Of a stretch of DNA of 64,000 nt, positions 1 through 64,000 are shown piece by piece; the first letter of the stretch is position 1; each line of letters opens with the position of its first letter. The DNA is from Gemmatimonadota bacterium. Its GTDB lineage: Bacteria; Gemmatimonadota; Gemmatimonadetes; Longimicrobiales; Gaopeijiaceae. The stretch is taken from assembly GCA_028873815.1 (NCBI GenBank), contig JAPPNN010000003.1, positions 1 to 64,000 of the forward strand, written 5' to 3'. Below the pieces are notes generated by a model. The model made no database searches. It had not been told where the DNA came from and was given only the letters and a program-made list of their open reading frames with translations. The position numbers and the translations under genes were made by a program.

Positions 1-142
1 TCCCGCTGGAAACCGGCCCCGCGTTCAGGCTCATTTGCCGTTGGACAAGACTAAGGGTGGAGCCCTGCCTTGGCTCGTGCTAGCTTGCGATGCCGTTGGG
101 GCTCCCACAATAGCACCTTGGACAAAAACGAAATATCGAAAG

Positions 143-619
143 ATGATCAGTTTCAAGAAAGATGACATATTCAACTTAGCCCCGGACGTAGATGCCTTAG
201 TCAATTCCGTGAACTGCAAAGGCGTCATGGGACGAGGGCTCGCACTACAGTTCAAGAAGAGGTTTCCGGAGAACTTCCAGGAATATCAAGAGCGATGCAA
301 TGACGGAAACATGAAACCGGGTGACCTTTTCGTGCACGAGAACAAGGGAGAAGGTCCGAGGTACATCATCAACTTTGCGACCAGGGATCACTGGAAGGAC
401 AATAGCCGCCTGGAATACGTGGAAACTGGACTGACCACATTGGCAAAGCTCATTCGTTACCTGAAAACGGATGACGCATGGCTGGCAATCAACTCCATCG
501 CCATTCCGGCACTCGGATGCGGACTCGGGAACCTCAAGTGGCCTACCGTCAGGAAGTTGATCGAACTCCACCTCAAGGATGTCGAAGGGGTGGATGTCAT
601 TGTGCTTGAGCCACGATAA
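143..619 (+). CDS. Macrodomain protein, DarG-like (ADP-ribosyl-glycohydrolase antitoxin type)
   Basis: Protein from internal ATG at 143: 'DALVNSVNCKGVMGRGLALQFKKRFPENF...YIINFATRDHWKDNSRLEYVETGL...SIAIPALGCGLGNLKW', the DarG-type macrodomain pattern. Confidence 0.85.
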   Translation: MISFKKDDIFNLAPDVDALVNSVNCKGVMGRGLALQFKKRFPENFQEYQERCNDGNMKPGDLFVHENKGEGPRYIINFATRDHWKDNSRLEYVETGLTTLAKLIRYLKTDDAWLAINSIAIPALGCGLGNLKWPTVRKLIELHLKDVEGVDVIVLEPR

Positions 620-634
620 CATGTCCACCAGCCG

Positions 635-1966
635 ATGACGGCGCGCAGGGGCGACGACGCGGCGCGCGAGTTCGGGGGCGCGCTCGGGGCGGGCCTCATC
701 ATCACGGTGTCGCACGCCTTGATGCTCTACCTGTGGCTGGCTTGGCGCTTCCATGACGGCGCCGTCTTTTACCCGACCGGGTTGTCCGACGTGGGGTCGT
801 TCGTCGGGCGGGTCTGGGAACAGGTCGTCGCGCACGCAACGCCGTCCTGGCGTACGTTCGCGATCTACTGGACGTTTCTCGTCGTGCAGGGATTGTTGGC
901 AGCCCTTCTTCCGGGATTAAAGGTCAAGGGTTTGCCGATCCCATCGCGCGGAGGCGAGCGACTGGTCTACCGCTGCAATGGAATCAGCGCCTGGTGGCTG
1001 ACCCTCGTCGGCGTCGCCGGGCTGCACTTCTCGGGCATCTTCCCACTGCAGACGATCTACGAGCAGTTCGGCTCGTTCATGATCGCGGCCATGATCACCG
1101 CGAACACGATCGCTGTCGCCGTGTACGTCGGCGCGAGGCTCTCGGGCAATGCCGAGCGGTCGTCGACGAACGCCCTCCACGACTTCTTCATGGGGGCACG
1201 GCTCAACCCGCGCATCGGGGAGCTGGACCTGAAGATGTGGGCGGAGATTCGCGTGTCCTGGCTCACGCTCTTTCTGCTGACGGCGAGCGGCGCAGCGCAC
1301 CAGTACGCCGCCCATGGCCGGGTCAGCGGTCCCATGATCTTCATGATCGTCGCCCATTTCCTCTACGCCAACGCCTGCATGAAGGGTGAGGAGGGCATTC
1401 CGACGACGTGGGACTTCTTCCGCGAGAGGTGGGGATGGATGTTGATCTTCTGGAACCTCGCGGGCGTGCCATTTGTCTACAGCTTCAGCTCCATGTACAT
1501 CGCGTCGCGTCCACCCTACGAACACTCCCTGACGTACACGGTGTTCTGCTTCGCCCTCCTTTGCGGAGCCTATTACGTCTGGGACACGTCCAACAGCCAG
1601 CGAATCTACTTTCGCATGCAGCTCACCGGCTCGTACGTGAAGCGCAGGGCGTTCCCGCAGTTGCCCTGGGGCACTCTCGAGAACCCCCGCCACCTCGACA
1701 CCGCCGCCGGTTCCAAGCTTCTCATCGACGGATGGTGGCGCTACGTTCGCAAGCCCAACTACACGGCGGACGCCCTTATGGCGCTGTCATGGGGTCTGAT
1801 CTGCGGCTTCGAACACTTCCTGCCCTATTTCTACGTGGTCTTCTTCGTAGTCATGATCGTTCATCGCGCGAGCCGCGACATCGCGCGCTGCAAGCGGAAA
1901 TACGGAGCCGACTGGGATCGCTACGTTGAGGAGGTGCCGTACCTCTTCATCCCGAGGGTCTACTGA
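635..1966 (+). CDS. ERG4/ERG24 (sterol reductase) family membrane protein
   Basis: Motifs 'DFFMGARLNPRIGELDLKMWAEIR' and C-terminal 'LLIDGWWRYVRKPNYTADALMALSWGL...CKRKYGADWDRYVEEVPYLFIPRVY'; multiple hydrophobic segments. Confidence 0.85.
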   Translation: MTARRGDDAAREFGGALGAGLIITVSHALMLYLWLAWRFHDGAVFYPTGLSDVGSFVGRVWEQVVAHATPSWRTFAIYWTFLVVQGLLAALLPGLKVKGLPIPSRGGERLVYRCNGISAWWLTLVGVAGLHFSGIFPLQTIYEQFGSFMIAAMITANTIAVAVYVGARLSGNAERSSTNALHDFFMGARLNPRIGELDLKMWAEIRVSWLTLFLLTASGAAHQYAAHGRVSGPMIFMIVAHFLYANACMKGEEGIPTTWDFFRERWGWMLIFWNLAGVPFVYSFSSMYIASRPPYEHSLTYTVFCFALLCGAYYVWDTSNSQRIYFRMQLTGSYVKRRAFPQLPWGTLENPRHLDTAAGSKLLIDGWWRYVRKPNYTADALMALSWGLICGFEHFLPYFYVVFFVVMIVHRASRDIARCKRKYGADWDRYVEEVPYLFIPRVY

Positions 1967-2060
1967 CGAGCCAACCTGACTGACAGCTCGTGAGTGACCC
2001 TGGCGTTTCGGATGGGAACCGGCTGCCGAGCGATCAGGGTCTATTTCTTTTCGATGGGGT

Positions 2061-3323
2061 TTACCGAACTTCGGTCGGGAGCCTCCGCACCACCACGCTG
2101 GCCACGTCGAACTCGTCCAGCTCGATGAATGCCGCCAGTCCGTCCGGGCCGAAGGCATCCGGCATGGCGGTCGCCTCGGCGGAGTAGGTGCCGACATACT
2201 CCCCATCGGGAGTCACAACATCGATTGGTCCGCCGCGTTCGGGGTGTTCGCCGCGGCGTTGCACCCAGATCCGGCCCTCCCAGGTAGTGGAGAGATCGTG
2301 AAGGACCGGGATTTCGTGGTAGAAGGGTCTCTCAACCGCGAAGCGGATACTGGTGCTGGTACGCGTCGACTCCACTCGAGTGGCCAGTCGTTCCTCGTAG
2401 TCCCGTTCAATTGCGGGCGTCACGGGCTCGGGCTCAAACGGTCTGCGAATGATGCGTGTTACTTCTCTTGAACCCGATGGCGTGATCTTCAAAGCGTAGG
2501 CGGACGAGTCGGAGTGGACAATGCCACCATCCGGTAGGACCCCCACCAGGAGCGGCGGCTCGAAACGGGCTGGGTAGCCAACCTGTTCAAGTGCGTCGGC
2601 CAACGAGCCACCTCCTATCCTGATGTTCTCAGCCATGCCTTTGACAGGCTCCCCGCGGGGAGGAAGCCAACCATCGACCACGGTATCGGTCTCGACGATT
2701 TCGCCCTCGAGCCCGACCCATGTGACCGGACGGGATGTCGGGGGGGCAGCCGGGGCACCGCCATCGCCGCCGTGGAGGCCAATGCTGGCACCGAAACCAC
2801 CGGCGAACACGGCTCCGCCGCGCGGATCGCTATGTATCGCACGCGAGCTGGCGACGCCACCAGGTGCGTCGCTCGTGTGAACCATGCGGAGATACTGGCC
2901 AGTTGCGTCGAACAGTTGGTAGGCGCGGTGTCCGAGATCTCTCACGACCGTGGTTCCGTCCCTCAACACTGCGAAGCCCACCGGGAGGTTGAACTCACCG
3001 GGACCTTCGCCCGAGCGGCCGAACTCGCGCAGGAAGCCTCCGGTGGGGTCGAACACCAGAACCCTCACCTCGTTGGATCCCAGCTCGTCGAACACGAAGA
3101 GGTTGCCCGCCGCGTCGAAGGCCACTTGGGTAACCTGGGCAAACATCTCCCAGGTCTCGCCTTCAAGTACACCGACACGGAAGACTTCCTCGAAGTCGGG
3201 TTCGATCAGCTGATCCCGGCCGGTGACCTCGACGATCTCCTGAGCTCGGAGACCGGCGGGCGCGGCCAGGACTGCCATGAGGACGGAGCAGTGAATGGGC
3301 GCGAACCTGCTGGCGTTCATCAA
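2061..3323 (-). CDS. Secreted 6-bladed beta-propeller protein
   Basis: Signal peptide; '[18 protein letters not shown]'; C-terminal '[29 protein letters not shown]'. Confidence 0.85.
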
Positions 3324-3423
3324 GGACCTCTTCTGTCAATCGAAGGTGCCGAGTCGGGGCAATCGGGCCCTAAGTGGATGTTCTACCTTGGCGCCGAGGT
3401 TGTCCACCCGAGGCCGACAGCGC

Positions 3424-4566
3424 TTAGTAGATTGGCGGTAGCCGTATTCGGTGGAAGTCCGCCCAGAGCTCCAGGAGCGGTATCAGTACTCCGGCGCCCC
3501 GATCGCTGTTCGCGGCCAGGAATAGGGCTGTCCCGCGATATGGGGCCACGATCAGGTATGCAACCACGCCCGGGTTTCCTCCGCTGTGGTACAGCGTTTG
3601 TTCGGAACCCTGACCGGACACTCCGTGCCCGTACCCGTAGAATGCGTTCTCGACACCCTGGATCGTGACTCTCGCGGTAGGAGCACGAAGAAGTTGCGTG
3701 GCCATTTCGCTGGGTCCGGTCGTGCCTCCGTCGGCGATGTCAAAATAGCCCGAGAGAAAGTGGCTCATATCGACGGCATCGGTCATCAGCCCACCGGCTG
3801 CCGCCCCCATGACTCGGTATGGCGCGATCGAGTTCCCGTTCGAATCCGTCCCCATGGTCGCCCGTATCTCATCGTCGGTCGGTGAGAAAGTCGAAGCCGT
3901 CATGAGATTCGGCCCAAAGACCGTAGCTCGCATGAAGTCGTCGAAGCGTTGACCCGACACTTCCTCTACAAGCAACTCCAGCACCGTATATCCCCCTCCT
4001 GAGTACTGCCAGGAGGCGCCCGGCTCCTGCACAATCGCGACCGCGGTCCCATCCACCTCTCCCGAAAGCGTCGCCTCCAGGGTCATGTTCGATTGGTTGA
4101 GCGGCACCATCGGAACTGACGGTACGTTGAGGCCAGCGGTGTGGCTCAGTAACCGACCTATCGTAACTTGACGAGAGCGGTCATCACTCTCGGACAGGCG
4201 CCATCGGGTCAGTCGCTCGTTGACTGGTTGTCCGAGGGCCAGGTCGCCATCTGCCACGAGCCCGAGAACTCCCCATGCCGTCACGGCCTTTGAGAGGGAG
4301 GCAACGTTCAGTGGCGTCGAGGCCGTCATCGCTTGCCCCGACGAAGGATCCACGAAGCCGTACCCTGTGGTCAGAGCCGGAACCCCATCATGAAGGTAGG
4401 CGATGACAAGGCCCGCAACCTCATGTTCAGCCAGCAGCCCCGGGGCGACCGAATCGAGCATGGTCCGGAACCGGTCCGGTCCTTCTTGCGCCGCGGCCAG
4501 GGTGGGGCCGATGAGCAGCCACATGGCTGTGGCCCGTAGGACGTGAATGGACCCCACTATGGGCAC
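3424..4566 (-). CDS. Serine hydrolase, beta-lactamase (class C)/PBP-like family
   Basis: 'NVASLSKAVTAWGVLGLVADG' SxxK motif, 'YSGGGYTVLELLVEEVSG'; GTG start abutting the stop of the upstream gene. Confidence 0.85.
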   Translation of the reverse strand: MPIVGSIHVLRATAMWLLIGPTLAAAQEGPDRFRTMLDSVAPGLLAEHEVAGLVIAYLHDGVPALTTGYGFVDPSSGQAMTASTPLNVASLSKAVTAWGVLGLVADGDLALGQPVNERLTRWRLSESDDRSRQVTIGRLLSHTAGLNVPSVPMVPLNQSNMTLEATLSGEVDGTAVAIVQEPGASWQYSGGGYTVLELLVEEVSGQRFDDFMRATVFGPNLMTASTFSPTDDEIRATMGTDSNGNSIAPYRVMGAAAGGLMTDAVDMSHFLSGYFDIADGGTTGPSEMATQLLRAPTARVTIQGVENAFYGYGHGVSGQGSEQTLYHSGGNPGVVAYLIVAPYRGTALFLAANSDRGAGVLIPLLELWADFHRIRLPPIY

Positions 4567-6201
4567 CTAATCCCCGATCCGCAGGAACTCCTCGCCCGTA
4601 TCCGGGCCCGTCCGCAAGGTGATGCTTGATGCCGGTCCTCCATCGGGCGGGAATTCGAAATCCAGTACGTTCCCGCCCGCGAGTTCCGCGCGCAGCATGT
4701 CTTCGCTCGCGTCGAACACCTCCGCCCGGCTCCGCGCGACCCCCATCCGAACCTCGAGTCCGTTCGCCACCACCCGCCACTCCATCCGGCCGAATCGGGG
4801 GCTTTCATACACGCCGGCATAGTGCTCGAGGGGATGTGAGAGAGGACCGAGACGCGCCTTCCGCTCCGCCAGATGGGCGGCCAGTCCGCGCCGGGCCTCG
4901 TCCAGGCGTTCGCGCATGCCGTCGATGCGTGCGGCATAAGTGTCTTCGAGCCCTGCCTTGCCAAGCAGGCGATCGTAGACGTACGTCGCCATCAGGTCGG
5001 CCGCCAAGGCAGAAGGGCCTCCCGAGTTGACCAGCACGACGACTCCGATGCCGTGCTGCGGCATGAACGACAAATGGGAATGGTACCCCGAGAACCCGCC
5101 GAAGCGATGCACCACGGTATCGCCTTCGTACGTGCCGAGATCCCATCCGTAACCCCACCCGAAGCGATGCAACGACAGGAATTGGCGATCTTGCTCCACG
5201 TGCTGCCGCTGCATCGCCTGAAGCGCGCTCAAGCTCGGCACGGTGCCTAGGCCGCCTTCCGCCCTGCCACTCAGGTGAACGGCAACGAAACGTCCCAAGT
5301 CCCGCGCGGTGGCAAAGTGTCCTCCTGCAGCGTGCATGTTCGAGTCGGCCTTCCGCAGAGGGCTCCGCTCGAAGCCGTCGGGCAGGAAGCCATGTGGCTG
5401 CGCGAGGCGCTCCGCGGGGATCCGCGACACGTACGCGGTCGTCTCATCCATGTCGAACGGGTCGAGCACCTCCTGCCGCACTACTTCCTTCCAACTCTCG
5501 GAACTTGTGCTCTCGAGAATCATCCCCAGCAGGTTGTAACCGAGGTTCCCGTAGGCGAAGCGGCGCCCCGTCGGCGACGGGACATATTCCCGCAGGGCGT
5601 CGATGAGCTGTGCGTGGGTGAAATCGCCGGTAAAGGCCGTTCGGAACACCACCGGCCCCAATCCCTGTTGGATGCCGTGCGTCATCGTCAGGAGGTCGTG
5701 GACCGTCACTGCATCGGCGTCGAGCGGTGGCTGGAAGCGAAGCTCGGGCACGTACGCCGTGATCGGTGCGTTCAGGTCGATGAGCCCCCGATCGGCGAGT
5801 GCCATCACCGCGGTCGCCGTGATCGCCTTGGTGGTCGAGGCGATGTAGAACGCCGTTTCCGTGTCGACCCCCCTGCCGGCATCCACATCGGCGACGCCAA
5901 AGCCGCGCGCGTGCACAACCCAGTCATCCTGGACGATGGCGAGACCGATACCCGGGGCAGCGCCCATCTCGACGAGCTTACCCGCCAACCTGTCGACATC
6001 CGCGCGCCAGTCGCCCCCGATGACAGCTTGGGCGTACAGGGGCTGGTAGACGACGAAGGCGGTCGCCAGCACCGCCAGGTATATGCTGCGTGTTCTGCCA
6101 GGCATCGCGAAAAATCCTCTTGAGCGCCTCGAACGCGGGGATTTGGTTGTCCGCATCCTTGATAGTTTGACAAGACGAACGCGGGGATCGGTTGGATTCA
6201 C
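4567..6201 (-). CDS. Serine hydrolase, beta-lactamase (class C)/PBP-like family
   Basis: 'FYIASTTKAITATAVMALADRGLIDLNAPI' SxxK; 'YGNLGYNLLGMILE'; start codon uncertain. Confidence 0.85.
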   Translation of the reverse strand: MNPTDPRVRLVKLSRMRTTKSPRSRRSRGFFAMPGRTRSIYLAVLATAFVVYQPLYAQAVIGGDWRADVDRLAGKLVEMGAAPGIGLAIVQDDWVVHARGFGVADVDAGRGVDTETAFYIASTTKAITATAVMALADRGLIDLNAPITAYVPELRFQPPLDADAVTVHDLLTMTHGIQQGLGPVVFRTAFTGDFTHAQLIDALREYVPSPTGRRFAYGNLGYNLLGMILESTSSESWKEVVRQEVLDPFDMDETTAYVSRIPAERLAQPHGFLPDGFERSPLRKADSNMHAAGGHFATARDLGRFVAVHLSGRAEGGLGTVPSLSALQAMQRQHVEQDRQFLSLHRFGWGYGWDLGTYEGDTVVHRFGGFSGYHSHLSFMPQHGIGVVVLVNSGGPSALAADLMATYVYDRLLGKAGLEDTYAARIDGMRERLDEARRGLAAHLAERKARLGPLSHPLEHYAGVYESPRFGRMEWRVVANGLEVRMGVARSRAEVFDASEDMLRAELAGGNVLDFEFPPDGGPASSITLRTGPDTGEEFLRIGD

Positions 6202-6286
6202 CCTGGCGAGTGTAGCCAGTCAGCTGCGGCGGCTACTCGGCCGATGGCCTTGTCACACGGCCGAGCACACCTCATGGTTCGACCTC

Positions 6287-6994
6287 ATGGACACGCAGAC
6301 ACCCCGCGACGGGACCGTCGACGAAAGCGAGCGTCCCGATTCCTCCGGTCGCGCACGGGCCGGAGGTCGCGTGACCGATCGCATCCCCTTCGGCCGCCTT
6401 GCGCTTGAGTTCGTGGTCATCGTGGTTGGCGTTCTCGTCGCCCTCGGCTTCGATCAGTGGATGACCACCATCGACCACCGCCGACTCGTCAACGAGACGC
6501 TCTACGCCCTGGCCGCAGAAATCGCCGAGAACACGGTAACCCTCGACCGTCGCATGGCTTATCACGACCGCATCCTGCCGGGGCTCGTCGAGAATCAGCG
6601 GGCTGCCGAAGCAGGCGAACACCTGCGAATCTCGATCAGCGGAGCACTGCCTGAAGGACTCGGCCTCACGCCGTTAAGGAGTACAGCGTGGGAGCTGGCC
6701 AGCGTGACCGAAGCCGTGCGGCACTTCGATTTGCCAATTCTTTCCACGCTGTCCCTCACGTACGCCCTTCAGGAATCGCTCCACGAGTACGACCGGATCG
6801 TTTCCGCCGGGATCATCCAACCGCAGTTCTTCGCGGCCACGGACCAGCCCGGCCCGATCATCTATCTCGGCGTCATGTTGACCGATGTTCGGGAACGCGA
6901 AGACGAACTTAGGCGGTTTTACGCCGAGACGCTGCGGCATGTTCGTCAGCAGCTGGGAGATCCCGAGGCTGGGGCGGTGATGGAGGTCCGTTGA
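6287..6994 (+). CDS. Single-pass membrane protein of unknown function (DUF6090-like architecture)
   Basis: Internal ATG; 'FGRLALEFVVIVVGVLVALGFDQWMTTIDHRRLVNETLYALAAEIAEN' N-terminal TM followed by a helical region. Confidence 0.65.
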   Translation: MDTQTPRDGTVDESERPDSSGRARAGGRVTDRIPFGRLALEFVVIVVGVLVALGFDQWMTTIDHRRLVNETLYALAAEIAENTVTLDRRMAYHDRILPGLVENQRAAEAGEHLRISISGALPEGLGLTPLRSTAWELASVTEAVRHFDLPILSTLSLTYALQESLHEYDRIVSAGIIQPQFFAATDQPGPIIYLGVMLTDVREREDELRRFYAETLRHVRQQLGDPEAGAVMEVR

Positions 6995-7003
6995 CGGAAG
7001 AAG

Positions 7004-7297
7004 TTGAGCTCGCGAGCATGGACTACCGTCGGGACCATGATCGGAGTGATGGCGTTCGGCCACTTCCTGGCGGTGACCACGAAGCTCGCCATGGGAACAC
7101 TGGACGGTCCGATCCTGGTGTTCTACCTGATCGGGGTGGTGCTGGCAGTACCCTCCTGGTGGTTGATCGTTCACACCCGAAAGCTGCTTGCGCCCAACGA
7201 ACGACCCGGCCCGAAGACGTTGGCGCTCAATGGTGCCGTGGCGGTCACCCTGCTCGGGCTGGGAGTGCACAACCTGCCGCTTGCCGCGCCGGCCTGA
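7004..7297 (+). CDS. Small hypothetical membrane protein
   Basis: 97-aa ORF with three hydrophobic segments, directly downstream of the previous gene. Confidence 0.55.
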   Translation: MSSRAWTTVGTMIGVMAFGHFLAVTTKLAMGTLDGPILVFYLIGVVLAVPSWWLIVHTRKLLAPNERPGPKTLALNGAVAVTLLGLGVHNLPLAAPA

Positions 7298-7425
7298 GCG
7301 GGCAGAGCTTCGAACAGTTCAGTGGGATGGAGTGACGCCCCGCTCCCCGGGGTGTAACTCATGCAAATCGGACCTGCTCGCGGCGGAAGAGCACTTCGAA
7401 CGATGGACCGGGCGGACTGCCTACG

Positions 7426-8229
7426 TCAGACATCCGTCAGCGTGAGCGGACGAGGCGACCGCCCGTCGATGTCGGTAAAGCCGTAGTGTTCGGCGAGCGC
7501 GGCCGCCACGAGCACCTGTCCAGTCCACCGGCGGACGTCCTGATCGCCAGCCAGCGCGGCCACGGCTCGCCCGATGAACTCGGGGCTCTCCGAGTTGCCG
7601 AGGTCGAAGACCCCGGCCGCAAGCACTGCTTCCGTCCGCACGAGGCCCGGGTACAGGGATACGACGGCAACATCGTGGTCGCTCAGCTCGACAGCCATGT
7701 CGGCGGTGAGCTTGTCGGTGGCGGCCTTCGAGACGCCATAGATCACGTTACCGAGGTGCTTCTGCGCTGCCCACTGCGAGACGTTCACGATGAGACCGCG
7801 CCGACGCGGCACCATCAGCCGTGCGGCATGCTGGCTGGCAACGAATGCGGCTCGCACGCCGATATCCATCATCGCTGCCCAACGCCATAGCGGCTGTGCC
7901 CAGAAGGGTGCCGACCAGGTGAACCGGCCGTCCTCCACCATGTTCTCGTAGCCGCCCCAAGCGTTGTTGACGAGTACATCGAGCCGTCCCTGCTCAGTCA
8001 CAATCCGTTCGAACAGGTGGTCGACGCTCTGGTCGTCAGCATGATCGCAGGCTACGCGGACGATCGCGTCGTCAAGGTCGGCGGTTTCGATGGACCTGCC
8101 ACTTGCGTAAACCGTCGCGCCCGCGCGGTGCAGACCTTGCGCGATGCCGCGCCCGACGCCTCGGCTTGCCCCGGTCACCAGCGCACAGGCTCCGTTCAGG
8201 GTTGGTCTGGCACGGATCGGGTCGGACAA
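7426..8229 (-). CDS. SDR family NAD(P)-dependent oxidoreductase
   Basis: 'ALVTGASRGVGRGIAQGLHRAGA', 'VNNAWGG', 'YGVSKAATDKL' YxxxK. Confidence 0.92.
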   Translation of the reverse strand: MSDPIRARPTLNGACALVTGASRGVGRGIAQGLHRAGATVYASGRSIETADLDDAIVRVACDHADDQSVDHLFERIVTEQGRLDVLVNNAWGGYENMVEDGRFTWSAPFWAQPLWRWAAMMDIGVRAAFVASQHAARLMVPRRRGLIVNVSQWAAQKHLGNVIYGVSKAATDKLTADMAVELSDHDVAVVSLYPGLVRTEAVLAAGVFDLGNSESPEFIGRAVAALAGDQDVRRWTGQVLVAAALAEHYGFTDIDGRSPRPLTLTDV

Positions 8230-8260
8230 GCTGGCTCCTTATCGCGGCGGCATCACTCTC

Positions 8261-8626
8261 TCAGTGCCTGGACGAAATCACGAACTGGTTCCCGTCGGGA
8301 TCGCTGAATGTCGCGAAAGTGCCCCACGGCTGCTCCTCCGGCTCTGCGACGAACTTCACACCGCGCTCTGCCAACTCGCGAAATGTGGCCCGCACATCGT
8401 CGCTCGCGAAGACCACGTTCGACGGCGTTCCGACGCGATCTTCCTGACCCGGAGGGGTGTAGAGCACCACGCGCGTATCAGCCCCGGGAATGCGCAACTC
8501 GATCCAGCGCTGATCACCGAGTGGCTGATCCGTTGCCACGCGGAAGCCCAGCTTGCTGGTGTAGAAGTCGAGTGCGGCGTCCTGATTCCGGACAGGGATT
8601 GAAGTGAACTTGATTCGTCGGATCAC
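8261..8626 (-). CDS. VOC (glyoxalase/bleomycin resistance) family protein
   Basis: 'IKFTSIPVRNQDAALDFYTSKLGFRV...FSDPDGNQFVI'; probable GTG start. Confidence 0.9.
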   Translation of the reverse strand: MIRRIKFTSIPVRNQDAALDFYTSKLGFRVATDQPLGDQRWIELRIPGADTRVVLYTPPGQEDRVGTPSNVVFASDDVRATFRELAERGVKFVAEPEEQPWGTFATFSDPDGNQFVISSRH

Positions 8627-8760
8627 TGCGGCCCTCCATGGCTCGAGAGTGTGTTCACGGGTGGCCGTAGTCAAAGCCAGCGCGCCCGGCGGGGTCAAGG
8701 CGTGAATGGTGTGCTAGTGCAACGGTTGCCCCACCCCACGCGGGCGCCCAGCTTTGATCG

Positions 8761-9045
8761 ATGGAAATCGACCCGTACGTCATCGATGTGCTTCTGCCCG
8801 ATTTGGTCGGGCACGATCGGCACCCCAGCGCTTATCTGACCTACCTCTACCTGTATCGGCACACGGCCGACAAGGCGGCTGAGCTGAGCCTGAGGCAGAT
8901 CGCGGAGGGCACAGGCCTGTCCAGGCGCGCGGTCCAGGCTGCGTTGGCCAGGCTGGAGGGCCGCGGGCTCGTCGACATCGAACGGGACAGCATCACTTCC
9001 GTCGGCCGCTACACCGTGAACCGACCCTGGCAGGGCTCGCGCTGA
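8761..9045 (+). CDS. Helix-turn-helix domain protein
   Basis: 'LSLRQIAEGTGLSRRAVQAALARLEGRGLVDIER' winged-HTH pattern. Confidence 0.75.
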   Translation: MEIDPYVIDVLLPDLVGHDRHPSAYLTYLYLYRHTADKAAELSLRQIAEGTGLSRRAVQAALARLEGRGLVDIERDSITSVGRYTVNRPWQGSR

Positions 9046-9136
9046 AAGCGAGCGGTCGGCGGGGTGCCGCTGCAGGCCGGTGGCGTACTCACTCGAGCCG
9101 CCTACCACGGCCGCCCCGGAACGGTGTCCGGACACT

Positions 9137-9688
9137 TCACGTCTCCGCAGACCGGTGCACCGCCCCTTCCGGCCCGAAACGACGCGCATAATGGGCGAAC
9201 CGTTGGTCGTGGCGCTCCCAGTTGAAGGGCTCGACCGGATCCCTCCCAAGCAGTGCCTCCAGCGAGGCCAAGCAGTGGTCCCAGCCCGCGGCGTCCCGCG
9301 CCGCCCGTCCCTTGTCGTCAAAGGTGTGCGTGAAGGTGAGTAGTGTGCCGCCGGGGCGTTCCTCGAGTTCCCATCGGAGCACGTCCGCGTCCCACCGGTA
9401 TTCGAGCACGCTGGGTGCATCGTACACCAGCATCTCACCTGTCATCACCAATCCCTCGTCGTCCGAGTCAGAGGGTGTCTGACCGGGCTCGGGCGGAAAC
9501 ACGAAACGGAGGGCCGCACCCACCTCGCGGTCTCCCGTCATGCGGGCCGGAAACCACGCGGACAGTTCGCTCTCGGACGTGATCGCACGCCACACGCGCT
9601 CGCGCGAGTGCCCGAGGAATCGCCTGAATCGCAGGACCTGCCTGCCCCCCTGCTCTCCGAGGGTTCCGCTGCCTTCCGCTTCGTTCAT
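9137..9688 (-). CDS. SRPBCC/AHSA1 family protein
   Basis: 'LRFRRFLGHSRERVWRAITSESELSAWFPA...LTFTHTFDDKGRAARDAAGWDHCLASLEALL'. Confidence 0.88.
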   Translation of the reverse strand: MNEAEGSGTLGEQGGRQVLRFRRFLGHSRERVWRAITSESELSAWFPARMTGDREVGAALRFVFPPEPGQTPSDSDDEGLVMTGEMLVYDAPSVLEYRWDADVLRWELEERPGGTLLTFTHTFDDKGRAARDAAGWDHCLASLEALLGRDPVEPFNWERHDQRFAHYARRFGPEGAVHRSAET

Positions 9689-9999
9689 TGGTCGTCTCCA
9701 ATCTTCTCGAGGTGCGCCTCAAGGGCGTCGAGATGGTCTTCCCAGGATCGGCGGTAGCCCTCCAGCCACGCGGCCATCTCCTGAAAGGGCTGTCGGCGGA
9801 GCTCGTAGAGCCGCCGCTGAGCAACCACCGTGGACTCGACTACCCCGGCCTCCCGCAGCACCCGGAGGTGCTTTGAGACCTGTGGCTGACTGAGCACTAG
9901 CAGCTTCTCGATCTCGCCGACGTACCGCGGGCTCGACTGCAGCAGCTCAACGATTCGGAGTCGCGTCGGCTCGGCGAGGGCAGTGAGTGTTGTGAGCAT
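9685..9999 (-). CDS. ArsR/SmtB family winged-HTH regulator
   Basis: 'LTALAEPTRLRIVELLQSSPRYVGEIEKLLVLSQPQVSKHLRVLREAGVV'; 4-bp overlap with the SRPBCC gene. Confidence 0.92.
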   Translation of the reverse strand: MLTTLTALAEPTRLRIVELLQSSPRYVGEIEKLLVLSQPQVSKHLRVLREAGVVESTVVAQRRLYELRRQPFQEMAAWLEGYRRSWEDHLDALEAHLEKIGDDQ

Positions 10000-10005
10000 G
10001 ATCGA

Positions 10006-10025
10006 ATATACACAATAACGTATAT
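10006..10025. promoter_or_regulatory. Inverted repeat ATATAC-N8-GTATAT upstream of arsR-like gene, candidate operator
   Basis: Perfect 6+8+6 inverted repeat 7 bp upstream of the ArsR start codon. Confidence 0.6.
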
Positions 10026-10172
10026 ACGGTGCAAGGTATATAAGGTTGGACCAGCCCGGTTGTGGCGGGCAACGAGTCCCAGGGCAACGCTGGGCACAGG
10101 TCCACGTTGACGCCGTCCATCAGCCTCGCCTATCGTCTGCCTTGACGCCGACCCGCCGCCCAGGAGGACTCC

Positions 10173-11651
10173 ATGACGCGCCTGCCGAGCCTCCCCAACC
10201 GCATCGGCACCGTCCCCTCGCCGGGAATGGCTCTCCCCACCCTCTTGGCCGGCCTGCTGGCGGCGGAACCGTTCGCACCCGACCTGGCCGCCCAGGAGAT
10301 CCTCATCAGCGGGGGCACGGTGGTCACCTCGGAGGGACGATTCGACGCGGACGTGCGGGTGCGGGACGGGACCATCGTCGAGATCGGGATCGGATTGGCC
10401 ACGGGGGCTGGCGCCCGAGCGATCGATGCCACCGGGCTGCTGGTCATGCCGGGCGGGGTGGATCCGCACGTACACCTTGGGGGAAGCACCCGCGACGACT
10501 ACCGCACCGGGTCGCAGGCGGCGCTCGCGGGGGGCATCACCACGATCTCGAACTTCGCCTTCCCGAGCGGGGGTCGGACGCTCGCCCAGGCCCTTGAGCG
10601 CGAGGCGGCGCTCATCCGTGAGCAGGCGATCGCGGACGTCATCCTGCACGCCGGCATCAACGACCCGGCGTCCCAGGAAGGCCAGATGGCGACCCTCGCC
10701 GCCGAAACCGGCCAGACCAGCACCAAGATCTTCATGGTGCGGAGCGTGTTCGATGCCGAAGTGCCTGACTACATGGCGACCATGGACGCGGCGGGGCGCG
10801 CCGGCATCCTGACCATGGTGCACTGCGAGGACGGGCCCATCCTGGCCCACGCGGTGGCCGAGCTGACTGCCGCCGGGCGCACCTCGCTCGAGTACTTTCC
10901 GGACAGCCGTCCGGTGGTCGCGGAAGTGGTGGCCACCCAGCGCGCGGTCGCCATGGCCGAGGCCAACGGGGCGCCAATCTACGCCGTTCACGTCTCCTCC
11001 GAAGGCGCACTGCGGGTGCTGCAGGACGCCCGGAACCGGGGGCTCAGCGTCTTCGTCGAAACCCGCCCCATCTACCTCCACTTCACGCGCGAGCGCTTCG
11101 AGGGCCCCGACCGTGGGCTCTACGTGGGGCAGCCGCCGCTCCGTGAGCAGCGTGACCAGGACGCCCTGTGGGCGGGCATCGCCAGCGGCTCGGTGGACGT
11201 GCTGGCCACGGATCATGTCGCGTACCGCCGCGACGAGAAGATGGACCCGTCGCAGACCATCTCCCGGCACCGCGCCGGCCTGAGCAACCTCCAGGTGGTG
11301 CGGCCGATGCTCTACTCCGAGGGCGTCGTGCAGGGGCGCATCTCCGAGGAGCGCTTCGTGGCGGTGACCTCGACCAACGCGGCCAAGCTCTTCGGGCTCT
11401 ACCCGCGCAAGGGGACGATCGCGGTGGGCTCGGACGCCGACATCGTCCTCTGGGATCCGGACGAAACGCGCACCATCCGCGACGAGGACATGTTCTCCGG
11501 GGCCGGTTTCTCGGTCTACTCGGGGTGGGAAGTTACGGGCTGGCCCGTGATGACGCTGCGCCGGGGCGAGGTGGTGTACGAGGACGGAGAGATCCTGGCC
11601 GGGGCGGGAAGCGGCGAATTGCTGCGCCGCGGGAGATGGCAGGCGCCGTGA
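10173..11651 (+). CDS. Dihydropyrimidinase/hydantoinase-family amidohydrolase with N-terminal export signal
   Basis: 'GLLVMPGGVDPHVHLGG', 'STKIFMV', 'VHVSSEGAL', 'DVLATDHVAYRR', 'LFGLYPRKGTIAVGSDADIVLWDPD'. Confidence 0.88.
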   Translation: MTRLPSLPNRIGTVPSPGMALPTLLAGLLAAEPFAPDLAAQEILISGGTVVTSEGRFDADVRVRDGTIVEIGIGLATGAGARAIDATGLLVMPGGVDPHVHLGGSTRDDYRTGSQAALAGGITTISNFAFPSGGRTLAQALEREAALIREQAIADVILHAGINDPASQEGQMATLAAETGQTSTKIFMVRSVFDAEVPDYMATMDAAGRAGILTMVHCEDGPILAHAVAELTAAGRTSLEYFPDSRPVVAEVVATQRAVAMAEANGAPIYAVHVSSEGALRVLQDARNRGLSVFVETRPIYLHFTRERFEGPDRGLYVGQPPLREQRDQDALWAGIASGSVDVLATDHVAYRRDEKMDPSQTISRHRAGLSNLQVVRPMLYSEGVVQGRISEERFVAVTSTNAAKLFGLYPRKGTIAVGSDADIVLWDPDETRTIRDEDMFSGAGFSVYSGWEVTGWPVMTLRRGEVVYEDGEILAGAGSGELLRRGRWQAP

Positions 11652-12188
11652 TCAATGGTGGAGGATGGGCAGATAGGCCTTCCATGGGCCTACTTCGTCG
11701 TCGAACTGGTGAGCGACAACCCGCGTGATCTGGGCGATGTGGTTCAAGTCGTGCACCGCCCAAGTGGTCAGAAGTTGGCGGAGCGTCACGTCGCCGAAAT
11801 CCGGATGGAGTCCTTCCGCATCGGGGTCAGCCCCTCCTTCGAGGATTTCTCCCAGTGCCTTGACGCCTGATTCACGTAGCGTCTCGAATTCAGTGAGCAG
11901 GTCCTCCAGCGAACGGCCCCGGATGCGCTCGATATGGGCGAAGCGGTCGAAGGGAGGATACGCAAGCTCCCGACCGTGCTTCAGAGTCCAGCGGACACGC
12001 GGAATCCAGTCATGGATTTCGCCTTGGATGAGATGTCCCAACACACTGAAGGGGCTGAACGTCCCCTCCCCCTCGTCCGCGTGGAGCAGGTCGCGCGGCA
12101 TCCTCTGAAGCAAGGCGCGTATCGTGCCCGGCGTCCCCGCGAGGAGTGCCAGGATGTCCTCGGCCCATCGTTCGTCAGTAGATGTCAT
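11652..12188 (-). CDS. DinB family protein
   Basis: 'FSVLGHLIQGEIHDWIPRV...LRQLLTTWAVHDLNHIAQITRVVAHQF'. Confidence 0.85.
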   Translation of the reverse strand: MTSTDERWAEDILALLAGTPGTIRALLQRMPRDLLHADEGEGTFSPFSVLGHLIQGEIHDWIPRVRWTLKHGRELAYPPFDRFAHIERIRGRSLEDLLTEFETLRESGVKALGEILEGGADPDAEGLHPDFGDVTLRQLLTTWAVHDLNHIAQITRVVAHQFDDEVGPWKAYLPILHH

Positions 12189-12642
12189 GTCCAGTTTTCG
12201 TGGAATGGGGTTTCGGGCCTTCTGCTTGGTTGACTCAACAGCGTAGCTGTCTCCGTCACCGGTGGCCACGTTGCTGCTTCTGGGTCCGCTTGGTCACGGA
12301 CGAGCCCGCGTGGCGCCGGATCTCCGCGACCAGCCCACCGCCGCGTGATCCGGTCAACCTCCCCCCGTGCCGAGCCCCAGTAGCTGCAACTCGGTGCGGC
12401 CACCGCGGCCGCAACTGCCATCGCCGCGCTCTTCTCCCCCCCTTCCCACCGGCAATAGCACTGGTTCGACCGCTACGGACCGCACACAGTCACATGTCAG
12501 AACGGAAAACGCTCGTTGTCGATCGCATCCAGCATGCCGCCGGTGGCGAGTTGGCGTATGCGAATCTCGTTGCTGTAGACTTCGTTGGCCGTGTCGAAGT
12601 AGTTGCAATTGCATCCACCGCTGCGGGAGGGACGCGCGAAGC

Positions 12643-12679
12643 GTAAACTTCAGTTCACTTAACGGAAACCGAAGTTGAC
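12643..12679 (+). repeat. Composite paired-palindrome element, copy A
   Basis: GTAAACTTCAGTTCAC-TTAAC-GGAAACCGAAGTTGAC; same 16+5+16 layout as four other copies. Confidence 0.75.
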
Positions 12680-12699
12680 ATGCCGCCCGTGGAGACGAC

Positions 12700-13902
12700 A
12701 TGCCGACACCGAAGAGGAACTCGACCGTCGGCCCCCGCGCCCGAACCGCGGCAACTCTCCTGCTTGCGGTCGGGCTCGGAGTCGGCCTGGCGCTGGGCGT
12801 GAACGCGCTCTTCGGGGACCCGGAACCCGGCCCGGCCGCTGATGAGGGCGGGGCGTCGTCGTCCATCGTTGCAATCATCGCATTAATGGTTGTTGCGGGC
12901 TTCCTGGCGCTCGCTGTCCACGAGCTCGGTCATGCGATCGGCGGACGCCTGCGCGGGATGCGCCTGGGCATGCTGATCGTGGGACCCGTGCACATCCAGC
13001 GCGAACCCGACGGGCGGCTGGGCTGGCGGCTCAACAGAAGGCTGTCGCTGGCGGGCGGGGTGGTGTCGAGCGTGCCCGGAAGCACCCGGGGGCTGCGGCG
13101 GGCCATGTTGAGCTTCATCGCGGGCGGACCGGTCACCAGCATCGTGGTGGGCGTGCTCGTGTTCGTGATCTACGTGCTCACGGACCTCGGGGACACTCTG
13201 GCTGCCCAAGGTCCCGTGCAGGATGCGTTGGCCGCCGGCGTGCTCTTCCTGGGCTTGGTGTCGGTCGGCATCGGGTTCGTGACGCTGTTGCCCATCAATC
13301 AGGGCGCGTTCGTCAACGACGGCAAGCGGATTCTCAAGCTCCTGCGTCCCGGTGCGTACGCGGATGCATACGCGGCCGTCATGGCGCTGGGCGCGTACGC
13401 GGTGGCGCAGGTGCCTACGCGAGACCGGGACCCGGACCTCGTCGCGCAAGCCGCCTCGCTGGCCGACGGCTCCCATGAGGATCTGGCGGGCCGCCTCGCT
13501 GCCCACTCCGATGCGCTGCACCGCGACGATGTCGAGGCCGCCGGGGAGCACATCGGATACCTGCTGGACCACCGCGACGCGGCGTACCCCCCGTATCGAC
13601 CGGTCATCGACCTGGCCGCGGCCTACTTCGAGGCCGCCTATGCCGGCGACGCGGAGTCGGCGCGCAACCTGCTGGAGGGAGCGGGCGAGAGCGCATTGCT
13701 CGCCTTCGATCCGACAGTCCGGACTCGAACGGAGGGCGCCGTGCTCCTGGCCGAGGGCGACGCGGAAGGAGCATCCGGGAAGTTCCGCGAGGCGTACGCC
13801 ACCCTCGAGAGCGAGTGGAACTGGGGCAACGAGTACACCATGGCCGAGATTCGGCGGCTGTGTTTGGACCGGGGTTTGGAGGATCCGGGTGGGGGTGGCT
13901 AG
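12700..13902 (+). CDS. M50 (site-2 protease-like) family membrane peptidase
   Basis: 'LALAVHELGHAIGGRLRGMRLGMLIVGP' HExxH motif; multiple TM segments. Confidence 0.8.
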   Translation: MPTPKRNSTVGPRARTAATLLLAVGLGVGLALGVNALFGDPEPGPAADEGGASSSIVAIIALMVVAGFLALAVHELGHAIGGRLRGMRLGMLIVGPVHIQREPDGRLGWRLNRRLSLAGGVVSSVPGSTRGLRRAMLSFIAGGPVTSIVVGVLVFVIYVLTDLGDTLAAQGPVQDALAAGVLFLGLVSVGIGFVTLLPINQGAFVNDGKRILKLLRPGAYADAYAAVMALGAYAVAQVPTRDRDPDLVAQAASLADGSHEDLAGRLAAHSDALHRDDVEAAGEHIGYLLDHRDAAYPPYRPVIDLAAAYFEAAYAGDAESARNLLEGAGESALLAFDPTVRTRTEGAVLLAEGDAEGASGKFREAYATLESEWNWGNEYTMAEIRRLCLDRGLEDPGGGG

Positions 13903-13934
13903 GGGGGCGGGGTGGGGTCGGGGTTGTCCGCAGG

Positions 13935-14549
13935 TTACGGTAGCTCGCCTTCGGTGGCGGGTTGGGTCGACAGCGGTTCGCTTTCGACATTGCCGTCGTC
14001 GGCTTCCGCCGCTGCCTTCGCGGCTTCCTTGGCTTCGTATTCGGCCACCCTTCGCATGGCGTCCTTCCGGGCGAGGATGAGGGCGGCGAGAATGCGCTCG
14101 TGCGATGGTTCCCCTTCCGGGAATCTCCAGGGTCGCTCTGTCATTTGTGGCCTTCCGGCGTCTGTGGTTGGTTGCGTGGGGCCTGATGGCCGCCACCTCG
14201 TGCGCGGCTCGCGGACCGCATACCATTCTTCGGATTGCTCCAGTAGAACCGGAATCTCGCCGGCATTGTCGTACACCCGCCATCCGTCCACAAGCTTCCG
14301 GTAAAGGTCGCGGAAGTTCCTCCAGCTCCGTTCGAAGCGCCGGCGGATAACGGCCTCGGGAATGTGGTGCCCTCCTTCGCGAACGCGTCGGGCGACGCGC
14401 GCGACGGCAGCAGGGTCGTCCGGACGCAGCCGCGCGGCGATGTCGTCACCGTTCACGAAACGGCGCCGATCCCCCTCGCGTTTCAGGTAGCGCCGCGCAA
14501 ACGTCGTCTTGCCGGCTCCGTTCGGACCTGCGACTACGAGGATCCTCAT
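13935..14549 (-). CDS. Zeta-toxin-like P-loop kinase, apparently lacking the central catalytic segment
   Basis: 'MRILVVAGPNGAGKTTFARRYL...FVNGDDIAARL' joined directly to 'AVARVARRVREGGHHIPEAVIRRRFERSWRNF...YDNAG'. Confidence 0.75.
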   Translation of the reverse strand: MRILVVAGPNGAGKTTFARRYLKREGDRRRFVNGDDIAARLRPDDPAAVARVARRVREGGHHIPEAVIRRRFERSWRNFRDLYRKLVDGWRVYDNAGEIPVLLEQSEEWYAVREPRTRWRPSGPTQPTTDAGRPQMTERPWRFPEGEPSHERILAALILARKDAMRRVAEYEAKEAAKAAAEADDGNVESEPLSTQPATEGELP

Positions 14550-14779
14550 ATCCGCTTCTCCTGAGAAGGGGCGACGGCCGGATCTTGCGAGGTGGCGAGG
14601 AGCAAGAGGGTGGACTGGCGACCCATGTTAGCGCCGATCCACGGGCAAATCGATGGCTGACCGGGACTTGTGACCCGGCCAACCTTCCCCATCCCGATCC
14701 TTGGAACCCGAAAGCCCCTGCGGGGGTATTTCCGAAGACGCCGCATGCATGCGACCCGTCCCCCCATGGAGCCCGCCAG

Positions 14780-15628
14780 ATGTTGAGAGCGATGGAAAGT
14801 CGGGGCTTGCCAAGGTTGTTCTCGGCGATGGCGCTTGCCGCGATTACCTCCTCTTCAGCCGCCGCCCAGCCCGTTTGCGAACCGGGTCAGCCCCGTATCG
14901 TCGGACACGTCGTTGACGCTGCGACGGAGGCACCGCTGGATGTCGTTCGCGTGGCGGCAGAGGCGTCGGCTCGGCCGGTACTGACCACCAGCGACGGCCG
15001 GTTTCTTCTTTGCGAGGTCGGTGCCGGCACCATTGCCATCACGGCGGAGCGGCTGGGATACGAGACGCTCACCGTCGACGTCGTCGCGGGGATCGCGAGC
15101 GACCCGATTCGCCTTCGCCTTCAGCCGAGCCCGATTCTGCTGGAGGGCCTCGAAATCGTCATGGATCGTTTCAAGAGTCGGCACCGTGCTGTGGCAACCG
15201 TGGTGCGCACGTACGATGAAGCGGCATTCGCGAGCAGCGGACACTGGTCGGCCGGCGACTTTGTCGCATCTCGCTCGGGGATCTTCACCACGCCGTGCGG
15301 GTTCGACAGATGCGTCTATTACCGTGGCACCCTGGTCCGCCCTTCGGTCTACCTCGACGAGCGGCCTCTGCCCGGAGGCTGGGCACAGTTCGAGTCCTTG
15401 CCGACCAGCCAGCTGTACATGATCGAGGTGTACCGCAGGGGAACGCACGTCCGCGCGTATTCTCAGGCCTTCATGGAGCGCGCCGCGAAGACGCGGCTGG
15501 CGCCGTTGCCGATCACCTTGTCCTCAAGAGTCCTGCCCGTCGGTTGTGCAACGCGGGTGATCCGGGGGCGCGGGGATGCCTACTCGGGCTGGTCCGTCGA
15601 CCCGCCCAAGCTGGGGTGCCCACCGTAG
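14780..15628 (+). CDS. Secreted CarboxypepD_reg-like domain protein with plug-like C-terminus
   Basis: 'RIVGHVVDAATEAPLDVVRVAAEASARPVLTTSDGRFLLCEVGAGTIAITAERLGYET'; 'VYLDERPLPGGWAQFESLPTSQLYMIEVYRRG'. Confidence 0.75.
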   Translation: MLRAMESRGLPRLFSAMALAAITSSSAAAQPVCEPGQPRIVGHVVDAATEAPLDVVRVAAEASARPVLTTSDGRFLLCEVGAGTIAITAERLGYETLTVDVVAGIASDPIRLRLQPSPILLEGLEIVMDRFKSRHRAVATVVRTYDEAAFASSGHWSAGDFVASRSGIFTTPCGFDRCVYYRGTLVRPSVYLDERPLPGGWAQFESLPTSQLYMIEVYRRGTHVRAYSQAFMERAAKTRLAPLPITLSSRVLPVGCATRVIRGRGDAYSGWSVDPPKLGCPP

Positions 15629-15722
15629 GGGGCCGTCGGTTCGAGCGCTACTCGTTGTCGACGAGCCTGTGACTGGCTTCAGCTCCGAAGTCCAGGCCGC
15701 AAATTCCCGCTCCGCCGCGGCT

Positions 15723-16805
15723 TCACGAACCCCTCAGACGCGCCACGATCAACCGATTGGGAAGGACGGACGCCGGGTCATCGAAGTAGTAAAGGCCCTC
15801 GTGATCCACGAACAGCAATCTCGGACTCCGGGCAAGCTGCAGCCTCGGTTGCCCGAGCCGGTCCATGATCAGAAGGTCGGCTTCGAAATCGCCGAACCGC
15901 ATGCGGGCAGATTGAACCGCGAACTCTCCTCCGGTCAGAAGAAAGACATCGGCGACCTGGGTGATGTTGCCGATGGCTTGAGGGTTTGCAGGCACGACGC
16001 CCTCAATCGCAGGGACGGGGCCGGTTGGCCGGGGCAGCGGCATCGGCACCTCCGAGAGACGCTCGCCGCCGCGGGTGAACTTGTAGAGTGTGTCCGACAG
16101 TGCCCACGCGGCCCAGATGGTATCGGCTTCAACGACGGCGCTCACGGCCGGAAAGGAAAGACCGGCTGGCCGGGACGCTTCCGGCAGCCCCATTGGCAGG
16201 AACCGCCGTTCAACCCGTTCGGCCTGCGCGTCCCATATGTGAAGGAAACGGGGTTGCCCGACATTATCTCCGCCAGGACCAAGTAGCAGGAGCCGGTCGC
16301 CGCCAAGGTCCTTTACATCCCAGAGGAGTCTCACCGGTACATTCCCCACCAGGTTCTCGAAGGCTCCCTCCGGCGAGAAGAAGGTGATCCGCGAAAGCGA
16401 CGGGTCCGCCACGACGATGCGCCCATCCATGGCCCGTGAGGCCGACACCGGTGTCTCAAACTCACCCGGTCCCTCACCCCGGCGGCCGATGACGGTCCGG
16501 AGCGAACCGTCCCGACCATAGAGTCGGACCTGGACTTCAGGCACATCGATGACGAGCAGCTCGTCAGCACGACCGGCTGCCATGCGCGGAAACACCGTGA
16601 CGACGTCCTCGTTCTCTTCCAGCGTGAGGATGCGCAGGGGCTCGAACGCGGCAAGGAAGGCGGCGGTGTCGACCGAAGGTTCCTGTGAGAGTTGGAGCGC
16701 GGCGGGGCTGGCCTCGTCAGGGCGCGGCGTGGCATCCGGGCTATGGGCGTTGGGGAGAGGGAGGAGCAGGAGGAGGAGGGAGAAGGGGGTGATGAGGGTG
16801 GTCAT
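15723..16805 (-). CDS. Secreted 6-bladed beta-propeller protein
   Basis: 'VIGRRGEGPGEFETPVSASRAMDGRIVVADPSLSRITFFSPEG'. Confidence 0.85.
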   Translation of the reverse strand: MTTLITPFSLLLLLLPLPNAHSPDATPRPDEASPAALQLSQEPSVDTAAFLAAFEPLRILTLEENEDVVTVFPRMAAGRADELLVIDVPEVQVRLYGRDGSLRTVIGRRGEGPGEFETPVSASRAMDGRIVVADPSLSRITFFSPEGAFENLVGNVPVRLLWDVKDLGGDRLLLLGPGGDNVGQPRFLHIWDAQAERVERRFLPMGLPEASRPAGLSFPAVSAVVEADTIWAAWALSDTLYKFTRGGERLSEVPMPLPRPTGPVPAIEGVVPANPQAIGNITQVADVFLLTGGEFAVQSARMRFGDFEADLLIMDRLGQPRLQLARSPRLLFVDHEGLYYFDDPASVLPNRLIVARLRGS

Positions 16806-16953
16806 TTGGTTGATTCTCCCTTAATGGGCACCGTCCACAGACCGGGGTGTCGGCGGGACCGGTCCAAGGCCTCGTTTCGCCGCATGTATGATGTGGACCT
16901 CACCTCCGTTGGTTGTCTTGGCAGCCTCCCCCAGGGAACTGCCACCACCCCCC

Positions 16954-18030
16954 TCACCCCACCGGCCCACTAACCTGCCACTCCACCACCTCGAGCGGCT
17001 CCCCAAGCAACGCCGCCCCTCGAACCGGCGAGATCAGCTCTTCCCCCACCGCCCGCCACACCAGCCGCCTGAACCGCTGGGGCTTCTCAAACGCCCCAAA
17101 CCCCTGGTCGTCTCGGATCGGCTCCGGCTCCGACATCAGCCAGCCACGCGCAAACGTCGCAAATGCCCGCCGAACCGCGGCCGAACGCAGCACCCCGACC
17201 TGACCCAGCCGAACCAGCATCGCCGCCGCCGACACCCCGTAGGCATGCTTAAGCCGCGCGATCTCGTAGTACGTAACCCGACGACGCCTTCCCCCGACCT
17301 TCTCCAGCAGATCCCGGCCGGGCACAAGGAACGCGCCTGCAAACCGGTTCATGGCCGCTTCCAGCCCGATCGCGGGGTTCCCGGTGGACCGAATGATCTT
17401 GTGCGCGAGTTCGTGGGCCAGGGTGAAGCGCTTGCGTTCCACGTTCGTCCGCTTCGACACCACGACCGCATCGGCGACGACGCTGCCCTGTCGCATGGCC
17501 CGGCACGCCAGGCCGCTGATACGCTCGGGCAGATCGGATTCGACGACCTTGATCCCCTTGTCCTCCAGGAGGGCGCACAGGCTGGGCACCGGATCCATGC
17601 CAAGGTCCCAGTCCGCACGAAGCTGATCGGCGCGCTCGTCGATCTCGGCCTCGTCGGCGATGCAGTCGCAGCGGCAGTGCGCAAACCGGTCGCCAGCCGC
17701 CGGAATCCCGAGAATGTCCTCGATGGTCAGATACCGCTCGAGCTTGTCGATCAGCACGGCTTCCGCACGCGCCCGGTCGCGGCTGGAAGTGCCCGGATCC
17801 TTGCGGAATTCGAGCCCGTCGAGGACGTCGATCCGGTCGCTCATGAGGAAGTCCAGCGAGACATCGAGCGCCTCGCCGAGGGCGACCAGCACAGCCGACG
17901 ACGGCATCATCCTGCCCGCCTCGTACTTGCTGATCGCTTGCGCGCTGACCCTCGGATCCATCCGCTCGGCAAGCGACCGCAGAGAAAGCTCCGCGCGCTT
18001 GCGTGCGAGCCGAAGTCGCTGTCCGAACAT
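16954..18030 (-). CDS. XRE-HTH plus ImmA/IrrE metallopeptidase domain protein
   Basis: 'FGQRLRLARKRAELSLRSLAERM...ISKYEAGRMMPS' HTH and 'FTLAHELAHKIIRS' HExxH-type motif. Confidence 0.92.
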   Translation of the reverse strand: MFGQRLRLARKRAELSLRSLAERMDPRVSAQAISKYEAGRMMPSSAVLVALGEALDVSLDFLMSDRIDVLDGLEFRKDPGTSSRDRARAEAVLIDKLERYLTIEDILGIPAAGDRFAHCRCDCIADEAEIDERADQLRADWDLGMDPVPSLCALLEDKGIKVVESDLPERISGLACRAMRQGSVVADAVVVSKRTNVERKRFTLAHELAHKIIRSTGNPAIGLEAAMNRFAGAFLVPGRDLLEKVGGRRRRVTYYEIARLKHAYGVSAAAMLVRLGQVGVLRSAAVRRAFATFARGWLMSEPEPIRDDQGFGAFEKPQRFRRLVWRAVGEELISPVRGAALLGEPLEVVEWQVSGPVG

Positions 18031-18059
18031 GCCGTTTCCCGCGTTTTGAGTGACTGATT

Positions 18060-18096
18060 GTTGACAACAATGGCATTGTGGTGTACGCTTGTCAAC
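18060..18096. promoter_or_regulatory. Divergent promoter/operator region with inverted repeats
   Basis: GTTGACAA (18060-18067) and TTGTCAAC (18089-18096) are exact reverse complements; ACAAT-GGC-ATTGT nested at 18067-18079; TTGACA-N17-TACGCT promoter-like spacing. Confidence 0.55.
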
Positions 18097-18151
18097 TTAC
18101 AGTTGAAGGCCGCGGAGTCATCTGCGACAGTCGGACGATGAGGAGGGGGAT

Positions 18152-18535
18152 GTGGAGGACGAGACGCGGCGCCGGCCGCACATCACCGCGCTGATCGCCA
18201 GCGCACCGTGGCGCGAAGCCGTCACCTACCGCGACACGTGGCCCCACGAGTACGTGGTCGTCAACCGCGACGGACAGCAGGAACTGCTCGCCGCATTCTG
18301 CGAACGGATCGAGCGGGGCGAGGGAGTCGAGTGTCGCTTCTTCCACCAGACCCGCCCGTACCTCTTCCTCGGGGACTACAAGTACTGGATCATGGTGGAT
18401 TGCAGCGACGTCGACCTCGACGCCGAAGACCACGTGCTGAACCGCGCGCGCCTCTACCGGGACCGGCGCGACTTCGTCATTCAGCCGGGCGATACGGGTA
18501 GGCGGGGGGATTATCCGGTGGGGCCGGTGGGGTAG
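18152..18535 (+). CDS. Conserved hypothetical protein divergent from XRE-ImmA/IrrE gene
   Basis: 127-aa ORF 'ALIASAPWREAVTYRDTWPHEYVVVNRDGQQELLAAFCERIERGEGVECRFFHQTRPYLFLGDYKYWIMVDC'. Confidence 0.7.
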   Translation: MEDETRRRPHITALIASAPWREAVTYRDTWPHEYVVVNRDGQQELLAAFCERIERGEGVECRFFHQTRPYLFLGDYKYWIMVDCSDVDLDAEDHVLNRARLYRDRRDFVIQPGDTGRRGDYPVGPVG

Positions 18536-18612
18536 GGGCCGCCTGTCGTACAACCTGGGAGGTCTACCCGATCGAGCGCTGATCGCGCAGGCGACCGAAG
18601 TGTCATCGGTCG

Positions 18613-18939
18613 TCATTCGAACAACTGGGCATGCGTACCAGCCCGGGCAAAGTAGACGGAACCGCTCGGCCCGTCTGTGTCGTCGATGCGATAGATGAGC
18701 AGAAAGTCACCGCCGACGTGGCATTCGCGGTAGGGTGCCCATGAGCCTTTGAGCGCGTGATCCCTCCATTCAGGACCGAGCGGGGCGTCGTTGGCGATGA
18801 GGAGGAGCATGACCGCCTTCAGCCGATGCATGTCGTATCGACCCGAACGCGAGAGGCGCTTCCAGTCCTTTAGGAACCGTCGGGAGTAGTCAACTCGGCG
18901 TGGCGGTTTGGCCCGCTTACCGGTCGGAAACGTCTTCAA
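18613..18939 (-). CDS. RelE/YafQ-family mRNA interferase toxin
   Basis: 'VDYSRRFLKDWKRLSRSGRYDMHRLKAVMLLLIANDAPLGPEWRDHALKGSWAPYRECHVGGDFLLIYRI'; TTG start proposed, start uncertain. Confidence 0.85.
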   Translation of the reverse strand: MKTFPTGKRAKPPRRVDYSRRFLKDWKRLSRSGRYDMHRLKAVMLLLIANDAPLGPEWRDHALKGSWAPYRECHVGGDFLLIYRIDDTDGPSGSVYFARAGTHAQLFE

Positions 18940-19198
18940 GCTCCGCAAACATCTCGTCCGCGCTTGCGAATCGCGCCGCGCGCGTGTTGACCATCTCGTC
19001 AACTTCGGCCATGGCCGCCCGTGTTTCCGCGTTTGGAACCTTCAGTTCGAGCGGGAACGCCTGATCGACGGCAATGCGATGGAACAAGAGCCGCACGGCC
19101 TGTGAAGCGGTCAGGCCCATCGCCGCGAGCGCTGCCGTCGCCTTCCGTTTCATCTCGGTGTCCATCCGGACATGCACCATCGAACTCTGCGTCTTCAC
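18917..19198 (-). CDS. RelB/DinJ family antitoxin
   Basis: 'VHVRMDTEMKRKATAALAAMGLTASQAVRLLFHRIAVDQAFPLELKVPNAET' ribbon-helix-helix, overlaps toxin. Confidence 0.9.
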   Translation of the reverse strand: MKTQSSMVHVRMDTEMKRKATAALAAMGLTASQAVRLLFHRIAVDQAFPLELKVPNAETRAAMAEVDEMVNTRAARFASADEMFAELEDVSDR

Positions 19199-19326
19199 GC
19201 GAACCTCCTGTATCTCAATTGCGATTCATCGTATTGTTTCGGCGCGAGCCAGTCAAGCCGATAAGATAGATTCCCGTATCCCCAACGCCAGCCACTCCAG
19301 CCGCCCCGGAAAGGACCGCCTCCCTG

Positions 19327-20631
19327 GTGAAACACCGCCTGTCACCTCTCGTGGGTGTTGGCTCGGCGCTGGCCTTGGCCCCGGCCATTTGCCAGGCCCT
19401 GGCTTTCACCCCGCTACTCCCCACCCCGTCCGCCGCGCAGGACCGTCCCCTGACCGTAAACATGACCGAGGTGTACCGCGCGGGCGGCGTGAACGCGCCG
19501 GATTGGGCGCTTTTCGGCCCTGCTGCTGCCTTGCAGGCGAGCTTCGACGGGGCCGGCAACCTGCTCTTGCTGGATGCCTTCAACAAGCGGGTCGTCGTCG
19601 TCGGACCCGATGGCCAGCTCGTGCGCATAGTAGGTCGGGAGGGCGAGGGCCCGGGCGAATTCCAGGAAGTACGAGCCCTCGCGGTGTGGCGCGATGGCCG
19701 CTTCGCGGTGCCCGACACGGAGCATTCGGCGATCCAGGTGTTCAGCCCGGACGGGGAACTCGAGCGGTTCGTCAGGTGGCCCGGCGAGCCCAGAACGCTG
19801 TCCACCGCGCTCCGCCACAGGGAGATCCGGGCCGATCCGCTAGGCGACAGGATCGTCGCTCGCGGCGTCGAGGGCGTGCTGGTCGAGATGATGAGTTTCG
19901 GGAACCGGCTCCAGGGGTATCCGGAAGACGACACGGAGGGCGTCGATGATCGCGCGCTCGAGATGTTGGACCTCTCCGGCGACGTGATCGCGTCCGTGCC
20001 GGTTCTGCAGGGTTGGCGGGCGCCCCGTCCCGAGCCGCCATCATCCACGAGCCTGGACGACTGGCCGAAGATCGTCGCGGCCGTGGAGGACCGGTACTTC
20101 GAGCCGACGTTTCACTGGGACGTGCTGCCCGACGGCACCATCGCCTATTCCGACTCCACAGCGTACGCCGTCAAGCTCGCCTCTCCCGATGGGTCGGTGA
20201 CCGATGTGCTGAGGCGCCTGCTCTCGCCGGAGACGGTGTCGGAACGGATCCGGCAGGGAACGATCGCCTTCCGCCTCCAACGTCTTGAGGAGTCGTTGGC
20301 GAATCCTCCGTCTACAAGCCTGCCTTTCGGGAGGGATCCCGAGCAGAGCCGCCGAACGATTCGGGATCGTGAATTCTACCACGAAGTCCCCGTGGTTCAG
20401 GGCATCAGGGCGACCTGGGACGGTGGGCTGTGGATACAGCGCCGCAGCGAGAATCCGTGGGACGACGAGGGGCCGATCGACGTGTTCGACGCGGACCGGG
20501 AATACGTGGGAACGCTGTCAGCCGGGGAGCCGGCGATGCCGATCGCGTTCGGGCCCGACGGGCTCGTGGCGCACATGGAGAGCGATGAATTCGATGTGCC
20601 GACGCTGGTGGTGAGTCGGGTCGAGCGCTGA
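19327..20631 (+). CDS. Secreted 6-bladed beta-propeller protein
   Basis: 'IVGREGEGPGEFQEVRALAVWRDGRFAVPDTEHSAIQVFSPDGE'; 'MPIAFGPDGLVAHMESDEFDVPTLVVSRV'. Confidence 0.85.
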   Translation: MKHRLSPLVGVGSALALAPAICQALAFTPLLPTPSAAQDRPLTVNMTEVYRAGGVNAPDWALFGPAAALQASFDGAGNLLLLDAFNKRVVVVGPDGQLVRIVGREGEGPGEFQEVRALAVWRDGRFAVPDTEHSAIQVFSPDGELERFVRWPGEPRTLSTALRHREIRADPLGDRIVARGVEGVLVEMMSFGNRLQGYPEDDTEGVDDRALEMLDLSGDVIASVPVLQGWRAPRPEPPSSTSLDDWPKIVAAVEDRYFEPTFHWDVLPDGTIAYSDSTAYAVKLASPDGSVTDVLRRLLSPETVSERIRQGTIAFRLQRLEESLANPPSTSLPFGRDPEQSRRTIRDREFYHEVPVVQGIRATWDGGLWIQRRSENPWDDEGPIDVFDADREYVGTLSAGEPAMPIAFGPDGLVAHMESDEFDVPTLVVSRVER

Positions 20632-20714
20632 TCACGCAGGTGGCCGAAGCGGAGCCGATCGCGATCGAACCGACGACCTGCTGTTTGCAAAGCCCCAAGG
20701 TTGCCCGACGCGGA

Positions 20715-23492
20715 TTAGCCTTCGACCGGGTTGCCGTCCGGGTCCAGGAAGCGCATCTCGCCCAGGCCTAGTGCGCGGATCTCGTGTTCAATCCGCACCC
20801 GGTCGCCGACCACGATCCAGACCAGGTTGTCAGGCCGGAACACGCGGGTCGCCTGGGTGCTCACGTCGGCTGCGCCGATGGCGCGTATTTTGTCGGCGTA
20901 GGTGTCCCAGTAGTTGTCGGGCAGATTGAACCGGCTCATCTCCACGATGCTCGACATGACCGCGCCGTTGGTCTCCCAGCGACCGGGAAGCGTCAGCGTC
21001 ATCTGGTCCTTTACCCGAGCCATCTCCTCCTCGGTCGGTGGCCTGTCGCCGCCGGTGCGGATGCCACGGAGCTCCTTGTCGATCTCGGCCATCGACTCGG
21101 CTGTCCTGTCCGTCTGGACGGGCGCGAGGGCGTAGTAGGGCCGTTGGCCAGCGGCGTCGGGCAGGACCGCCCAGGCGCCGTACGACCAGTGCTTGTCCTC
21201 GCGCAGATTCATGTTGAGCCGCGAGGTGAGGTGGAAGCCGCCGTAGATGTCATTCAAGGCCTCGATCCGGAGGTTTGCGGGGTCGCCCTTCGGCGGCACG
21301 ACGTGTCCGGCGAAGATGATTGACTGCTCCGAGTCCGGCCGGTCGATCAGGTAGACGACCGTGGCGGGCTGCGGCTCGACCTCGGCCAGATTCTTGGCGG
21401 GCACTTTGCCGGCTTCCCAGGCTGAGAACCGGACGTCGATCGCGGGCGCCAGGTCGTCCATGGTGATGTCGCCCACGACAATCAGGGTCGCGTTGTTCGG
21501 CTTGAACCAGGTGTCGTGGAAGTCCCGCAGCGAGCCGAGGCTGAGCTCGTTCATCGACTGCTCGGTCCCCGAGCCGGTCAGGGGGTTGCTGTAGGCGTGG
21601 CCCTCGCCGTAGAGGATGCGGGGCAGGACGCGCTGGGCCATCGGGACCGGCTCGACCTTCTCGCGCGCGATGCCGGCGAGCTGTTGCTGCTTCTGGCGGT
21701 CGAACTCGGCTTCGGGAAAGGAGGGATTGAGGATGACATCGGCGAAAAGGTCGAGCGACTCGTCGAGGTTCTCTACCAGCGCGCTCATCGAGACACTCGA
21801 CATATCCAGGTCCGAGCCGGCTCCGAGCGTGGCGCCGAGGCTCTCGAGCGCCTCCGAAATCTCGATGGCGCTGCGTGAAGTCGTGCCTTCGTCGAGCATG
21901 CCCATCGCCATCCGCGCGGTCCCAGGCAGGGCGAACTGGTCTGAGGCATAGCCGGCATCGAGCAGCAGGGTGAGGTCGACGACCGGCACGTGGTCCCGCC
22001 GAGCAAGCATGATCCTGAGGCCGTTTTCGAGTTCCACCGTCTCTCGTGCCGGAAAGGCAGCTTGCGGGAACTCGGTAACCTCGGGCGGTCCGGAAGTCCG
22101 GTCGATGGTGCTTGCCGCCGTCGTGTAGGTATCATAAGGTCTCACCTCCACGGTCAGGATGCCTTCGCCCAACCATTCAACGGCGGCGGCATGGACGTCG
22201 GCGACAGTCGCGGTCCGGAGGCTCTCCTGTTGCCGCCTGTGGCCGTCCGGGCTGTCGCGGTACACCTCGCTGGCGGCCAGGACGTCCGACTTGCCGCCGA
22301 AGCCGCCGATGCGTTCGACGCCGCGGATGAAGTTCGCCCGCCGGCTTGCCTGCGCACGGGCCAACTCGACCTCCGTGGGTCCCGAATCGAGGAACGCCCG
22401 GAGTTCCTCCTCAAGGACGGCCTCCACCTGGTCCAGAGCCTGACCCGGCTGGGCGGTGACGGAGACCACGAACTCGCTGCCGAGCTGGCCCGCCCTGACA
22501 GAGGCGCTGACATCGGTGGCGATCTGATCGTCGTAGACCAGACGGCGGTAGAAGCGGGAACTCTTGCCGACGCTCAAGACGTCGCTGGCCAGGGACAGGT
22601 GGTCGACGGATTCGTCCTCCACCGTGGCGACGTTCCAAACCTTGTAGACCCGCGCTTGCGGCACGCGATCATGAAGCACGATACGGGTCGCCTCCGCCCG
22701 GCGCGCGATAGTGACTGCGGGCCTGACCAGGGGTGGCCCGGAGGGGATGTGGGCAAAGTACTTCTTAACCCGGGCCTTGACATCTTCGGCTTCGACATCG
22801 CCGGCAACGACGAGAACCGCGTTCGCAGCGCCGTACCAGGTGTCGAACCACTCGTGTACGTCTTCGAGCGAGGCGGCGCTGAGGTCCGCCATCATACCGG
22901 CCCCCGGGTAGCTGTAGGGGTGGCCGTCCGGATAGGTGTTCTCGAGGATGGCAAGCTCCGCCTTGCCATAGGGCTGGTTCAGGTACTGACGGATTTCGTT
23001 CTGGACAACGCCACGCTGCTCGTCGAGTTTGGCCTGGGTCACCGCCGCCTTCATGTGCCCCATGCGGTCCGATTCCATCCACAGCGCCATGTCGAGCGCA
23101 GTGGTCGGCACGACTTGGAAATAGTTCGTGCGGTCCCCGCTCGTCGTGCCGTTCATTCCCGTGGCACCGACGCGGTCGAACGGCTTGAAGTACTCGTCGT
23201 CGAAGTGCTCGCTGCCCTGAAACATCAGGTGTTCGAACAGGTGCGCGAACTGTTTCCTGCCGGGTCTCTCGTTGCCGCCGCCGACGTGGTACCAGACGTT
23301 AACGGCGACGATCGGGGCCTTGCGGTCCTCGTGGACGATCAGTCGCAGTCCGTTGTCGAGCACATACTTCGTGTAGGGAATGTCGACGATGCCCTCAGAC
23401 GTCTGACCTTGTATCCCATGGCTTTGGCCAGCCAACGCGAGAGCCAGTGCCAGCCCCACTGCCGTCCGCCTCGTTCTTGTAGTCTCCTTCAT
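20715..23492 (-). CDS. M16 family zinc metallopeptidase (insulinase/pitrilysin-like, two-domain)
   Basis: 'RKQFAHLFEHLMFQGSEHF' HxxEH; second M16 domain; signal peptide from internal ATG 23492. Confidence 0.92.
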   Translation of the reverse strand: MKETTRTRRTAVGLALALALAGQSHGIQGQTSEGIVDIPYTKYVLDNGLRLIVHEDRKAPIVAVNVWYHVGGGNERPGRKQFAHLFEHLMFQGSEHFDDEYFKPFDRVGATGMNGTTSGDRTNYFQVVPTTALDMALWMESDRMGHMKAAVTQAKLDEQRGVVQNEIRQYLNQPYGKAELAILENTYPDGHPYSYPGAGMMADLSAASLEDVHEWFDTWYGAANAVLVVAGDVEAEDVKARVKKYFAHIPSGPPLVRPAVTIARRAEATRIVLHDRVPQARVYKVWNVATVEDESVDHLSLASDVLSVGKSSRFYRRLVYDDQIATDVSASVRAGQLGSEFVVSVTAQPGQALDQVEAVLEEELRAFLDSGPTEVELARAQASRRANFIRGVERIGGFGGKSDVLAASEVYRDSPDGHRRQQESLRTATVADVHAAAVEWLGEGILTVEVRPYDTYTTAASTIDRTSGPPEVTEFPQAAFPARETVELENGLRIMLARRDHVPVVDLTLLLDAGYASDQFALPGTARMAMGMLDEGTTSRSAIEISEALESLGATLGAGSDLDMSSVSMSALVENLDESLDLFADVILNPSFPEAEFDRQKQQQLAGIAREKVEPVPMAQRVLPRILYGEGHAYSNPLTGSGTEQSMNELSLGSLRDFHDTWFKPNNATLIVVGDITMDDLAPAIDVRFSAWEAGKVPAKNLAEVEPQPATVVYLIDRPDSEQSIIFAGHVVPPKGDPANLRIEALNDIYGGFHLTSRLNMNLREDKHWSYGAWAVLPDAAGQRPYYALAPVQTDRTAESMAEIDKELRGIRTGGDRPPTEEEMARVKDQMTLTLPGRWETNGAVMSSIVEMSRFNLPDNYWDTYADKIRAIGAADVSTQATRVFRPDNLVWIVVGDRVRIEHEIRALGLGEMRFLDPDGNPVEG

Positions 23493-23662
23493 CCTTCCTT
23501 GTCCTCGCTCGAAGCTCTGTTCTCGGCTCGCTTGCCCGATCCAGCCGGTCATGGTGGCTCAGCGTGCCATTGCGAACAGCACCTCATACGGGGCAATCCG
23601 TGCTTCGGTTTCGAGTGACGGCAGGTTAGCGGGGGCTATCGCGGGCAAAACGGCCATCTGGT

Positions 23663-23699
23663 GTAAACCAAAGTTTACATGATGGAAATCGCAGTTGAC
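23663..23699 (+). repeat. Composite paired-palindrome element, copy B
   Basis: GTAAACCAAAGTTTAC-ATGAT-GGAAATCGCAGTTGAC then ATTTCGCGGTA. Confidence 0.8.
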
Positions 23700-23749
23700 A
23701 TTTCGCGGTAGGGGTGCCGGATTAGGATAGACCTCGGCGAGGCCCGGTG

Positions 23750-24586
23750 TCAGATTTCAGGCCGAACCCGTTTGCATTGCACCAAGGCGCCTCGCCATCC
23801 GATCAGACATTCCACTTCCGGGTACCAGCGCGTCATATCGCGAAAGCTGGATATGACCTCCGTGGCAAAGGAACTCACGAACGACTGATACACTTCCGGC
23901 GATGTCGCCTGACCGTCTTCAGGCACCCGGATCAGTCCATCTTCCACCGCCTCCAACACGACCTCGGTCGCCGTGTAGGTCGTTACTCCTTCATTCACCG
24001 AAAGCGCCAGAATCATCCCCGGAAGCCCACCGTAAAGGGCCGGGCCAAACGATACCGGTATGTCCGGCGCGAACCACGCTTCAACCCGGTGGTCTGCAGC
24101 TTCACCAACCGCCCGGATCACTTGGTGTCCCAGATGCTCCCCATGCTGCTCGGTGATACTCCACGCTACCGGAGTGACCTCCGCAGGGACGCGATAGCGT
24201 TCCCCACCAAGCTCCAGCACCTTGACTCCCAAGGACGCTTCCTCCCCGACATAAGCCTGTAAGAAGCGGCTTGGCGTGACCGCGTACCACGCTTCGAGGG
24301 CTCGTCCCAGGGCGTTCAGGTTGGCTCCGGTGGCACGAAACCTGGCGGGAACAACCCCGCGGCCTCTGTTCCACCTACCCCGCACCATCAGCGATCGCGA
24401 AGGAGTGAAGTGGAGCAGGAACGGCGCGCTGCCCCATGCTTCCAGCACTGTGGGTACTTCGGCCAGTTCCCAGGGCAGCTCGACATCCAGCGACACGCGG
24501 CTGGCGTAGGCAATGGTACCGCTCTGCCCGTCCGCGCGGCCGACCGAAACCGCGATCGCGAGTACACCTGCGAACAGTGCCCTCAT
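23750..24586 (-). CDS. GLPGLI family secreted protein
   Basis: 'SFGPALYGGLPGMILALSVNEGVTTYTATEV' signature; 4-bp overlap with upstream gene. Confidence 0.85.
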   Translation of the reverse strand: MRALFAGVLAIAVSVGRADGQSGTIAYASRVSLDVELPWELAEVPTVLEAWGSAPFLLHFTPSRSLMVRGRWNRGRGVVPARFRATGANLNALGRALEAWYAVTPSRFLQAYVGEEASLGVKVLELGGERYRVPAEVTPVAWSITEQHGEHLGHQVIRAVGEAADHRVEAWFAPDIPVSFGPALYGGLPGMILALSVNEGVTTYTATEVVLEAVEDGLIRVPEDGQATSPEVYQSFVSSFATEVISSFRDMTRWYPEVECLIGWRGALVQCKRVRPEI

Positions 24587-25743
24587 CGCACCGTACCCGT
24601 GCACCGATCCGCGTCGATGGTGAATCGTCGCACGACCGTTGTTATACTGGTCGCCCCGTCTGCCCGCAGCCGTCGGTCCAGGACCCACAGAGTGTTTCCC
24701 TGCAGAAACGGCATCGGCACTCCGACATCCGAGGTGGGTACCAGGGTGTCGCCGCAGCCGCGATCACCGTCGAAACGGGACACGGCTGCGTAGAGCTTGG
24801 CACCGGTCATGGTGCCGTCTTCGTCGCGGTCACTCTCCTGGTGAAGCGTGTAGACGTTCCCGGCACTGTCCCGCGACAACTCGCGAACCAGCGACGAGGA
24901 CGTAAAGAAGTCGAAAATCCATGACCGCAAGTCCTGTTGACTATCCGGCTGCTTGCCGCGCATGACTTCGAGAAACTCAGCTTCATCCGGTTCGCCACGC
25001 CGCAGCCCCTTTCCGATCCAGACCGTATCGGTGACCGCACCTTCATGAGCGATCCGAATCACGAAGGGGCTTCCGGTAAACCCCAGCACCACATCACGGT
25101 CCCCCACGTCGAGGAAACCGATTGACAGCGATCCCGCCAAGGCATGTTGCTCTCTGTAAGGTGCAGGCACCGTCCCACGGTTCAGGACCATTGGCGGCGC
25201 TTGCTCCAGGGAACCGGCCGCGTCCACCAGGTCCGCGACGGCGATCACCCCATGGGATGCCGACGAGACCCGATTGTTTCCCGCAAACCAGAGCGAGTCA
25301 CCTGAGACCGCAAAGGACGAGGGTCGGTTGTTGACATCCACCCTCACGCGGCCGTGATGAGCACCCGTCACCGGGTCGAAGAGTTCCATCCTTCCGGTTT
25401 CGTCCAGGAATCCCGCGACCGCTTCTGTGACAAAGCCGACACCGCCCAAATGCAGGAACTCCCCAGGCCCACCTCCCCGCCTCCCCAAGTGCCCGGTCAA
25501 TCGACCGGTCGCGTCGTAGCGCAGGACCGTTTCCGCGAACCCGTCAGAAACCAGCAGTGCACCATCCCGCGCGACGAACAGCGCCAGTGGGTTCCCAATG
25601 TAGTGATCTTCCGTCTCCTCCAGCACGACGCTATCGCGGAGGATCAGATCGGGTCCGGGATTCTGGGCTGCTGCGCCGTTGGCGAATACGACCAGCAGAC
25701 CCAGGAGGATTGGCATCGCGGGCACATGGCGGTGATCATCCAT
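24583..25743 (-). CDS. Secreted 6-bladed beta-propeller protein (C-terminal 'CxGTVR' subfamily)
   Basis: 'HLGRRGGGPGEFLHLG'; C-terminus 'TTVVRRFTIDADRCTGTVR'. Confidence 0.82.
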   Translation of the reverse strand: MDDHRHVPAMPILLGLLVVFANGAAAQNPGPDLILRDSVVLEETEDHYIGNPLALFVARDGALLVSDGFAETVLRYDATGRLTGHLGRRGGGPGEFLHLGGVGFVTEAVAGFLDETGRMELFDPVTGAHHGRVRVDVNNRPSSFAVSGDSLWFAGNNRVSSASHGVIAVADLVDAAGSLEQAPPMVLNRGTVPAPYREQHALAGSLSIGFLDVGDRDVVLGFTGSPFVIRIAHEGAVTDTVWIGKGLRRGEPDEAEFLEVMRGKQPDSQQDLRSWIFDFFTSSSLVRELSRDSAGNVYTLHQESDRDEDGTMTGAKLYAAVSRFDGDRGCGDTLVPTSDVGVPMPFLQGNTLWVLDRRLRADGATSITTVVRRFTIDADRCTGTVR

Positions 25744-25990
25744 TATTCTGGCAGTCCATCCAAATCGGCTGTCCCCCAGCAATCATTCTGACGTCGGACT
25801 GACATGAGCCGGCTGAGAAAGAGAGTCTGCTCAGCCACGCCGACAATTGAATCGGTCACCACCCCGTCGGCAACGAGATATGCCCGTGGCGCGGGAATTG
25901 TGTGTGCTTCGGAGATGACGCCACTTAGTCGAACGCGCCGTAGACTCAGGGCCTCGACCTGCTTGACACTTGGCGGCGTTCGCTTGAAAA

Positions 25991-26027
25991 GTAAAGTGTA
26001 GTTTACTTGATGGAAACTGTAGTTGAC
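25991..26027 (+). repeat. Composite paired-palindrome element, copy C
   Basis: GTAAAGTGTAGTTTAC-TTGAT-GGAAACTGTAGTTGAC then ATTTCACGGTA. Confidence 0.8.
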
Positions 26028-26402
26028 ATTTCACGGTACGTCCAGGAAATCGTCGAGCGCCAACTGGAGGAACTGCGCGCCGCCAAGGCTGTGGCCGCCC
26101 TCATGCCGGACTTCAAACCAATCCTCGAGGACATGTTCATGGACGACGAAGGCCGGCTCTGGGTGAAACGGGCCGTCCCGGCCGACACTCCGCCGTTCTT
26201 CGACCTCTTCTCCGACGACGGCGACTACCTGGGCTCCATCCGCCTCACCTTCACGCCCGCGCCCTACCATCCGCTCTGGGTGCAGCACGGCAACATGTAC
26301 ACGGTTATCGAGGACGAGTTGGATGTGCCGTATGTAGTGAGGGGGGCGGTCGGAGGTGAGGGGGGGTGGGCGCGCATGGCCGCTCCCAATCTTTCTCGGT
26401 GA
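26007..26402 (+). pseudogene. C-terminal fragment of a 6-bladed beta-propeller gene fused to the leader of repeat copy C
   Basis: 'LEDMFMDDEGRLWVKRAVPADTPPFFDLFSDDGDYLGSIRL' matches the C-terminal third of the paralogues; no upstream blades. Confidence 0.6.
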
Positions 26403-26612
26403 TTGCCACCCCTCCTCCAGGTTTGGTCGAGGGGCAATTCGCCCGCTCAGTCCGTAGCTCTCGCAGCATCTCCGCCCGGCCATCCGGCCTCCTCGATTAC
26501 TGTCCCAAGCCGGACAGATTGCGCGCTCGAAGCACGCCCCCCTCTTGTGCGAGGTTATTCAATTCCTAATGTCATAGTTGTTGGCAAGAAGACATGAGCC
26601 ACGGAGGCGACG

Positions 26613-27866
26613 GTGACCGACGTCCTACGCAGACCACTGGCGACACCGATACTCGCCGTTTCGTTTGTGGTGCTCTGCGCCGCTTGCCTGGGCGACGGAT
26701 CGGACCCGGCGGCCACGGATCACGCGGCGGCCTTGGACCTGTTCGCCCCATGGCCCGGTGACGAGTCGTTTCGGCTCGCCGCTGAACCAAGCCTGGTGGT
26801 GGGATCGGACGAGTCTCTCCCGCTGGGCAGGGTCTCCGGGGCGGTCTTCTTCGGCGACGGCATCGCCATCGCGTCGGTCCAGTTTCACGAAGTCCTGATC
26901 CTGGATGCTGCGGGCCGACTGCTCTCGCGGCACGGCAGGCGTGGAGAAGGTCCGGGTGAGTACAAGTTTCTGGCCGGGATCGCTCGCCACGCGGACGGAC
27001 TGATCACTTTGGACGCAAACCACTTCCGCGTAACTCTGCTCGACGCCTCCGGGGGGTACGTCGGCGAGACCAAGCTCAGACCGCGTGGTCGTGAAAGGAT
27101 CGAGATCGTTGGAGCCTTCGGAAACAGCGTGCTGCTCGAATCCTGGAAGCAGGGATTCCCGGGCGACGGGTCCGTCGGGCCGATGGAGATCCGCCTGCCG
27201 GTGACATATGAGATCGTCCGTCTTGCCGACGGGGAGATCGTCTTCGAGGGCACCCGTCCAGGTGAAGAGAAGTGGGCGGAGAGGGAGGTAACTGACGACG
27301 GGCAAAGGCACGGCGGGCTACCCGTGATCTTCGGACGGACTGCCGTCGCGGCCGTCACTGACAATTATGCCTATCTGGCGACGACCGACTCCATGACGAT
27401 CATGCGCTACGACCAGGCCGGGACCACTGGGGAAGTCGCATTCGAGCAGCCCCAGGAGCGCGCGGAGGCGGGGTGGGAGCGCTTTGTCAGAGACACCGCA
27501 CGGGCGAGCATCGAGAGTATAGAGCCGGGCCAGATCTTCCTTGGCGGAAGGAACTTCATGATGTCCATCAGGGAGTTCCGCCTCGGCCTGATCGATGACC
27601 TGCCGGCCCGCCCCACCCTTCCCCCCTTTTCCGCGATGAAGGGAGGTGCCGACGGTCTTCTGTGGATCCGCGAGTACCCTGACCCGCTTCAGGACGAGGT
27701 GGTCTGGGTCGGTTTCAGCGAGGCGTGGGAACGAAAGAAGCGACTCGCAATGCCGGCGAGGCTGTCGGTTCTGAATGTTCTGGATATCTCGGAAGACCGG
27801 GTACTCGTGCGGGCAAAGGATGCACATGACGAAACCCTGATCGAGGTCTACCCGATCGAGCGGTGA
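26613..27866 (+). CDS. Secreted 6-bladed beta-propeller protein
   Basis: 'LLSRHGRRGEGPGEYKFLAGIARHADGLITLDANHFRVTLLDASGG'. Confidence 0.82.
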   Translation: MTDVLRRPLATPILAVSFVVLCAACLGDGSDPAATDHAAALDLFAPWPGDESFRLAAEPSLVVGSDESLPLGRVSGAVFFGDGIAIASVQFHEVLILDAAGRLLSRHGRRGEGPGEYKFLAGIARHADGLITLDANHFRVTLLDASGGYVGETKLRPRGRERIEIVGAFGNSVLLESWKQGFPGDGSVGPMEIRLPVTYEIVRLADGEIVFEGTRPGEEKWAEREVTDDGQRHGGLPVIFGRTAVAAVTDNYAYLATTDSMTIMRYDQAGTTGEVAFEQPQERAEAGWERFVRDTARASIESIEPGQIFLGGRNFMMSIREFRLGLIDDLPARPTLPPFSAMKGGADGLLWIREYPDPLQDEVVWVGFSEAWERKKRLAMPARLSVLNVLDISEDRVLVRAKDAHDETLIEVYPIER

Positions 27867-28055
27867 AGACGCAGGTGACTGACCCGGAGCAGATTCCAGT
27901 CTGACTTTCCGGGTCACTCTCCACTTGATCGAATCGCGCGTATTCTTCGTAGGACCCCGGCCGCGAGGCAATCCCTGTCATCTGACTCCGTGCCACTACC
28001 GTCGCGGAATGTGGCGGCTAGATATGGCCGCTCTCCCGGCACTTCGCCCCGAAAT

Positions 28056-28101
28056 GTCGTGGATTGACAGTGTTTTATGGGCTCTTCTGACGTTCAGTAA
28101 G
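28056..28101 (+). repeat. About 46-bp element, copy 1 (upstream of transposase remnant)
   Basis: GTCGTGGATTGACAGTGTTTTATGGGCTCTTCTGACGTTCAGTAAG; similar to 31781-31826. Confidence 0.5.
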
Positions 28102-28173
28102 ACGGTACCGGAGAAGCGCACCTTGAGCATCGGATCCTGTGTGAGCCGGACGTCTACCAAGCGCGACCTGCTA

Positions 28174-28866
28174 ATGGCGAGATTCCCTGACGTCTATGAA
28201 CAGTGGACAAGCCGTCAGATCAAGCGGGCACATGCGGCGAGCCTACTGGGGGTGTCCGAGCGGACATTCCGGCGATACGTGGCGAGGTATAGGGAAGTGG
28301 GCTTGAAGGCGCTTGAAGATCGGCGGGCCAAGAGTCCCCAAGGGGCACCTGACGAGGAAGTCGCCGCCTTAGTAACACTCTACGCTGAAGGCTACCGCGG
28401 ATGTCCGGTACGCGGGTTCTACAGAGCGTACACAGACTCCCATGAGGGTACACGGTCATACACCTGGGTCAAAGATCGTCTGCACGAGTCGGGCCTCGTC
28501 ACCCCGCGCCGTTCCACACGGTCAACACCAGAAAGCCGCGGTCGGCGACCTGCTGAGGGGCGACTGCTTCACCAGGCTAGTTGCGTCTATCAGTGGTTAC
28601 CGAAGCGAACCTGGGAGTTGGTGGTTTTGGTCGATGACGCGAGTGATCGTGTTCACTCCGGGCTCTTCGTGGAATGCGAGACGATCTGGTGTCGATTCCG
28701 CACCATCCACGAAACCATCGTAGCTAACGGGCTGTTTGACGCGATTCACGTAGATCCGGCATTGCGGAATAGCGATGACTGTCGGGAAACGGGCCGATTC
28801 CCTTACGCCCAACGCTCGAGGCGGACACGGCGGAGCTTCTGGGGGTGCACGAAAACCGTGAGGTAG
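28174..28866 (+). pseudogene. Transposase remnant (ISNCY-like, HTH plus degraded DDE core)
   Basis: 'QWTSRQIKRAHAASLLGVSERTFRRYVARYREVGLKALEDRR', 'SPQGAPDEEVAALVTLY', 'YTWVKDRLHESGLV', 'LVVLVDDASDRVHSGLFVE'; missing region continues in another frame ('PHGQHQKAAVGDLL'). Confidence 0.7.
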
Positions 28867-28959
28867 GCACGGACAATGGTACGGGGCATCCGGGTAAGCA
28901 GAAGCGTCAATCTGGATGAGGTTGGCCACCAGCTTTGGCGAGGTCATCCCCTCGTCAAT

Positions 28960-29766
28960 TCAGGCCCGACCACCGGCGACTCGGGCTGGCCCGACGATCC
29001 CACTCAGGACAACCTCCTCGACGCGATCCATGTCGTCGCTCGTCATGTCGCGCGACAGGGTACTCCCCAGGACGCGACGCAGCAGTCGGTGGCAGTTGGC
29101 GTCGTTCGAGAACCCCATGGCGAGGGCCACAGAGCTCAGGGGCCGTTTGCTCCAATGGAGCAGCCGCGCGACCGCGAAGACGCGAGCCAGCGCCAACAGA
29201 TCCTTGGGAAAGGCGAGCCCCAGACGGCGACATCGGCGCTGCAGGCTGCGTTCCGTCACCGCAAAGTCGGCGGCCAGGTCCGCGACCAGGCATGGTTCGA
29301 CTGCACGTCGAAAGATGAGACGGAGAATGGGAGAGGCGGCAGCGGGTGTCCGTGCTTCGGCGCGGGCGAGCAGTCGATGGACTCGTGCAGCGTCGATGTT
29401 CTGGAGGATGGCGAGCTCGAGGGCACGGATGTCACCGATGTCACATTGCTTCACGCGGGTTACGGCAGCCGCCATTTCGTCCCCTGCCGACTGCATCTGG
29501 GCGTCCGAACACGGGTATTCGATCAAAAGAGGGGCGTATTGAGGGACGCCCGACCTCTCGTCTCGGCCCGGATTGGACGGAGCGCTGATCTCGTTGAGAT
29601 CTGGGTCTACGATCGCCGGTGAGCCTGGGTGTGCCGCTACGAGAGTCCCGAGCTCCTCCCAGTTCGACGCAAGGACCACCGGTCCGATCATCGCGGATAG
29701 ATCGCCCGACCTGACGATGAGTCGGATGCGTTGCCGAAAGTGAGGACTAGCCTGCAACGCGAGCAA
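28960..29766 (-). CDS. AraC-type helix-turn-helix regulator
   Basis: 'DFAVTERSLQRRCRRLGLAFPKDLLALARVFAVARLLHWSKRPLSSVALAMGFSNDANCHRLLRRVLGSTLS'. Confidence 0.75.
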   Translation of the reverse strand: MLALQASPHFRQRIRLIVRSGDLSAMIGPVVLASNWEELGTLVAAHPGSPAIVDPDLNEISAPSNPGRDERSGVPQYAPLLIEYPCSDAQMQSAGDEMAAAVTRVKQCDIGDIRALELAILQNIDAARVHRLLARAEARTPAAASPILRLIFRRAVEPCLVADLAADFAVTERSLQRRCRRLGLAFPKDLLALARVFAVARLLHWSKRPLSSVALAMGFSNDANCHRLLRRVLGSTLSRDMTSDDMDRVEEVVLSGIVGPARVAGGRA

Positions 29767-29797
29767 AGGAGGGGCCGGACCGCGAATCGGATCAGCC

Positions 29798-30991
29798 CTA
29801 TCGAACCATGCGGAGTTTCCCGTCGGCCGTCGTCCGAATCACGACTGATCCCAGCAAGCCCGCGAGCCCTGCCAATACCAGATTGGGCGGCACGCCGCCC
29901 AGCATCCCCACCATCAGCAACACTGCCGCGAGACAGGCCCAGTTCGTGCAGAACTGACCCACGGTGGCAAGGCGGCCGATACGGTCACGTGCCCGCTGTT
30001 TGGCGGTCGGCTTGGTCGCTTCATTCGGCGGTGCTTCGAGCAACCTGTTGACGATCTCGTCCATGCGTTGGGGTGAGAGATTGGCACTTGCACCGACAAC
30101 GGTGCGGATGCCCTTGGCCAGGTGAATCATCTCCAGCTCGGCCTGGGTGGCGGCGCCCGCTCTGGTGGGAGGCTCGTCGGGGCCGCGGGCCCGGGGATTG
30201 ACAGCGCGGTCGACGCGGTCGATGTGGCGCGGGTCGTAGGAATCTCCCTCGCTTCGACGTCGTTGAAAGGCACTCGATAGACCCAGATCGTCGGCTAGCC
30301 GCCAAGCAAGCCCTGCGATCAGAATGGTGGGGAGCAGCAGAGCACCCGGCAGTATCCATGCGGGTGCAACGCCACTATGCAGGATCAGGTTGGCTGTCAG
30401 CAGGAGCGATAGGCAGAAAGACAGGAAAAGGGTGAGGCAGGACAGCCACGTAGTCGTAGTTCGCCTCCCGGGATTCCACCACTCCGTGACCCGGCTCAGG
30501 AGTCCGCCCGCGACACCTGAAAGGACGGTGAAGATGGCGATCGTGCTTGGTACCCAAAACCGAGCGCTTTCGACTATCTGCGGGGCCGCACGCATGCCGG
30601 GGGCGGCGGCGTCCAGAGCCAAGAAGGCCGAGCTCACCAGCGGTCCGAGACCATACAGCGCGTAGGCACCCAGCGCGAGAAAGACCAAGTGCGTGATCTG
30701 ACTGCGACTGATTCTGTGTTCGTGCTCTCCGGTAACCGGGCCGCCAGCGGCCGCCGCGAAAGTTGCGGGCGCGACCAGGAATGACAACCCTACGGTTGTG
30801 GGTCCCAATACCATTCCTAGCCGGCCGGCGATCCGGATATCCTCGGCCAAGCCGAAGAAGGTTCCTGAGGCGTAGAGAACGTACAGGCCGCTCAGCCCGA
30901 GAAACCAACGGACCACTGAGCCAGCGAACCCCACGCGTACAGCCTTGCGCGATAGCGCTTTACGTCCTGTGAGCATCGCTAGAAGTCCCAT
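29798..30991 (-). CDS. Multi-pass membrane protein of unknown function
   Basis: 397-aa ORF with repeated hydrophobic segments and a cytosolic charged linker. Confidence 0.65.
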   Translation of the reverse strand: MGLLAMLTGRKALSRKAVRVGFAGSVVRWFLGLSGLYVLYASGTFFGLAEDIRIAGRLGMVLGPTTVGLSFLVAPATFAAAAGGPVTGEHEHRISRSQITHLVFLALGAYALYGLGPLVSSAFLALDAAAPGMRAAPQIVESARFWVPSTIAIFTVLSGVAGGLLSRVTEWWNPGRRTTTTWLSCLTLFLSFCLSLLLTANLILHSGVAPAWILPGALLLPTILIAGLAWRLADDLGLSSAFQRRRSEGDSYDPRHIDRVDRAVNPRARGPDEPPTRAGAATQAELEMIHLAKGIRTVVGASANLSPQRMDEIVNRLLEAPPNEATKPTAKQRARDRIGRLATVGQFCTNWACLAAVLLMVGMLGGVPPNLVLAGLAGLLGSVVIRTTADGKLRMVR

Positions 30992-31219
30992 CGTTCATCA
31001 ATGGTAACTTGCGGTCGTCATGACTTCCAGTTCGGTCCGGTACATGGCGTCTTCATGGCCTATCTTTAGTGCCGGTTGGCTCCCACTGCACTGGGGAGAC
31101 GAGATTAGAACGAGGCGGCATCGAAGCCCACAAGGCCCATAGCGAGAAGGCATTGATCGATCACTGATCCAGTCGACATCAAGCGGCTTCACAACCGCGA
31201 CCCGGAACTCCTGCGTGAG

Positions 31220-31729
31220 TTGGTCGAGGAACTCAGCCCTCGCATCTGGGTCGCGATTCGCCCGTACGCGCGAGACGATGAACAGGCCAAGGACCTCCTC
31301 CAGGACAGTTGGCTGACGATCTTGGAGCGGCTGGATCAGTTCAGGTGGAACGGTTCGTTCGCTCGCTGGGCCATTACCCTCAGCAAGAACCTCTGTGTCG
31401 ACTCTCTACGGGCGGAAGAGCGGAACAAAGCCGTGGAAGTACCGCTGGCCAGCACCATGGAGTTGAGTGCGGAGGGGCACGATCCCCTGCACGAGGTGCT
31501 CAGGGATCATGCCCGGCCGATCGTGTACGCTGCCTTGAGTCGCCTTACCGACCGCGAACGTGACACGCTGACGGTGTGGGCGCTCATGGGTCGTAACCTG
31601 AAGGAAACCGCGGAAGTAGTCGGAGTGAGCCAATCTGCAGCGCGGTCGATCCTCAACCGGGCGATGTCAAGGCTGCGAAGGATGCCGCAGATGAGGGCGT
31701 TGCTGATGGATTGGATGGAGGAGAACTGA
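31220..31729 (+). CDS. ECF-type sigma-70 family RNA polymerase sigma factor
   Basis: 'DDEQAKDLLQDSWLTILERLDQFRWNGSFARWAITLSKNLCVDSLR' (region 2) and 'LTDRERDTLTVWALMGRNLKETAEVVGVSQSAARSILNRAMSRLR' (region 4); coding similarity extends upstream of the TTG start. Confidence 0.88.
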   Translation: MVEELSPRIWVAIRPYARDDEQAKDLLQDSWLTILERLDQFRWNGSFARWAITLSKNLCVDSLRAEERNKAVEVPLASTMELSAEGHDPLHEVLRDHARPIVYAALSRLTDRERDTLTVWALMGRNLKETAEVVGVSQSAARSILNRAMSRLRRMPQMRALLMDWMEEN

Positions 31730-31780
31730 CAGACGATCCGGAGCGGGAGTCCGGCTACACGATATGATCCGGCCACGGGT

Positions 31781-31826
31781 GTCGCGAATTGACAGTATTC
31801 TGACGAGCTCTCCAGCGTTTGGTAAG
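31781..31826 (+). repeat. About 46-bp element, copy 2 (upstream of thioredoxin-like gene)
   Basis: GTCGCGAATTGACAGTATTCTGACGAGCTCTCCAGCGTTTGGTAAG. Confidence 0.5.
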
Positions 31827-31872
31827 GGTGTAGCAGCCAGTCGGCCGCACCATCCAGGGAGGGCGCCCCATC

Positions 31873-32421
31873 GTGAAAGCGACGCAGTGGTTGAACGCAT
31901 TGCTGTTCTTACTCGTGGCCGGGATCGGCAGCCAGATCGTCTTGGCGATCAGTCGCGCTCAGCAGGCGGCACCGCCGCCCGCGCCCGCGACTGGGCTGGT
32001 CGTTGGGGACACCTTGCCCGCGTTGACGGGGAGCCTTGAGGGAAACGTCCTGACGACTATTCCACTCGCCAGGGATGCTGGCTTCGCTACGGTCTTGTAC
32101 GTCTTCCACCCCGATTGCGTGCATTGTCACGCCGTGGCGCCCGAATGGGCGGAGCATTTCTCGGCTGACCACAACGACTGGCCGGTGGTGCAGAGAATCG
32201 CTGTGACCAACGAGGCGGTCGTCCCGGCCGTGGCCTATGCTGAACACTTCGGTTGGAATGTGGATGTCTTGAGCGTGAAGGATCTGACACCTGCCGACCG
32301 GGAGTTTTCTCTTTTTTCCAGGACCCCTTGGGTGTTTGTGTTCGATTCGGCTGGCGTACTTCGATTCGATGGGCACGGCCGTCGGTTGGAACAGATGATA
32401 CAAGCGATTGAGGCACTCTGA
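31873..32421 (+). CDS. Membrane-anchored thioredoxin-like (CxxC) protein
   Basis: N-terminal TM; 'FATVLYVFHPDCVHCHAVAPEWAEHF' CxxC; 'TPWVFVFDSAGVLRFDGHG'. Confidence 0.82.
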   Translation: MKATQWLNALLFLLVAGIGSQIVLAISRAQQAAPPPAPATGLVVGDTLPALTGSLEGNVLTTIPLARDAGFATVLYVFHPDCVHCHAVAPEWAEHFSADHNDWPVVQRIAVTNEAVVPAVAYAEHFGWNVDVLSVKDLTPADREFSLFSRTPWVFVFDSAGVLRFDGHGRRLEQMIQAIEAL

Positions 32422-32462
32422 TGACCGTTAGCCACCCCTAAGCAACAGACTGGAGGAAACGA

Positions 32463-32684
32463 ATGAAGAAGAAACTCCTGTGGGTCCTGCTCGCCGTCGC
32501 GGCGAACATCGCCCTGCTGCCACTGGCACTTGCCACTCCGAAAAGTGCCGCCGCTGCGTCCAGTTCAGGCTTCCTTTTCCACTGTTGCAAGCAAACCGTG
32601 GCGGGAGACGCGTACTGCTGCGGTTACTGCTGCATGCTCAGATTCGACTGCTTGGGCGATCGCCACTGCGGTGAAAGGTTCTGA
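32463..32684 (+). CDS. Small exported cysteine-rich peptide (8 Cys)
   Basis: Shine-Dalgarno-like 'ggagg' upstream; signal peptide MKKKLLWVLLAVAANIALLPLALA; tail 'FHCCKQTVAGDAYCCGYCCMLRFDCLGDRHCGERF'. Confidence 0.75.
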   Translation: MKKKLLWVLLAVAANIALLPLALATPKSAAAASSSGFLFHCCKQTVAGDAYCCGYCCMLRFDCLGDRHCGERF

Positions 32685-32694
32685 GGCGAACTGC

Positions 32695-32952
32695 ATGGCT
32701 GTCATGCCTGACACAACGCGGCCGGTGACCGAGACCGAGGCCCTGGAACTACTCCGGTCCATCGACGAGCTGGTGATGGTGGAACGCCCACCACACCTCG
32801 TGATCGGCTCGGCACATCACACCCTCTACAGGGCGCTCGAGGACATCAAGGTGATTGCGAGTGCGACGATCGCCTGGCACCGGACGCATGCGGACGGCGT
32901 TTGTCACGAATGCACGGGGAGAAACGAGCCCTGGTACTGCTTCCACGTCTGA
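32695..32952 (+). CDS. Small hypothetical protein, 85 aa
   Basis: Same strand, 10 bp downstream of the Cys-rich ORF; C-terminal 'CHECTGRNEPWYCFHV'. Confidence 0.6.
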   Translation: MAVMPDTTRPVTETEALELLRSIDELVMVERPPHLVIGSAHHTLYRALEDIKVIASATIAWHRTHADGVCHECTGRNEPWYCFHV

Positions 32953-32970
32953 CGCCCTGAAGGTCCCGCC

Positions 32971-34272
32971 CTACTCCTTCTCCCTCAAGTCCAGCGGCGG
33001 CCGCCACTCCTCCACGCCGGGCAGCCGCCGCCCCCAGGTGTTGCCGTAGGGATCGACCCTCCCCAGCAGAAACCGGATCGCAAGCCGGTGCAGCATGTTC
33101 ACTTTCGGGACCAGGCCGTGGAAGCCGGCCAGCCCGGACAGCGCCCGGTCCCGTAGTTCCCAGTAGCCGAGGTCGCCGGGCGTGACGCAGACGACGCGCG
33201 ACTCGTCCATGAACGGAGGGATGGCGCCGGCAAGCGGCACGGTGCCATCGCCGGTGTTGCGTCTCGCACCCTGGTCCTCGGAATCCCAGTCGTTTCGGCG
33301 CTCGTCGGAGCTGAGCAGGAAGCGAGGCCTGCCCTCCTCGTCGCGTCCGACCCGCAGCGCGACGCGCGTTTCCGCATCGGCACCCGCGATCGCGAGCCAG
33401 TCGTCGGCGCAGACCAAGTCCCCGTTCGATTCATCGCCGGTCGCCAGCCTCAACCCGGACATCCGGTCCCGATGGGTACTGGCCGCGTCGAGCATGTCCT
33501 TGAACAGATCCGCGCCGGCAACGTTCCAGCCCCTGACCTGATGCGTGATCGTGCGCATCACACTGGGCTGCCAGGCGTCCGGGTGGAAGATGTCCGACTC
33601 CATGCCGTCCTCCACGACGAGCGCGTCGTCGAAGCTCGGCAGCAGGTGGTAGAGCGCCGGCGTCATCCGCGCCATGCGGCGTTCCCGTGCCCCGCCCGAG
33701 TTGTCGCCGAGGTCCGCCGTGCCGGTGGCCAGCTTGAGAATCGCCTCGTGCGACCCTTGGAATGGCGACGCAAGGGTCACGACCTTGTTGACGGACCCGC
33801 CGCCGTGCCGCTCGATGTAGCCGGCGATGATCAGCCCGCCCATCGAATGACCGACCAGGTTGACCGTCGGGTTGCGCCTGTAGTCATCGTCGTCCCTGTA
33901 GTGCTTCAGCAGCAGGGTTCGATCGATGACCTCCTGGACGAACGCGGCCAGCCGTTCCTCGATCCGGTCCAGCGGCAGCCGCCAGTCATATCCGAACGGG
34001 AATACCGGCGCCGGCTCATCGTCCTCACCGGCCAGACCGTCCCGCAGCTCCTCGGTCAGGTCCTCGTAGATCAGCGGGAAGGGGCCGCCGGACGAGACGC
34101 GGGCCGGCTCGAGAAGCTCGTAGCGCTGGTCCTCCGGATGCAGGGTGATCCGGTCGTAGCGCTTGTTGCGAACCGCGGTCCAGACGGCTTCGGGCGGCAG
34201 CTCGTACTCGTCGTGCAGAACAGAGGCCGTGATGCCGGGGATGACGATGGTCGGGGAGGTGGTGATGGGCAT
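32971..34272 (-). CDS. Alpha/beta hydrolase, lipase/acyltransferase-like
   Basis: 'NLVGHSMGGLIIAGYIERHGGGSVNKVVTLASPFQGSHEA'; start placed at MPITTSPTIVIPGI. Confidence 0.85.
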   Translation of the reverse strand: MPITTSPTIVIPGITASVLHDEYELPPEAVWTAVRNKRYDRITLHPEDQRYELLEPARVSSGGPFPLIYEDLTEELRDGLAGEDDEPAPVFPFGYDWRLPLDRIEERLAAFVQEVIDRTLLLKHYRDDDDYRRNPTVNLVGHSMGGLIIAGYIERHGGGSVNKVVTLASPFQGSHEAILKLATGTADLGDNSGGARERRMARMTPALYHLLPSFDDALVVEDGMESDIFHPDAWQPSVMRTITHQVRGWNVAGADLFKDMLDAASTHRDRMSGLRLATGDESNGDLVCADDWLAIAGADAETRVALRVGRDEEGRPRFLLSSDERRNDWDSEDQGARRNTGDGTVPLAGAIPPFMDESRVVCVTPGDLGYWELRDRALSGLAGFHGLVPKVNMLHRLAIRFLLGRVDPYGNTWGRRLPGVEEWRPPLDLREKE

Positions 34273-34319
34273 TGGGGACTCTTGGCTAGGGGATTGTCGG
34301 CGCGAGTACTTGGGTCCGT

Positions 34320-34691
34320 TTACTGTGGCGGGCCCTTGTTCCCGTTGTCGCCGCCCTTGTCCTTTCCTTCCCCGGCCCGCGAGCCGAACCAGAACCCGAC
34401 GATCGGCCCAATTACGGCGACGATGTACGCGAACACGTCCTCGGCCCGGTCGAATTGACGCGTGGCGAGGAAGGTGATGATCATGCTCGCCGCGAGAACC
34501 GCGAAGGTCCACGCCATGATGTGCGTGATGATGGGCTGAACCATCTCCTTGCGGAATACGGTCTCGAACGCAGTCCGGGCACCGTCGGCCGAGCTGCTTT
34601 TCACCATTCGCTGGACAAACCAGCCCAGGGCGACAACAAGGAAGACGATAGCGGCCAGAATCGGCCACCATTCGCGGAGCCATTCGTTCAT
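34320..34691 (-). CDS. Small two-TM membrane protein
   Basis: 'WWPILAAIVFLVVALGWFVQRMV', 'HIMAWTFAVLAASMIITFLATRQFDRAEDVFAYIVAVIGPIVGFWFGSRAG'. Confidence 0.7.
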   Translation of the reverse strand: MNEWLREWWPILAAIVFLVVALGWFVQRMVKSSSADGARTAFETVFRKEMVQPIITHIMAWTFAVLAASMIITFLATRQFDRAEDVFAYIVAVIGPIVGFWFGSRAGEGKDKGGDNGNKGPPQ

Positions 34692-34854
34692 GGGTCGGTC
34701 TCTCCGGCGGATTGCCTGGATGCCATTGTGACGTAGGAGGATACAGACTGACGACCGTCGGGTCGGGCGGCAAGGATCGCTGGCAGCCGAGTGCCTCTGA
34801 ACACGTAGTTGTCCGGTCAGCTAGCACATGAACTGTCCGGTTGGTGCGACAAGG

Positions 34855-35901
34855 CTACCGAGTTGCCCCCACGACCCGATCATTCCGCGCCAGCACCCGG
34901 TCGTCACCCTCGAATACGAACGGCACCGACCGGTTGTCGGGATCCCAGAGGTCCCGGTGGGTCTGCACCTGCAGGTGGAGGTGCGGCATGGTCGTGTTGC
35001 CGGAGTTGCCGACCAGGCCCAGCGGATCGCCCTTCCGCACCCGGTCGCCCTCGTTGACCTGGAGCGTCCCATGCCGGAGATGCGCGAGGACGACGAAATG
35101 GCCGGTGTCGAGCTCGATGACGACCACGTTGCCGGCCGCATCCGCGGGATCGGTCACGAAGTTCGCGCCCTCCGCATCCTCCATCGTGTCCTCGGCGATG
35201 ACCACCGTACCGTCCGCGGGCGATAGGAGGGGCTGCTCCCAGCTGTAGATCGACGCGTTGCCCGTCTCGTCGGTGAAGATCCGGCCGTTGTCCAGCCGGA
35301 CGAGATCGAGGGCGAACCGCTGATTGTAGGCCGAGAGGTGATGGCTCTGAAGTGGACTGGGACCGCCTTGCAGGACGAGCCACTCACCCTCGAAGGGCGG
35401 CGCGATCTGCACGACATCGGCCGCGCCATCGTGGAAGCCGCCGCCCGCAATCGCGCGACCCAGATCAAACGCCAGGACCAGGGCGCCCGCCGCCATGACG
35501 AGGGTCGGCCCCGCGTTGGTCCGGCGCGGGACGACGAACGAAGCCGCGACCCGCAGCACGGTAATGCCGATCACGACGGCGATCAGAGGCGTCATCTCGG
35601 CCGAGCGCGGGAAAACCGCGACGCACGCGACGCCGGTCATCGCCCAGAAACTCGCGCGCCCGATCGCTTGCAGAAGCTGGGGCCGAAGGTCGCGCCTGCC
35701 GGGTTCACGGAGCAGCTCCAGGCACAGGCGCCGTTTCCTCGCCAGCCAGCCGCGACTCGCGATCGCCCAGACCAGGCCGAGCAGCAGGACGACCGCCAGC
35801 GCCTGGTGGCTGTAGAAGCCGACGATGCGTAGCGAGAACAGAGCTGCGAGGGCCGCCAGGGTGAGCAGGGTCGTGATGATGGGATATGGTTTCATTCTCA
35901 A
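34855..35901 (-). CDS. Membrane-anchored M23 (LytM) family metallopeptidase
   Basis: 'GHFVVLAHLRHGTLQVNEGDRVRKGDPLGLVGNSGNTTMPHLHLQVQ'. Confidence 0.9.
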   Translation of the reverse strand: MRMKPYPIITTLLTLAALAALFSLRIVGFYSHQALAVVLLLGLVWAIASRGWLARKRRLCLELLREPGRRDLRPQLLQAIGRASFWAMTGVACVAVFPRSAEMTPLIAVVIGITVLRVAASFVVPRRTNAGPTLVMAAGALVLAFDLGRAIAGGGFHDGAADVVQIAPPFEGEWLVLQGGPSPLQSHHLSAYNQRFALDLVRLDNGRIFTDETGNASIYSWEQPLLSPADGTVVIAEDTMEDAEGANFVTDPADAAGNVVVIELDTGHFVVLAHLRHGTLQVNEGDRVRKGDPLGLVGNSGNTTMPHLHLQVQTHRDLWDPDNRSVPFVFEGDDRVLARNDRVVGATR

Positions 35902-35904
35902 CGC

Positions 35905-36471
35905 TTAGGGACCCGTGCCCCGGACGTAGACGATGTCCACCGCACCCGTCGCTCGCACATCCATGCCCCTGTTGTTTGTCCGTGCCGCCGTTCGGGTGAT
36001 GATCAGCGCCCCTTCTGCGGTCAGCCCAAAGCGCTCGGAAACCCATCCGGAATCCGGCAACGTTCGCCGAACGACCGGCATTCCGCTATCCCATCCGAGC
36101 GCTATGGATTGTTCCAACCCGCCATCCTCCGCACGGACCTCGATCGGGGTGCCGTCGATAGGCAACGTGAAGGAGTAGTCGGGTTCATCGCTCGAAACCC
36201 GAAAGACCGAGTCGCTCGCTTCCAGCACGAATCGTTCTGCGCGTATCCCCAGGGCCGCGACGAGCCTCTGTCCTGTGCCACGGGCAAAGCCGGAGCCTTC
36301 CGGGGACACGAATTGGAGGCCCGTGGATTGAACCCCTTCAAGCACCCATTCGCCGTTGTACGGTGCCAGGGTTGCGATCTCCGGAATTTGCCCGCGGCTG
36401 GCGCACCCCGCCGTGGCCAGAACGCTCGCCCCGAAGATTCCGATGAGCGCCGGTCGAAGGAAACGTGTCAT
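35905..36471 (-). CDS. Putative lipoprotein of unknown function (paralogue of 55320-55895)
   Basis: 'MTRFLRPALIGIFGASVLATAGCAS' lipobox; 'LAPYNGEWVLEG...VSERFGLTAEGALIITRT'. Confidence 0.75.
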   Translation of the reverse strand: MTRFLRPALIGIFGASVLATAGCASRGQIPEIATLAPYNGEWVLEGVQSTGLQFVSPEGSGFARGTGQRLVAALGIRAERFVLEASDSVFRVSSDEPDYSFTLPIDGTPIEVRAEDGGLEQSIALGWDSGMPVVRRTLPDSGWVSERFGLTAEGALIITRTAARTNNRGMDVRATGAVDIVYVRGTGP

Positions 36472-36663
36472 TCAGGAACTCCTGCTGGAGGCTTGAAAGG
36501 CGAATCATTCTGCCGGCGCTATATGCACGAAACATGCCACCGTGCTCACGGCCCAGCACTCCTACCGCGGCGGGCTCCGGGCGACGCCAACGGCAGAAAT
36601 GGCGTTATGCCAACTATATTCAAGTCCTTCCCCCTCCCAACCTCTCCCAGCTCGCCAAACCCC

Positions 36664-38058
36664 ATGTCCGACACCCGCACGCTGCCGTCCGACCAGGACG
36701 TCCGCGACATTATCGAGAAGGACAGGAAGCACCTCTGGCATCATCTGTTTCAGCACAGCGTCTTCGACACGCAGGATCCGCAGGTCTTCGTGGAAGGAGA
36801 GGGCGCTCGCGTAAGGGACATCCACGGGAATTGGTACCTCGACGGCACGTCCGGCGGCGTCTGGTGCGTCAACGTCGGTTACGGGCGCGAGAGCATCGCG
36901 AAGGCGGTCTACGAGCAGCTCCGACGCCTGCCGTACTATGCGGGCGTCGTCGGCACCGTGCCGGCGGCCGAATACGCGAGTGCGCTGGCGCAGTGGCTGC
37001 CCGAGCTCGCCCGCCTCTACTTCGCCAACAGCGGCTCGGAGGCCAACGAGAAGGCGATCAAGATGGTGCGCCAGATCGCACACCAGCATGGAACCGGGAA
37101 GTACAAGGTTCTCTACCGCGACCGCGACTATCACGGGACCACCATCGCCTGCCTGGCGGCCAGCGGACAGGAGGAGCGCAAGGAGGCGTACGGGCCGTTC
37201 CCCGACGGGTTCGCGGCGATTCCCCACGCCATGTGCTATCGTTGCCCGTTCGGCAAGACGTATCCGGACTGCGACGTGGAGTGCGCGCACGCACTTGGGG
37301 ACGCGATCGAGGCCGAGGGACCGGACACGGTGGGCGGCGTCATTCTCGAACCGATCACCGCGGGCGGCGGCATCATCCCTCCGGTCGCGGAATACTACAG
37401 CATCGTCCGCGACATCTGCGACAGGTACGGCGTCGTTCTGATCATCGACGAAGTCGTCTGCGGCTTCGGGCGAACGGGGACCATGTTCGGGTATCAGCAC
37501 TACGACTTCGTGCCGGATATGGTCACGATGGCTAAGGGGTTAGCCAGCTCCTACGCGCCGATCTCGGCGGTTGCCGCGCGCGGCGAAATCTTCGACGCCT
37601 TTCTGCAGGATCCGAGCGACAGGTACGGCTACTTCCGGGACATCAGCACCTACGGCGGATGCACGGCGGGCTTCGTGGCGGCCCTTGAGAACCTGCGCAT
37701 CATCGAGGAGGAGGACCTGATCGAGAACAGCCGCGTGATGGGCGCGTACCTGCTGGACCGCCTTCGCGAGCTGTCCGACCACCCCAACGTCGGCGACGTG
37801 CGCGGCAAGGGCCTGTTTGCCGGTGTCGAGCTGGTGCAGGACAAGGCCTCGAAGACTCCGGTTAGCGAGAACGTGATGGCGGCGGTCGTGAAGAAGGCCG
37901 CCGACGAGGGCGTCCTGGTGGGCAAGACCACGCGCAGCGTCCCGGGGCTGAACAACACGATCAACCTGGCTCCGCCGCTGGTCGTCACGAAGGCGGATGC
38001 CGACGAGCTGGTGGGCGCGGTGAAGGCCGGCATCGAGCACGGCTGCCGGGGCCTCTGA
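36664..38058 (+). CDS. Class III aminotransferase, taurine--pyruvate aminotransferase-like
   Basis: 'EKDRKHLWHHLFQHS', 'NVGYGRESIAKAVYEQL', 'YRDRDYHGTTIACLAA', 'IDEVVCGFGRTGTMFGYQHYDFVPDMVTMAKGLASSYAP', 'YFRDISTYGGCTAGFVAALENLRIIEEEDL'. Confidence 0.88.
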   Translation: MSDTRTLPSDQDVRDIIEKDRKHLWHHLFQHSVFDTQDPQVFVEGEGARVRDIHGNWYLDGTSGGVWCVNVGYGRESIAKAVYEQLRRLPYYAGVVGTVPAAEYASALAQWLPELARLYFANSGSEANEKAIKMVRQIAHQHGTGKYKVLYRDRDYHGTTIACLAASGQEERKEAYGPFPDGFAAIPHAMCYRCPFGKTYPDCDVECAHALGDAIEAEGPDTVGGVILEPITAGGGIIPPVAEYYSIVRDICDRYGVVLIIDEVVCGFGRTGTMFGYQHYDFVPDMVTMAKGLASSYAPISAVAARGEIFDAFLQDPSDRYGYFRDISTYGGCTAGFVAALENLRIIEEEDLIENSRVMGAYLLDRLRELSDHPNVGDVRGKGLFAGVELVQDKASKTPVSENVMAAVVKKAADEGVLVGKTTRSVPGLNNTINLAPPLVVTKADADELVGAVKAGIEHGCRGL

Positions 38059-38074
38059 GGACAGGTCCACCCGG

Positions 38075-39508
38075 ATGGGATTCGACGAGCGAATCAATCA
38101 GCTGATGCAGCCGGTCACGGACGCCGTAGCCGGCTTCATCTTTTACTCCGTGCCGATCGCGGGCGCCCAGGTGCCCCTCATCGTGGCGTGGCTGATCGCG
38201 GGCGGCGTGTTCTTCACCCTCTACCTGCGCTTCATCAACGTACGCGGCTTCAAGCACGCGCTGGACCTGGTCCGGGGCCGCTACACCGATCCTTCCCAGC
38301 CGGGCGAGGTCACACCCTTCCAGGCGCTGGCGACCGCCGTATCGGGCACGGTCGGCATCGGGAACATCGCGGGGGTGGCGGTGGCGATCTCGCTGGGCGG
38401 ACCCGGAGCCACGCTCTGGCTGATCATCGCCGGGCTGCTCGGGATGAGCACCAAGTTCGCCGAGTGCACCCTGGCCGTGAAATACCGTCGCACGCATGCG
38501 GACGGCTCGGTCAGCGGCGGCCCCATGTACTATCTGCAGCGCGGCCTGGAGCTGCGGCACCTGCCCCGGGTCGGCCGCGGCTTGGGGATGTTCTACGCCG
38601 CCGCAATGGTGTTCGGCTGCCTCGGAATCGGCAACATGTTCCAGTCCAACCAGGCCGCCGCCATCCTCATCGAGGTGACGGGAGCCGCCGACAGCTTCTT
38701 CAGCGACAAGGCGTGGCTGCTGGGCATCTTCATGGCCGTTGCCGTAGCGATGGTCATCGTCGGCGGGATCAGGAGCATCGCGCGGGTCACCTCCAGGCTG
38801 GTTCCCTTCATGGCGGTGCTCTACGTGCTGTCGGCCTTGGCGATCATCGGCATCAACGCCGACCGGCTGCCGGCCGCGATCGTCCAGATCTGGCAGGGCG
38901 CGTTCTCGGCGGAGAGCGTCGGCGGAGGCATGATCGGCGTCATGATCATCGGATTCCGGCGCGCGGTCTTCTCCAACGAAGCCGGCCTGGGCTCCGCCGC
39001 AATCGCCCACTCGGCGGTGCAGACCGACGAACCCTGCACCGAGGGCTTCGTCAGCCTGCTTGAGCCGTTCATCGACACGGTGGTCATCTGCACCATGACG
39101 GCGCTGGTCATCATCACGACGATCTACGATCCCGCGCTCGCCGACGCCGGCATCACCGGCATCGAAATGACCAAGACGGCGTTCGAGAGCACCCTGTCCT
39201 GGTCCCCAGTGCCGCTGTCGGTCGCCGCCGTGATGTTCGCCTTCTCGACCATGATCTCGTGGAGCTACTACGGCCTCAAGGCCCTCACCTACCTGACCGG
39301 CCAACACCGACCGGTCGAGACCGGGTTCAAGCTCTTCTTCTGCGGCTTCGTGGTGTTGGGCGCCAGCATCAATCTCGGAGCGCTGATCGATCTCTCCGAC
39401 GCCATGATCTACGTGGTCGCGATCCCCAATCTCCTGGGACTGTACCTGCTCGCACCGGTGTTGCGGCGCGAAGTGCTGTCGTACCGTGAGCGGCTGGGGA
39501 GGTATTGA
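38075..39508 (+). CDS. Alanine/glycine:cation symporter family protein (AGCS)
   Basis: 'AVSGTVGIGNIAGVAVAISLGGPGATLWLIIAGLLGMSTKFAECTLAVKYR'. Confidence 0.93.
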   Translation: MGFDERINQLMQPVTDAVAGFIFYSVPIAGAQVPLIVAWLIAGGVFFTLYLRFINVRGFKHALDLVRGRYTDPSQPGEVTPFQALATAVSGTVGIGNIAGVAVAISLGGPGATLWLIIAGLLGMSTKFAECTLAVKYRRTHADGSVSGGPMYYLQRGLELRHLPRVGRGLGMFYAAAMVFGCLGIGNMFQSNQAAAILIEVTGAADSFFSDKAWLLGIFMAVAVAMVIVGGIRSIARVTSRLVPFMAVLYVLSALAIIGINADRLPAAIVQIWQGAFSAESVGGGMIGVMIIGFRRAVFSNEAGLGSAAIAHSAVQTDEPCTEGFVSLLEPFIDTVVICTMTALVIITTIYDPALADAGITGIEMTKTAFESTLSWSPVPLSVAAVMFAFSTMISWSYYGLKALTYLTGQHRPVETGFKLFFCGFVVLGASINLGALIDLSDAMIYVVAIPNLLGLYLLAPVLRREVLSYRERLGRY

Positions 39509-41320
39509 ATGACGATGCGAGCAGACAGAATCCGAGCCGGCCTCCTGAGCGCCCTCGTCGCTCTCCAGGCTGCGGCCGCTTCAGCCGCCCACGCCCAGGT
39601 CGTCCGCGGCAGACTCGTCGACGCCGACGGCAACACCGCCATTGGCGGCGCCATGATGACCCTTATGGACCGTGACGGTAGCGCCGTCGAGCGCACGCTC
39701 ACGAACACCTCTACCGGCCTGTTCGAGTTGCGCGCGCCCAGCCCCGGGGAGTACCGCGTGCGAGCCGAGCGCATCGGGTACGCAACCACGTTCTCGGCGT
39801 TCTTCGAAATCTCCGGCGGGGAGACGCTCACGGTTGAAGTCTCCGCGCCTGTCGAGGCGTTGTCGCTCGAGGGGATCACGGCCGCGGTCGGCCCCCGGTG
39901 TGAGGTGCGTCCCGAAGAGGGCATGGCTGTCGCCAGGGTCTGGGACGAGGCGCGCAAGGCGCTTGCGGCTGCGGCCTGGACGCAGGACCGGGGCCTCTAC
40001 CGGTACGAGATGCTCGGAATCAACCGGCTGCTCGACGCACGCGGACAAAGGGTCGAGGTCGAGGACCGCGTGTACAGACAGAGTCTGGTCCCCGCGCCGT
40101 ACGTCGCCCGCGCCGCCGACTCGCTCGTGTCCGAAGGATTCGCGCGGTTGTCAGCGGACGCGTCCGAGTTCTGGGCCCCTGACGCCGACGTCCTTCTCTC
40201 CGACGCGTTCCTGGACACACACTGCCTGCGGATCCGCTCCGGAGGGCGCGCGCTTGTCGGGCTGGACTTCGAACCGGTTCCGGACCGCGATGTGCCGGAT
40301 ATCGCGGGTACGCTGTGGCTCGATGCGATGACGGCGGAGCTTCAGCGGGTCGACTTCCGCTACGTCAATCTCCCTGTGCCCGAGTGGCTGATGGACGCCT
40401 CGCCCGGTGGTGCAGTGGTCTTCCGCGGACTCCCGAACGGAAGCTGGATCGTGACATCGTGGCACATCCGGATGTTCAGCGCCGGCGCGGCCGAGAACCC
40501 TCTCACCGGTCGCCTGGCGCCCACGTTGGAAGGCATCACCACGACGCACGGGGAGGTTCTTCGCGTCCATGGTGATGAGGGGGTGGTTTTTGAGGGAGAG
40601 AGCGGCCGCCGCATCGCAGGCACCGTCGTGGATTCGCTGGGCATCGGACTTCCCGGTGCGCTTGTGTATGTGGAGGGATCAGGCACCCGGACGGTGACGG
40701 ATGCGGACGGTCGATTCGAGCTCGACCACCTGGGCGTTGCGACCTACGAGTTGCGTTTCACACACCCGGACCTTGAGCAGTTGCTATACGCGCCGGAGCC
40801 CGTTGAAGTGGCACTGCGGCCGGAATTCACGAGTCCGGTCGAGGTCACGCTCGAAGCGCCTTCGATGAGTGAGATCCTGGACGATGTCTGCGGATCGGAC
40901 GGCCCACCCGGCGTCCCGCTGATCGCGGCTGATGGCAGGGCCGTCTGGCGGAGCGGCATCCTGACCGGGAGGGTGACGGACGCAGACGGCAATCCGGTCG
41001 AGGACGCCACGCTGCACCTGCTGGCAAAGGCACACGAGGCCGCGCTCTTCGCTCAAGTCCGGGATCCGGGCACCTTCGCCTTCGAAGACCAGCGGGTCCG
41101 CTGGGAGGAGAAGACCAGCTCATCCGGGTTCTTCCGAGTGTGCTGGCTGCCCGCCGACCTCCCGATCGAGTTGATGATCCTTGGCGAGGACGAGAACGTC
41201 GACCGGGGCGCGCTTCGAGCCGCGCTGAGTCTCGCCGACCTGTATCCCGATCGCGTGACGACCCTTACGATCGACGGTGAATCCCCCCACCGGAGACTGG
41301 ATTTGCGGGTGGAGGGATAG
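39509..41320 (+). CDS. Secreted CarboxypepD_reg-like domain protein (three regulatory domains)
   Basis: 'VVRGRLVDADGNTAIGGAMMTLMDRDG...RIGYATTFS', 'RIAGTVVDSLGIGLPGALVYVEGSG...DADGRFELDHLGVATYELRFTHPDL', 'LTGRVTDADGNPVEDATLHLLAKA'. Confidence 0.8.
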   Translation: MTMRADRIRAGLLSALVALQAAAASAAHAQVVRGRLVDADGNTAIGGAMMTLMDRDGSAVERTLTNTSTGLFELRAPSPGEYRVRAERIGYATTFSAFFEISGGETLTVEVSAPVEALSLEGITAAVGPRCEVRPEEGMAVARVWDEARKALAAAAWTQDRGLYRYEMLGINRLLDARGQRVEVEDRVYRQSLVPAPYVARAADSLVSEGFARLSADASEFWAPDADVLLSDAFLDTHCLRIRSGGRALVGLDFEPVPDRDVPDIAGTLWLDAMTAELQRVDFRYVNLPVPEWLMDASPGGAVVFRGLPNGSWIVTSWHIRMFSAGAAENPLTGRLAPTLEGITTTHGEVLRVHGDEGVVFEGESGRRIAGTVVDSLGIGLPGALVYVEGSGTRTVTDADGRFELDHLGVATYELRFTHPDLEQLLYAPEPVEVALRPEFTSPVEVTLEAPSMSEILDDVCGSDGPPGVPLIAADGRAVWRSGILTGRVTDADGNPVEDATLHLLAKAHEAALFAQVRDPGTFAFEDQRVRWEEKTSSSGFFRVCWLPADLPIELMILGEDENVDRGALRAALSLADLYPDRVTTLTIDGESPHRRLDLRVEG

Positions 41321-41329
41321 GAGGCCCCT

Positions 41330-42040
41330 TCAGTTCCCCTCCGCGAAGTTCATCATGTGCACGATCTCGCCATCTCGCCGGACCATCAGTCCCTGAAACG
41401 CTTCCGCAAGGCCGGTCCATGGGTGTCCTGCGGGCACGCTGCCGAGAAGGACCTGGTCCTCTCCATGGCCAACGCTCACAGCGATCAGACCGTCATCGTG
41501 CAGGGTCAGCGTAAGGCCCTCTTCAATCCGATCCGTGTCGAGGCCCAAACCGACACTGTATTGGCCATCGCGGTCGATCAGGCCGTATCCGGTTCGCTCG
41601 AATCCCTGGGCGTCATTGACCACCAGGCCCGTGGCAGGTCCAATGCGCCTGCCAGTGTTCGGGTCAGGTGCAGGATCCCCCACCACGAGTCGATCAAACC
41701 CGTCCTCGCCGAGGATCAGCATCCCGTTGGTCTCATGGCTGTAGTCCTGGTAGTAGCCCATGTAGGCGTCCGGGTCCGGATACCGGCTTGCCCAGGCTTC
41801 CCGTGCCCTGGCTTCGTCCGTTCGAACGCGGTTCGCCGCCTCGGGAATCGGGGCCCCGATGAGGATTCTCTCTCGCCCGGCCTCGTCCTCGATGATCAGC
41901 CCGCGTGCTCTGAGCACACCGTCACCGTCTGAAGTCGTCCCGCCCCTGACGAAGAGCACGGCAAGCGCGATGGTCATCAATGCGGCGTAGACCTGGAGCC
42001 AGCGAACTGTGCGTGCTAGCTGCTCGGCGTTCGTACTCAC
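41330..42040 (-). CDS. Hypothetical protein with one N-terminal TM
   Basis: 236-aa ORF, 'GLIIEDEAGRERILIGAPIPE' repeats. Confidence 0.65.
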   Translation of the reverse strand: MSTNAEQLARTVRWLQVYAALMTIALAVLFVRGGTTSDGDGVLRARGLIIEDEAGRERILIGAPIPEAANRVRTDEARAREAWASRYPDPDAYMGYYQDYSHETNGMLILGEDGFDRLVVGDPAPDPNTGRRIGPATGLVVNDAQGFERTGYGLIDRDGQYSVGLGLDTDRIEEGLTLTLHDDGLIAVSVGHGEDQVLLGSVPAGHPWTGLAEAFQGLMVRRDGEIVHMMNFAEGN

Positions 42041-42174
42041 GTAAGTCGTCCTTGAGTTGGGAGGGATGTTCCATTGCGCGCGTGGGACGCCGTCTAGTCA
42101 GCTTGGGGACAGTGGGCGGTGGTCCGATGGTTGTGCGGCGGACGGCACTATCCGCTGGTCAACGGCCTTGGGAT

Positions 42175-42211
42175 GGAAACTCTGGTTCACTCAGTGGAAA
42201 CTGCAGTTGAC
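42175..42211 (+). repeat. Composite paired-palindrome element, copy D
   Basis: GGAAACTCTGGTTCAC-TCAGT-GGAAACTGCAGTTGAC then ATTCC. Confidence 0.7.
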
Positions 42212-42232
42212 ATTCCTGCCGCCGCTCCAGCT

Positions 42233-44542
42233 TCAAAACACCGAATCCGCCCGCCAATGGACCTGCCAGCCCGCCTTCCCCACACCAGGCCCTCCTCCTC
42301 CATCCACCTCGGACAGCCCCCTCGCCAGGTCCATCCGCACGAGACCGTCGAACAACGAGATCCCGACGCCGGCCGAGTACAGCCCTGGCCCGCCAGTTGA
42401 AGCCCAGTCACCGAAGAGCGCGACGCGGAACAACCGGAGCGACCGCTGCAATTCCGCTCGGGCCCGCCAGAACGACCGCCCCGACAACACGTCGTCCGAA
42501 TAGCCGCGCAGTCGGTCGCCGCCTCCGCCGAGAAGCCAGAGGTCGTAGTCCGTCGGATTGCCCCAGATCCGCCCACCGCCGGCTTCCAGCCCGGACGACC
42601 AGCCGGCTCCCAGGGGGATGCTCAACGCTCCCGTCGCCGATGCCTTGACGATGGGGTTGGCACCCAGCGAGCCGCGGACAGCGACTTCGCCGCCCCCACC
42701 GACCGAACGGGCCGCGAGACCGCCCCACCAGGGCGCCAAGCGAACGGAAGCTCCTGTCCGCGTGCCAGAGTCGTTCTCACCGAGCGTCCTGACTCGTTCG
42801 GCGAACAGGCGGACTGAGGCCCAGTTGCGTTCGTTCCTGCCGGGAAGCAGCTGGAGCGCGACCCCGGTTGTCGCGTTGTAACCCGTCCTGTGAATCGTGA
42901 CGGAATCGCCCGTTGCCCACAGAGCACGCTGAACATTGTGGAAGGGGAAGACATTGCCGTACACCGAGGCTCGCAGCCGTCGTCGCGGGTGCTCGTGTTG
43001 CACTGCGAAGCTGAAGTCGGGGTAGCGGTACGCGGTTCGGAACCGTGCGGTCGCAATAGCCTTCCCCCACCCCAGGTCCTGCCATACTCGAGTGCCGGCC
43101 GACAGCCCCTCCCGCGCATTGTATCTGAGCAGCCTCCACGTCCAGATCGGCGGTTCGAAGTGACACGGGCATTGTCCTGGATCGGCCAGGGCCGGACCGT
43201 CGTCCTCGGCGGTTCCAATGCCGCCCAATATCGATCCGAACTCCTCCATGGAGCGGTCGTCCAGCCCGCCGATGCTCTCGTCCCAGATGGGCGGAGGCAG
43301 CAGGTCGTTCGTGGCCAGTCGGCCCCTGTCCCCAGGCAAGATGGTGATGGCCTCCGCTGGATCGGTCGATTCGAGGTCGCCGCGAATACTGTCCCCCGGC
43401 TCCCGCCACAGCGCCAGCGCTTCCGCCGCGGTCGCCGGCGTACCGGGTGACTCGGCGGCGCCCGGTTCGCGGACGTCTTCGATGTCGAAAATCCACTCGT
43501 AGGAAACCGGTTCCACGACTCGCGGAACGTCTTCCGTGCCCACGTCGTCGACCGTCCCCAGGTACCCGGCCCATTTGACGCGGCGGGGCAGCCAGTATCG
43601 CCGCTCCCGCGACGTGTCCCCCTCCCGCAACGTGTAGTCCGCAACCACGGCGGTAACGTCCATCTCCGTTTGAGGAAGGAGATTGTTGACTGCCCCGTTG
43701 AGAAGTCTGCCCAGCCGTCCCGGCGTTGGCATGGTCGTGGAGTCCCACGCCATCGAACCGTCGTCGAGCTCGACCGCGAGACCGAGGTTCGGCCCCTCTG
43801 CGCGCCGGAGCTGGAGGCCAAACTCGCTCTCGAGGCGCTTGGCAGGGCGGTACGCGACGCGGGCCAGCCCGAACGTTTCGGTCTCGATCCACATGACTGC
43901 CGCAACCAGTTGAACGCTGCGGAATCGAGGGATCGCGGTGACGCTGACGACACGCACCGAACGGCCGCTGGGCAACTGCACAACGATCGTGTCGCCGCTT
44001 TGGAACTGGTAGAAACTCCCCGCATCCGCGTCGAGCGGACTTCGGACCGCTGCGGCCACAGAGTCCGCGCCCAGGACGGCGAAGCCGAACACGAACGGAT
44101 CCTGCAGCGGGTTCGCGGCATGCCGAACCGCCACCTGCCCGAAGCCGTCGTCGATGTGGAAGCCCGTGAGCCGAAACCGGGATCCCAGGACGTGAACGAT
44201 CTCCGGTTCGCTCCGGGACCACCGTATTCGCGCGACCGATTCCCCGTTCGCCAGTCGCCGGTCGCGTCGCGATACGGACAGGCTGACCCCGAGCCGCTCG
44301 CGCACAAGGGCGGTGTAGGAATCGATGGCTATCCGGGCCGTGTCGCGGGCCGCCCTCGCTCCGAGCACGAGATGGCGCGCGGTCTCGTCGAGATAGGTGT
44401 CGGGCGGGGTCGCGGCGGGACGCTGGGCGGCCGTGGGCGCGGGGGTGATGGGCGCGGCAGCTACGGGCGTGGCCGTGGCGGGCGTGGCCGTGACCAGCAG
44501 AGCGGTGGCCACGAGCGTGGTGGCCAGGAGGCGCGCGGGCAT
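42233..44542 (-). CDS. Outer-membrane protein with BamA/TamA-like C-terminal beta-barrel
   Basis: C-terminal 'LLGGGGDRLRGYSDDVLSGRSFWRARAELQRSLRLFRVALFGDWASTGGPGLYSAGVGISL...MDLARGL'. Confidence 0.7.
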   Translation of the reverse strand: MPARLLATTLVATALLVTATPATATPVAAAPITPAPTAAQRPAATPPDTYLDETARHLVLGARAARDTARIAIDSYTALVRERLGVSLSVSRRDRRLANGESVARIRWSRSEPEIVHVLGSRFRLTGFHIDDGFGQVAVRHAANPLQDPFVFGFAVLGADSVAAAVRSPLDADAGSFYQFQSGDTIVVQLPSGRSVRVVSVTAIPRFRSVQLVAAVMWIETETFGLARVAYRPAKRLESEFGLQLRRAEGPNLGLAVELDDGSMAWDSTTMPTPGRLGRLLNGAVNNLLPQTEMDVTAVVADYTLREGDTSRERRYWLPRRVKWAGYLGTVDDVGTEDVPRVVEPVSYEWIFDIEDVREPGAAESPGTPATAAEALALWREPGDSIRGDLESTDPAEAITILPGDRGRLATNDLLPPPIWDESIGGLDDRSMEEFGSILGGIGTAEDDGPALADPGQCPCHFEPPIWTWRLLRYNAREGLSAGTRVWQDLGWGKAIATARFRTAYRYPDFSFAVQHEHPRRRLRASVYGNVFPFHNVQRALWATGDSVTIHRTGYNATTGVALQLLPGRNERNWASVRLFAERVRTLGENDSGTRTGASVRLAPWWGGLAARSVGGGGEVAVRGSLGANPIVKASATGALSIPLGAGWSSGLEAGGGRIWGNPTDYDLWLLGGGGDRLRGYSDDVLSGRSFWRARAELQRSLRLFRVALFGDWASTGGPGLYSAGVGISLFDGLVRMDLARGLSEVDGGGGPGVGKAGWQVHWRADSVF

Positions 44543-44646
44543 GACTCCAATCTACTTTGGGGGGGACCGTCCGGTAGATTGTACCCGAAGCCCGGAGACC
44601 TGTTTCAGGGTTGCCGCTTCGCCCGTGAGCGCTTGAGGAGGTTGCC

Positions 44647-46833
44647 ATGCGACTTGCAATGATCGGAACGACTGTCGGGATCACCGCCTTGGCCTGGGCG
44701 TGCTCGCCCGCGCCCGCGTCGGAAGAGGCCGCCAGCGACGGCTCCACCAGCGACGACTCCACCGCCCGCGTGTACTCATCCGCACGCCACGACTTCCGGA
44801 TCACGACCGTAGCGGACGGCCTGGACCACCCATGGTCGATGGCGTGGCTTCCGGGCGGCGAAATGCTGATCGTCGAACGCCCCGGGAGACTTCGGGTGGT
44901 GCGCGACGGCGCTCTTCAGCCGGACCCGGTTGCGGGCCTGCCAGCGGTCTATCGCGACCAGGGCCAGGGAGGCTTCATGGACGCTCTCCCGCACCCCGAC
45001 TTCGCGCAGAATCGCTGGCTGTACCTGAGCTACGGCAAGCCCAACCACGACGGGTCGGAGGGAGCGACTGCGGTTGTTCGCGGACGCTGGGAAGGGGACC
45101 GTGTGACGGACGTGGAAGAGATCTTCGAGGCCGATGCCTGGGGGAACAACAACAACCATTTCGCCGGCCGCATGGCCTTTGGTACGGACGGCTACCTGTA
45201 TGTCGCGGTGGGGGACAGGATGGTGACGCCGAACGCACTGGACGATCACCCCGCACTGGACGTGAGCAATCACATGGGCACCGTCGTTCGTCTTCACGAC
45301 GACGGGAGCGCGCCCTCCGACAACCCGTTCGTCGGACGGGACGACGCCCTCCCCGAGATCTGGAGCTACGGCCACCGGAACATGCAGGGACTCACCGTCG
45401 ACCCGCTCACCGGCGATGTCTGGGCAAACGAACACGGCCCCCGCGGCGGCGACGAACTCAACCTGATCGTGGGCGGGGGCAACTACGGGTGGCCGGTGGT
45501 CTCCCACGGCATCAACTACGACGGCACGGTGTTCACGAACGAGACGGAACGCGCCGGCCTGGAGTCCCCCCGATTCGTCTGGACGCCTTCGATCGGCGTG
45601 TCGGGCATGGCCATCTACCGGGGCGACAGCTTCCCCTGGTGGCGGGGCAGCGCGTTCGTCGGGGGACTGGTCGGCCAGCAGCTCGCCCGCGTGACCCTGG
45701 AAGGTCAGGACGCCGTCAGCTTGGAGACGCTCCTCGAAGGAGAGCTGGGCCGGGTCCGCGATGTCCGCGAGGGCCCGGACGGGTTCATCTACCTGGCTCT
45801 GGAGCACCTCGAGGAGCTGACCGCCGTGGTGCGACTGGAGCCGGTTCCCAACGACATCGAGCCGCTGTTCAACACCTTTTCGATCGTGGCGATCGATCCC
45901 TCGACCGGTGAATCGGGCGTGGCAGTCACGACGCGAAACCCCTGCGTGGGCAACGCGGTTCCGTGGGTCCGTGCCGGAGTGGGCGCCGTCGCGACCCAGG
46001 GGGGCACCCGGCTGGAGTACGGAAACGACCTGCTCGATCTCCTTGAACAGGGGGTGGCGCCGCAGGAAGCCATGGACCGGGTTGTCGCCGCGGACGAGGG
46101 ACGCGACCGTAGGCAGGTGGGCGTGATCGCCGCGGACGGTCGGTCGGCGCAGTGGACGGGATCGGGCCAATACGGAGCCGAAGACCGGGGCGACTGGGTG
46201 GCCGAGCGCGCGGGCGTGCACTACGCGGTTCAGGGCAACTCGCTGGTCGGCACGGCGGTGGTGGACTCCGTTGCGGTCGTCTTCGAGAGAAGCGAGGGAT
46301 CGGGGCGCCACCTCGCCGACAGGCTGATCGAGGCGCTCCGGGCGGGCCAGCGTCTGGGCGGCGACGGCCGTCATGGAGAGACCCAGTCCGCCGCGGTGCT
46401 GGTGGCGGATCCGCGACCCGGCATGTCCCGGCGCCCCGACGGCGTCACGACCGACATCAACGTCTGCGAACATCCCGCGCCGGTCCGCGAACTGCGCCGG
46501 ATCTACGATGTGGCGTCGGAAACGCTCGGCTTCCGCAGGCTCGAACAGTTTGTGGGCCGCGACGTGTTTCAGCTGAAAGTGATGCTCCACGCGCTCGGCT
46601 ACTACCGCCCCGAGTCACCCGCGCCGGCGATCGATTCTCCCGGCGTGCTCGTCTACGACCAGGAGTCGGTGGACGCCGTGGACCGGTTCCGCGCGGACCA
46701 GAACTGGCAGACGACCGTGCCCGGTTATGTCGACGCCCCGACGATTGAGCGGCTGTGGAGCCGGCTGGAGGAAGCGGGTCGGGCTGAAGAGGTGCGCGAC
46801 CGGATTCGTGACGTGGTACGGGTGAGGCGTTGA
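44647..46833 (+). CDS. PQQ-dependent sugar dehydrogenase-like beta-propeller fused to DUF1028 and a peptidoglycan-binding-like C-terminus
   Basis: 'LDHPWSMAWLPGGEMLIVERPGRLRVV...ENHGPRGGDELN'-type motifs; then 'FNTFSIVAIDPSTGESGVAVTTRNPCVGNAVPWVRAGVGAVATQ'; then 'VFQLKVMLHALGYYRP...YDQESVDAVDRFRADQNW'. Confidence 0.85.
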   Translation: MRLAMIGTTVGITALAWACSPAPASEEAASDGSTSDDSTARVYSSARHDFRITTVADGLDHPWSMAWLPGGEMLIVERPGRLRVVRDGALQPDPVAGLPAVYRDQGQGGFMDALPHPDFAQNRWLYLSYGKPNHDGSEGATAVVRGRWEGDRVTDVEEIFEADAWGNNNNHFAGRMAFGTDGYLYVAVGDRMVTPNALDDHPALDVSNHMGTVVRLHDDGSAPSDNPFVGRDDALPEIWSYGHRNMQGLTVDPLTGDVWANEHGPRGGDELNLIVGGGNYGWPVVSHGINYDGTVFTNETERAGLESPRFVWTPSIGVSGMAIYRGDSFPWWRGSAFVGGLVGQQLARVTLEGQDAVSLETLLEGELGRVRDVREGPDGFIYLALEHLEELTAVVRLEPVPNDIEPLFNTFSIVAIDPSTGESGVAVTTRNPCVGNAVPWVRAGVGAVATQGGTRLEYGNDLLDLLEQGVAPQEAMDRVVAADEGRDRRQVGVIAADGRSAQWTGSGQYGAEDRGDWVAERAGVHYAVQGNSLVGTAVVDSVAVVFERSEGSGRHLADRLIEALRAGQRLGGDGRHGETQSAAVLVADPRPGMSRRPDGVTTDINVCEHPAPVRELRRIYDVASETLGFRRLEQFVGRDVFQLKVMLHALGYYRPESPAPAIDSPGVLVYDQESVDAVDRFRADQNWQTTVPGYVDAPTIERLWSRLEEAGRAEEVRDRIRDVVRVRR

Positions 46834-46842
46834 CGTTTGTAA

Positions 46843-46881
46843 AGTGTTACGCAACACTATACGGAAAGTTCGCAACGTTCC
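46843..46881. promoter_or_regulatory. Candidate HigA operator region
   Basis: AGTGTT-ACGC-AACACT perfect inverted repeat (46843-46858) followed by GGAAAGTTCGCAACGTTCC, sharing GTT(A)CGCAAC. Confidence 0.6.
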
Positions 46882-46920
46882 TACCAAGCCCTGCGACACC
46901 CGGAGGCCCAAACGACGCGC

Positions 46921-47223
46921 ATGCTGAACCCCCCGCACCCCGGTGCATTCGTGCGGGCCGAGGTGATCGAACCTCACGGTCTGACCGTATCCGCCGCCGC
47001 AAAGGTGCTGGGCGTGTCCCGGCCGGCACTGTCCATGTTCCTGAATGGGCGATCGGACCTTTCCGGGATGATGGCGCTGCGCATCGAGAAGGCGTTCGGG
47101 GTGAAGATGGATGCGCTGATGCGCATGCAGTCGTCCTACGACATCGCCCGCACGCGCGAGCGGGAAGGGGAACTCGACATCGAACCTTATCGTCCAGCGG
47201 CCAGGATGCCGTACCCGGGCTGA
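46921..47223 (+). CDS. higA: HigA family addiction-module antitoxin (XRE)
   Basis: 'PPHPGAFVRAEVIEPHGLTVSAAAKVLGVSRPALSMFLNGRSDLSGMMALRIEKAFGVKMDALMRMQSSYDIARTRERE'. Confidence 0.9.
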   Translation: MLNPPHPGAFVRAEVIEPHGLTVSAAAKVLGVSRPALSMFLNGRSDLSGMMALRIEKAFGVKMDALMRMQSSYDIARTREREGELDIEPYRPAARMPYPG

Positions 47224-47224
47224 C

Positions 47225-48409
47225 ATGACACGCAGCCCGGAAAGCGTGACCAATCGCATCAAAGCGAGGTTGGCGTTGACGTCGCTCCTGACCGCCGTGA
47301 TCGTCGGTTGCGACTCGCCCGAATCCGCTCCGTGCGAAATAGCCGACGCCGATGGCCAAGCCGTAGCAAACACGAACGTCGGCGTCTGGCCCGCAGCGCT
47401 CTCGTGGCGCGAAATATGGCGTGCCGGAGGCCTCAACGAAGCCGAAGCACTGCGCCGGCCGGCTGGCGTCGCGGTCGGTCCTCACGGATCGGTCGCCATC
47501 GCGGACTGGGGCTTGGCCGAAGTCATCGTAGTTGGCCCTGATGGAGAGTGGCAGGGGCCGGTCATGAGTCGCGCCGAGGGCCCGCGCGAGGTCCGGGCAC
47601 CCGCCGCAGTGACCTGGGTAGGTGCCAACACCCTCCTCGTCCTGGACCTCGGTGCGTTTCGGATGGTCACGCTGGACCTTGCTTCTCAATCGGCCAGCGT
47701 CACTCCGGTAGATCAGGCGTTTCTGTCACCGGTCTACATGTCCGGTCAGGTCAGGTTCGTGGCCCTGCAACCGGACCGCACCGTCTGGCTGGAATACCCC
47801 GGCCCCATCGAGGACGGCTGGGAGGAGCGATCCTTCGTCCGCTGGTCTCCGGAACAGCCCGTAGTCGACACGTTGATGTGGTCCCGCGCCAGAGGGTTTG
47901 CGGGTGCGACACTGGCGGCGTGGCCTCGCGCTCTGCTCGGTGTCGGATCAGAGACCTGGGTCGTCTCGAACCCGGACGGACGCTACGAACTGGAGGTCTT
48001 CGACCGCGATGGCACGAGCCTCGTTCGGTTCTGCCATGTCGGCGAGCCCGTCCCGCTCTCGCCTGCCGAACGCGGGGAGGACCCGGACGAAGAAGCGTCG
48101 GACGCCTGGCGGGACGCCCTCCGCGAACTCGGCGAGCCGCGGACTCCAGCCGTCATCTCCCGACTCGTCGTCGACCTGGATGGGCGGATCTGGGTTCAGC
48201 GAGACCGACCGCTGCCCGGTACATTCGACGGGCACGGCGCACCCGGAGCCAGGTATGATGTGTTCCTCCAGTCCGGGAGGTTCCTCGGCTCGATCCGCCT
48301 TCCGGACGGCCAGCAATTGTTGGAAGCAAGAGGACCCAGGGTATGGACGCTCCACACCGGCAGTCTCGGCGAGTCGTCCATCGTCGTGCTCGAGATCGAG
48401 GGGATCTGA
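47225..48409 (+). CDS. Secreted beta-propeller-like protein
   Basis: Lipobox-like N-terminus; 'AGVAVGPHGSVAIADWGLAEVIVVGPDGEW'; 'GRIWVQRDRPLPGTFDGHGAPGARYDVFLQSGRFLGSIRLPDG'. Confidence 0.75.
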   Translation: MTRSPESVTNRIKARLALTSLLTAVIVGCDSPESAPCEIADADGQAVANTNVGVWPAALSWREIWRAGGLNEAEALRRPAGVAVGPHGSVAIADWGLAEVIVVGPDGEWQGPVMSRAEGPREVRAPAAVTWVGANTLLVLDLGAFRMVTLDLASQSASVTPVDQAFLSPVYMSGQVRFVALQPDRTVWLEYPGPIEDGWEERSFVRWSPEQPVVDTLMWSRARGFAGATLAAWPRALLGVGSETWVVSNPDGRYELEVFDRDGTSLVRFCHVGEPVPLSPAERGEDPDEEASDAWRDALRELGEPRTPAVISRLVVDLDGRIWVQRDRPLPGTFDGHGAPGARYDVFLQSGRFLGSIRLPDGQQLLEARGPRVWTLHTGSLGESSIVVLEIEGI

Positions 48410-48410
48410 G

Positions 48411-49562
48411 GTGACCGAGAATATGGACTTGAGTCGGACTTTGGCGTGCGCCGCGATGACCGCAGCCCACCTCACCCTCGTCCCCCTGCTGACCGCCGCC
48501 GCGGCTCTCGGCCAGCTCCCCGGCCCGTCGCTCATCCTTCTTGACACCCTGATCCTGCAGGAAGACGCAGAGCACTACGTGAGCGCGCCCATCGATGTCG
48601 TGCAGGGGACTGATGGCTCTCTCCTGATTTCGGACGCCTTCGCGAACGCCATCCTGCAATTCGACAGCGCCGGCCGTTTCGTGCGCGCGTTCGGCGGGCC
48701 CGGACAGGGACCGGGTGAGTTCATGGGGGCCGGTCCAGTCATGAGGGCAGGCGGGTTGGTCGGTGCGGTCGACTTCAGAGGCATGGAGATCGAGGTCTTC
48801 GAATACCAAACCGGTGAGTCCATTGGGGCGATCGGCCTGCGGCCAACCATGATGATCACGTCGATGACGGAGGTGGGCGATTCCCTGTGGATCTCGGGCA
48901 TGGAGCGTGACATCTGGATGTCCGTGGGGACGGTAGCCACGACCCAGCTTCCATCGCTGGCCCGGACCGGATCCGAAGAGTCCCTGCAACTTGACCGCAT
49001 CACCGCGCCTTCACCCTACCAGACCAACCCCATCATGTTCGGCAGGCTGGGGCACGTGTTTCTCGACATCGGGGAGTCCGACATGGTGGTGGGGTTCTCG
49101 GGCACGCCCTATCTGCTGCTTTCCCGAACCGGCGAACCGATGGACACTCTCCACCTCCAGCCCCGCCTGCGCCGCGGGGTGCCGGCCGAGGAGGACGTAC
49201 GCAGGCCGACCCAAGCCATGTATCCCGTGCAGTTCGCCAACGAGATCTCGGTGCTGGGGCCGCTTTCGCGGGACGAGGACGGGAACATAATCGTGATTCA
49301 CACCGATCCCCAGGTCGAGATGGCGGTGGGCAGGCCGCAGGTCTCGGACACAAGATTCCATGTATCGAGCCTGAGCCCTGACGGTACGCGCCAGTGTGCC
49401 GACACGGAGATTCCCTTGGCTTCTGCTGGCCTGCCGAGGGTGGCGCTCGAGGGATCTCTGTTGCTCGTCGTGGACCAGATACCCACGGCCGGCGGCGAGG
49501 TCTCCACGGTCGTCAGGAGGTTCGAGGTGGATCCGTCGACCTGTGACGGGACAGTGCGATGA
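48411..49562 (+). CDS. Secreted 6-bladed beta-propeller protein (C-terminal 'CxGTVR' subfamily)
   Basis: 'AFGGPGQGPGEFMG'; C-terminus 'STVVRRFEVDPSTCDGTVR'; GTG or ATG (48423) start. Confidence 0.82.
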   Translation: MTENMDLSRTLACAAMTAAHLTLVPLLTAAAALGQLPGPSLILLDTLILQEDAEHYVSAPIDVVQGTDGSLLISDAFANAILQFDSAGRFVRAFGGPGQGPGEFMGAGPVMRAGGLVGAVDFRGMEIEVFEYQTGESIGAIGLRPTMMITSMTEVGDSLWISGMERDIWMSVGTVATTQLPSLARTGSEESLQLDRITAPSPYQTNPIMFGRLGHVFLDIGESDMVVGFSGTPYLLLSRTGEPMDTLHLQPRLRRGVPAEEDVRRPTQAMYPVQFANEISVLGPLSRDEDGNIIVIHTDPQVEMAVGRPQVSDTRFHVSSLSPDGTRQCADTEIPLASAGLPRVALEGSLLLVVDQIPTAGGEVSTVVRRFEVDPSTCDGTVR

Positions 49563-50401
49563 GGGGATGCGCTGGGCGATCGTCCCGCTGGCCCGATGCC
49601 TCGTCGTGCCCAGCGTGCCGAATGAGCCCATCACCGCGGCTTTGGTTTGCGATGGCCTGTCTGCTTGCGGCGAGCGCAATAGCCCCTCCCCCCGCCACGG
49701 GCCAAATCTCCCAGGTTCGCGGCCGGGTCGTGGACGGCTCGAACGGAAGCGCCGTGCTCAGTGCCTTCGTCACGGTGGACGGGACTCAGGTATACGATCT
49801 CACCGACGAGGACGGTCTTTTTGTGCTCGACCTGGGAAGGGAGCTTCCCCCAAACACGGATCTGCGCGTGTCCGCGCTCGGATACCTCCCGCTGGTCCTA
49901 AGCCTCGACGCCACCCACACCGACGGGATCGTCGTGACTTTGCAGCCGAGACCCATTTGGCTCGAAGGAATCGAGGCCGAAGTGGGCAGCTATCAACAAC
50001 GTCTCAGAGTCAGGCGCAACGGCACCCAGCTGAGGAGAAGACCACTGGCCATCGGACGCGAAGCCCTGCACTCGCACTGGGCGGAAAACGTCTGGGACAT
50101 GGCCGGATCGCTCTTTGGCTTCAGCTTCGAGGGGTATTCCGACTACGGTTGCGCGATTGCGAACATCGAAGGAAGCCGAACCGTCGTCGAACTCCTGATC
50201 GACGATCAGCCAGTCCGTTTTGCGGACTTTACGCTATTTCAGCCTCGCAACTTCGCTCTTGTAGAAGTGTGGAGGACTCCGCGTGCTTGGATGCTTCAAG
50301 CCTATACACAGGACTACCTTAACCAGTCGACTCAGACCGGCCGACGACCGCCGCCGCTGGCGGTCATGCGGACGCTGTGTCCGACGCGACGAAGCGGATG
50401 A
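49559..50401 (+). CDS. Secreted CarboxypepD_reg-like domain protein with plug-like C-terminus
   Basis: 'QVRGRVVDGSNGSAVLSAFVTVDGTQVYDLTDEDGLFVLDLG'; 4-bp overlap with preceding gene. Confidence 0.75.
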   Translation: MRGCAGRSSRWPDASSCPACRMSPSPRLWFAMACLLAASAIAPPPATGQISQVRGRVVDGSNGSAVLSAFVTVDGTQVYDLTDEDGLFVLDLGRELPPNTDLRVSALGYLPLVLSLDATHTDGIVVTLQPRPIWLEGIEAEVGSYQQRLRVRRNGTQLRRRPLAIGREALHSHWAENVWDMAGSLFGFSFEGYSDYGCAIANIEGSRTVVELLIDDQPVRFADFTLFQPRNFALVEVWRTPRAWMLQAYTQDYLNQSTQTGRRPPPLAVMRTLCPTRRSG

Positions 50402-50565
50402 CTACCCACCGACGAAAAGTGACCGACACCCACGAGCCGGTCGTGATCCGGCGGCGGGTAGAGGAAACCGAGACCGACTACCTGCTTCGCTCGCCGGCCA
50501 ACGCCAAAAGGCTGAGGGAGGCCATGGCATGGGCCGACTCCGGCGAGGGGGGCCCACGGACGTAG
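50398..50565 (+). pseudogene. YefM/Phd-like antitoxin remnant lacking its middle segment
   Basis: 'TDTHEPVVIRRRVEETETDYLLRSPANAKRLREAMAWADSGEGG' resembles both ends of YefM without the intervening 'GEPVVLMSLEDYxSL' type segment. Confidence 0.5.
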
Positions 50566-50632
50566 ACGGACTCCGTAGGCAACTCGGCCTGGCGGAGGAA
50601 TGACGGGACGGCGGTGCCGAGAAGCGCTATCA

Positions 50633-51223
50633 CTACTGAGTGCTCGCTTGTCGCCTGGCCAGAAACGCCTCGAATTGCGGAATGGCCACCGAGGCCCACG
50701 CCAGCAACTGCTCCTTGATCCGCTCGGAGATGGCAATGGCGGTGTCCAAACGCTCCGGGAGATAGAAAACCTCGCTGTAGACGAACCGGCTGATCTCTCG
50801 ATCGATCTGGTCGAACTGGCGGTTCCATTCATACAGGTAGAACGCTTCCGCAAGCAGGTCGGGATCGACAACGCCAGCCAGTTCGGTCCGTGAAACGCGC
50901 TCCCAGGCGGCCTCGGAGAGGTCCGGTGTTCTGTATCCCTGGAATCGATCGATGAGCCCCGCCAGTCCAACATCATCCGGGGGATGATCGCGCAGGACGC
51001 GGACCTGCTCGAGCCTCGTCGCAACGTCATCGCTGACTTCACGCAATTCCTGAAGATTCTGCTCGACTTCCAGCATCAGGCGCTCAACGCTGGCCTCCGC
51101 GGACGCGCGGCGGGCTGCGTCTTCCCTGGCGCTATCCACCAATAAGGCTAAGACGATGCTGAAGAGAACGACCACTGACTCCAATGCCAGGTACCTGAAG
51201 TCCTTGCGACCAATCATCTCCAC
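50633..51223 (-). CDS. Single-pass membrane protein of unknown function (DUF6090-like architecture)
   Basis: 'DFRYLALESVVVLFSIVLALLVDSAREDAARRASAEASVERLMLEVEQNLQEL'. Confidence 0.65.
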   Translation of the reverse strand: MEMIGRKDFRYLALESVVVLFSIVLALLVDSAREDAARRASAEASVERLMLEVEQNLQELREVSDDVATRLEQVRVLRDHPPDDVGLAGLIDRFQGYRTPDLSEAAWERVSRTELAGVVDPDLLAEAFYLYEWNRQFDQIDREISRFVYSEVFYLPERLDTAIAISERIKEQLLAWASVAIPQFEAFLARRQASTQ

Positions 51224-51391
51224 GGTGCCTCCGTTGTTGGCAGTACGTCCCGCTGTGTTGCTGTACGATCCCGGGCTGCCGATGCTTCCGCAGTTTCGCT
51301 TGGATGCATGGAGCGATGTACTTTATGCGGTACAGCACCACCGAAAGGAAATCTGAAGGCGCGCGAGAAAACGCTCTAGGAAGATCACGTC

Positions 51392-51682
51392 ATGACCGAG
51401 AAAAAGGGACGCATCGGCTCCTCCTTCGAGGACTATCTCGCCGAGCAGGGAATCCTCGAGGAAACCAGTGTGATCACCGTAAAGCGTATCCTGGCCTGGC
51501 AGCTGGAGCAGGCCATGGAGAAAAGGCAGATGAGCAAGAGTGCCATGGCTCGGGCGATGCGAACCAGCCGCAGCCAACTGGACCGGATTCTTGATCCCGA
51601 AAACGACCACATCCGCCTCGACACTCTCAACACGGCCGCGAACGTGCTCGGCCTCAATCTGCGGATTGAGCTGGTCGGCTAG
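51392..51682 (+). CDS. XRE/Fis-type HTH antitoxin-like protein
   Basis: 'RIGSSFEDYLAEQGILEETSVITVKRILAWQLEQAMEKRQMSKSAMARAMRTSRSQLDRILDPENDHIRLDTLNTAANVLG'. Confidence 0.85.
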   Translation: MTEKKGRIGSSFEDYLAEQGILEETSVITVKRILAWQLEQAMEKRQMSKSAMARAMRTSRSQLDRILDPENDHIRLDTLNTAANVLGLNLRIELVG

Positions 51683-51723
51683 CGGCTGCTCCCCGTCGGG
51701 CGCAACGGTGGCGTCCGGCGGAC

Positions 51724-51772
51724 TTTAGCCACGATTATCCATCAGTGGATAATTGTCCACTCGTTGGCTAAA
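51724..51772. promoter_or_regulatory. Nested palindromes between convergent genes
   Basis: Outer TTTAGCCA...TGGCTAAA (51724-51731/51765-51772), inner TTATCCA-TCAG-TGGATAA (51735-51752). Confidence 0.55.
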
Positions 51773-51824
51773 ACCGGGTAGTGAAGAAGGCTTACAACCC
51801 GGGCGCTGGCTTCATCGGCAACCC

Positions 51825-53051
51825 CTACCGGCCCACCAACTCGTACACCACCACGCTCTCCACATCCATCTCGTCCACCTGCATGCCGAGGATGAGCCCG
51901 CCGGCCACGTCGAGAATGCGGAACCGGGGCGGAGTCTCCACCGTGCCCAACCACTCCCCAACCGGAGCGATCACCGCGTAGGGCGGCACGCTGTGGCGCT
52001 CGCCATCCGGCTTGTAGGAGGGCAGCCACACCCTGCCCTCGACGTCGGTGAACGGATCGGCGAAGAGCGGCATGGGACGGCCGATGCTGGCACGATAGAT
52101 GGCCATGATTCGCCGGGTGCTCTCCGTGATTCGGTCCTCGGGCAGGTTCGGGCTGTGCTTGCGGACCTCCAACCGGTGCTGGGCCTCGATGGGCTGCATC
52201 CACGCCTCGGTCAGAAGAGCCGGGTCAGCTTGCCAGCGGACAATCTGCGTTGCGGTGCCGTCGGCGAGGCGCCAGATGACTTCCGCCCTGTCCGATCTGG
52301 TCTGGACGAAGTGCCCGGCGGTGACTGTCACGTCACCGTAGGCCGGGATCGGTTCCCACTCGAGCCCCGGCGGTATGCGCGGCATGAAGTCGTACGACGC
52401 GACGGTGTCGAGGGCTCCGGTCTCCATGTCGAATCGGGCCATGTGGCCGGGGCGCCACGCCTCTTCGTCGCTGAATGAAGCGTAGGACGTGGCCAGCAGC
52501 AGCTCTCCGGGTGACCCGATTCCCTTGACGTCCAGGCTGGGAGAGCGCGGAAGGGCCGTGATGTCGGCTACCGAATCCCTGACGAAGAGGGTCGCGCGGG
52601 CGAGATTGGGGTCTGCGATGAGGATGCTGTCCTGTGCCAGTACGAATATGGCGTCGACGTAGGTGACTTCCCCCGGTCCTTCTCCTTCGGCGGCCAGGAC
52701 CGCGTGCGTCGTGCCGTCGGGGCTGAACGCGACCAGTTCGACGTTCCACTGGTCGTACACGACCGCGCTGCCGTCCGGCAGGAGGCGTCCGGCGCTGGCC
52801 TCCTGAAAGGAATAGTCACCGGGGGTTGCGCCGTGGCGGTAGCGAGGTTCGGCGGCGAGCTGGAAGGGAGCGGGGGCGGTTGGGGTGTGGTCGTAGGTGA
52901 CGATGCGGACGCCCGCGCTGTCGGCGATGTGGGGTGGGGTGACGGCGACGGGCGGGGTGTCGGGTGCGCAGGCGACGAGCGGGGCCAGGAGGGTGATCGG
53001 CGCCACGAGCGCGGGGACCAGGCGAGGTCGAGTGGGCAAGGTCATTCCCAT
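51825..53051 (-). CDS. Secreted 6-bladed beta-propeller protein ('GEWLGxVETPPRFRILDVAGG' subfamily)
   Basis: C-terminal 'APVGEWLGTVETPPRFRILDVAGGLILGMQVDEMDVESVVVYELVGR'; 'VLAAEGEGPGEVTYVDAIFVL'. Confidence 0.85.
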   Translation of the reverse strand: MGMTLPTRPRLVPALVAPITLLAPLVACAPDTPPVAVTPPHIADSAGVRIVTYDHTPTAPAPFQLAAEPRYRHGATPGDYSFQEASAGRLLPDGSAVVYDQWNVELVAFSPDGTTHAVLAAEGEGPGEVTYVDAIFVLAQDSILIADPNLARATLFVRDSVADITALPRSPSLDVKGIGSPGELLLATSYASFSDEEAWRPGHMARFDMETGALDTVASYDFMPRIPPGLEWEPIPAYGDVTVTAGHFVQTRSDRAEVIWRLADGTATQIVRWQADPALLTEAWMQPIEAQHRLEVRKHSPNLPEDRITESTRRIMAIYRASIGRPMPLFADPFTDVEGRVWLPSYKPDGERHSVPPYAVIAPVGEWLGTVETPPRFRILDVAGGLILGMQVDEMDVESVVVYELVGR

Positions 53052-53075
53052 GGGAAGCGGTGCGCGGGTGCGAAT

Positions 53076-53112
53076 GTAAACAGCAGTATACATAATGGAA
53101 ACCGAAGTTGTC
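53076..53112 (+). repeat. Composite paired-palindrome element, copy E
   Basis: GTAAACAGCAGTATAC-ATAAT-GGAAACCGAAGTTGTC. Confidence 0.7.
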
Positions 53113-53159
53113 TTTTCGTGTCCCAACCATTGAAGGTCGTACGGAGGTGTCGAACGCCA

Positions 53160-53954
53160 ATGAAGGTGCTCACATGGAACGTCAATAAAGCGGGCGAGTC
53201 CCGGCGCGGGCTGTGGGAAATGCTTCGGCGCGAAGACGCGGATATCGTCCTGCTTCAGGAAGTTACCGGAATCCCCGGGTGTATCCGGGACCATTACCAA
53301 TGCCATTGGGTATCCCCACGGTTCTTTGAAGACTACAACGCACCGTTTTCGACCGCCGTGCTTTCGAAGGGGCTGATCGACGCCACGCCGTACCTGGAAT
53401 CGGAGTTGGGATGGGTCAACAGGATCCAAACGGAGCGCTACGGATGGATTGTCGGATGTAAGACGCGACTTGCCTCTGGAGAGCAATTCCGGGTCGTTTT
53501 GGTTTACTCGCCCGCCTTTCCAATTCCGCAAGGGCAATGGGCCGAGGCGGATGTGACGGGCATCAAGCTGACGAATAACCGTGACCTCTGGTTTACCGAG
53601 ATCCTGTGGGCACAGCTCCGCAATGCAGACATCTCCGACGATACGAACTGGATTGTCGCCGGTGATTTCAACAGTTCGGTACTGTTCGACGAACCGAAAG
53701 ACACGGGCAACCGAGAGATCATCGAACGGCTGAATGCACTCGGGTTGACCGATTGTCTGAGCCACTTTCATCGCGGCCCTGTACCGACCTTTCAGCACAC
53801 GTCAAAGTCAGTTGATCATCAGCTCGACTACTGCTACGTGAACACGCCGATGCTTGACCGCCTCAGGACGGCTCGAGTGCCGAGTCACAAGGATATCTTC
53901 TACACAACGCCGAGACTGAGCGACCACCTTCCGATTGTGTGCGAATTCGACTAA
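53160..53954 (+). CDS. Endonuclease/exonuclease/phosphatase family protein
   Basis: 'MKVLTWNVNKAGESRRGLWEMLRREDADIVLLQEV', 'WIVAGDFNSSVLFDEP', 'HQLDYCYVN', 'RLSDHLPIVCEF'. Confidence 0.9.
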   Translation: MKVLTWNVNKAGESRRGLWEMLRREDADIVLLQEVTGIPGCIRDHYQCHWVSPRFFEDYNAPFSTAVLSKGLIDATPYLESELGWVNRIQTERYGWIVGCKTRLASGEQFRVVLVYSPAFPIPQGQWAEADVTGIKLTNNRDLWFTEILWAQLRNADISDDTNWIVAGDFNSSVLFDEPKDTGNREIIERLNALGLTDCLSHFHRGPVPTFQHTSKSVDHQLDYCYVNTPMLDRLRTARVPSHKDIFYTTPRLSDHLPIVCEFD

Positions 53955-53973
53955 AGGGACGTCCGGTCCAGCC

Positions 53974-55323
53974 CTACCGCCCCACCACCCGCTTCACCAC
54001 CACCCTGTTCAGCCCGACTTCGTCCCTCTCCACGAACGCCAGCAGTCCCCCCGGACCGAACGCGGTCGGCATGACGGTGTCACTCGGATAACTCCCCAGG
54101 TAGCGGCCGTCGGCGGTCAGCACGTCCATCGAGCCATCGCTGAGCAGATCCTCGCCCCGTCGGCGCACCCAGATCTCGCCCTCCCAGGTCGTACGCATGT
54201 CGACGACGACCGGGATTTCGTCCGCGGACGGCAACGCCTCGAGATAGGCGCGCCTCGTTCTCTTCAAGCCCTCCAACATGATGTCGCGCGGAAGACCGGC
54301 GACGGCCTCGCCAGTCCGCCCATCCACAACCCGCTGTGGCTGCGCGCTCATGGATGCCTCGATGGCCACGTATTCCACCACCTGGCGCTCGATTTCGGCC
54401 TCCAGTAGCCGGTCCGTCACCGGTTGCGGGAATAGCGGACGACGCAGGATCCGGGAGACCGAACCGTCCGGCCCGGTGAGCTTGATCGCGTAGGCCGTGG
54501 AGTCGGAAAACGCTATGCCGCCACCGGGGAGCGGACCCACGAACAGTCCGGGATCGAAGGTGCGCGGCGGCGGTGTCTGGTCGCCGGTCGTGATCTCGTG
54601 TCCGTTCACACGAAACGTGATGATGCCGGCGGACGGAGGGGCCCACGCGTAAGTGATGGTCTCCCTGACCACGGCATCGCGGTCGAGCCCGAGGCGAACG
54701 ATCGGACGTTTGCCGGGGGGATCTTCCTCGCCGGGCGCCCGCATCCCCTCGATGATCGTCAGCCCGCCCGACACGACAACCGCGTCCCGCCCAGCGCCGT
54801 CGGCATAGATCCGGCCCCGAACGTTGAGCAGGTCCTCTCCTACCCGGACGTTGCGGTCGAGCGTGCCGTCTCTGCCAAAGACCTGGAAGGAGCGATGCCC
54901 GGCGATGTCGCCCACGACTGCGCGTCCATCCGCCATGGCCGTCAGTTGATCGGGAAAGCTGAACTCGCCCGGACCCGCCCCCTGCCGCCCGATGAATCTC
55001 ACCAGCTCGCCATCCGGGTCGACGACGAAGACCCTGTACGCGTGAAGGTCGAGAAGGTAGAGGTTGCCCGCGCCGTCGAAAGCCGCTTCAAAGATTGCCC
55101 CGAACTGCTGCCATTCGGGCCCGTCGAACGAGCCGAGCCGGAACACCTCCTCGAAGTCGGCCCCGAGCGGAATGTCGTCGGCCGGGAGTTCGATGATGTC
55201 CGGGGCGGTTGCGGGGAGCGCGGACAGGAGAAAGAGGGAACAGCAGGCAGCTGCCACCTTGTGTCCGAATCGAAGGCCGAAGGCAGGTGCCTTTCCGGCG
55301 GGAACAGACCGGGTCAGCTTCAC
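53974..55323 (-). CDS. Secreted 6-bladed beta-propeller protein
   Basis: 'FIGRQGAGPGEFSFPDQLTAMADGRAVVGDIAGHRSFQVFGRDG'; 'MPTAFGPGGLLAFVERDEVGLNRVVVKRVVGR'. Confidence 0.85.
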   Translation of the reverse strand: MKLTRSVPAGKAPAFGLRFGHKVAAACCSLFLLSALPATAPDIIELPADDIPLGADFEEVFRLGSFDGPEWQQFGAIFEAAFDGAGNLYLLDLHAYRVFVVDPDGELVRFIGRQGAGPGEFSFPDQLTAMADGRAVVGDIAGHRSFQVFGRDGTLDRNVRVGEDLLNVRGRIYADGAGRDAVVVSGGLTIIEGMRAPGEEDPPGKRPIVRLGLDRDAVVRETITYAWAPPSAGIITFRVNGHEITTGDQTPPPRTFDPGLFVGPLPGGGIAFSDSTAYAIKLTGPDGSVSRILRRPLFPQPVTDRLLEAEIERQVVEYVAIEASMSAQPQRVVDGRTGEAVAGLPRDIMLEGLKRTRRAYLEALPSADEIPVVVDMRTTWEGEIWVRRRGEDLLSDGSMDVLTADGRYLGSYPSDTVMPTAFGPGGLLAFVERDEVGLNRVVVKRVVGR

Positions 55324-55895
55324 GAGTCGGCTACCCGGGTGTAGACGAAAGAGCGCACCTGGGTGGCTTCCACCACTCTGCCTCCGGAGTTCCTCATGCC
55401 GCCTGTACGCGTCAGGACTAGAGCGCCGTCCCTCGTGAGTTCAAAGCGGTCGGAAACCCAGCCGACGCTTGGTATCCTGCGCCGCACGACCGGTGTGCCC
55501 GCCCTCCACGTCAGCGTCAAGGATTGCTGTACTTCACCGTCCTCGCCAAGCACTTCGATCGGGGTGCCGTCAAGAGGTATCGCAGCGGAGAATGCCGGCT
55601 GATCGCTGGAAAGCCGGAAGATCGAGTCGCTCACCTCCAGTCGAAATCGCTCTGCCCGGACGGCCATTACGGCGCCGAACCTCTGGGTAGTCACGGCGGT
55701 GAACCCGTAGCCATCCCGGGACGCGAACTGCAACCCGACGGGTTCACGGTCCGCGGCCTCGAGCACCCATTCGCCGTTGTACGGGAGTAGCGTCACGATG
55801 TCTGGGGCCGGGACAGGGCCGCTGGCGCAGCCGCCAACGGCCAGAACGCTCGCTCCTGCGATTCCAAAGACGGCCGGTCGAAGGCATCGGGTCAT
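55320..55895 (-). CDS. Putative lipoprotein of unknown function (paralogue of 35905-36471)
   Basis: 'MTRCLRPAVFGIAGASVLAVGGCAS...LLPYNGEWVLEAADREPVGLQFASRDGYGF...VSDRFELTRDGALVLTRT'. Confidence 0.75.
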   Translation of the reverse strand: MTRCLRPAVFGIAGASVLAVGGCASGPVPAPDIVTLLPYNGEWVLEAADREPVGLQFASRDGYGFTAVTTQRFGAVMAVRAERFRLEVSDSIFRLSSDQPAFSAAIPLDGTPIEVLGEDGEVQQSLTLTWRAGTPVVRRRIPSVGWVSDRFELTRDGALVLTRTGGMRNSGGRVVEATQVRSFVYTRVADS

Positions 55896-56005
55896 TCGGG
55901 ACTCCTTGTTCGAAAGAACATCAAGCCTCCAGAGCGTTCTACCAAAACGCGCGCCCGGACGTTCCGTATTGACGCCAGTTTGTAATACGTATACGGTTAA
56001 TCACT

Positions 56006-56019
56006 ATACGTCGACGTAT
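56006..56019. promoter_or_regulatory. 14-bp perfect palindrome, candidate VapBC operator
   Basis: ATACGTCGACGTAT located 14 bp upstream of the antitoxin ATG. Confidence 0.6.
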
Positions 56020-56033
56020 CCCATGACAGCGGC

Positions 56034-56255
56034 ATGAAACAGAAACTCACGATCACCGTGGATCCCGAAGTCCTCGTCGCCGCGAAGCGGTATGCGCGAT
56101 CGCGTGGCGTGTCGCTGTCGTCGCTGGTCGAGCGGGCGTTGCGGGCCGAGGCGACGGTCGGTGAGCCATCCTTCGCCTCGCGTTGGAGAGGCCGGTTCCA
56201 GGCCGCCGAGCTTGACGATCCCCTGTACGACGCGCTGGCCCGGAAGTACCTGTGA
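56034..56255 (+). CDS. VapB-like (DUF6364-type) ribbon-helix-helix antitoxin
   Basis: 'KQKLTITVDPEVLVAAKRYARSRGVSLSSLVERALRAE'. Confidence 0.85.
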   Translation: MKQKLTITVDPEVLVAAKRYARSRGVSLSSLVERALRAEATVGEPSFASRWRGRFQAAELDDPLYDALARKYL

Positions 56256-56659
56256 TCCTGATCGACACGGATGTGCTCATCGACGTGGCGCTCGATCGCA
56301 AACCGTTCTCCAACGCGGCCTCCGAACTGCTCGACCGCCTGCAGACGGGACCTAAGCGCGCGTTCGTAGCGTGGCACACCCTTTCGAACTTCTACTACCT
56401 TGTCGCGCCTTCGCACGGCGGTTTGGATACGCGTTCCTTCATCACCGAACTGATCCGCTTTGTGGCTGTGGCGGAGTGCGGTACAGACGCAATCGCCTAC
56501 GCTGCCCGACTGGACCTGGCCGACTTCGAGGACGCAATGCAGGTCGCCGCAGCACGCGCTTGCGGCGCCGGTTTCGTCGTCACGAGGAACGCGAAGGATT
56601 TCACACGCTCGCCGATCCCCGCAGTCACGCCGTCGGAGGCGCTGGAAACGTTGTTCTGA
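56252..56659 (+). CDS. PIN-domain VapC-like toxin
   Basis: 'ILIDTDVLIDVALDRKPF...DFEDAMQVAAARACGAGFVVTRNAKDF'; overlaps antitoxin by 4 bp. Confidence 0.9.
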   Translation: MILIDTDVLIDVALDRKPFSNAASELLDRLQTGPKRAFVAWHTLSNFYYLVAPSHGGLDTRSFITELIRFVAVAECGTDAIAYAARLDLADFEDAMQVAAARACGAGFVVTRNAKDFTRSPIPAVTPSEALETLF

Positions 56660-56706
56660 AGCGGGGCTTCAACGGGCTCCAGCAGTTTCCTCGGTCATTG
56701 CTGAAG

Positions 56707-57750
56707 CTATCGTCGACAACCTGTCACACCGTCTTCATCGGCCCGATCGACAAGTCGTGTGAATCGGATGGCTTCACTCAGGGCTTCTCGGAAGCCATCC
56801 GGAGCATCGATCCATGCGTTGTGATTGCTCCGTGTCAGCACCGTGACTTTGACTTGAAAGCAGTCACGAGAGAGTTCCTGCCACTGGGGCGCCCCGGGGC
56901 CGAGGTAGTCATGGTCACCCTGGATAACCGCTATGGGGACAGGATGTGTGGTGATCACGTCCGAGAAGTCGAGGGTGTCCGGCAGGCTGCCGCCCACCGC
57001 CATGCCTACGCGGTGATTGTAGTAGACGGCACTGCCGGCAGCAGTCGCCTCGCGCCAGCGGCTCAAATCCATGATCGTGATGGGCGCCTGGCTTTGGATA
57101 CGCCAACGTATCGTTGACTGCCTGGGCGTATCTTCACTTGCATCCTCGGGCAGGCCCGCCGCTCGAAGCACCTGCCCGATTTCTTCATCGCGGTCGAGTA
57201 GCTGGCCCTGTCTTACCCGCATTTCCTCGCCCAGCCCGGCCACCCCGCGTTCCGTCTTCGGTGGAAAAGCCGCAGCCAGGATGAGTCCGGCTACGTTCTC
57301 GGGATGGCCTTCGAAATACTTGAGCGCGATCAGGCTGCCCCACGAATGCCCGAAGAGGACGAGTTGCTTCAGACCCATAGCTTCGCGCAGAGTCTCCAGG
57401 TCGTTGACAAGCACCTCGGCGGTCAGCGCGGGGACGTCAGCGTCCGGGATTGGCGACATCAAGCTGCCGCGCTGATCGAACAGTATGAATCTTGCCTCTT
57501 TGGTGTGTGGACGTAGCGCGTCAACGATGTAGTAGAAGTTGTTCCCGGGTCCCCCGTGAAGAAAAACGACAGGCGGCCCCTCGCCAAGTTCGGTGACATA
57601 GAGTCGTGCTTGTCCGTCCTTTGTCGGCAGGTACCAGGCGTTCTGTTGAAGTTCACCGAAGACATCCAATGCGTTGTCGAGGGAGCAGCTACTTGCGACA
57701 ACGGAAGACAAAGCAAGTCCGGCAGCGAGGCCGGCAGAGCGCATTTTCAT
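56707..57750 (-). CDS. Alpha/beta hydrolase (S33 prolyl aminopeptidase-like)
   Basis: 'PPVVFLHGGPGNNFYYIVDALRP', 'LFGHSWGSLIALKY'. Confidence 0.88.
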   Translation of the reverse strand: MKMRSAGLAAGLALSSVVASSCSLDNALDVFGELQQNAWYLPTKDGQARLYVTELGEGPPVVFLHGGPGNNFYYIVDALRPHTKEARFILFDQRGSLMSPIPDADVPALTAEVLVNDLETLREAMGLKQLVLFGHSWGSLIALKYFEGHPENVAGLILAAAFPPKTERGVAGLGEEMRVRQGQLLDRDEEIGQVLRAAGLPEDASEDTPRQSTIRWRIQSQAPITIMDLSRWREATAAGSAVYYNHRVGMAVGGSLPDTLDFSDVITTHPVPIAVIQGDHDYLGPGAPQWQELSRDCFQVKVTVLTRSNHNAWIDAPDGFREALSEAIRFTRLVDRADEDGVTGCRR

Positions 57751-57810
57751 TGGAACGGACGTGTGAGCACGAGGGGCAGGGGCGGAAGCGCTTCCGCCGA
57801 TTTCAGTGGA

Positions 57811-59085
57811 TCACATCGAGCCACTACGAGGGACCTGGGTGTCAGGGTTCAGGCCAAAGGTCCACCCAACCACCTCAAACACCACTACACTCTCCACGTC
57901 CATCTCATCCCTGAGCACCCCCAGCACTAGCCCTCCCGCCACATCGAGGATTCGGAACCTGGGCGGAGTCTCAACCTGTCCCAGCCACTCCCCGTCCGGG
58001 GAAATGACTGTGTACGGCGACCCCTCTTCCGGATAGGTCATCCGGTAGGACGGCAGCCATATGTTTCCGACGGCGTCGGCGAAGGGGATACCGAAAAGCG
58101 GCAAAGGCCGGCCGAGCATGGCGCGATACCACGACATGCCTTCCTGAACCAGCTCCTCCAGCCGGGCATCGGACACTTGGTAGTTTATTCGGCCCATCAT
58201 TCGGTCATAGGCCTCGACGGGTTCCAGGAGTTCCTCGGTCAGCAGCGTGCGCTCGGCCCGCCAGCGCATGATCTGGGTTACCGTGCCGTCCGGCAGACGC
58301 CAGGTGACCTCGGGCCTGTCGGACCGCGTGTAGACGAACTGCCCGGCGGCGACCGTGACCTCGCCAAGAGTCCTGATCGGATTCGCCGGCAGCCCCGGCG
58401 GGTTCCCCGGCCAGTTGTCGTACGACGCGACCGTGTCGAGGGCGCCGGTTTCAGTATCGAACAGGGTCATGTGCCCAGGGAGCCACACCTCCTCCTCTAC
58501 GGTCCGGTAAACGGCGGGGTACCGGTTTTTGAGCATCAGTTCACCCGATGAACCGATCCCTGCCACACCGAGGTGGGCTGCGCGAGGGAGGCTCGCGATG
58601 CGCGCTACCGAATCCCGGACGAAGAGAGTGAGGCGAGACAGACGATTGTCGGGCACAAGGACGCTGTCCTGGCCCAGGACGAACATCGAGTAGGGGTAGA
58701 TAAGTTCGCCCGGCCCCTCTCCCTGCCTGGCGAGCACCTCGTGTGTCTTGCCGTCCGGACCCAGGACGACCAATTCGCTGTTCTCCCGATCAGCAACGAC
58801 CGCGCCTCCATCCGGGAAGAGCCGACCGACGTTGACCAACTGAAAGGTGTAGTCGCCCGGGTTGGCGCCGTGGCGGTAGCGGGGTTCCGCTCCGAGGTGA
58901 AAGGGTGCGGTGATGGCTGGCGTGCCATCGTACGTGACAGTCCGCACGCCGGCGCTGTCCATGATTTGCACCGGGACATCGCCCGGTGTCGCGGATTCGC
59001 CCGTGCAGGCGAAGAGCGAGCCCAAGAGTGCGATTGCCGCCAGGAGCGTGGGGATTACCTGGGCGCGCCTGCGTAAGCCCTTCAC
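57811..59085 (-). CDS. Secreted 6-bladed beta-propeller protein ('GEWLGQVETPPRFRILDVAGG' subfamily)
   Basis: 'VLARQGEGPGELIYPYSMFVLGQDSVLVPDNRLSRLTLFVRDS'; tandem with 59082-60305. Confidence 0.88.
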   Translation of the reverse strand: MKGLRRRAQVIPTLLAAIALLGSLFACTGESATPGDVPVQIMDSAGVRTVTYDGTPAITAPFHLGAEPRYRHGANPGDYTFQLVNVGRLFPDGGAVVADRENSELVVLGPDGKTHEVLARQGEGPGELIYPYSMFVLGQDSVLVPDNRLSRLTLFVRDSVARIASLPRAAHLGVAGIGSSGELMLKNRYPAVYRTVEEEVWLPGHMTLFDTETGALDTVASYDNWPGNPPGLPANPIRTLGEVTVAAGQFVYTRSDRPEVTWRLPDGTVTQIMRWRAERTLLTEELLEPVEAYDRMMGRINYQVSDARLEELVQEGMSWYRAMLGRPLPLFGIPFADAVGNIWLPSYRMTYPEEGSPYTVISPDGEWLGQVETPPRFRILDVAGGLVLGVLRDEMDVESVVVFEVVGWTFGLNPDTQVPRSGSM

Positions 59086-60305
59086 CCGCGCGACCCCCCA
59101 ACCACCTCATAAACCACGACATTTTGCACGTCCATTTCATCCCTGAGCACCCCCAGCACGAGCCCACCCGTCACATCGAGGATTCGGAACCTGGGCGGAG
59201 TCTCAACCTGTCCCAGCCACTCGCCGTCCGGGGAAATGACCGTGTACGGCGACCCCTCTTCCGGGTAGGCGGGCCGATAGGAGGGCAGCCACACGTTTCC
59301 GTCGGCGTCGGCGAAGGGAGTTCCGAAGAGCGGTATCGGCTGTCCGATCATGGCGCGATACCGTGCCATGTCTGCCTGAATGACCTCCTCGAGCCGGGCC
59401 TCGGACATTCCGTACATCATCTTGCCCAGCATTCGGTTATAGGCTTCGCCGTGCTCCAGGAGTTCCCCGGTCAGCAGGTTGGGTCCTGGGCGCCAGCGCA
59501 CGATCTGCTCTACCGTGCCGTCCGGCAGGCGCCAACTGATCTCGGGCCTGTCGGTCCTGGTTTGGACGAACCGCCCCGCGGCGACCGTGACCTCGCCGCT
59601 GGGCAGGATGATCGGGCGCTCCTGCCCCGACCGCTGTCGCGGGACGTGGTCGTACGACGCGACCGTGTCGAGGGCGCCGGTTTCGGTATCGAACAGCGTC
59701 ATGTGTCCGGAGAGCCACTCCTCCTCTATATCGATCCACAAACGGCTGGGGAATCGGTTCCAGAGCAGCAGCTCACCGGATGAACCGATCCCGGCCACAC
59801 CGAAGTGGGCTGCCCGAGGCAGGCTCACGATGCTCGCGACGGAATCCCCGACAAAGAGCGTGAGGCGAGACTGACGACTGTCCGGCACAAGAACGCTGTC
59901 CTGGCCGAGAACCAACACCGCGTAGGGGAAGGTGACTTCGCCCGGTCCCTCTCCACGGGTGGCGAGCACCTCGTACGTCGCCCCGTCCGCACTCAGGACG
60001 ACCACCTCGCCATCGAGATCGGCAACGACCGCGCTTCCATCCGGGAAGAGCCTGCCGGCGTTGGCGAACTGGAAGATGTAGTCGCCCGGACCGCCGCCGT
60101 GCCGGTAGCGGGGTTCGCCGGCCAGCCGGAAAGGTGCGACGTTGGCCGGCACACCCGCGTAGGTGACGACCCGCACGCCCGCGCTGTCCGCGGTCTGGAC
60201 CGGAACATCGCCCGGTGTCGGGGTATCACCGCCGCAGGCCGCGCCGAGCGCGACACCGCCCGCCACTGCAACCGCGCCGATCACCCACCCTGTAATACTT
60301 CTCAC
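59082..60305 (-). CDS. Secreted 6-bladed beta-propeller protein ('GEWLGQVETPPRFRILDVTGG' subfamily)
   Basis: 'VLATRGEGPGEVTFPYAVLVLGQDSVLVPDSRQSRLTLFVGDS'; 4-bp overlap with next gene. Confidence 0.88.
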   Translation of the reverse strand: MRSITGWVIGAVAVAGGVALGAACGGDTPTPGDVPVQTADSAGVRVVTYAGVPANVAPFRLAGEPRYRHGGGPGDYIFQFANAGRLFPDGSAVVADLDGEVVVLSADGATYEVLATRGEGPGEVTFPYAVLVLGQDSVLVPDSRQSRLTLFVGDSVASIVSLPRAAHFGVAGIGSSGELLLWNRFPSRLWIDIEEEWLSGHMTLFDTETGALDTVASYDHVPRQRSGQERPIILPSGEVTVAAGRFVQTRTDRPEISWRLPDGTVEQIVRWRPGPNLLTGELLEHGEAYNRMLGKMMYGMSEARLEEVIQADMARYRAMIGQPIPLFGTPFADADGNVWLPSYRPAYPEEGSPYTVISPDGEWLGQVETPPRFRILDVTGGLVLGVLRDEMDVQNVVVYEVVGGSRG

Positions 60306-60463
60306 GTCACCTCCCGCTCAGGAAAACGTTTCAGCTGAAACGTGCTCTCCAGGTCATATTCTTCTAGGAATCCGTCCACCAAACGACGCACTCCAGACGC
60401 GACCGCTAACTTGGGATCCCAATTCCCAGACACTATCCGACCCTCGGAAGGTTCGCTAGACGC

Positions 60464-62143
60464 ATGACGACTTTGGCTACGCCCATGACGAGTTCGGCAA
60501 CCCGGCGTCCAGCCAACCGCCGGCTGTCGGCTTACCTGGCGTGCGCGGTCACGGTAACCGCCGCCGTCAACGCCTGCAGCCCCTCCCCGCCCGCGGACGC
60601 CTTCCTGACCCGTGCCGAGCGCACCGACTACCGCGAAACCAGCTCCTACGCCGACGTCGTGGACTTCCTCGAGCGCGCAGCAGCCGCCTCGCCGTCCGTC
60701 CACTACACCACGTACGGCTTCACCACCGAGGGCCGCGCCCTCCCGCTGGCCGTCGTCGGCGACATCGCGGACGCCAGCCCCACGTCCGTCCGCGCCTCCG
60801 GCAAGACGGTCGTCTACCTGCAGGGCAACATCCACGCGGGCGAGGTGTGCGGGAAGGAAGCGCTCCAGATGCTGCTCCGCGACCTCCTGGCCGGCCGCCA
60901 CGGCGAATGGCGCGAGTCGATGGTCCTGCTGATCGCGCCCATCTACAACGCCGACGGCAACGAACGCGTGACCCTCACCAACCGCGGCCGTCAGCACGGG
61001 CCCATCGGCGGCATGGGCCAGCGGCCGAACGCACAGGGCTACGACCTGAACCGCGATCACATGAAGCTCGATTCGCCCGAGGCTCGCTCGGTGGCGCGCC
61101 TGCTGAGCGAGTACGATCCGCAGGTAGCAGTGGATCTACATACGACGAACGGGACGCGGCACGCCTATCATCTCACGTACTCCCCACCGCTTCACCCAAA
61201 CACGCCTGCGGGAATCGACGAATTCCTGCGCGGCGGACTCCTCCCGCAGGTGACCGAGGCCATTCTGCAAGAGCACGGCTGGCACTACTACTACTACGGC
61301 AACGCCTTTGCGCCCGGCGGCGGCGAGCGTGGCTGGTACACCTTCGACCACCGCCCCCGCTTCAACAACAACTACATCAGTCTGCGCAACCGGATTGCGA
61401 TCCTGAGCGAGGCTTATTCGTACGCGACCTTCGAGGAGCGCGTCCTCGCGACGCTGTATTTCGTCGAGGAGATCCTGGACTACGTGCACCAGCACGCCGA
61501 CGAGGTTCGCCAGATCGTCGCGGACGCCGATGCCGCCTCCGTCGTCGGCCACTCACTTGCGTTGCGCGCCGCGCCCGAACGCTCGGCCGAGCCGGTCGAC
61601 ATCCTCATGGGCGCGGTCGTCGAGGAGGTGCACCCTCTCACCGGACGCCCCCTGCTCCTGCGCGCCGATACCCAGTACGTCGAGCCCATGTACGAATACG
61701 GGACGTTCGCACCGACGCTCAACGAGCGCGTCCCGCAGGCCTATCTGATCCCCGCCGAACTGCAAGATGTCCTGATCCGGCTCGCGGCGCACGGCATCGC
61801 GCTGGAGCCGGCGACGGGCGCCGAGGGGGCCGCCGGGGCCGCGGGCGCAGACGGGGCCGCCCCGATGCCCCTCGACGCCGAGGTCTTCCGCATCGATTCG
61901 GTCCGCACCAGCGAGCGCCCGTTCCAGGGCCGCAACGAGCAAACCCTCTTCGGACGCTACGAACCGACCCGGCTCACCCCGGCCCCCGGAGACATGTGGG
62001 CGCGCGCCGACCAGCCGCTGGGACGCCTGCTCTTCAGTCTGGTGGAACCGCAATCCGACGACGGCTTCGCCAACTGGGGATTCCTGGCGGACCGGCTGGA
62101 GGCCGGGGGCGTGTATCCGATCGTGAGGGTGCCGGGGGGCTAG
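60464..62143 (+). CDS. M14 family zinc carboxypeptidase-like protein
   Basis: 'VVYLQGNIHAGEVCGKEALQMLLRDLL', 'DLHTTNGTRHAYHLTYSPPLHPNTP'; lipobox-like N-terminus. Confidence 0.85.
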   Translation: MTTLATPMTSSATRRPANRRLSAYLACAVTVTAAVNACSPSPPADAFLTRAERTDYRETSSYADVVDFLERAAAASPSVHYTTYGFTTEGRALPLAVVGDIADASPTSVRASGKTVVYLQGNIHAGEVCGKEALQMLLRDLLAGRHGEWRESMVLLIAPIYNADGNERVTLTNRGRQHGPIGGMGQRPNAQGYDLNRDHMKLDSPEARSVARLLSEYDPQVAVDLHTTNGTRHAYHLTYSPPLHPNTPAGIDEFLRGGLLPQVTEAILQEHGWHYYYYGNAFAPGGGERGWYTFDHRPRFNNNYISLRNRIAILSEAYSYATFEERVLATLYFVEEILDYVHQHADEVRQIVADADAASVVGHSLALRAAPERSAEPVDILMGAVVEEVHPLTGRPLLLRADTQYVEPMYEYGTFAPTLNERVPQAYLIPAELQDVLIRLAAHGIALEPATGAEGAAGAAGADGAAPMPLDAEVFRIDSVRTSERPFQGRNEQTLFGRYEPTRLTPAPGDMWARADQPLGRLLFSLVEPQSDDGFANWGFLADRLEAGGVYPIVRVPGG

Positions 62144-62192
62144 CTCACCCGCTGCCGGAAATGCCGGGTCACCAGTCCCTCGCCTACGCGGC

Positions 62193-62849
62193 CTAGTCTC
62201 CCGCCCACCTCTTGCCACGCCCCGGCAGCAACTCGCGCTGTGCCCGATCCCGCGTCGGCACCACGTGGCAGCCGCGACACCGCGCCTCGTAGGACTCCGC
62301 GCCTCCCACCTGAATCGTCGGGCCCTCCGCGGGCGCCGGCTCCCCGTCGATGAGGCGCTGGTTCTTCGTCGCCGGCTCGCCGCACACGACGCAAATTGCG
62401 GTCAGCTTGTCGATCCGCTCGGCACGCGCAAGCAGCAGTCCCATGGGCCCGAACGGCTCGCCCCGGAAGTCCATGTCGGTGCCGGCCACGATGATGCGCA
62501 TCCCGGCGTCCGCCAGAGCATCGGCCACCTCGCAGACGCCGTCGTCCAGGAACTGGGCCTCGTCGATGGCGACGACCTGCGTCGCCGGGTCGACCTTCTC
62601 GGCGATCTGCACCGAGTTGGACACGGGCTCGGCGTCGATCTGCCGGCCGTCGTGCGACGAGATGCGGAACTCGCCGCCGTAGCGGTCGTCGAGATGGGAC
62701 TTGAAGAGCTGAACCCGCCGGCCCGCAATCAGCGCGCGCCGCACACGACGGATCAGCTCCTCCGACTTGCCGCTGAACATGACGCCGGAGACGACCTCGA
62801 CCCATCCGTGTCGCGAGGGAGTCCTACCGGTCATGGAAGCCCTTTCCAC
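62193..62849 (-). CDS. tdk: Thymidine kinase
   Basis: 'VVSGVMFSGKSEELIRRVRRALIAGRRVQLFKSHLDDRY', 'AIDEAQFLDD', 'GTDMDFRGEPFGPM', zinc cysteines 'CVVCGEPA...CRGCH'. Confidence 0.95.
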   Translation of the reverse strand: MERASMTGRTPSRHGWVEVVSGVMFSGKSEELIRRVRRALIAGRRVQLFKSHLDDRYGGEFRISSHDGRQIDAEPVSNSVQIAEKVDPATQVVAIDEAQFLDDGVCEVADALADAGMRIIVAGTDMDFRGEPFGPMGLLLARAERIDKLTAICVVCGEPATKNQRLIDGEPAPAEGPTIQVGGAESYEARCRGCHVVPTRDRAQRELLPGRGKRWAGD

Positions 62850-62919
62850 TCATAGCCCCCAAACCTGCATGATTGTGGCCGCGACAACCAGCGCAGCCCG
62901 GGCACGGCGCCGCAGACTT

Positions 62920-62934
62920 GATTGCACTGCAATC
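62920..62934. promoter_or_regulatory. 15-bp perfect palindrome, candidate FitAB/VapBC operator
   Basis: GATTGCA-C-TGCAATC upstream of the antitoxin ATG at 62982. Confidence 0.55.
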
Positions 62935-62981
62935 ATTCGCTACGTTCTCCCCACGTTCCGCACCATGAGGGGGCACGGTCC

Positions 62982-63224
62982 ATGGCGAGCATCACGATCC
63001 GCAATCTCGACGACGAGGTAAAGACGCGCCTTCGCGTGCGCGCCGCCGAGCATCACCGTTCGATGGAGGAAGAGGTGCGCATCATCCTGCGCGACGCGGT
63101 AACTGACCGTCGCGGTCCCCGGGATCTTGCGGCGTTCACCCGCCAGTGCTTTGCGTCTCTTGGCGGCGTCGAACTCGAACTTCCCCCGCGGGGCCCCATG
63201 CGGGAGCCTCCGGACTTTTCTTGA
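62982..63224 (+). CDS. FitA/VapB-like antitoxin
   Basis: 'MASITIRNLDDEVKTRLRVRAAEHHRSMEEEVRIILRDAV'. Confidence 0.93.
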   Translation: MASITIRNLDDEVKTRLRVRAAEHHRSMEEEVRIILRDAVTDRRGPRDLAAFTRQCFASLGGVELELPPRGPMREPPDFS

Positions 63225-63233
63225 GCGGCCGGC

Positions 63234-63671
63234 ATGTTCGTCCTGGACACGAATGTCGCGTCAGAACTGATGCGCCCTGAACCGGCCACCGCAGTCGCGG
63301 CCTGGATTGCTGGGCGCCATGCGCAGGACATGTACCTGACAGCCGTGAGCGAAGCAGAACTGCGCTACGGAGTGGCGATCATGCCCGCCGGCAAGCGCAG
63401 GACCGCGCTGGAGGCCGCGATGACCCACTGGCTTGACCTTGGCTTTGGAGAGCGGATCCTGCCGTTCGACAGCGCTGCGGCTCGAGCCTATGCGGAGATC
63501 GCCGCCGAGCGCCGTCGCGCCGGCCGCCCAATCGGCGAGGCCGACTGCCAGATCGCCGCCATTTCCTGGTCACGCGGTGCGGCTCTGGTCACGCGCAATG
63601 TCCGGGATTTCGAGGGTACGGGACTGAATGTGATCGATCCCTGGTCCGGTCAAAACCCCAGCACACCGTAG
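63234..63671 (+). CDS. PIN-domain FitB/VapC-like toxin
   Basis: 'MFVLDTNVASELMRPEPATAVAAWIAG...IGEADCQIAAISWSRGAALVTRNVRDFEGTGLNVIDPW'. Confidence 0.94.
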   Translation: MFVLDTNVASELMRPEPATAVAAWIAGRHAQDMYLTAVSEAELRYGVAIMPAGKRRTALEAAMTHWLDLGFGERILPFDSAAARAYAEIAAERRRAGRPIGEADCQIAAISWSRGAALVTRNVRDFEGTGLNVIDPWSGQNPSTP

Positions 63672-64000
63672 TTCCCCTCCAGGATCAGGCGAAGCGACAC
63701 GTACACTCCGAACGCCGGTATCAGCACCCAGGCGGCGCTCGGGCCGACGATGTAGATGTACAGGTCGCGCCTGCTGATGTGTCTCTGTCCCCCGGACACA
63801 AAGAAGCTGACCCAGTACAACGACGACACATAGACCCATTGCCAGAACAGCATGACGCCAACAATGCCGGCAACGACGGCGGGCACGGAACCGAGGGTAT
63901 AGGCTGCGTACAGGATCAGGGTCGGGATGGGAGTGACGAAGCCGTTGCCGATATCGGCGGTGAAGCCGAACGAGCGGCGGTCCGCGTAGGCCGGATCGAT
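63650..64000 (-). CDS. Membrane protein, partial (5' end beyond the window)
   Basis: Open frame continues to the window edge: 'IDPAYADRRSFGFTADIGNGFVTPIPTLILYAAYTLGSVPAVVAGIVGVMLFWQWVYVSSLYW...'. Confidence 0.7.
   Translation of the reverse strand: MDPAYADRRSFGFTADIGNGFVTPIPTLILYAAYTLGSVPAVVAGIVGVMLFWQWVYVSSLYWVSFFVSGGQRHISRRDLYIYIVGPSAAWVLIPAFGVYVSLRLILEGNYGVLGF

Follow-up and report, generated by a model that had tools for sequence, protein, structure and literature searches.

Methylamine dehydrogenase (MADH) systems comprise a thioredoxin-like (Trx-like) protein, MauD, together with MauE, a Cys-rich light chain, MauA, and a propeller heavy chain, MauB. ERp44-type one-Cys proteins bind and retain their clients, and CxxS motifs are found in client-retaining proteins. 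Candidate RiPP families that contain MauE/MauD and have precursors of at least 8 Cys were predicted in Streptomyces on the basis of MauE (PMC7794033). That a redox partner may accompany a Cys-rich precursor is, as a general idea, already known. MauD with the MADH light chain and the Streptomyces candidates are the closest precedents of the locus described here; neither is described with an LptF/LptG-like protein and a sigma core.

The locus lies in the window (the whole 64,000-nucleotide stretch that was analysed), in which the first-pass annotation had proposed an undescribed module of four ORFs. The coordinates, strands and gaps of these ORFs (sigma, Trx-like, 73-aa and 85-aa) were all found to be correct on re-check of the sequence. 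The features are sorted by position (+ and -, strand).

27925-28866, +, transposase-derived (ISNCY-like) protein, shortened in the window (cluster comparison, ISNCY alignment)
28960-29766, -, AraC-type (HTH_18) regulator, recurrent in type-A loci (Pfam, 3.6e-10; cluster c6, 20 loci)
29798-30991, -, type-A multi-span membrane protein, MEM4 (cluster c4 in 23 loci; profile-profile match to MEM3)
31157-31729, +, ECF-type sigma factor, conserved open frame from about 31160 (Pfam, NCBIfam, upstream conservation)
31220-31729, +, ECF sigma ORF as annotated, TTG start
31789-31822, +, tentative type-A promoter ahead of the Trx-like gene (TTGACAGTATTCTGACGAGCTCTCCAGCGTTTGG), a loose match to TGACCCC-N-GGCATTA of relatives
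31873-32421, +, membrane-anchored Trx-like protein (FHPDCVHC, with CVHC; cis-Pro in TPW; near-invariant Gln21 in the anchor helix)
32452-32456, +, Shine-Dalgarno GGAGG of the peptide gene (sequence, start-site scan)
32463-32684, +, 73-aa exported peptide gene (family A1, profile searches, model, dN/dS)
32583-32669, +, 8-Cys core of the peptide, residues 41-69
32695-32952, +, 85-aa ORF, a neighbour judged to be outside the module

The GGAGG lies 7-11 bp before the peptide ORF, and the gap between the Trx-like and peptide genes is 41 bp. No family of Pfam or NCBIfam was reached by the peptide, the Trx-like protein or the 85-aa protein of the window. The proposed gene set is kept for the sigma, Trx-like and peptide genes. 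The 85-aa ORF, taken at first for a small partner, was rejected because of few neighbouring homologues (beside two close relatives only, in one of them about 2.1 kb off the peptide gene) and weak constraint (dN/dS, 0.53-0.68). The LptF/G-like membrane protein, the AraC-type regulator, the anti-sigma, the propeller lipoprotein and the transposase-derived protein had been overlooked.

Two types of loci were distinguished. Type A, to which the window belongs, comprises genes for the sigma factor, the Trx-like protein, the peptide, MEM4 and the AraC-type regulator. A 6-bladed-propeller-like lipoprotein gene usually lies between the Trx-like and peptide genes of this type and is absent in the window; its place is taken in L036, L039, L040 and L041 by a transposase-derived gene that runs up to the Trx-like start. 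Type B comprises genes for the peptide, a membrane protein (MEM3), the sigma factor and an anti-sigma, the Trx-like gene being placed upstream, downstream or divergently. These four genes lie head to tail with 4-bp overlaps in one type-B locus (L045). No anti-sigma was found in type-A loci, the window included. The same parts recur outside the genus, and a locus from another family (L131) carries the peptide, Trx-like and propeller genes.

The profile of the propeller (A6) matches NHL-repeat chains. The window is otherwise full of propeller-like genes with a GEGPGE-like motif (2061-3323, 15723-16805, 19327-20631, 24583-25782, 26613-27866, 51825-53798, 53974-55323 and 57811-60305); the one that was tested gave a weak DUF5128 match. 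A giant protein of about 1,450 aa with a zinc carboxypeptidase M14 domain adjoins the type-A module in about 10 loci (L026:10861-15255 and syntenic loci).

The window peptide has a helical hydrophobic leader (residues 2-22), then CC-x9-CC-x2-CC-x5-C-x5-C. All 8 Cys and Asn15 of the leader are invariant in the 43 aligned peptides (family A1), and the lengths of the Cys loops differ by at most one residue. Homologues were gathered with a filter on the first six Cys, so the unselected evidence of conservation is given by the last two Cys and Asn15. Identity to the window peptide is mostly 22-50%, two close relatives reaching 90% and 73%, and the dN/dS of the gene (0.16-0.37 versus two relatives) indicates purifying selection. 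Homologues were found throughout the genus by a single-sequence search of relatives, and scanning of contigs yielded a single 90% relative, which lies in a Gemmatimonadetes MAG from a series that is presumably sponge-derived. Of 395 genomes of the phylum searched by profile, 32 contain the peptide, nearly all of them in the genus, with a patchy distribution in the family and one convincing occurrence in another family. Up to 7 copies are found per genome; the window's own genome has a second one (G000:C64:69051-69245). No match was found among PDB sequences. With a pLDDT of 68, the AF2 peptide model is too weak to establish a fold or disulfide pairing. NVEALA-type peptides of Bacteroidota were considered and rejected (none of the 43 peptides matched in Pfam). 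Judged from these alignments, the peptide is the founder of an unrecognised family, conserved far beyond chance.

The association of the peptide and Trx-like genes, proposed from one locus, is borne out. Among 23 genomes of the genus, a peptide gene is present within 3.5 kb at 51 of 54 Trx-like places and a Trx-like gene at 51 of 57 peptide places, and fragments account for several of the exceptions. The same pairing, sampled across the family in 116 genomes, is found for 41 of 42 (Trx-like) and 41 of 47 (peptide). Distances between Trx-like proteins follow those between peptides (r = 0.86; 0/2000 permutations), which shows joint inheritance, not contact. Two loci of one genome (G114; L132/L133) keep the peptide, sigma, MEM4 and AraC genes and lack the Trx-like gene, and the Trx-like family has no match anywhere in this genome; the Trx partner is therefore not always needed. 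Related genomes do hold homologues with conserved Cys, with the association kept, and the module stands. Literature searches gave no description of the module or of its gene combination. Since the peptide, Trx-like and membrane families belong to no described family at cut-off and the combination is unreported, the module is judged new; as far as comparison of sequences goes, it is a conserved gene module without earlier description, as the first-pass annotation had it.

The profile of the Trx-like family (A2) matches thioredoxin-like chains in the PDB. Cys82 and cis-Pro152 are present in 42/42 members and Gln21 of the anchor helix in 41/42; the dN/dS is 0.13-0.27 (versus two relatives). The second Cys position of CxxC is occupied by Cys in 14 members, Ser in 22 and Thr in 6 (n = 42), so the CVHC of the window is a minority form. 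The protein had been read as a CxxC oxidoreductase. The window copy keeps the second Cys of a dithiol oxidoreductase; for the family the reading is not supported, this position being Ser or Thr in 28/42. Its loss in two thirds of the members counts against ordinary oxidase chemistry, and a Trx fold with one Cys suggests capture by mixed disulfide, not oxidase turnover. The invariant Asn of the peptide leader and the near-invariant Gln of the anchor, both in hydrophobic helices, suggest a pairing of the two helices. Like TlpA/ResA-like and PDI-like folds, the protein has a Trx fold with the first active-site Cys and the cis-Pro, and the CxxS members of its family recall client-retaining proteins; unlike these and ERp44-type proteins, it reaches no Pfam family, has a buried Gln in its anchor and has a fixed peptide neighbour.

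A maturation of MauD/MADH type, evoked at first, does not apply in the strict sense. In both systems a small exported protein rich in Cys adjoins a Trx-like protein with a membrane anchor, and propeller and membrane proteins often accompany the two. Unlike in MADH maturation, the peptide is much smaller and without a conserved Trp for TTQ (the Cys core of the window's peptide has none), most Trx-like partners are one-Cys, the membrane partner is LptF/G-like, an ECF sigma and an anti-sigma are present and no Mau family is matched. No A1 member matches the MADH light-chain family in Pfam at E<=1, and no MADH chain, the heavy chain included, is matched by the propeller profile A6 at E<=0.01. As in the Streptomyces candidates, a redox partner gene that is not in a mau cluster adjoins a precursor of at least 8 Cys; compared by description, the module differs from them in its phylum and in its LptF/G-like protein and sigma/anti-sigma core. 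No YcaO, LanM or radical SAM enzyme was found among the recurring clusters examined, of which representative proteins alone were run through Pfam.

The model of MEM3 (pLDDT 87) contains no strands. Its best 17 matches in the PDB are LptF/LptG chains of LPS-export complexes (two with generic titles), with probabilities of 0.97-1.00, TM up to 0.62 and Foldseek E from 5e-3; the match to Pfam LptF_LptG is weak and below cut-off (0.016). MEM3 is thus predicted to share the transmembrane fold of LptF/LptG permeases. Unlike these, it has no periplasmic beta-jellyroll in the model, and no LptB-like ATPase was found among the recurring clusters examined of its cassettes. For the MEM4 of the window the assignment is indirect, through a profile-profile match to MEM3 (202 columns, E 9.1e-5, probability 59%); MEM4 is probably a distant relative of the LptF/LptG-like MEM3. 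Matches to the MEM4 family lie within 5.5 kb of a peptide gene in 26 cases out of 28.

MEM3 is fused in frame to an anti-sigma domain with HxxxCxxC in two genomes (L138:8237-9340, L071:8165-9457); L138 is the second locus of the window's own genome. This zinc motif is present in 17/20 anti-sigma candidates. As in pairs of ECF sigma and zinc-type anti-sigma factors, type-B loci carry both proteins and an ECF-type promoter before the cassette; unlike in such pairs, the module pair is linked to an LptF/G-like protein, in some cases by fusion, and has a Cys-rich peptide gene ahead. A recognised full peptide is missing near 13 of the 44 MEM3 genes. Most of these 13 adjoin sigma and anti-sigma genes; three of them lie behind a TTGCAC-type promoter motif and two have peptide remnants. 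The core therefore consists of the permease-like protein, the sigma and the anti-sigma, and the pair of peptide and Trx-like protein looks like a unit joined to it. The same copies weaken a role of MEM3 as dedicated peptide exporter.

The window sigma has sigma-70 regions 2 and 4 only, as do ECF factors (Pfam Sigma70_r2, 2e-11, and r4, 2.3e-11; NCBIfam sigma70-ECF, 2.7e-23), and its gene has a dN/dS of 0.18-0.27 (versus two relatives). Conservation of the protein runs upstream of the TTG, where SITDPVDIxRLHNRDPELL is common to two relatives, so the true start is nearer 31160. In 31144-31220 the sigma frame is conserved up to an in-frame stop, and GAGAAGG (31144-31150) precedes an ATC at 31160; the start codon is possibly non-standard. 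Inclusion of the ECF sigma in the set, as first proposed, is supported: ECF sigma genes recur across module loci and, in type B, a shared ECF-type promoter precedes both the peptide and the Trx-like genes. Its motif, TTGCAC-N17-TGTC, is found before 22/43 type-B peptide/Trx-like genes, typically 55-85 bp ahead of the start codon. A stricter 27-mer form has 47 exact sites versus 1 for the reversed control (23 genomes), about half in module loci. The motif as strictly module-specific was rejected, about half of the exact sites lying elsewhere and the looser form being unspecific in the window's own genome. Sites outside the module precede genes for exported Cys-containing proteins, small cytosolic proteins, ECF/sigma-like proteins, response regulators and rhomboids. 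The second locus of the window's genome has a near match to the TTGCAC promoter (TTGCACGTTTTTGCCCTGAAAACCGTT). The type-A motif, TGACCCC-N-GGCATTA, precedes the first module gene in about 10 loci. We infer that the module's own sigma reads the TTGCAC and type-A promoters.

TTGCAC-N17-TGTC is also found before small exported Cys-proteins that, by eye, are unrelated to the peptide (L055 -6803, L063 -6828, L058 -6825, L059 -7122, L045 -11306, L063 -12580); a wider Cys-rich secretome may be co-regulated through this promoter. In L161 and L166 (G007, G021), the gene behind the motif appears to encode a rhomboid intramembrane protease. Rhomboids prefer helices that contain Asn or similar residues, and an invariant Asn is present in the peptide leader.

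The transposase-derived proteins linked to the module align end to end with ISNCY transposases. The catalytic residues of five module copies were compared with those of two plasmid references: the first Asp region of the DDE triad is kept and the second Asp and the Glu are lost in 5/5. Copies near or overlapping module genes are the following.

L036:3906-5093, ISNCY-derived protein
L039:5463-6710, ISNCY-derived protein
L041:6035-7324, ISNCY-derived protein
L022:3227-4450, ISNCY-derived protein
L049:2180-3325, ISNCY-derived protein
window 27925-28866, ISNCY-derived protein

In some sister loci this gene and the Trx-like gene share 4 bp, and the ORF is intact in several type-A loci. A DNA-binding protein fits better than a mobile element, and these proteins are apparently domesticated.

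The explanation preferred here, given about an even chance, is an ECF-controlled envelope cassette for a disulfide-rich exported peptide and its dedicated membrane-anchored Trx-like thiol partner. The prepeptide would be translocated via its hydrophobic leader. The Trx-like protein would trap peptide thiols in a mixed disulfide formed by its single invariant Cys, and would steer the formation of four disulfides; two buried residues, Asn in the leader and Gln in the Trx anchor, may aid the docking. In loci of the sister type, the LptF/LptG-like protein, forming the core with the sigma and anti-sigma, would inform the sigma factor of the envelope's state. Promoter support for the cassette comes from type-B loci; the window is of type A, and its own tentative motif is matched loosely. 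A fuller version is considered unlikely: pairing of the leader Asn with the Trx Gln in the membrane, folding of a four-disulfide peptide by a one-Cys Trx protein, and an LptF/G-like protein without lipid-handling domain acting as anti-sigma receptor that couples peptide output to envelope state.

The tie of the permease-like protein to the anti-sigma makes a signalling role of the peptide a serious rival, possible though doubtful. The Cys-rich peptide, perhaps membrane-anchored, would serve the ECF system as sensor or ligand and, through its redox or bound state, would act on the LptF/G-like protein, which would free the sigma from the anti-sigma; the Trx-like protein would reset the system. 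The head-to-tail overlaps of L045, the permease-like/anti-sigma fusions and the zinc motif of the anti-sigma agree with this, and the invariant leader Asn suggests a helix that is retained and makes contacts. Many leaders, however, look signal-peptidase-cleavable (judged by eye), type-A loci are without anti-sigma, and the permease-sigma-anti-sigma cassettes without recognised full peptide (13/44) make the core independent of the peptide.

A secreted bioactive four-disulfide miniprotein, directed against competitors or towards a sponge host and folded and controlled by the other parts of the cassette, is quite improbable. It would account for a small disulfide-rich export product, for the multiple copies and for the patchy spread with one clear case in another family, but the core residues are conserved, not diversified, and no dedicated exporter or immunity gene was recognised. 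Even less credit is given to a metal or cofactor carrier (resembling a metallothionein or a dehydrogenase light chain) that is partnered by the propeller lipoprotein. Such a carrier would agree with 8 Cys within 29 residues, with the frequent position of the propeller gene between the Trx-like and peptide genes and with the match of 1/43 peptides to the quinohemoprotein dehydrogenase gamma model, which at E 0.047 is short of the cut-off and at chance level for 43 queries. The core has no conserved His or Trp, however, no MADH/QHNDH subunit family is matched, the propeller profile corresponds to NHL repeats and not to the MADH heavy chain, and a Sec-type leader would place free Cys in an oxidising compartment.

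Under the preferred reading, that of an envelope cassette, the module represents a family of bacterial disulfide-rich peptides that lacks annotation and has a dedicated Trx-like partner, mostly of the one-Cys form. It raises the folding of very Cys-dense small peptides by a route other than general Dsb. It also ties an LptF/G-like fold to ECF sigma control, and raises the question whether LptF/G-like proteins can transduce signals. Within this lineage, amplification of the cassette reaches seven-fold per genome, and the cassette thus probably matters for the lineage's way of life. Its repeated presence in a group of sponge-associated bacteria points to an envelope system built on disulfide-rich peptides.
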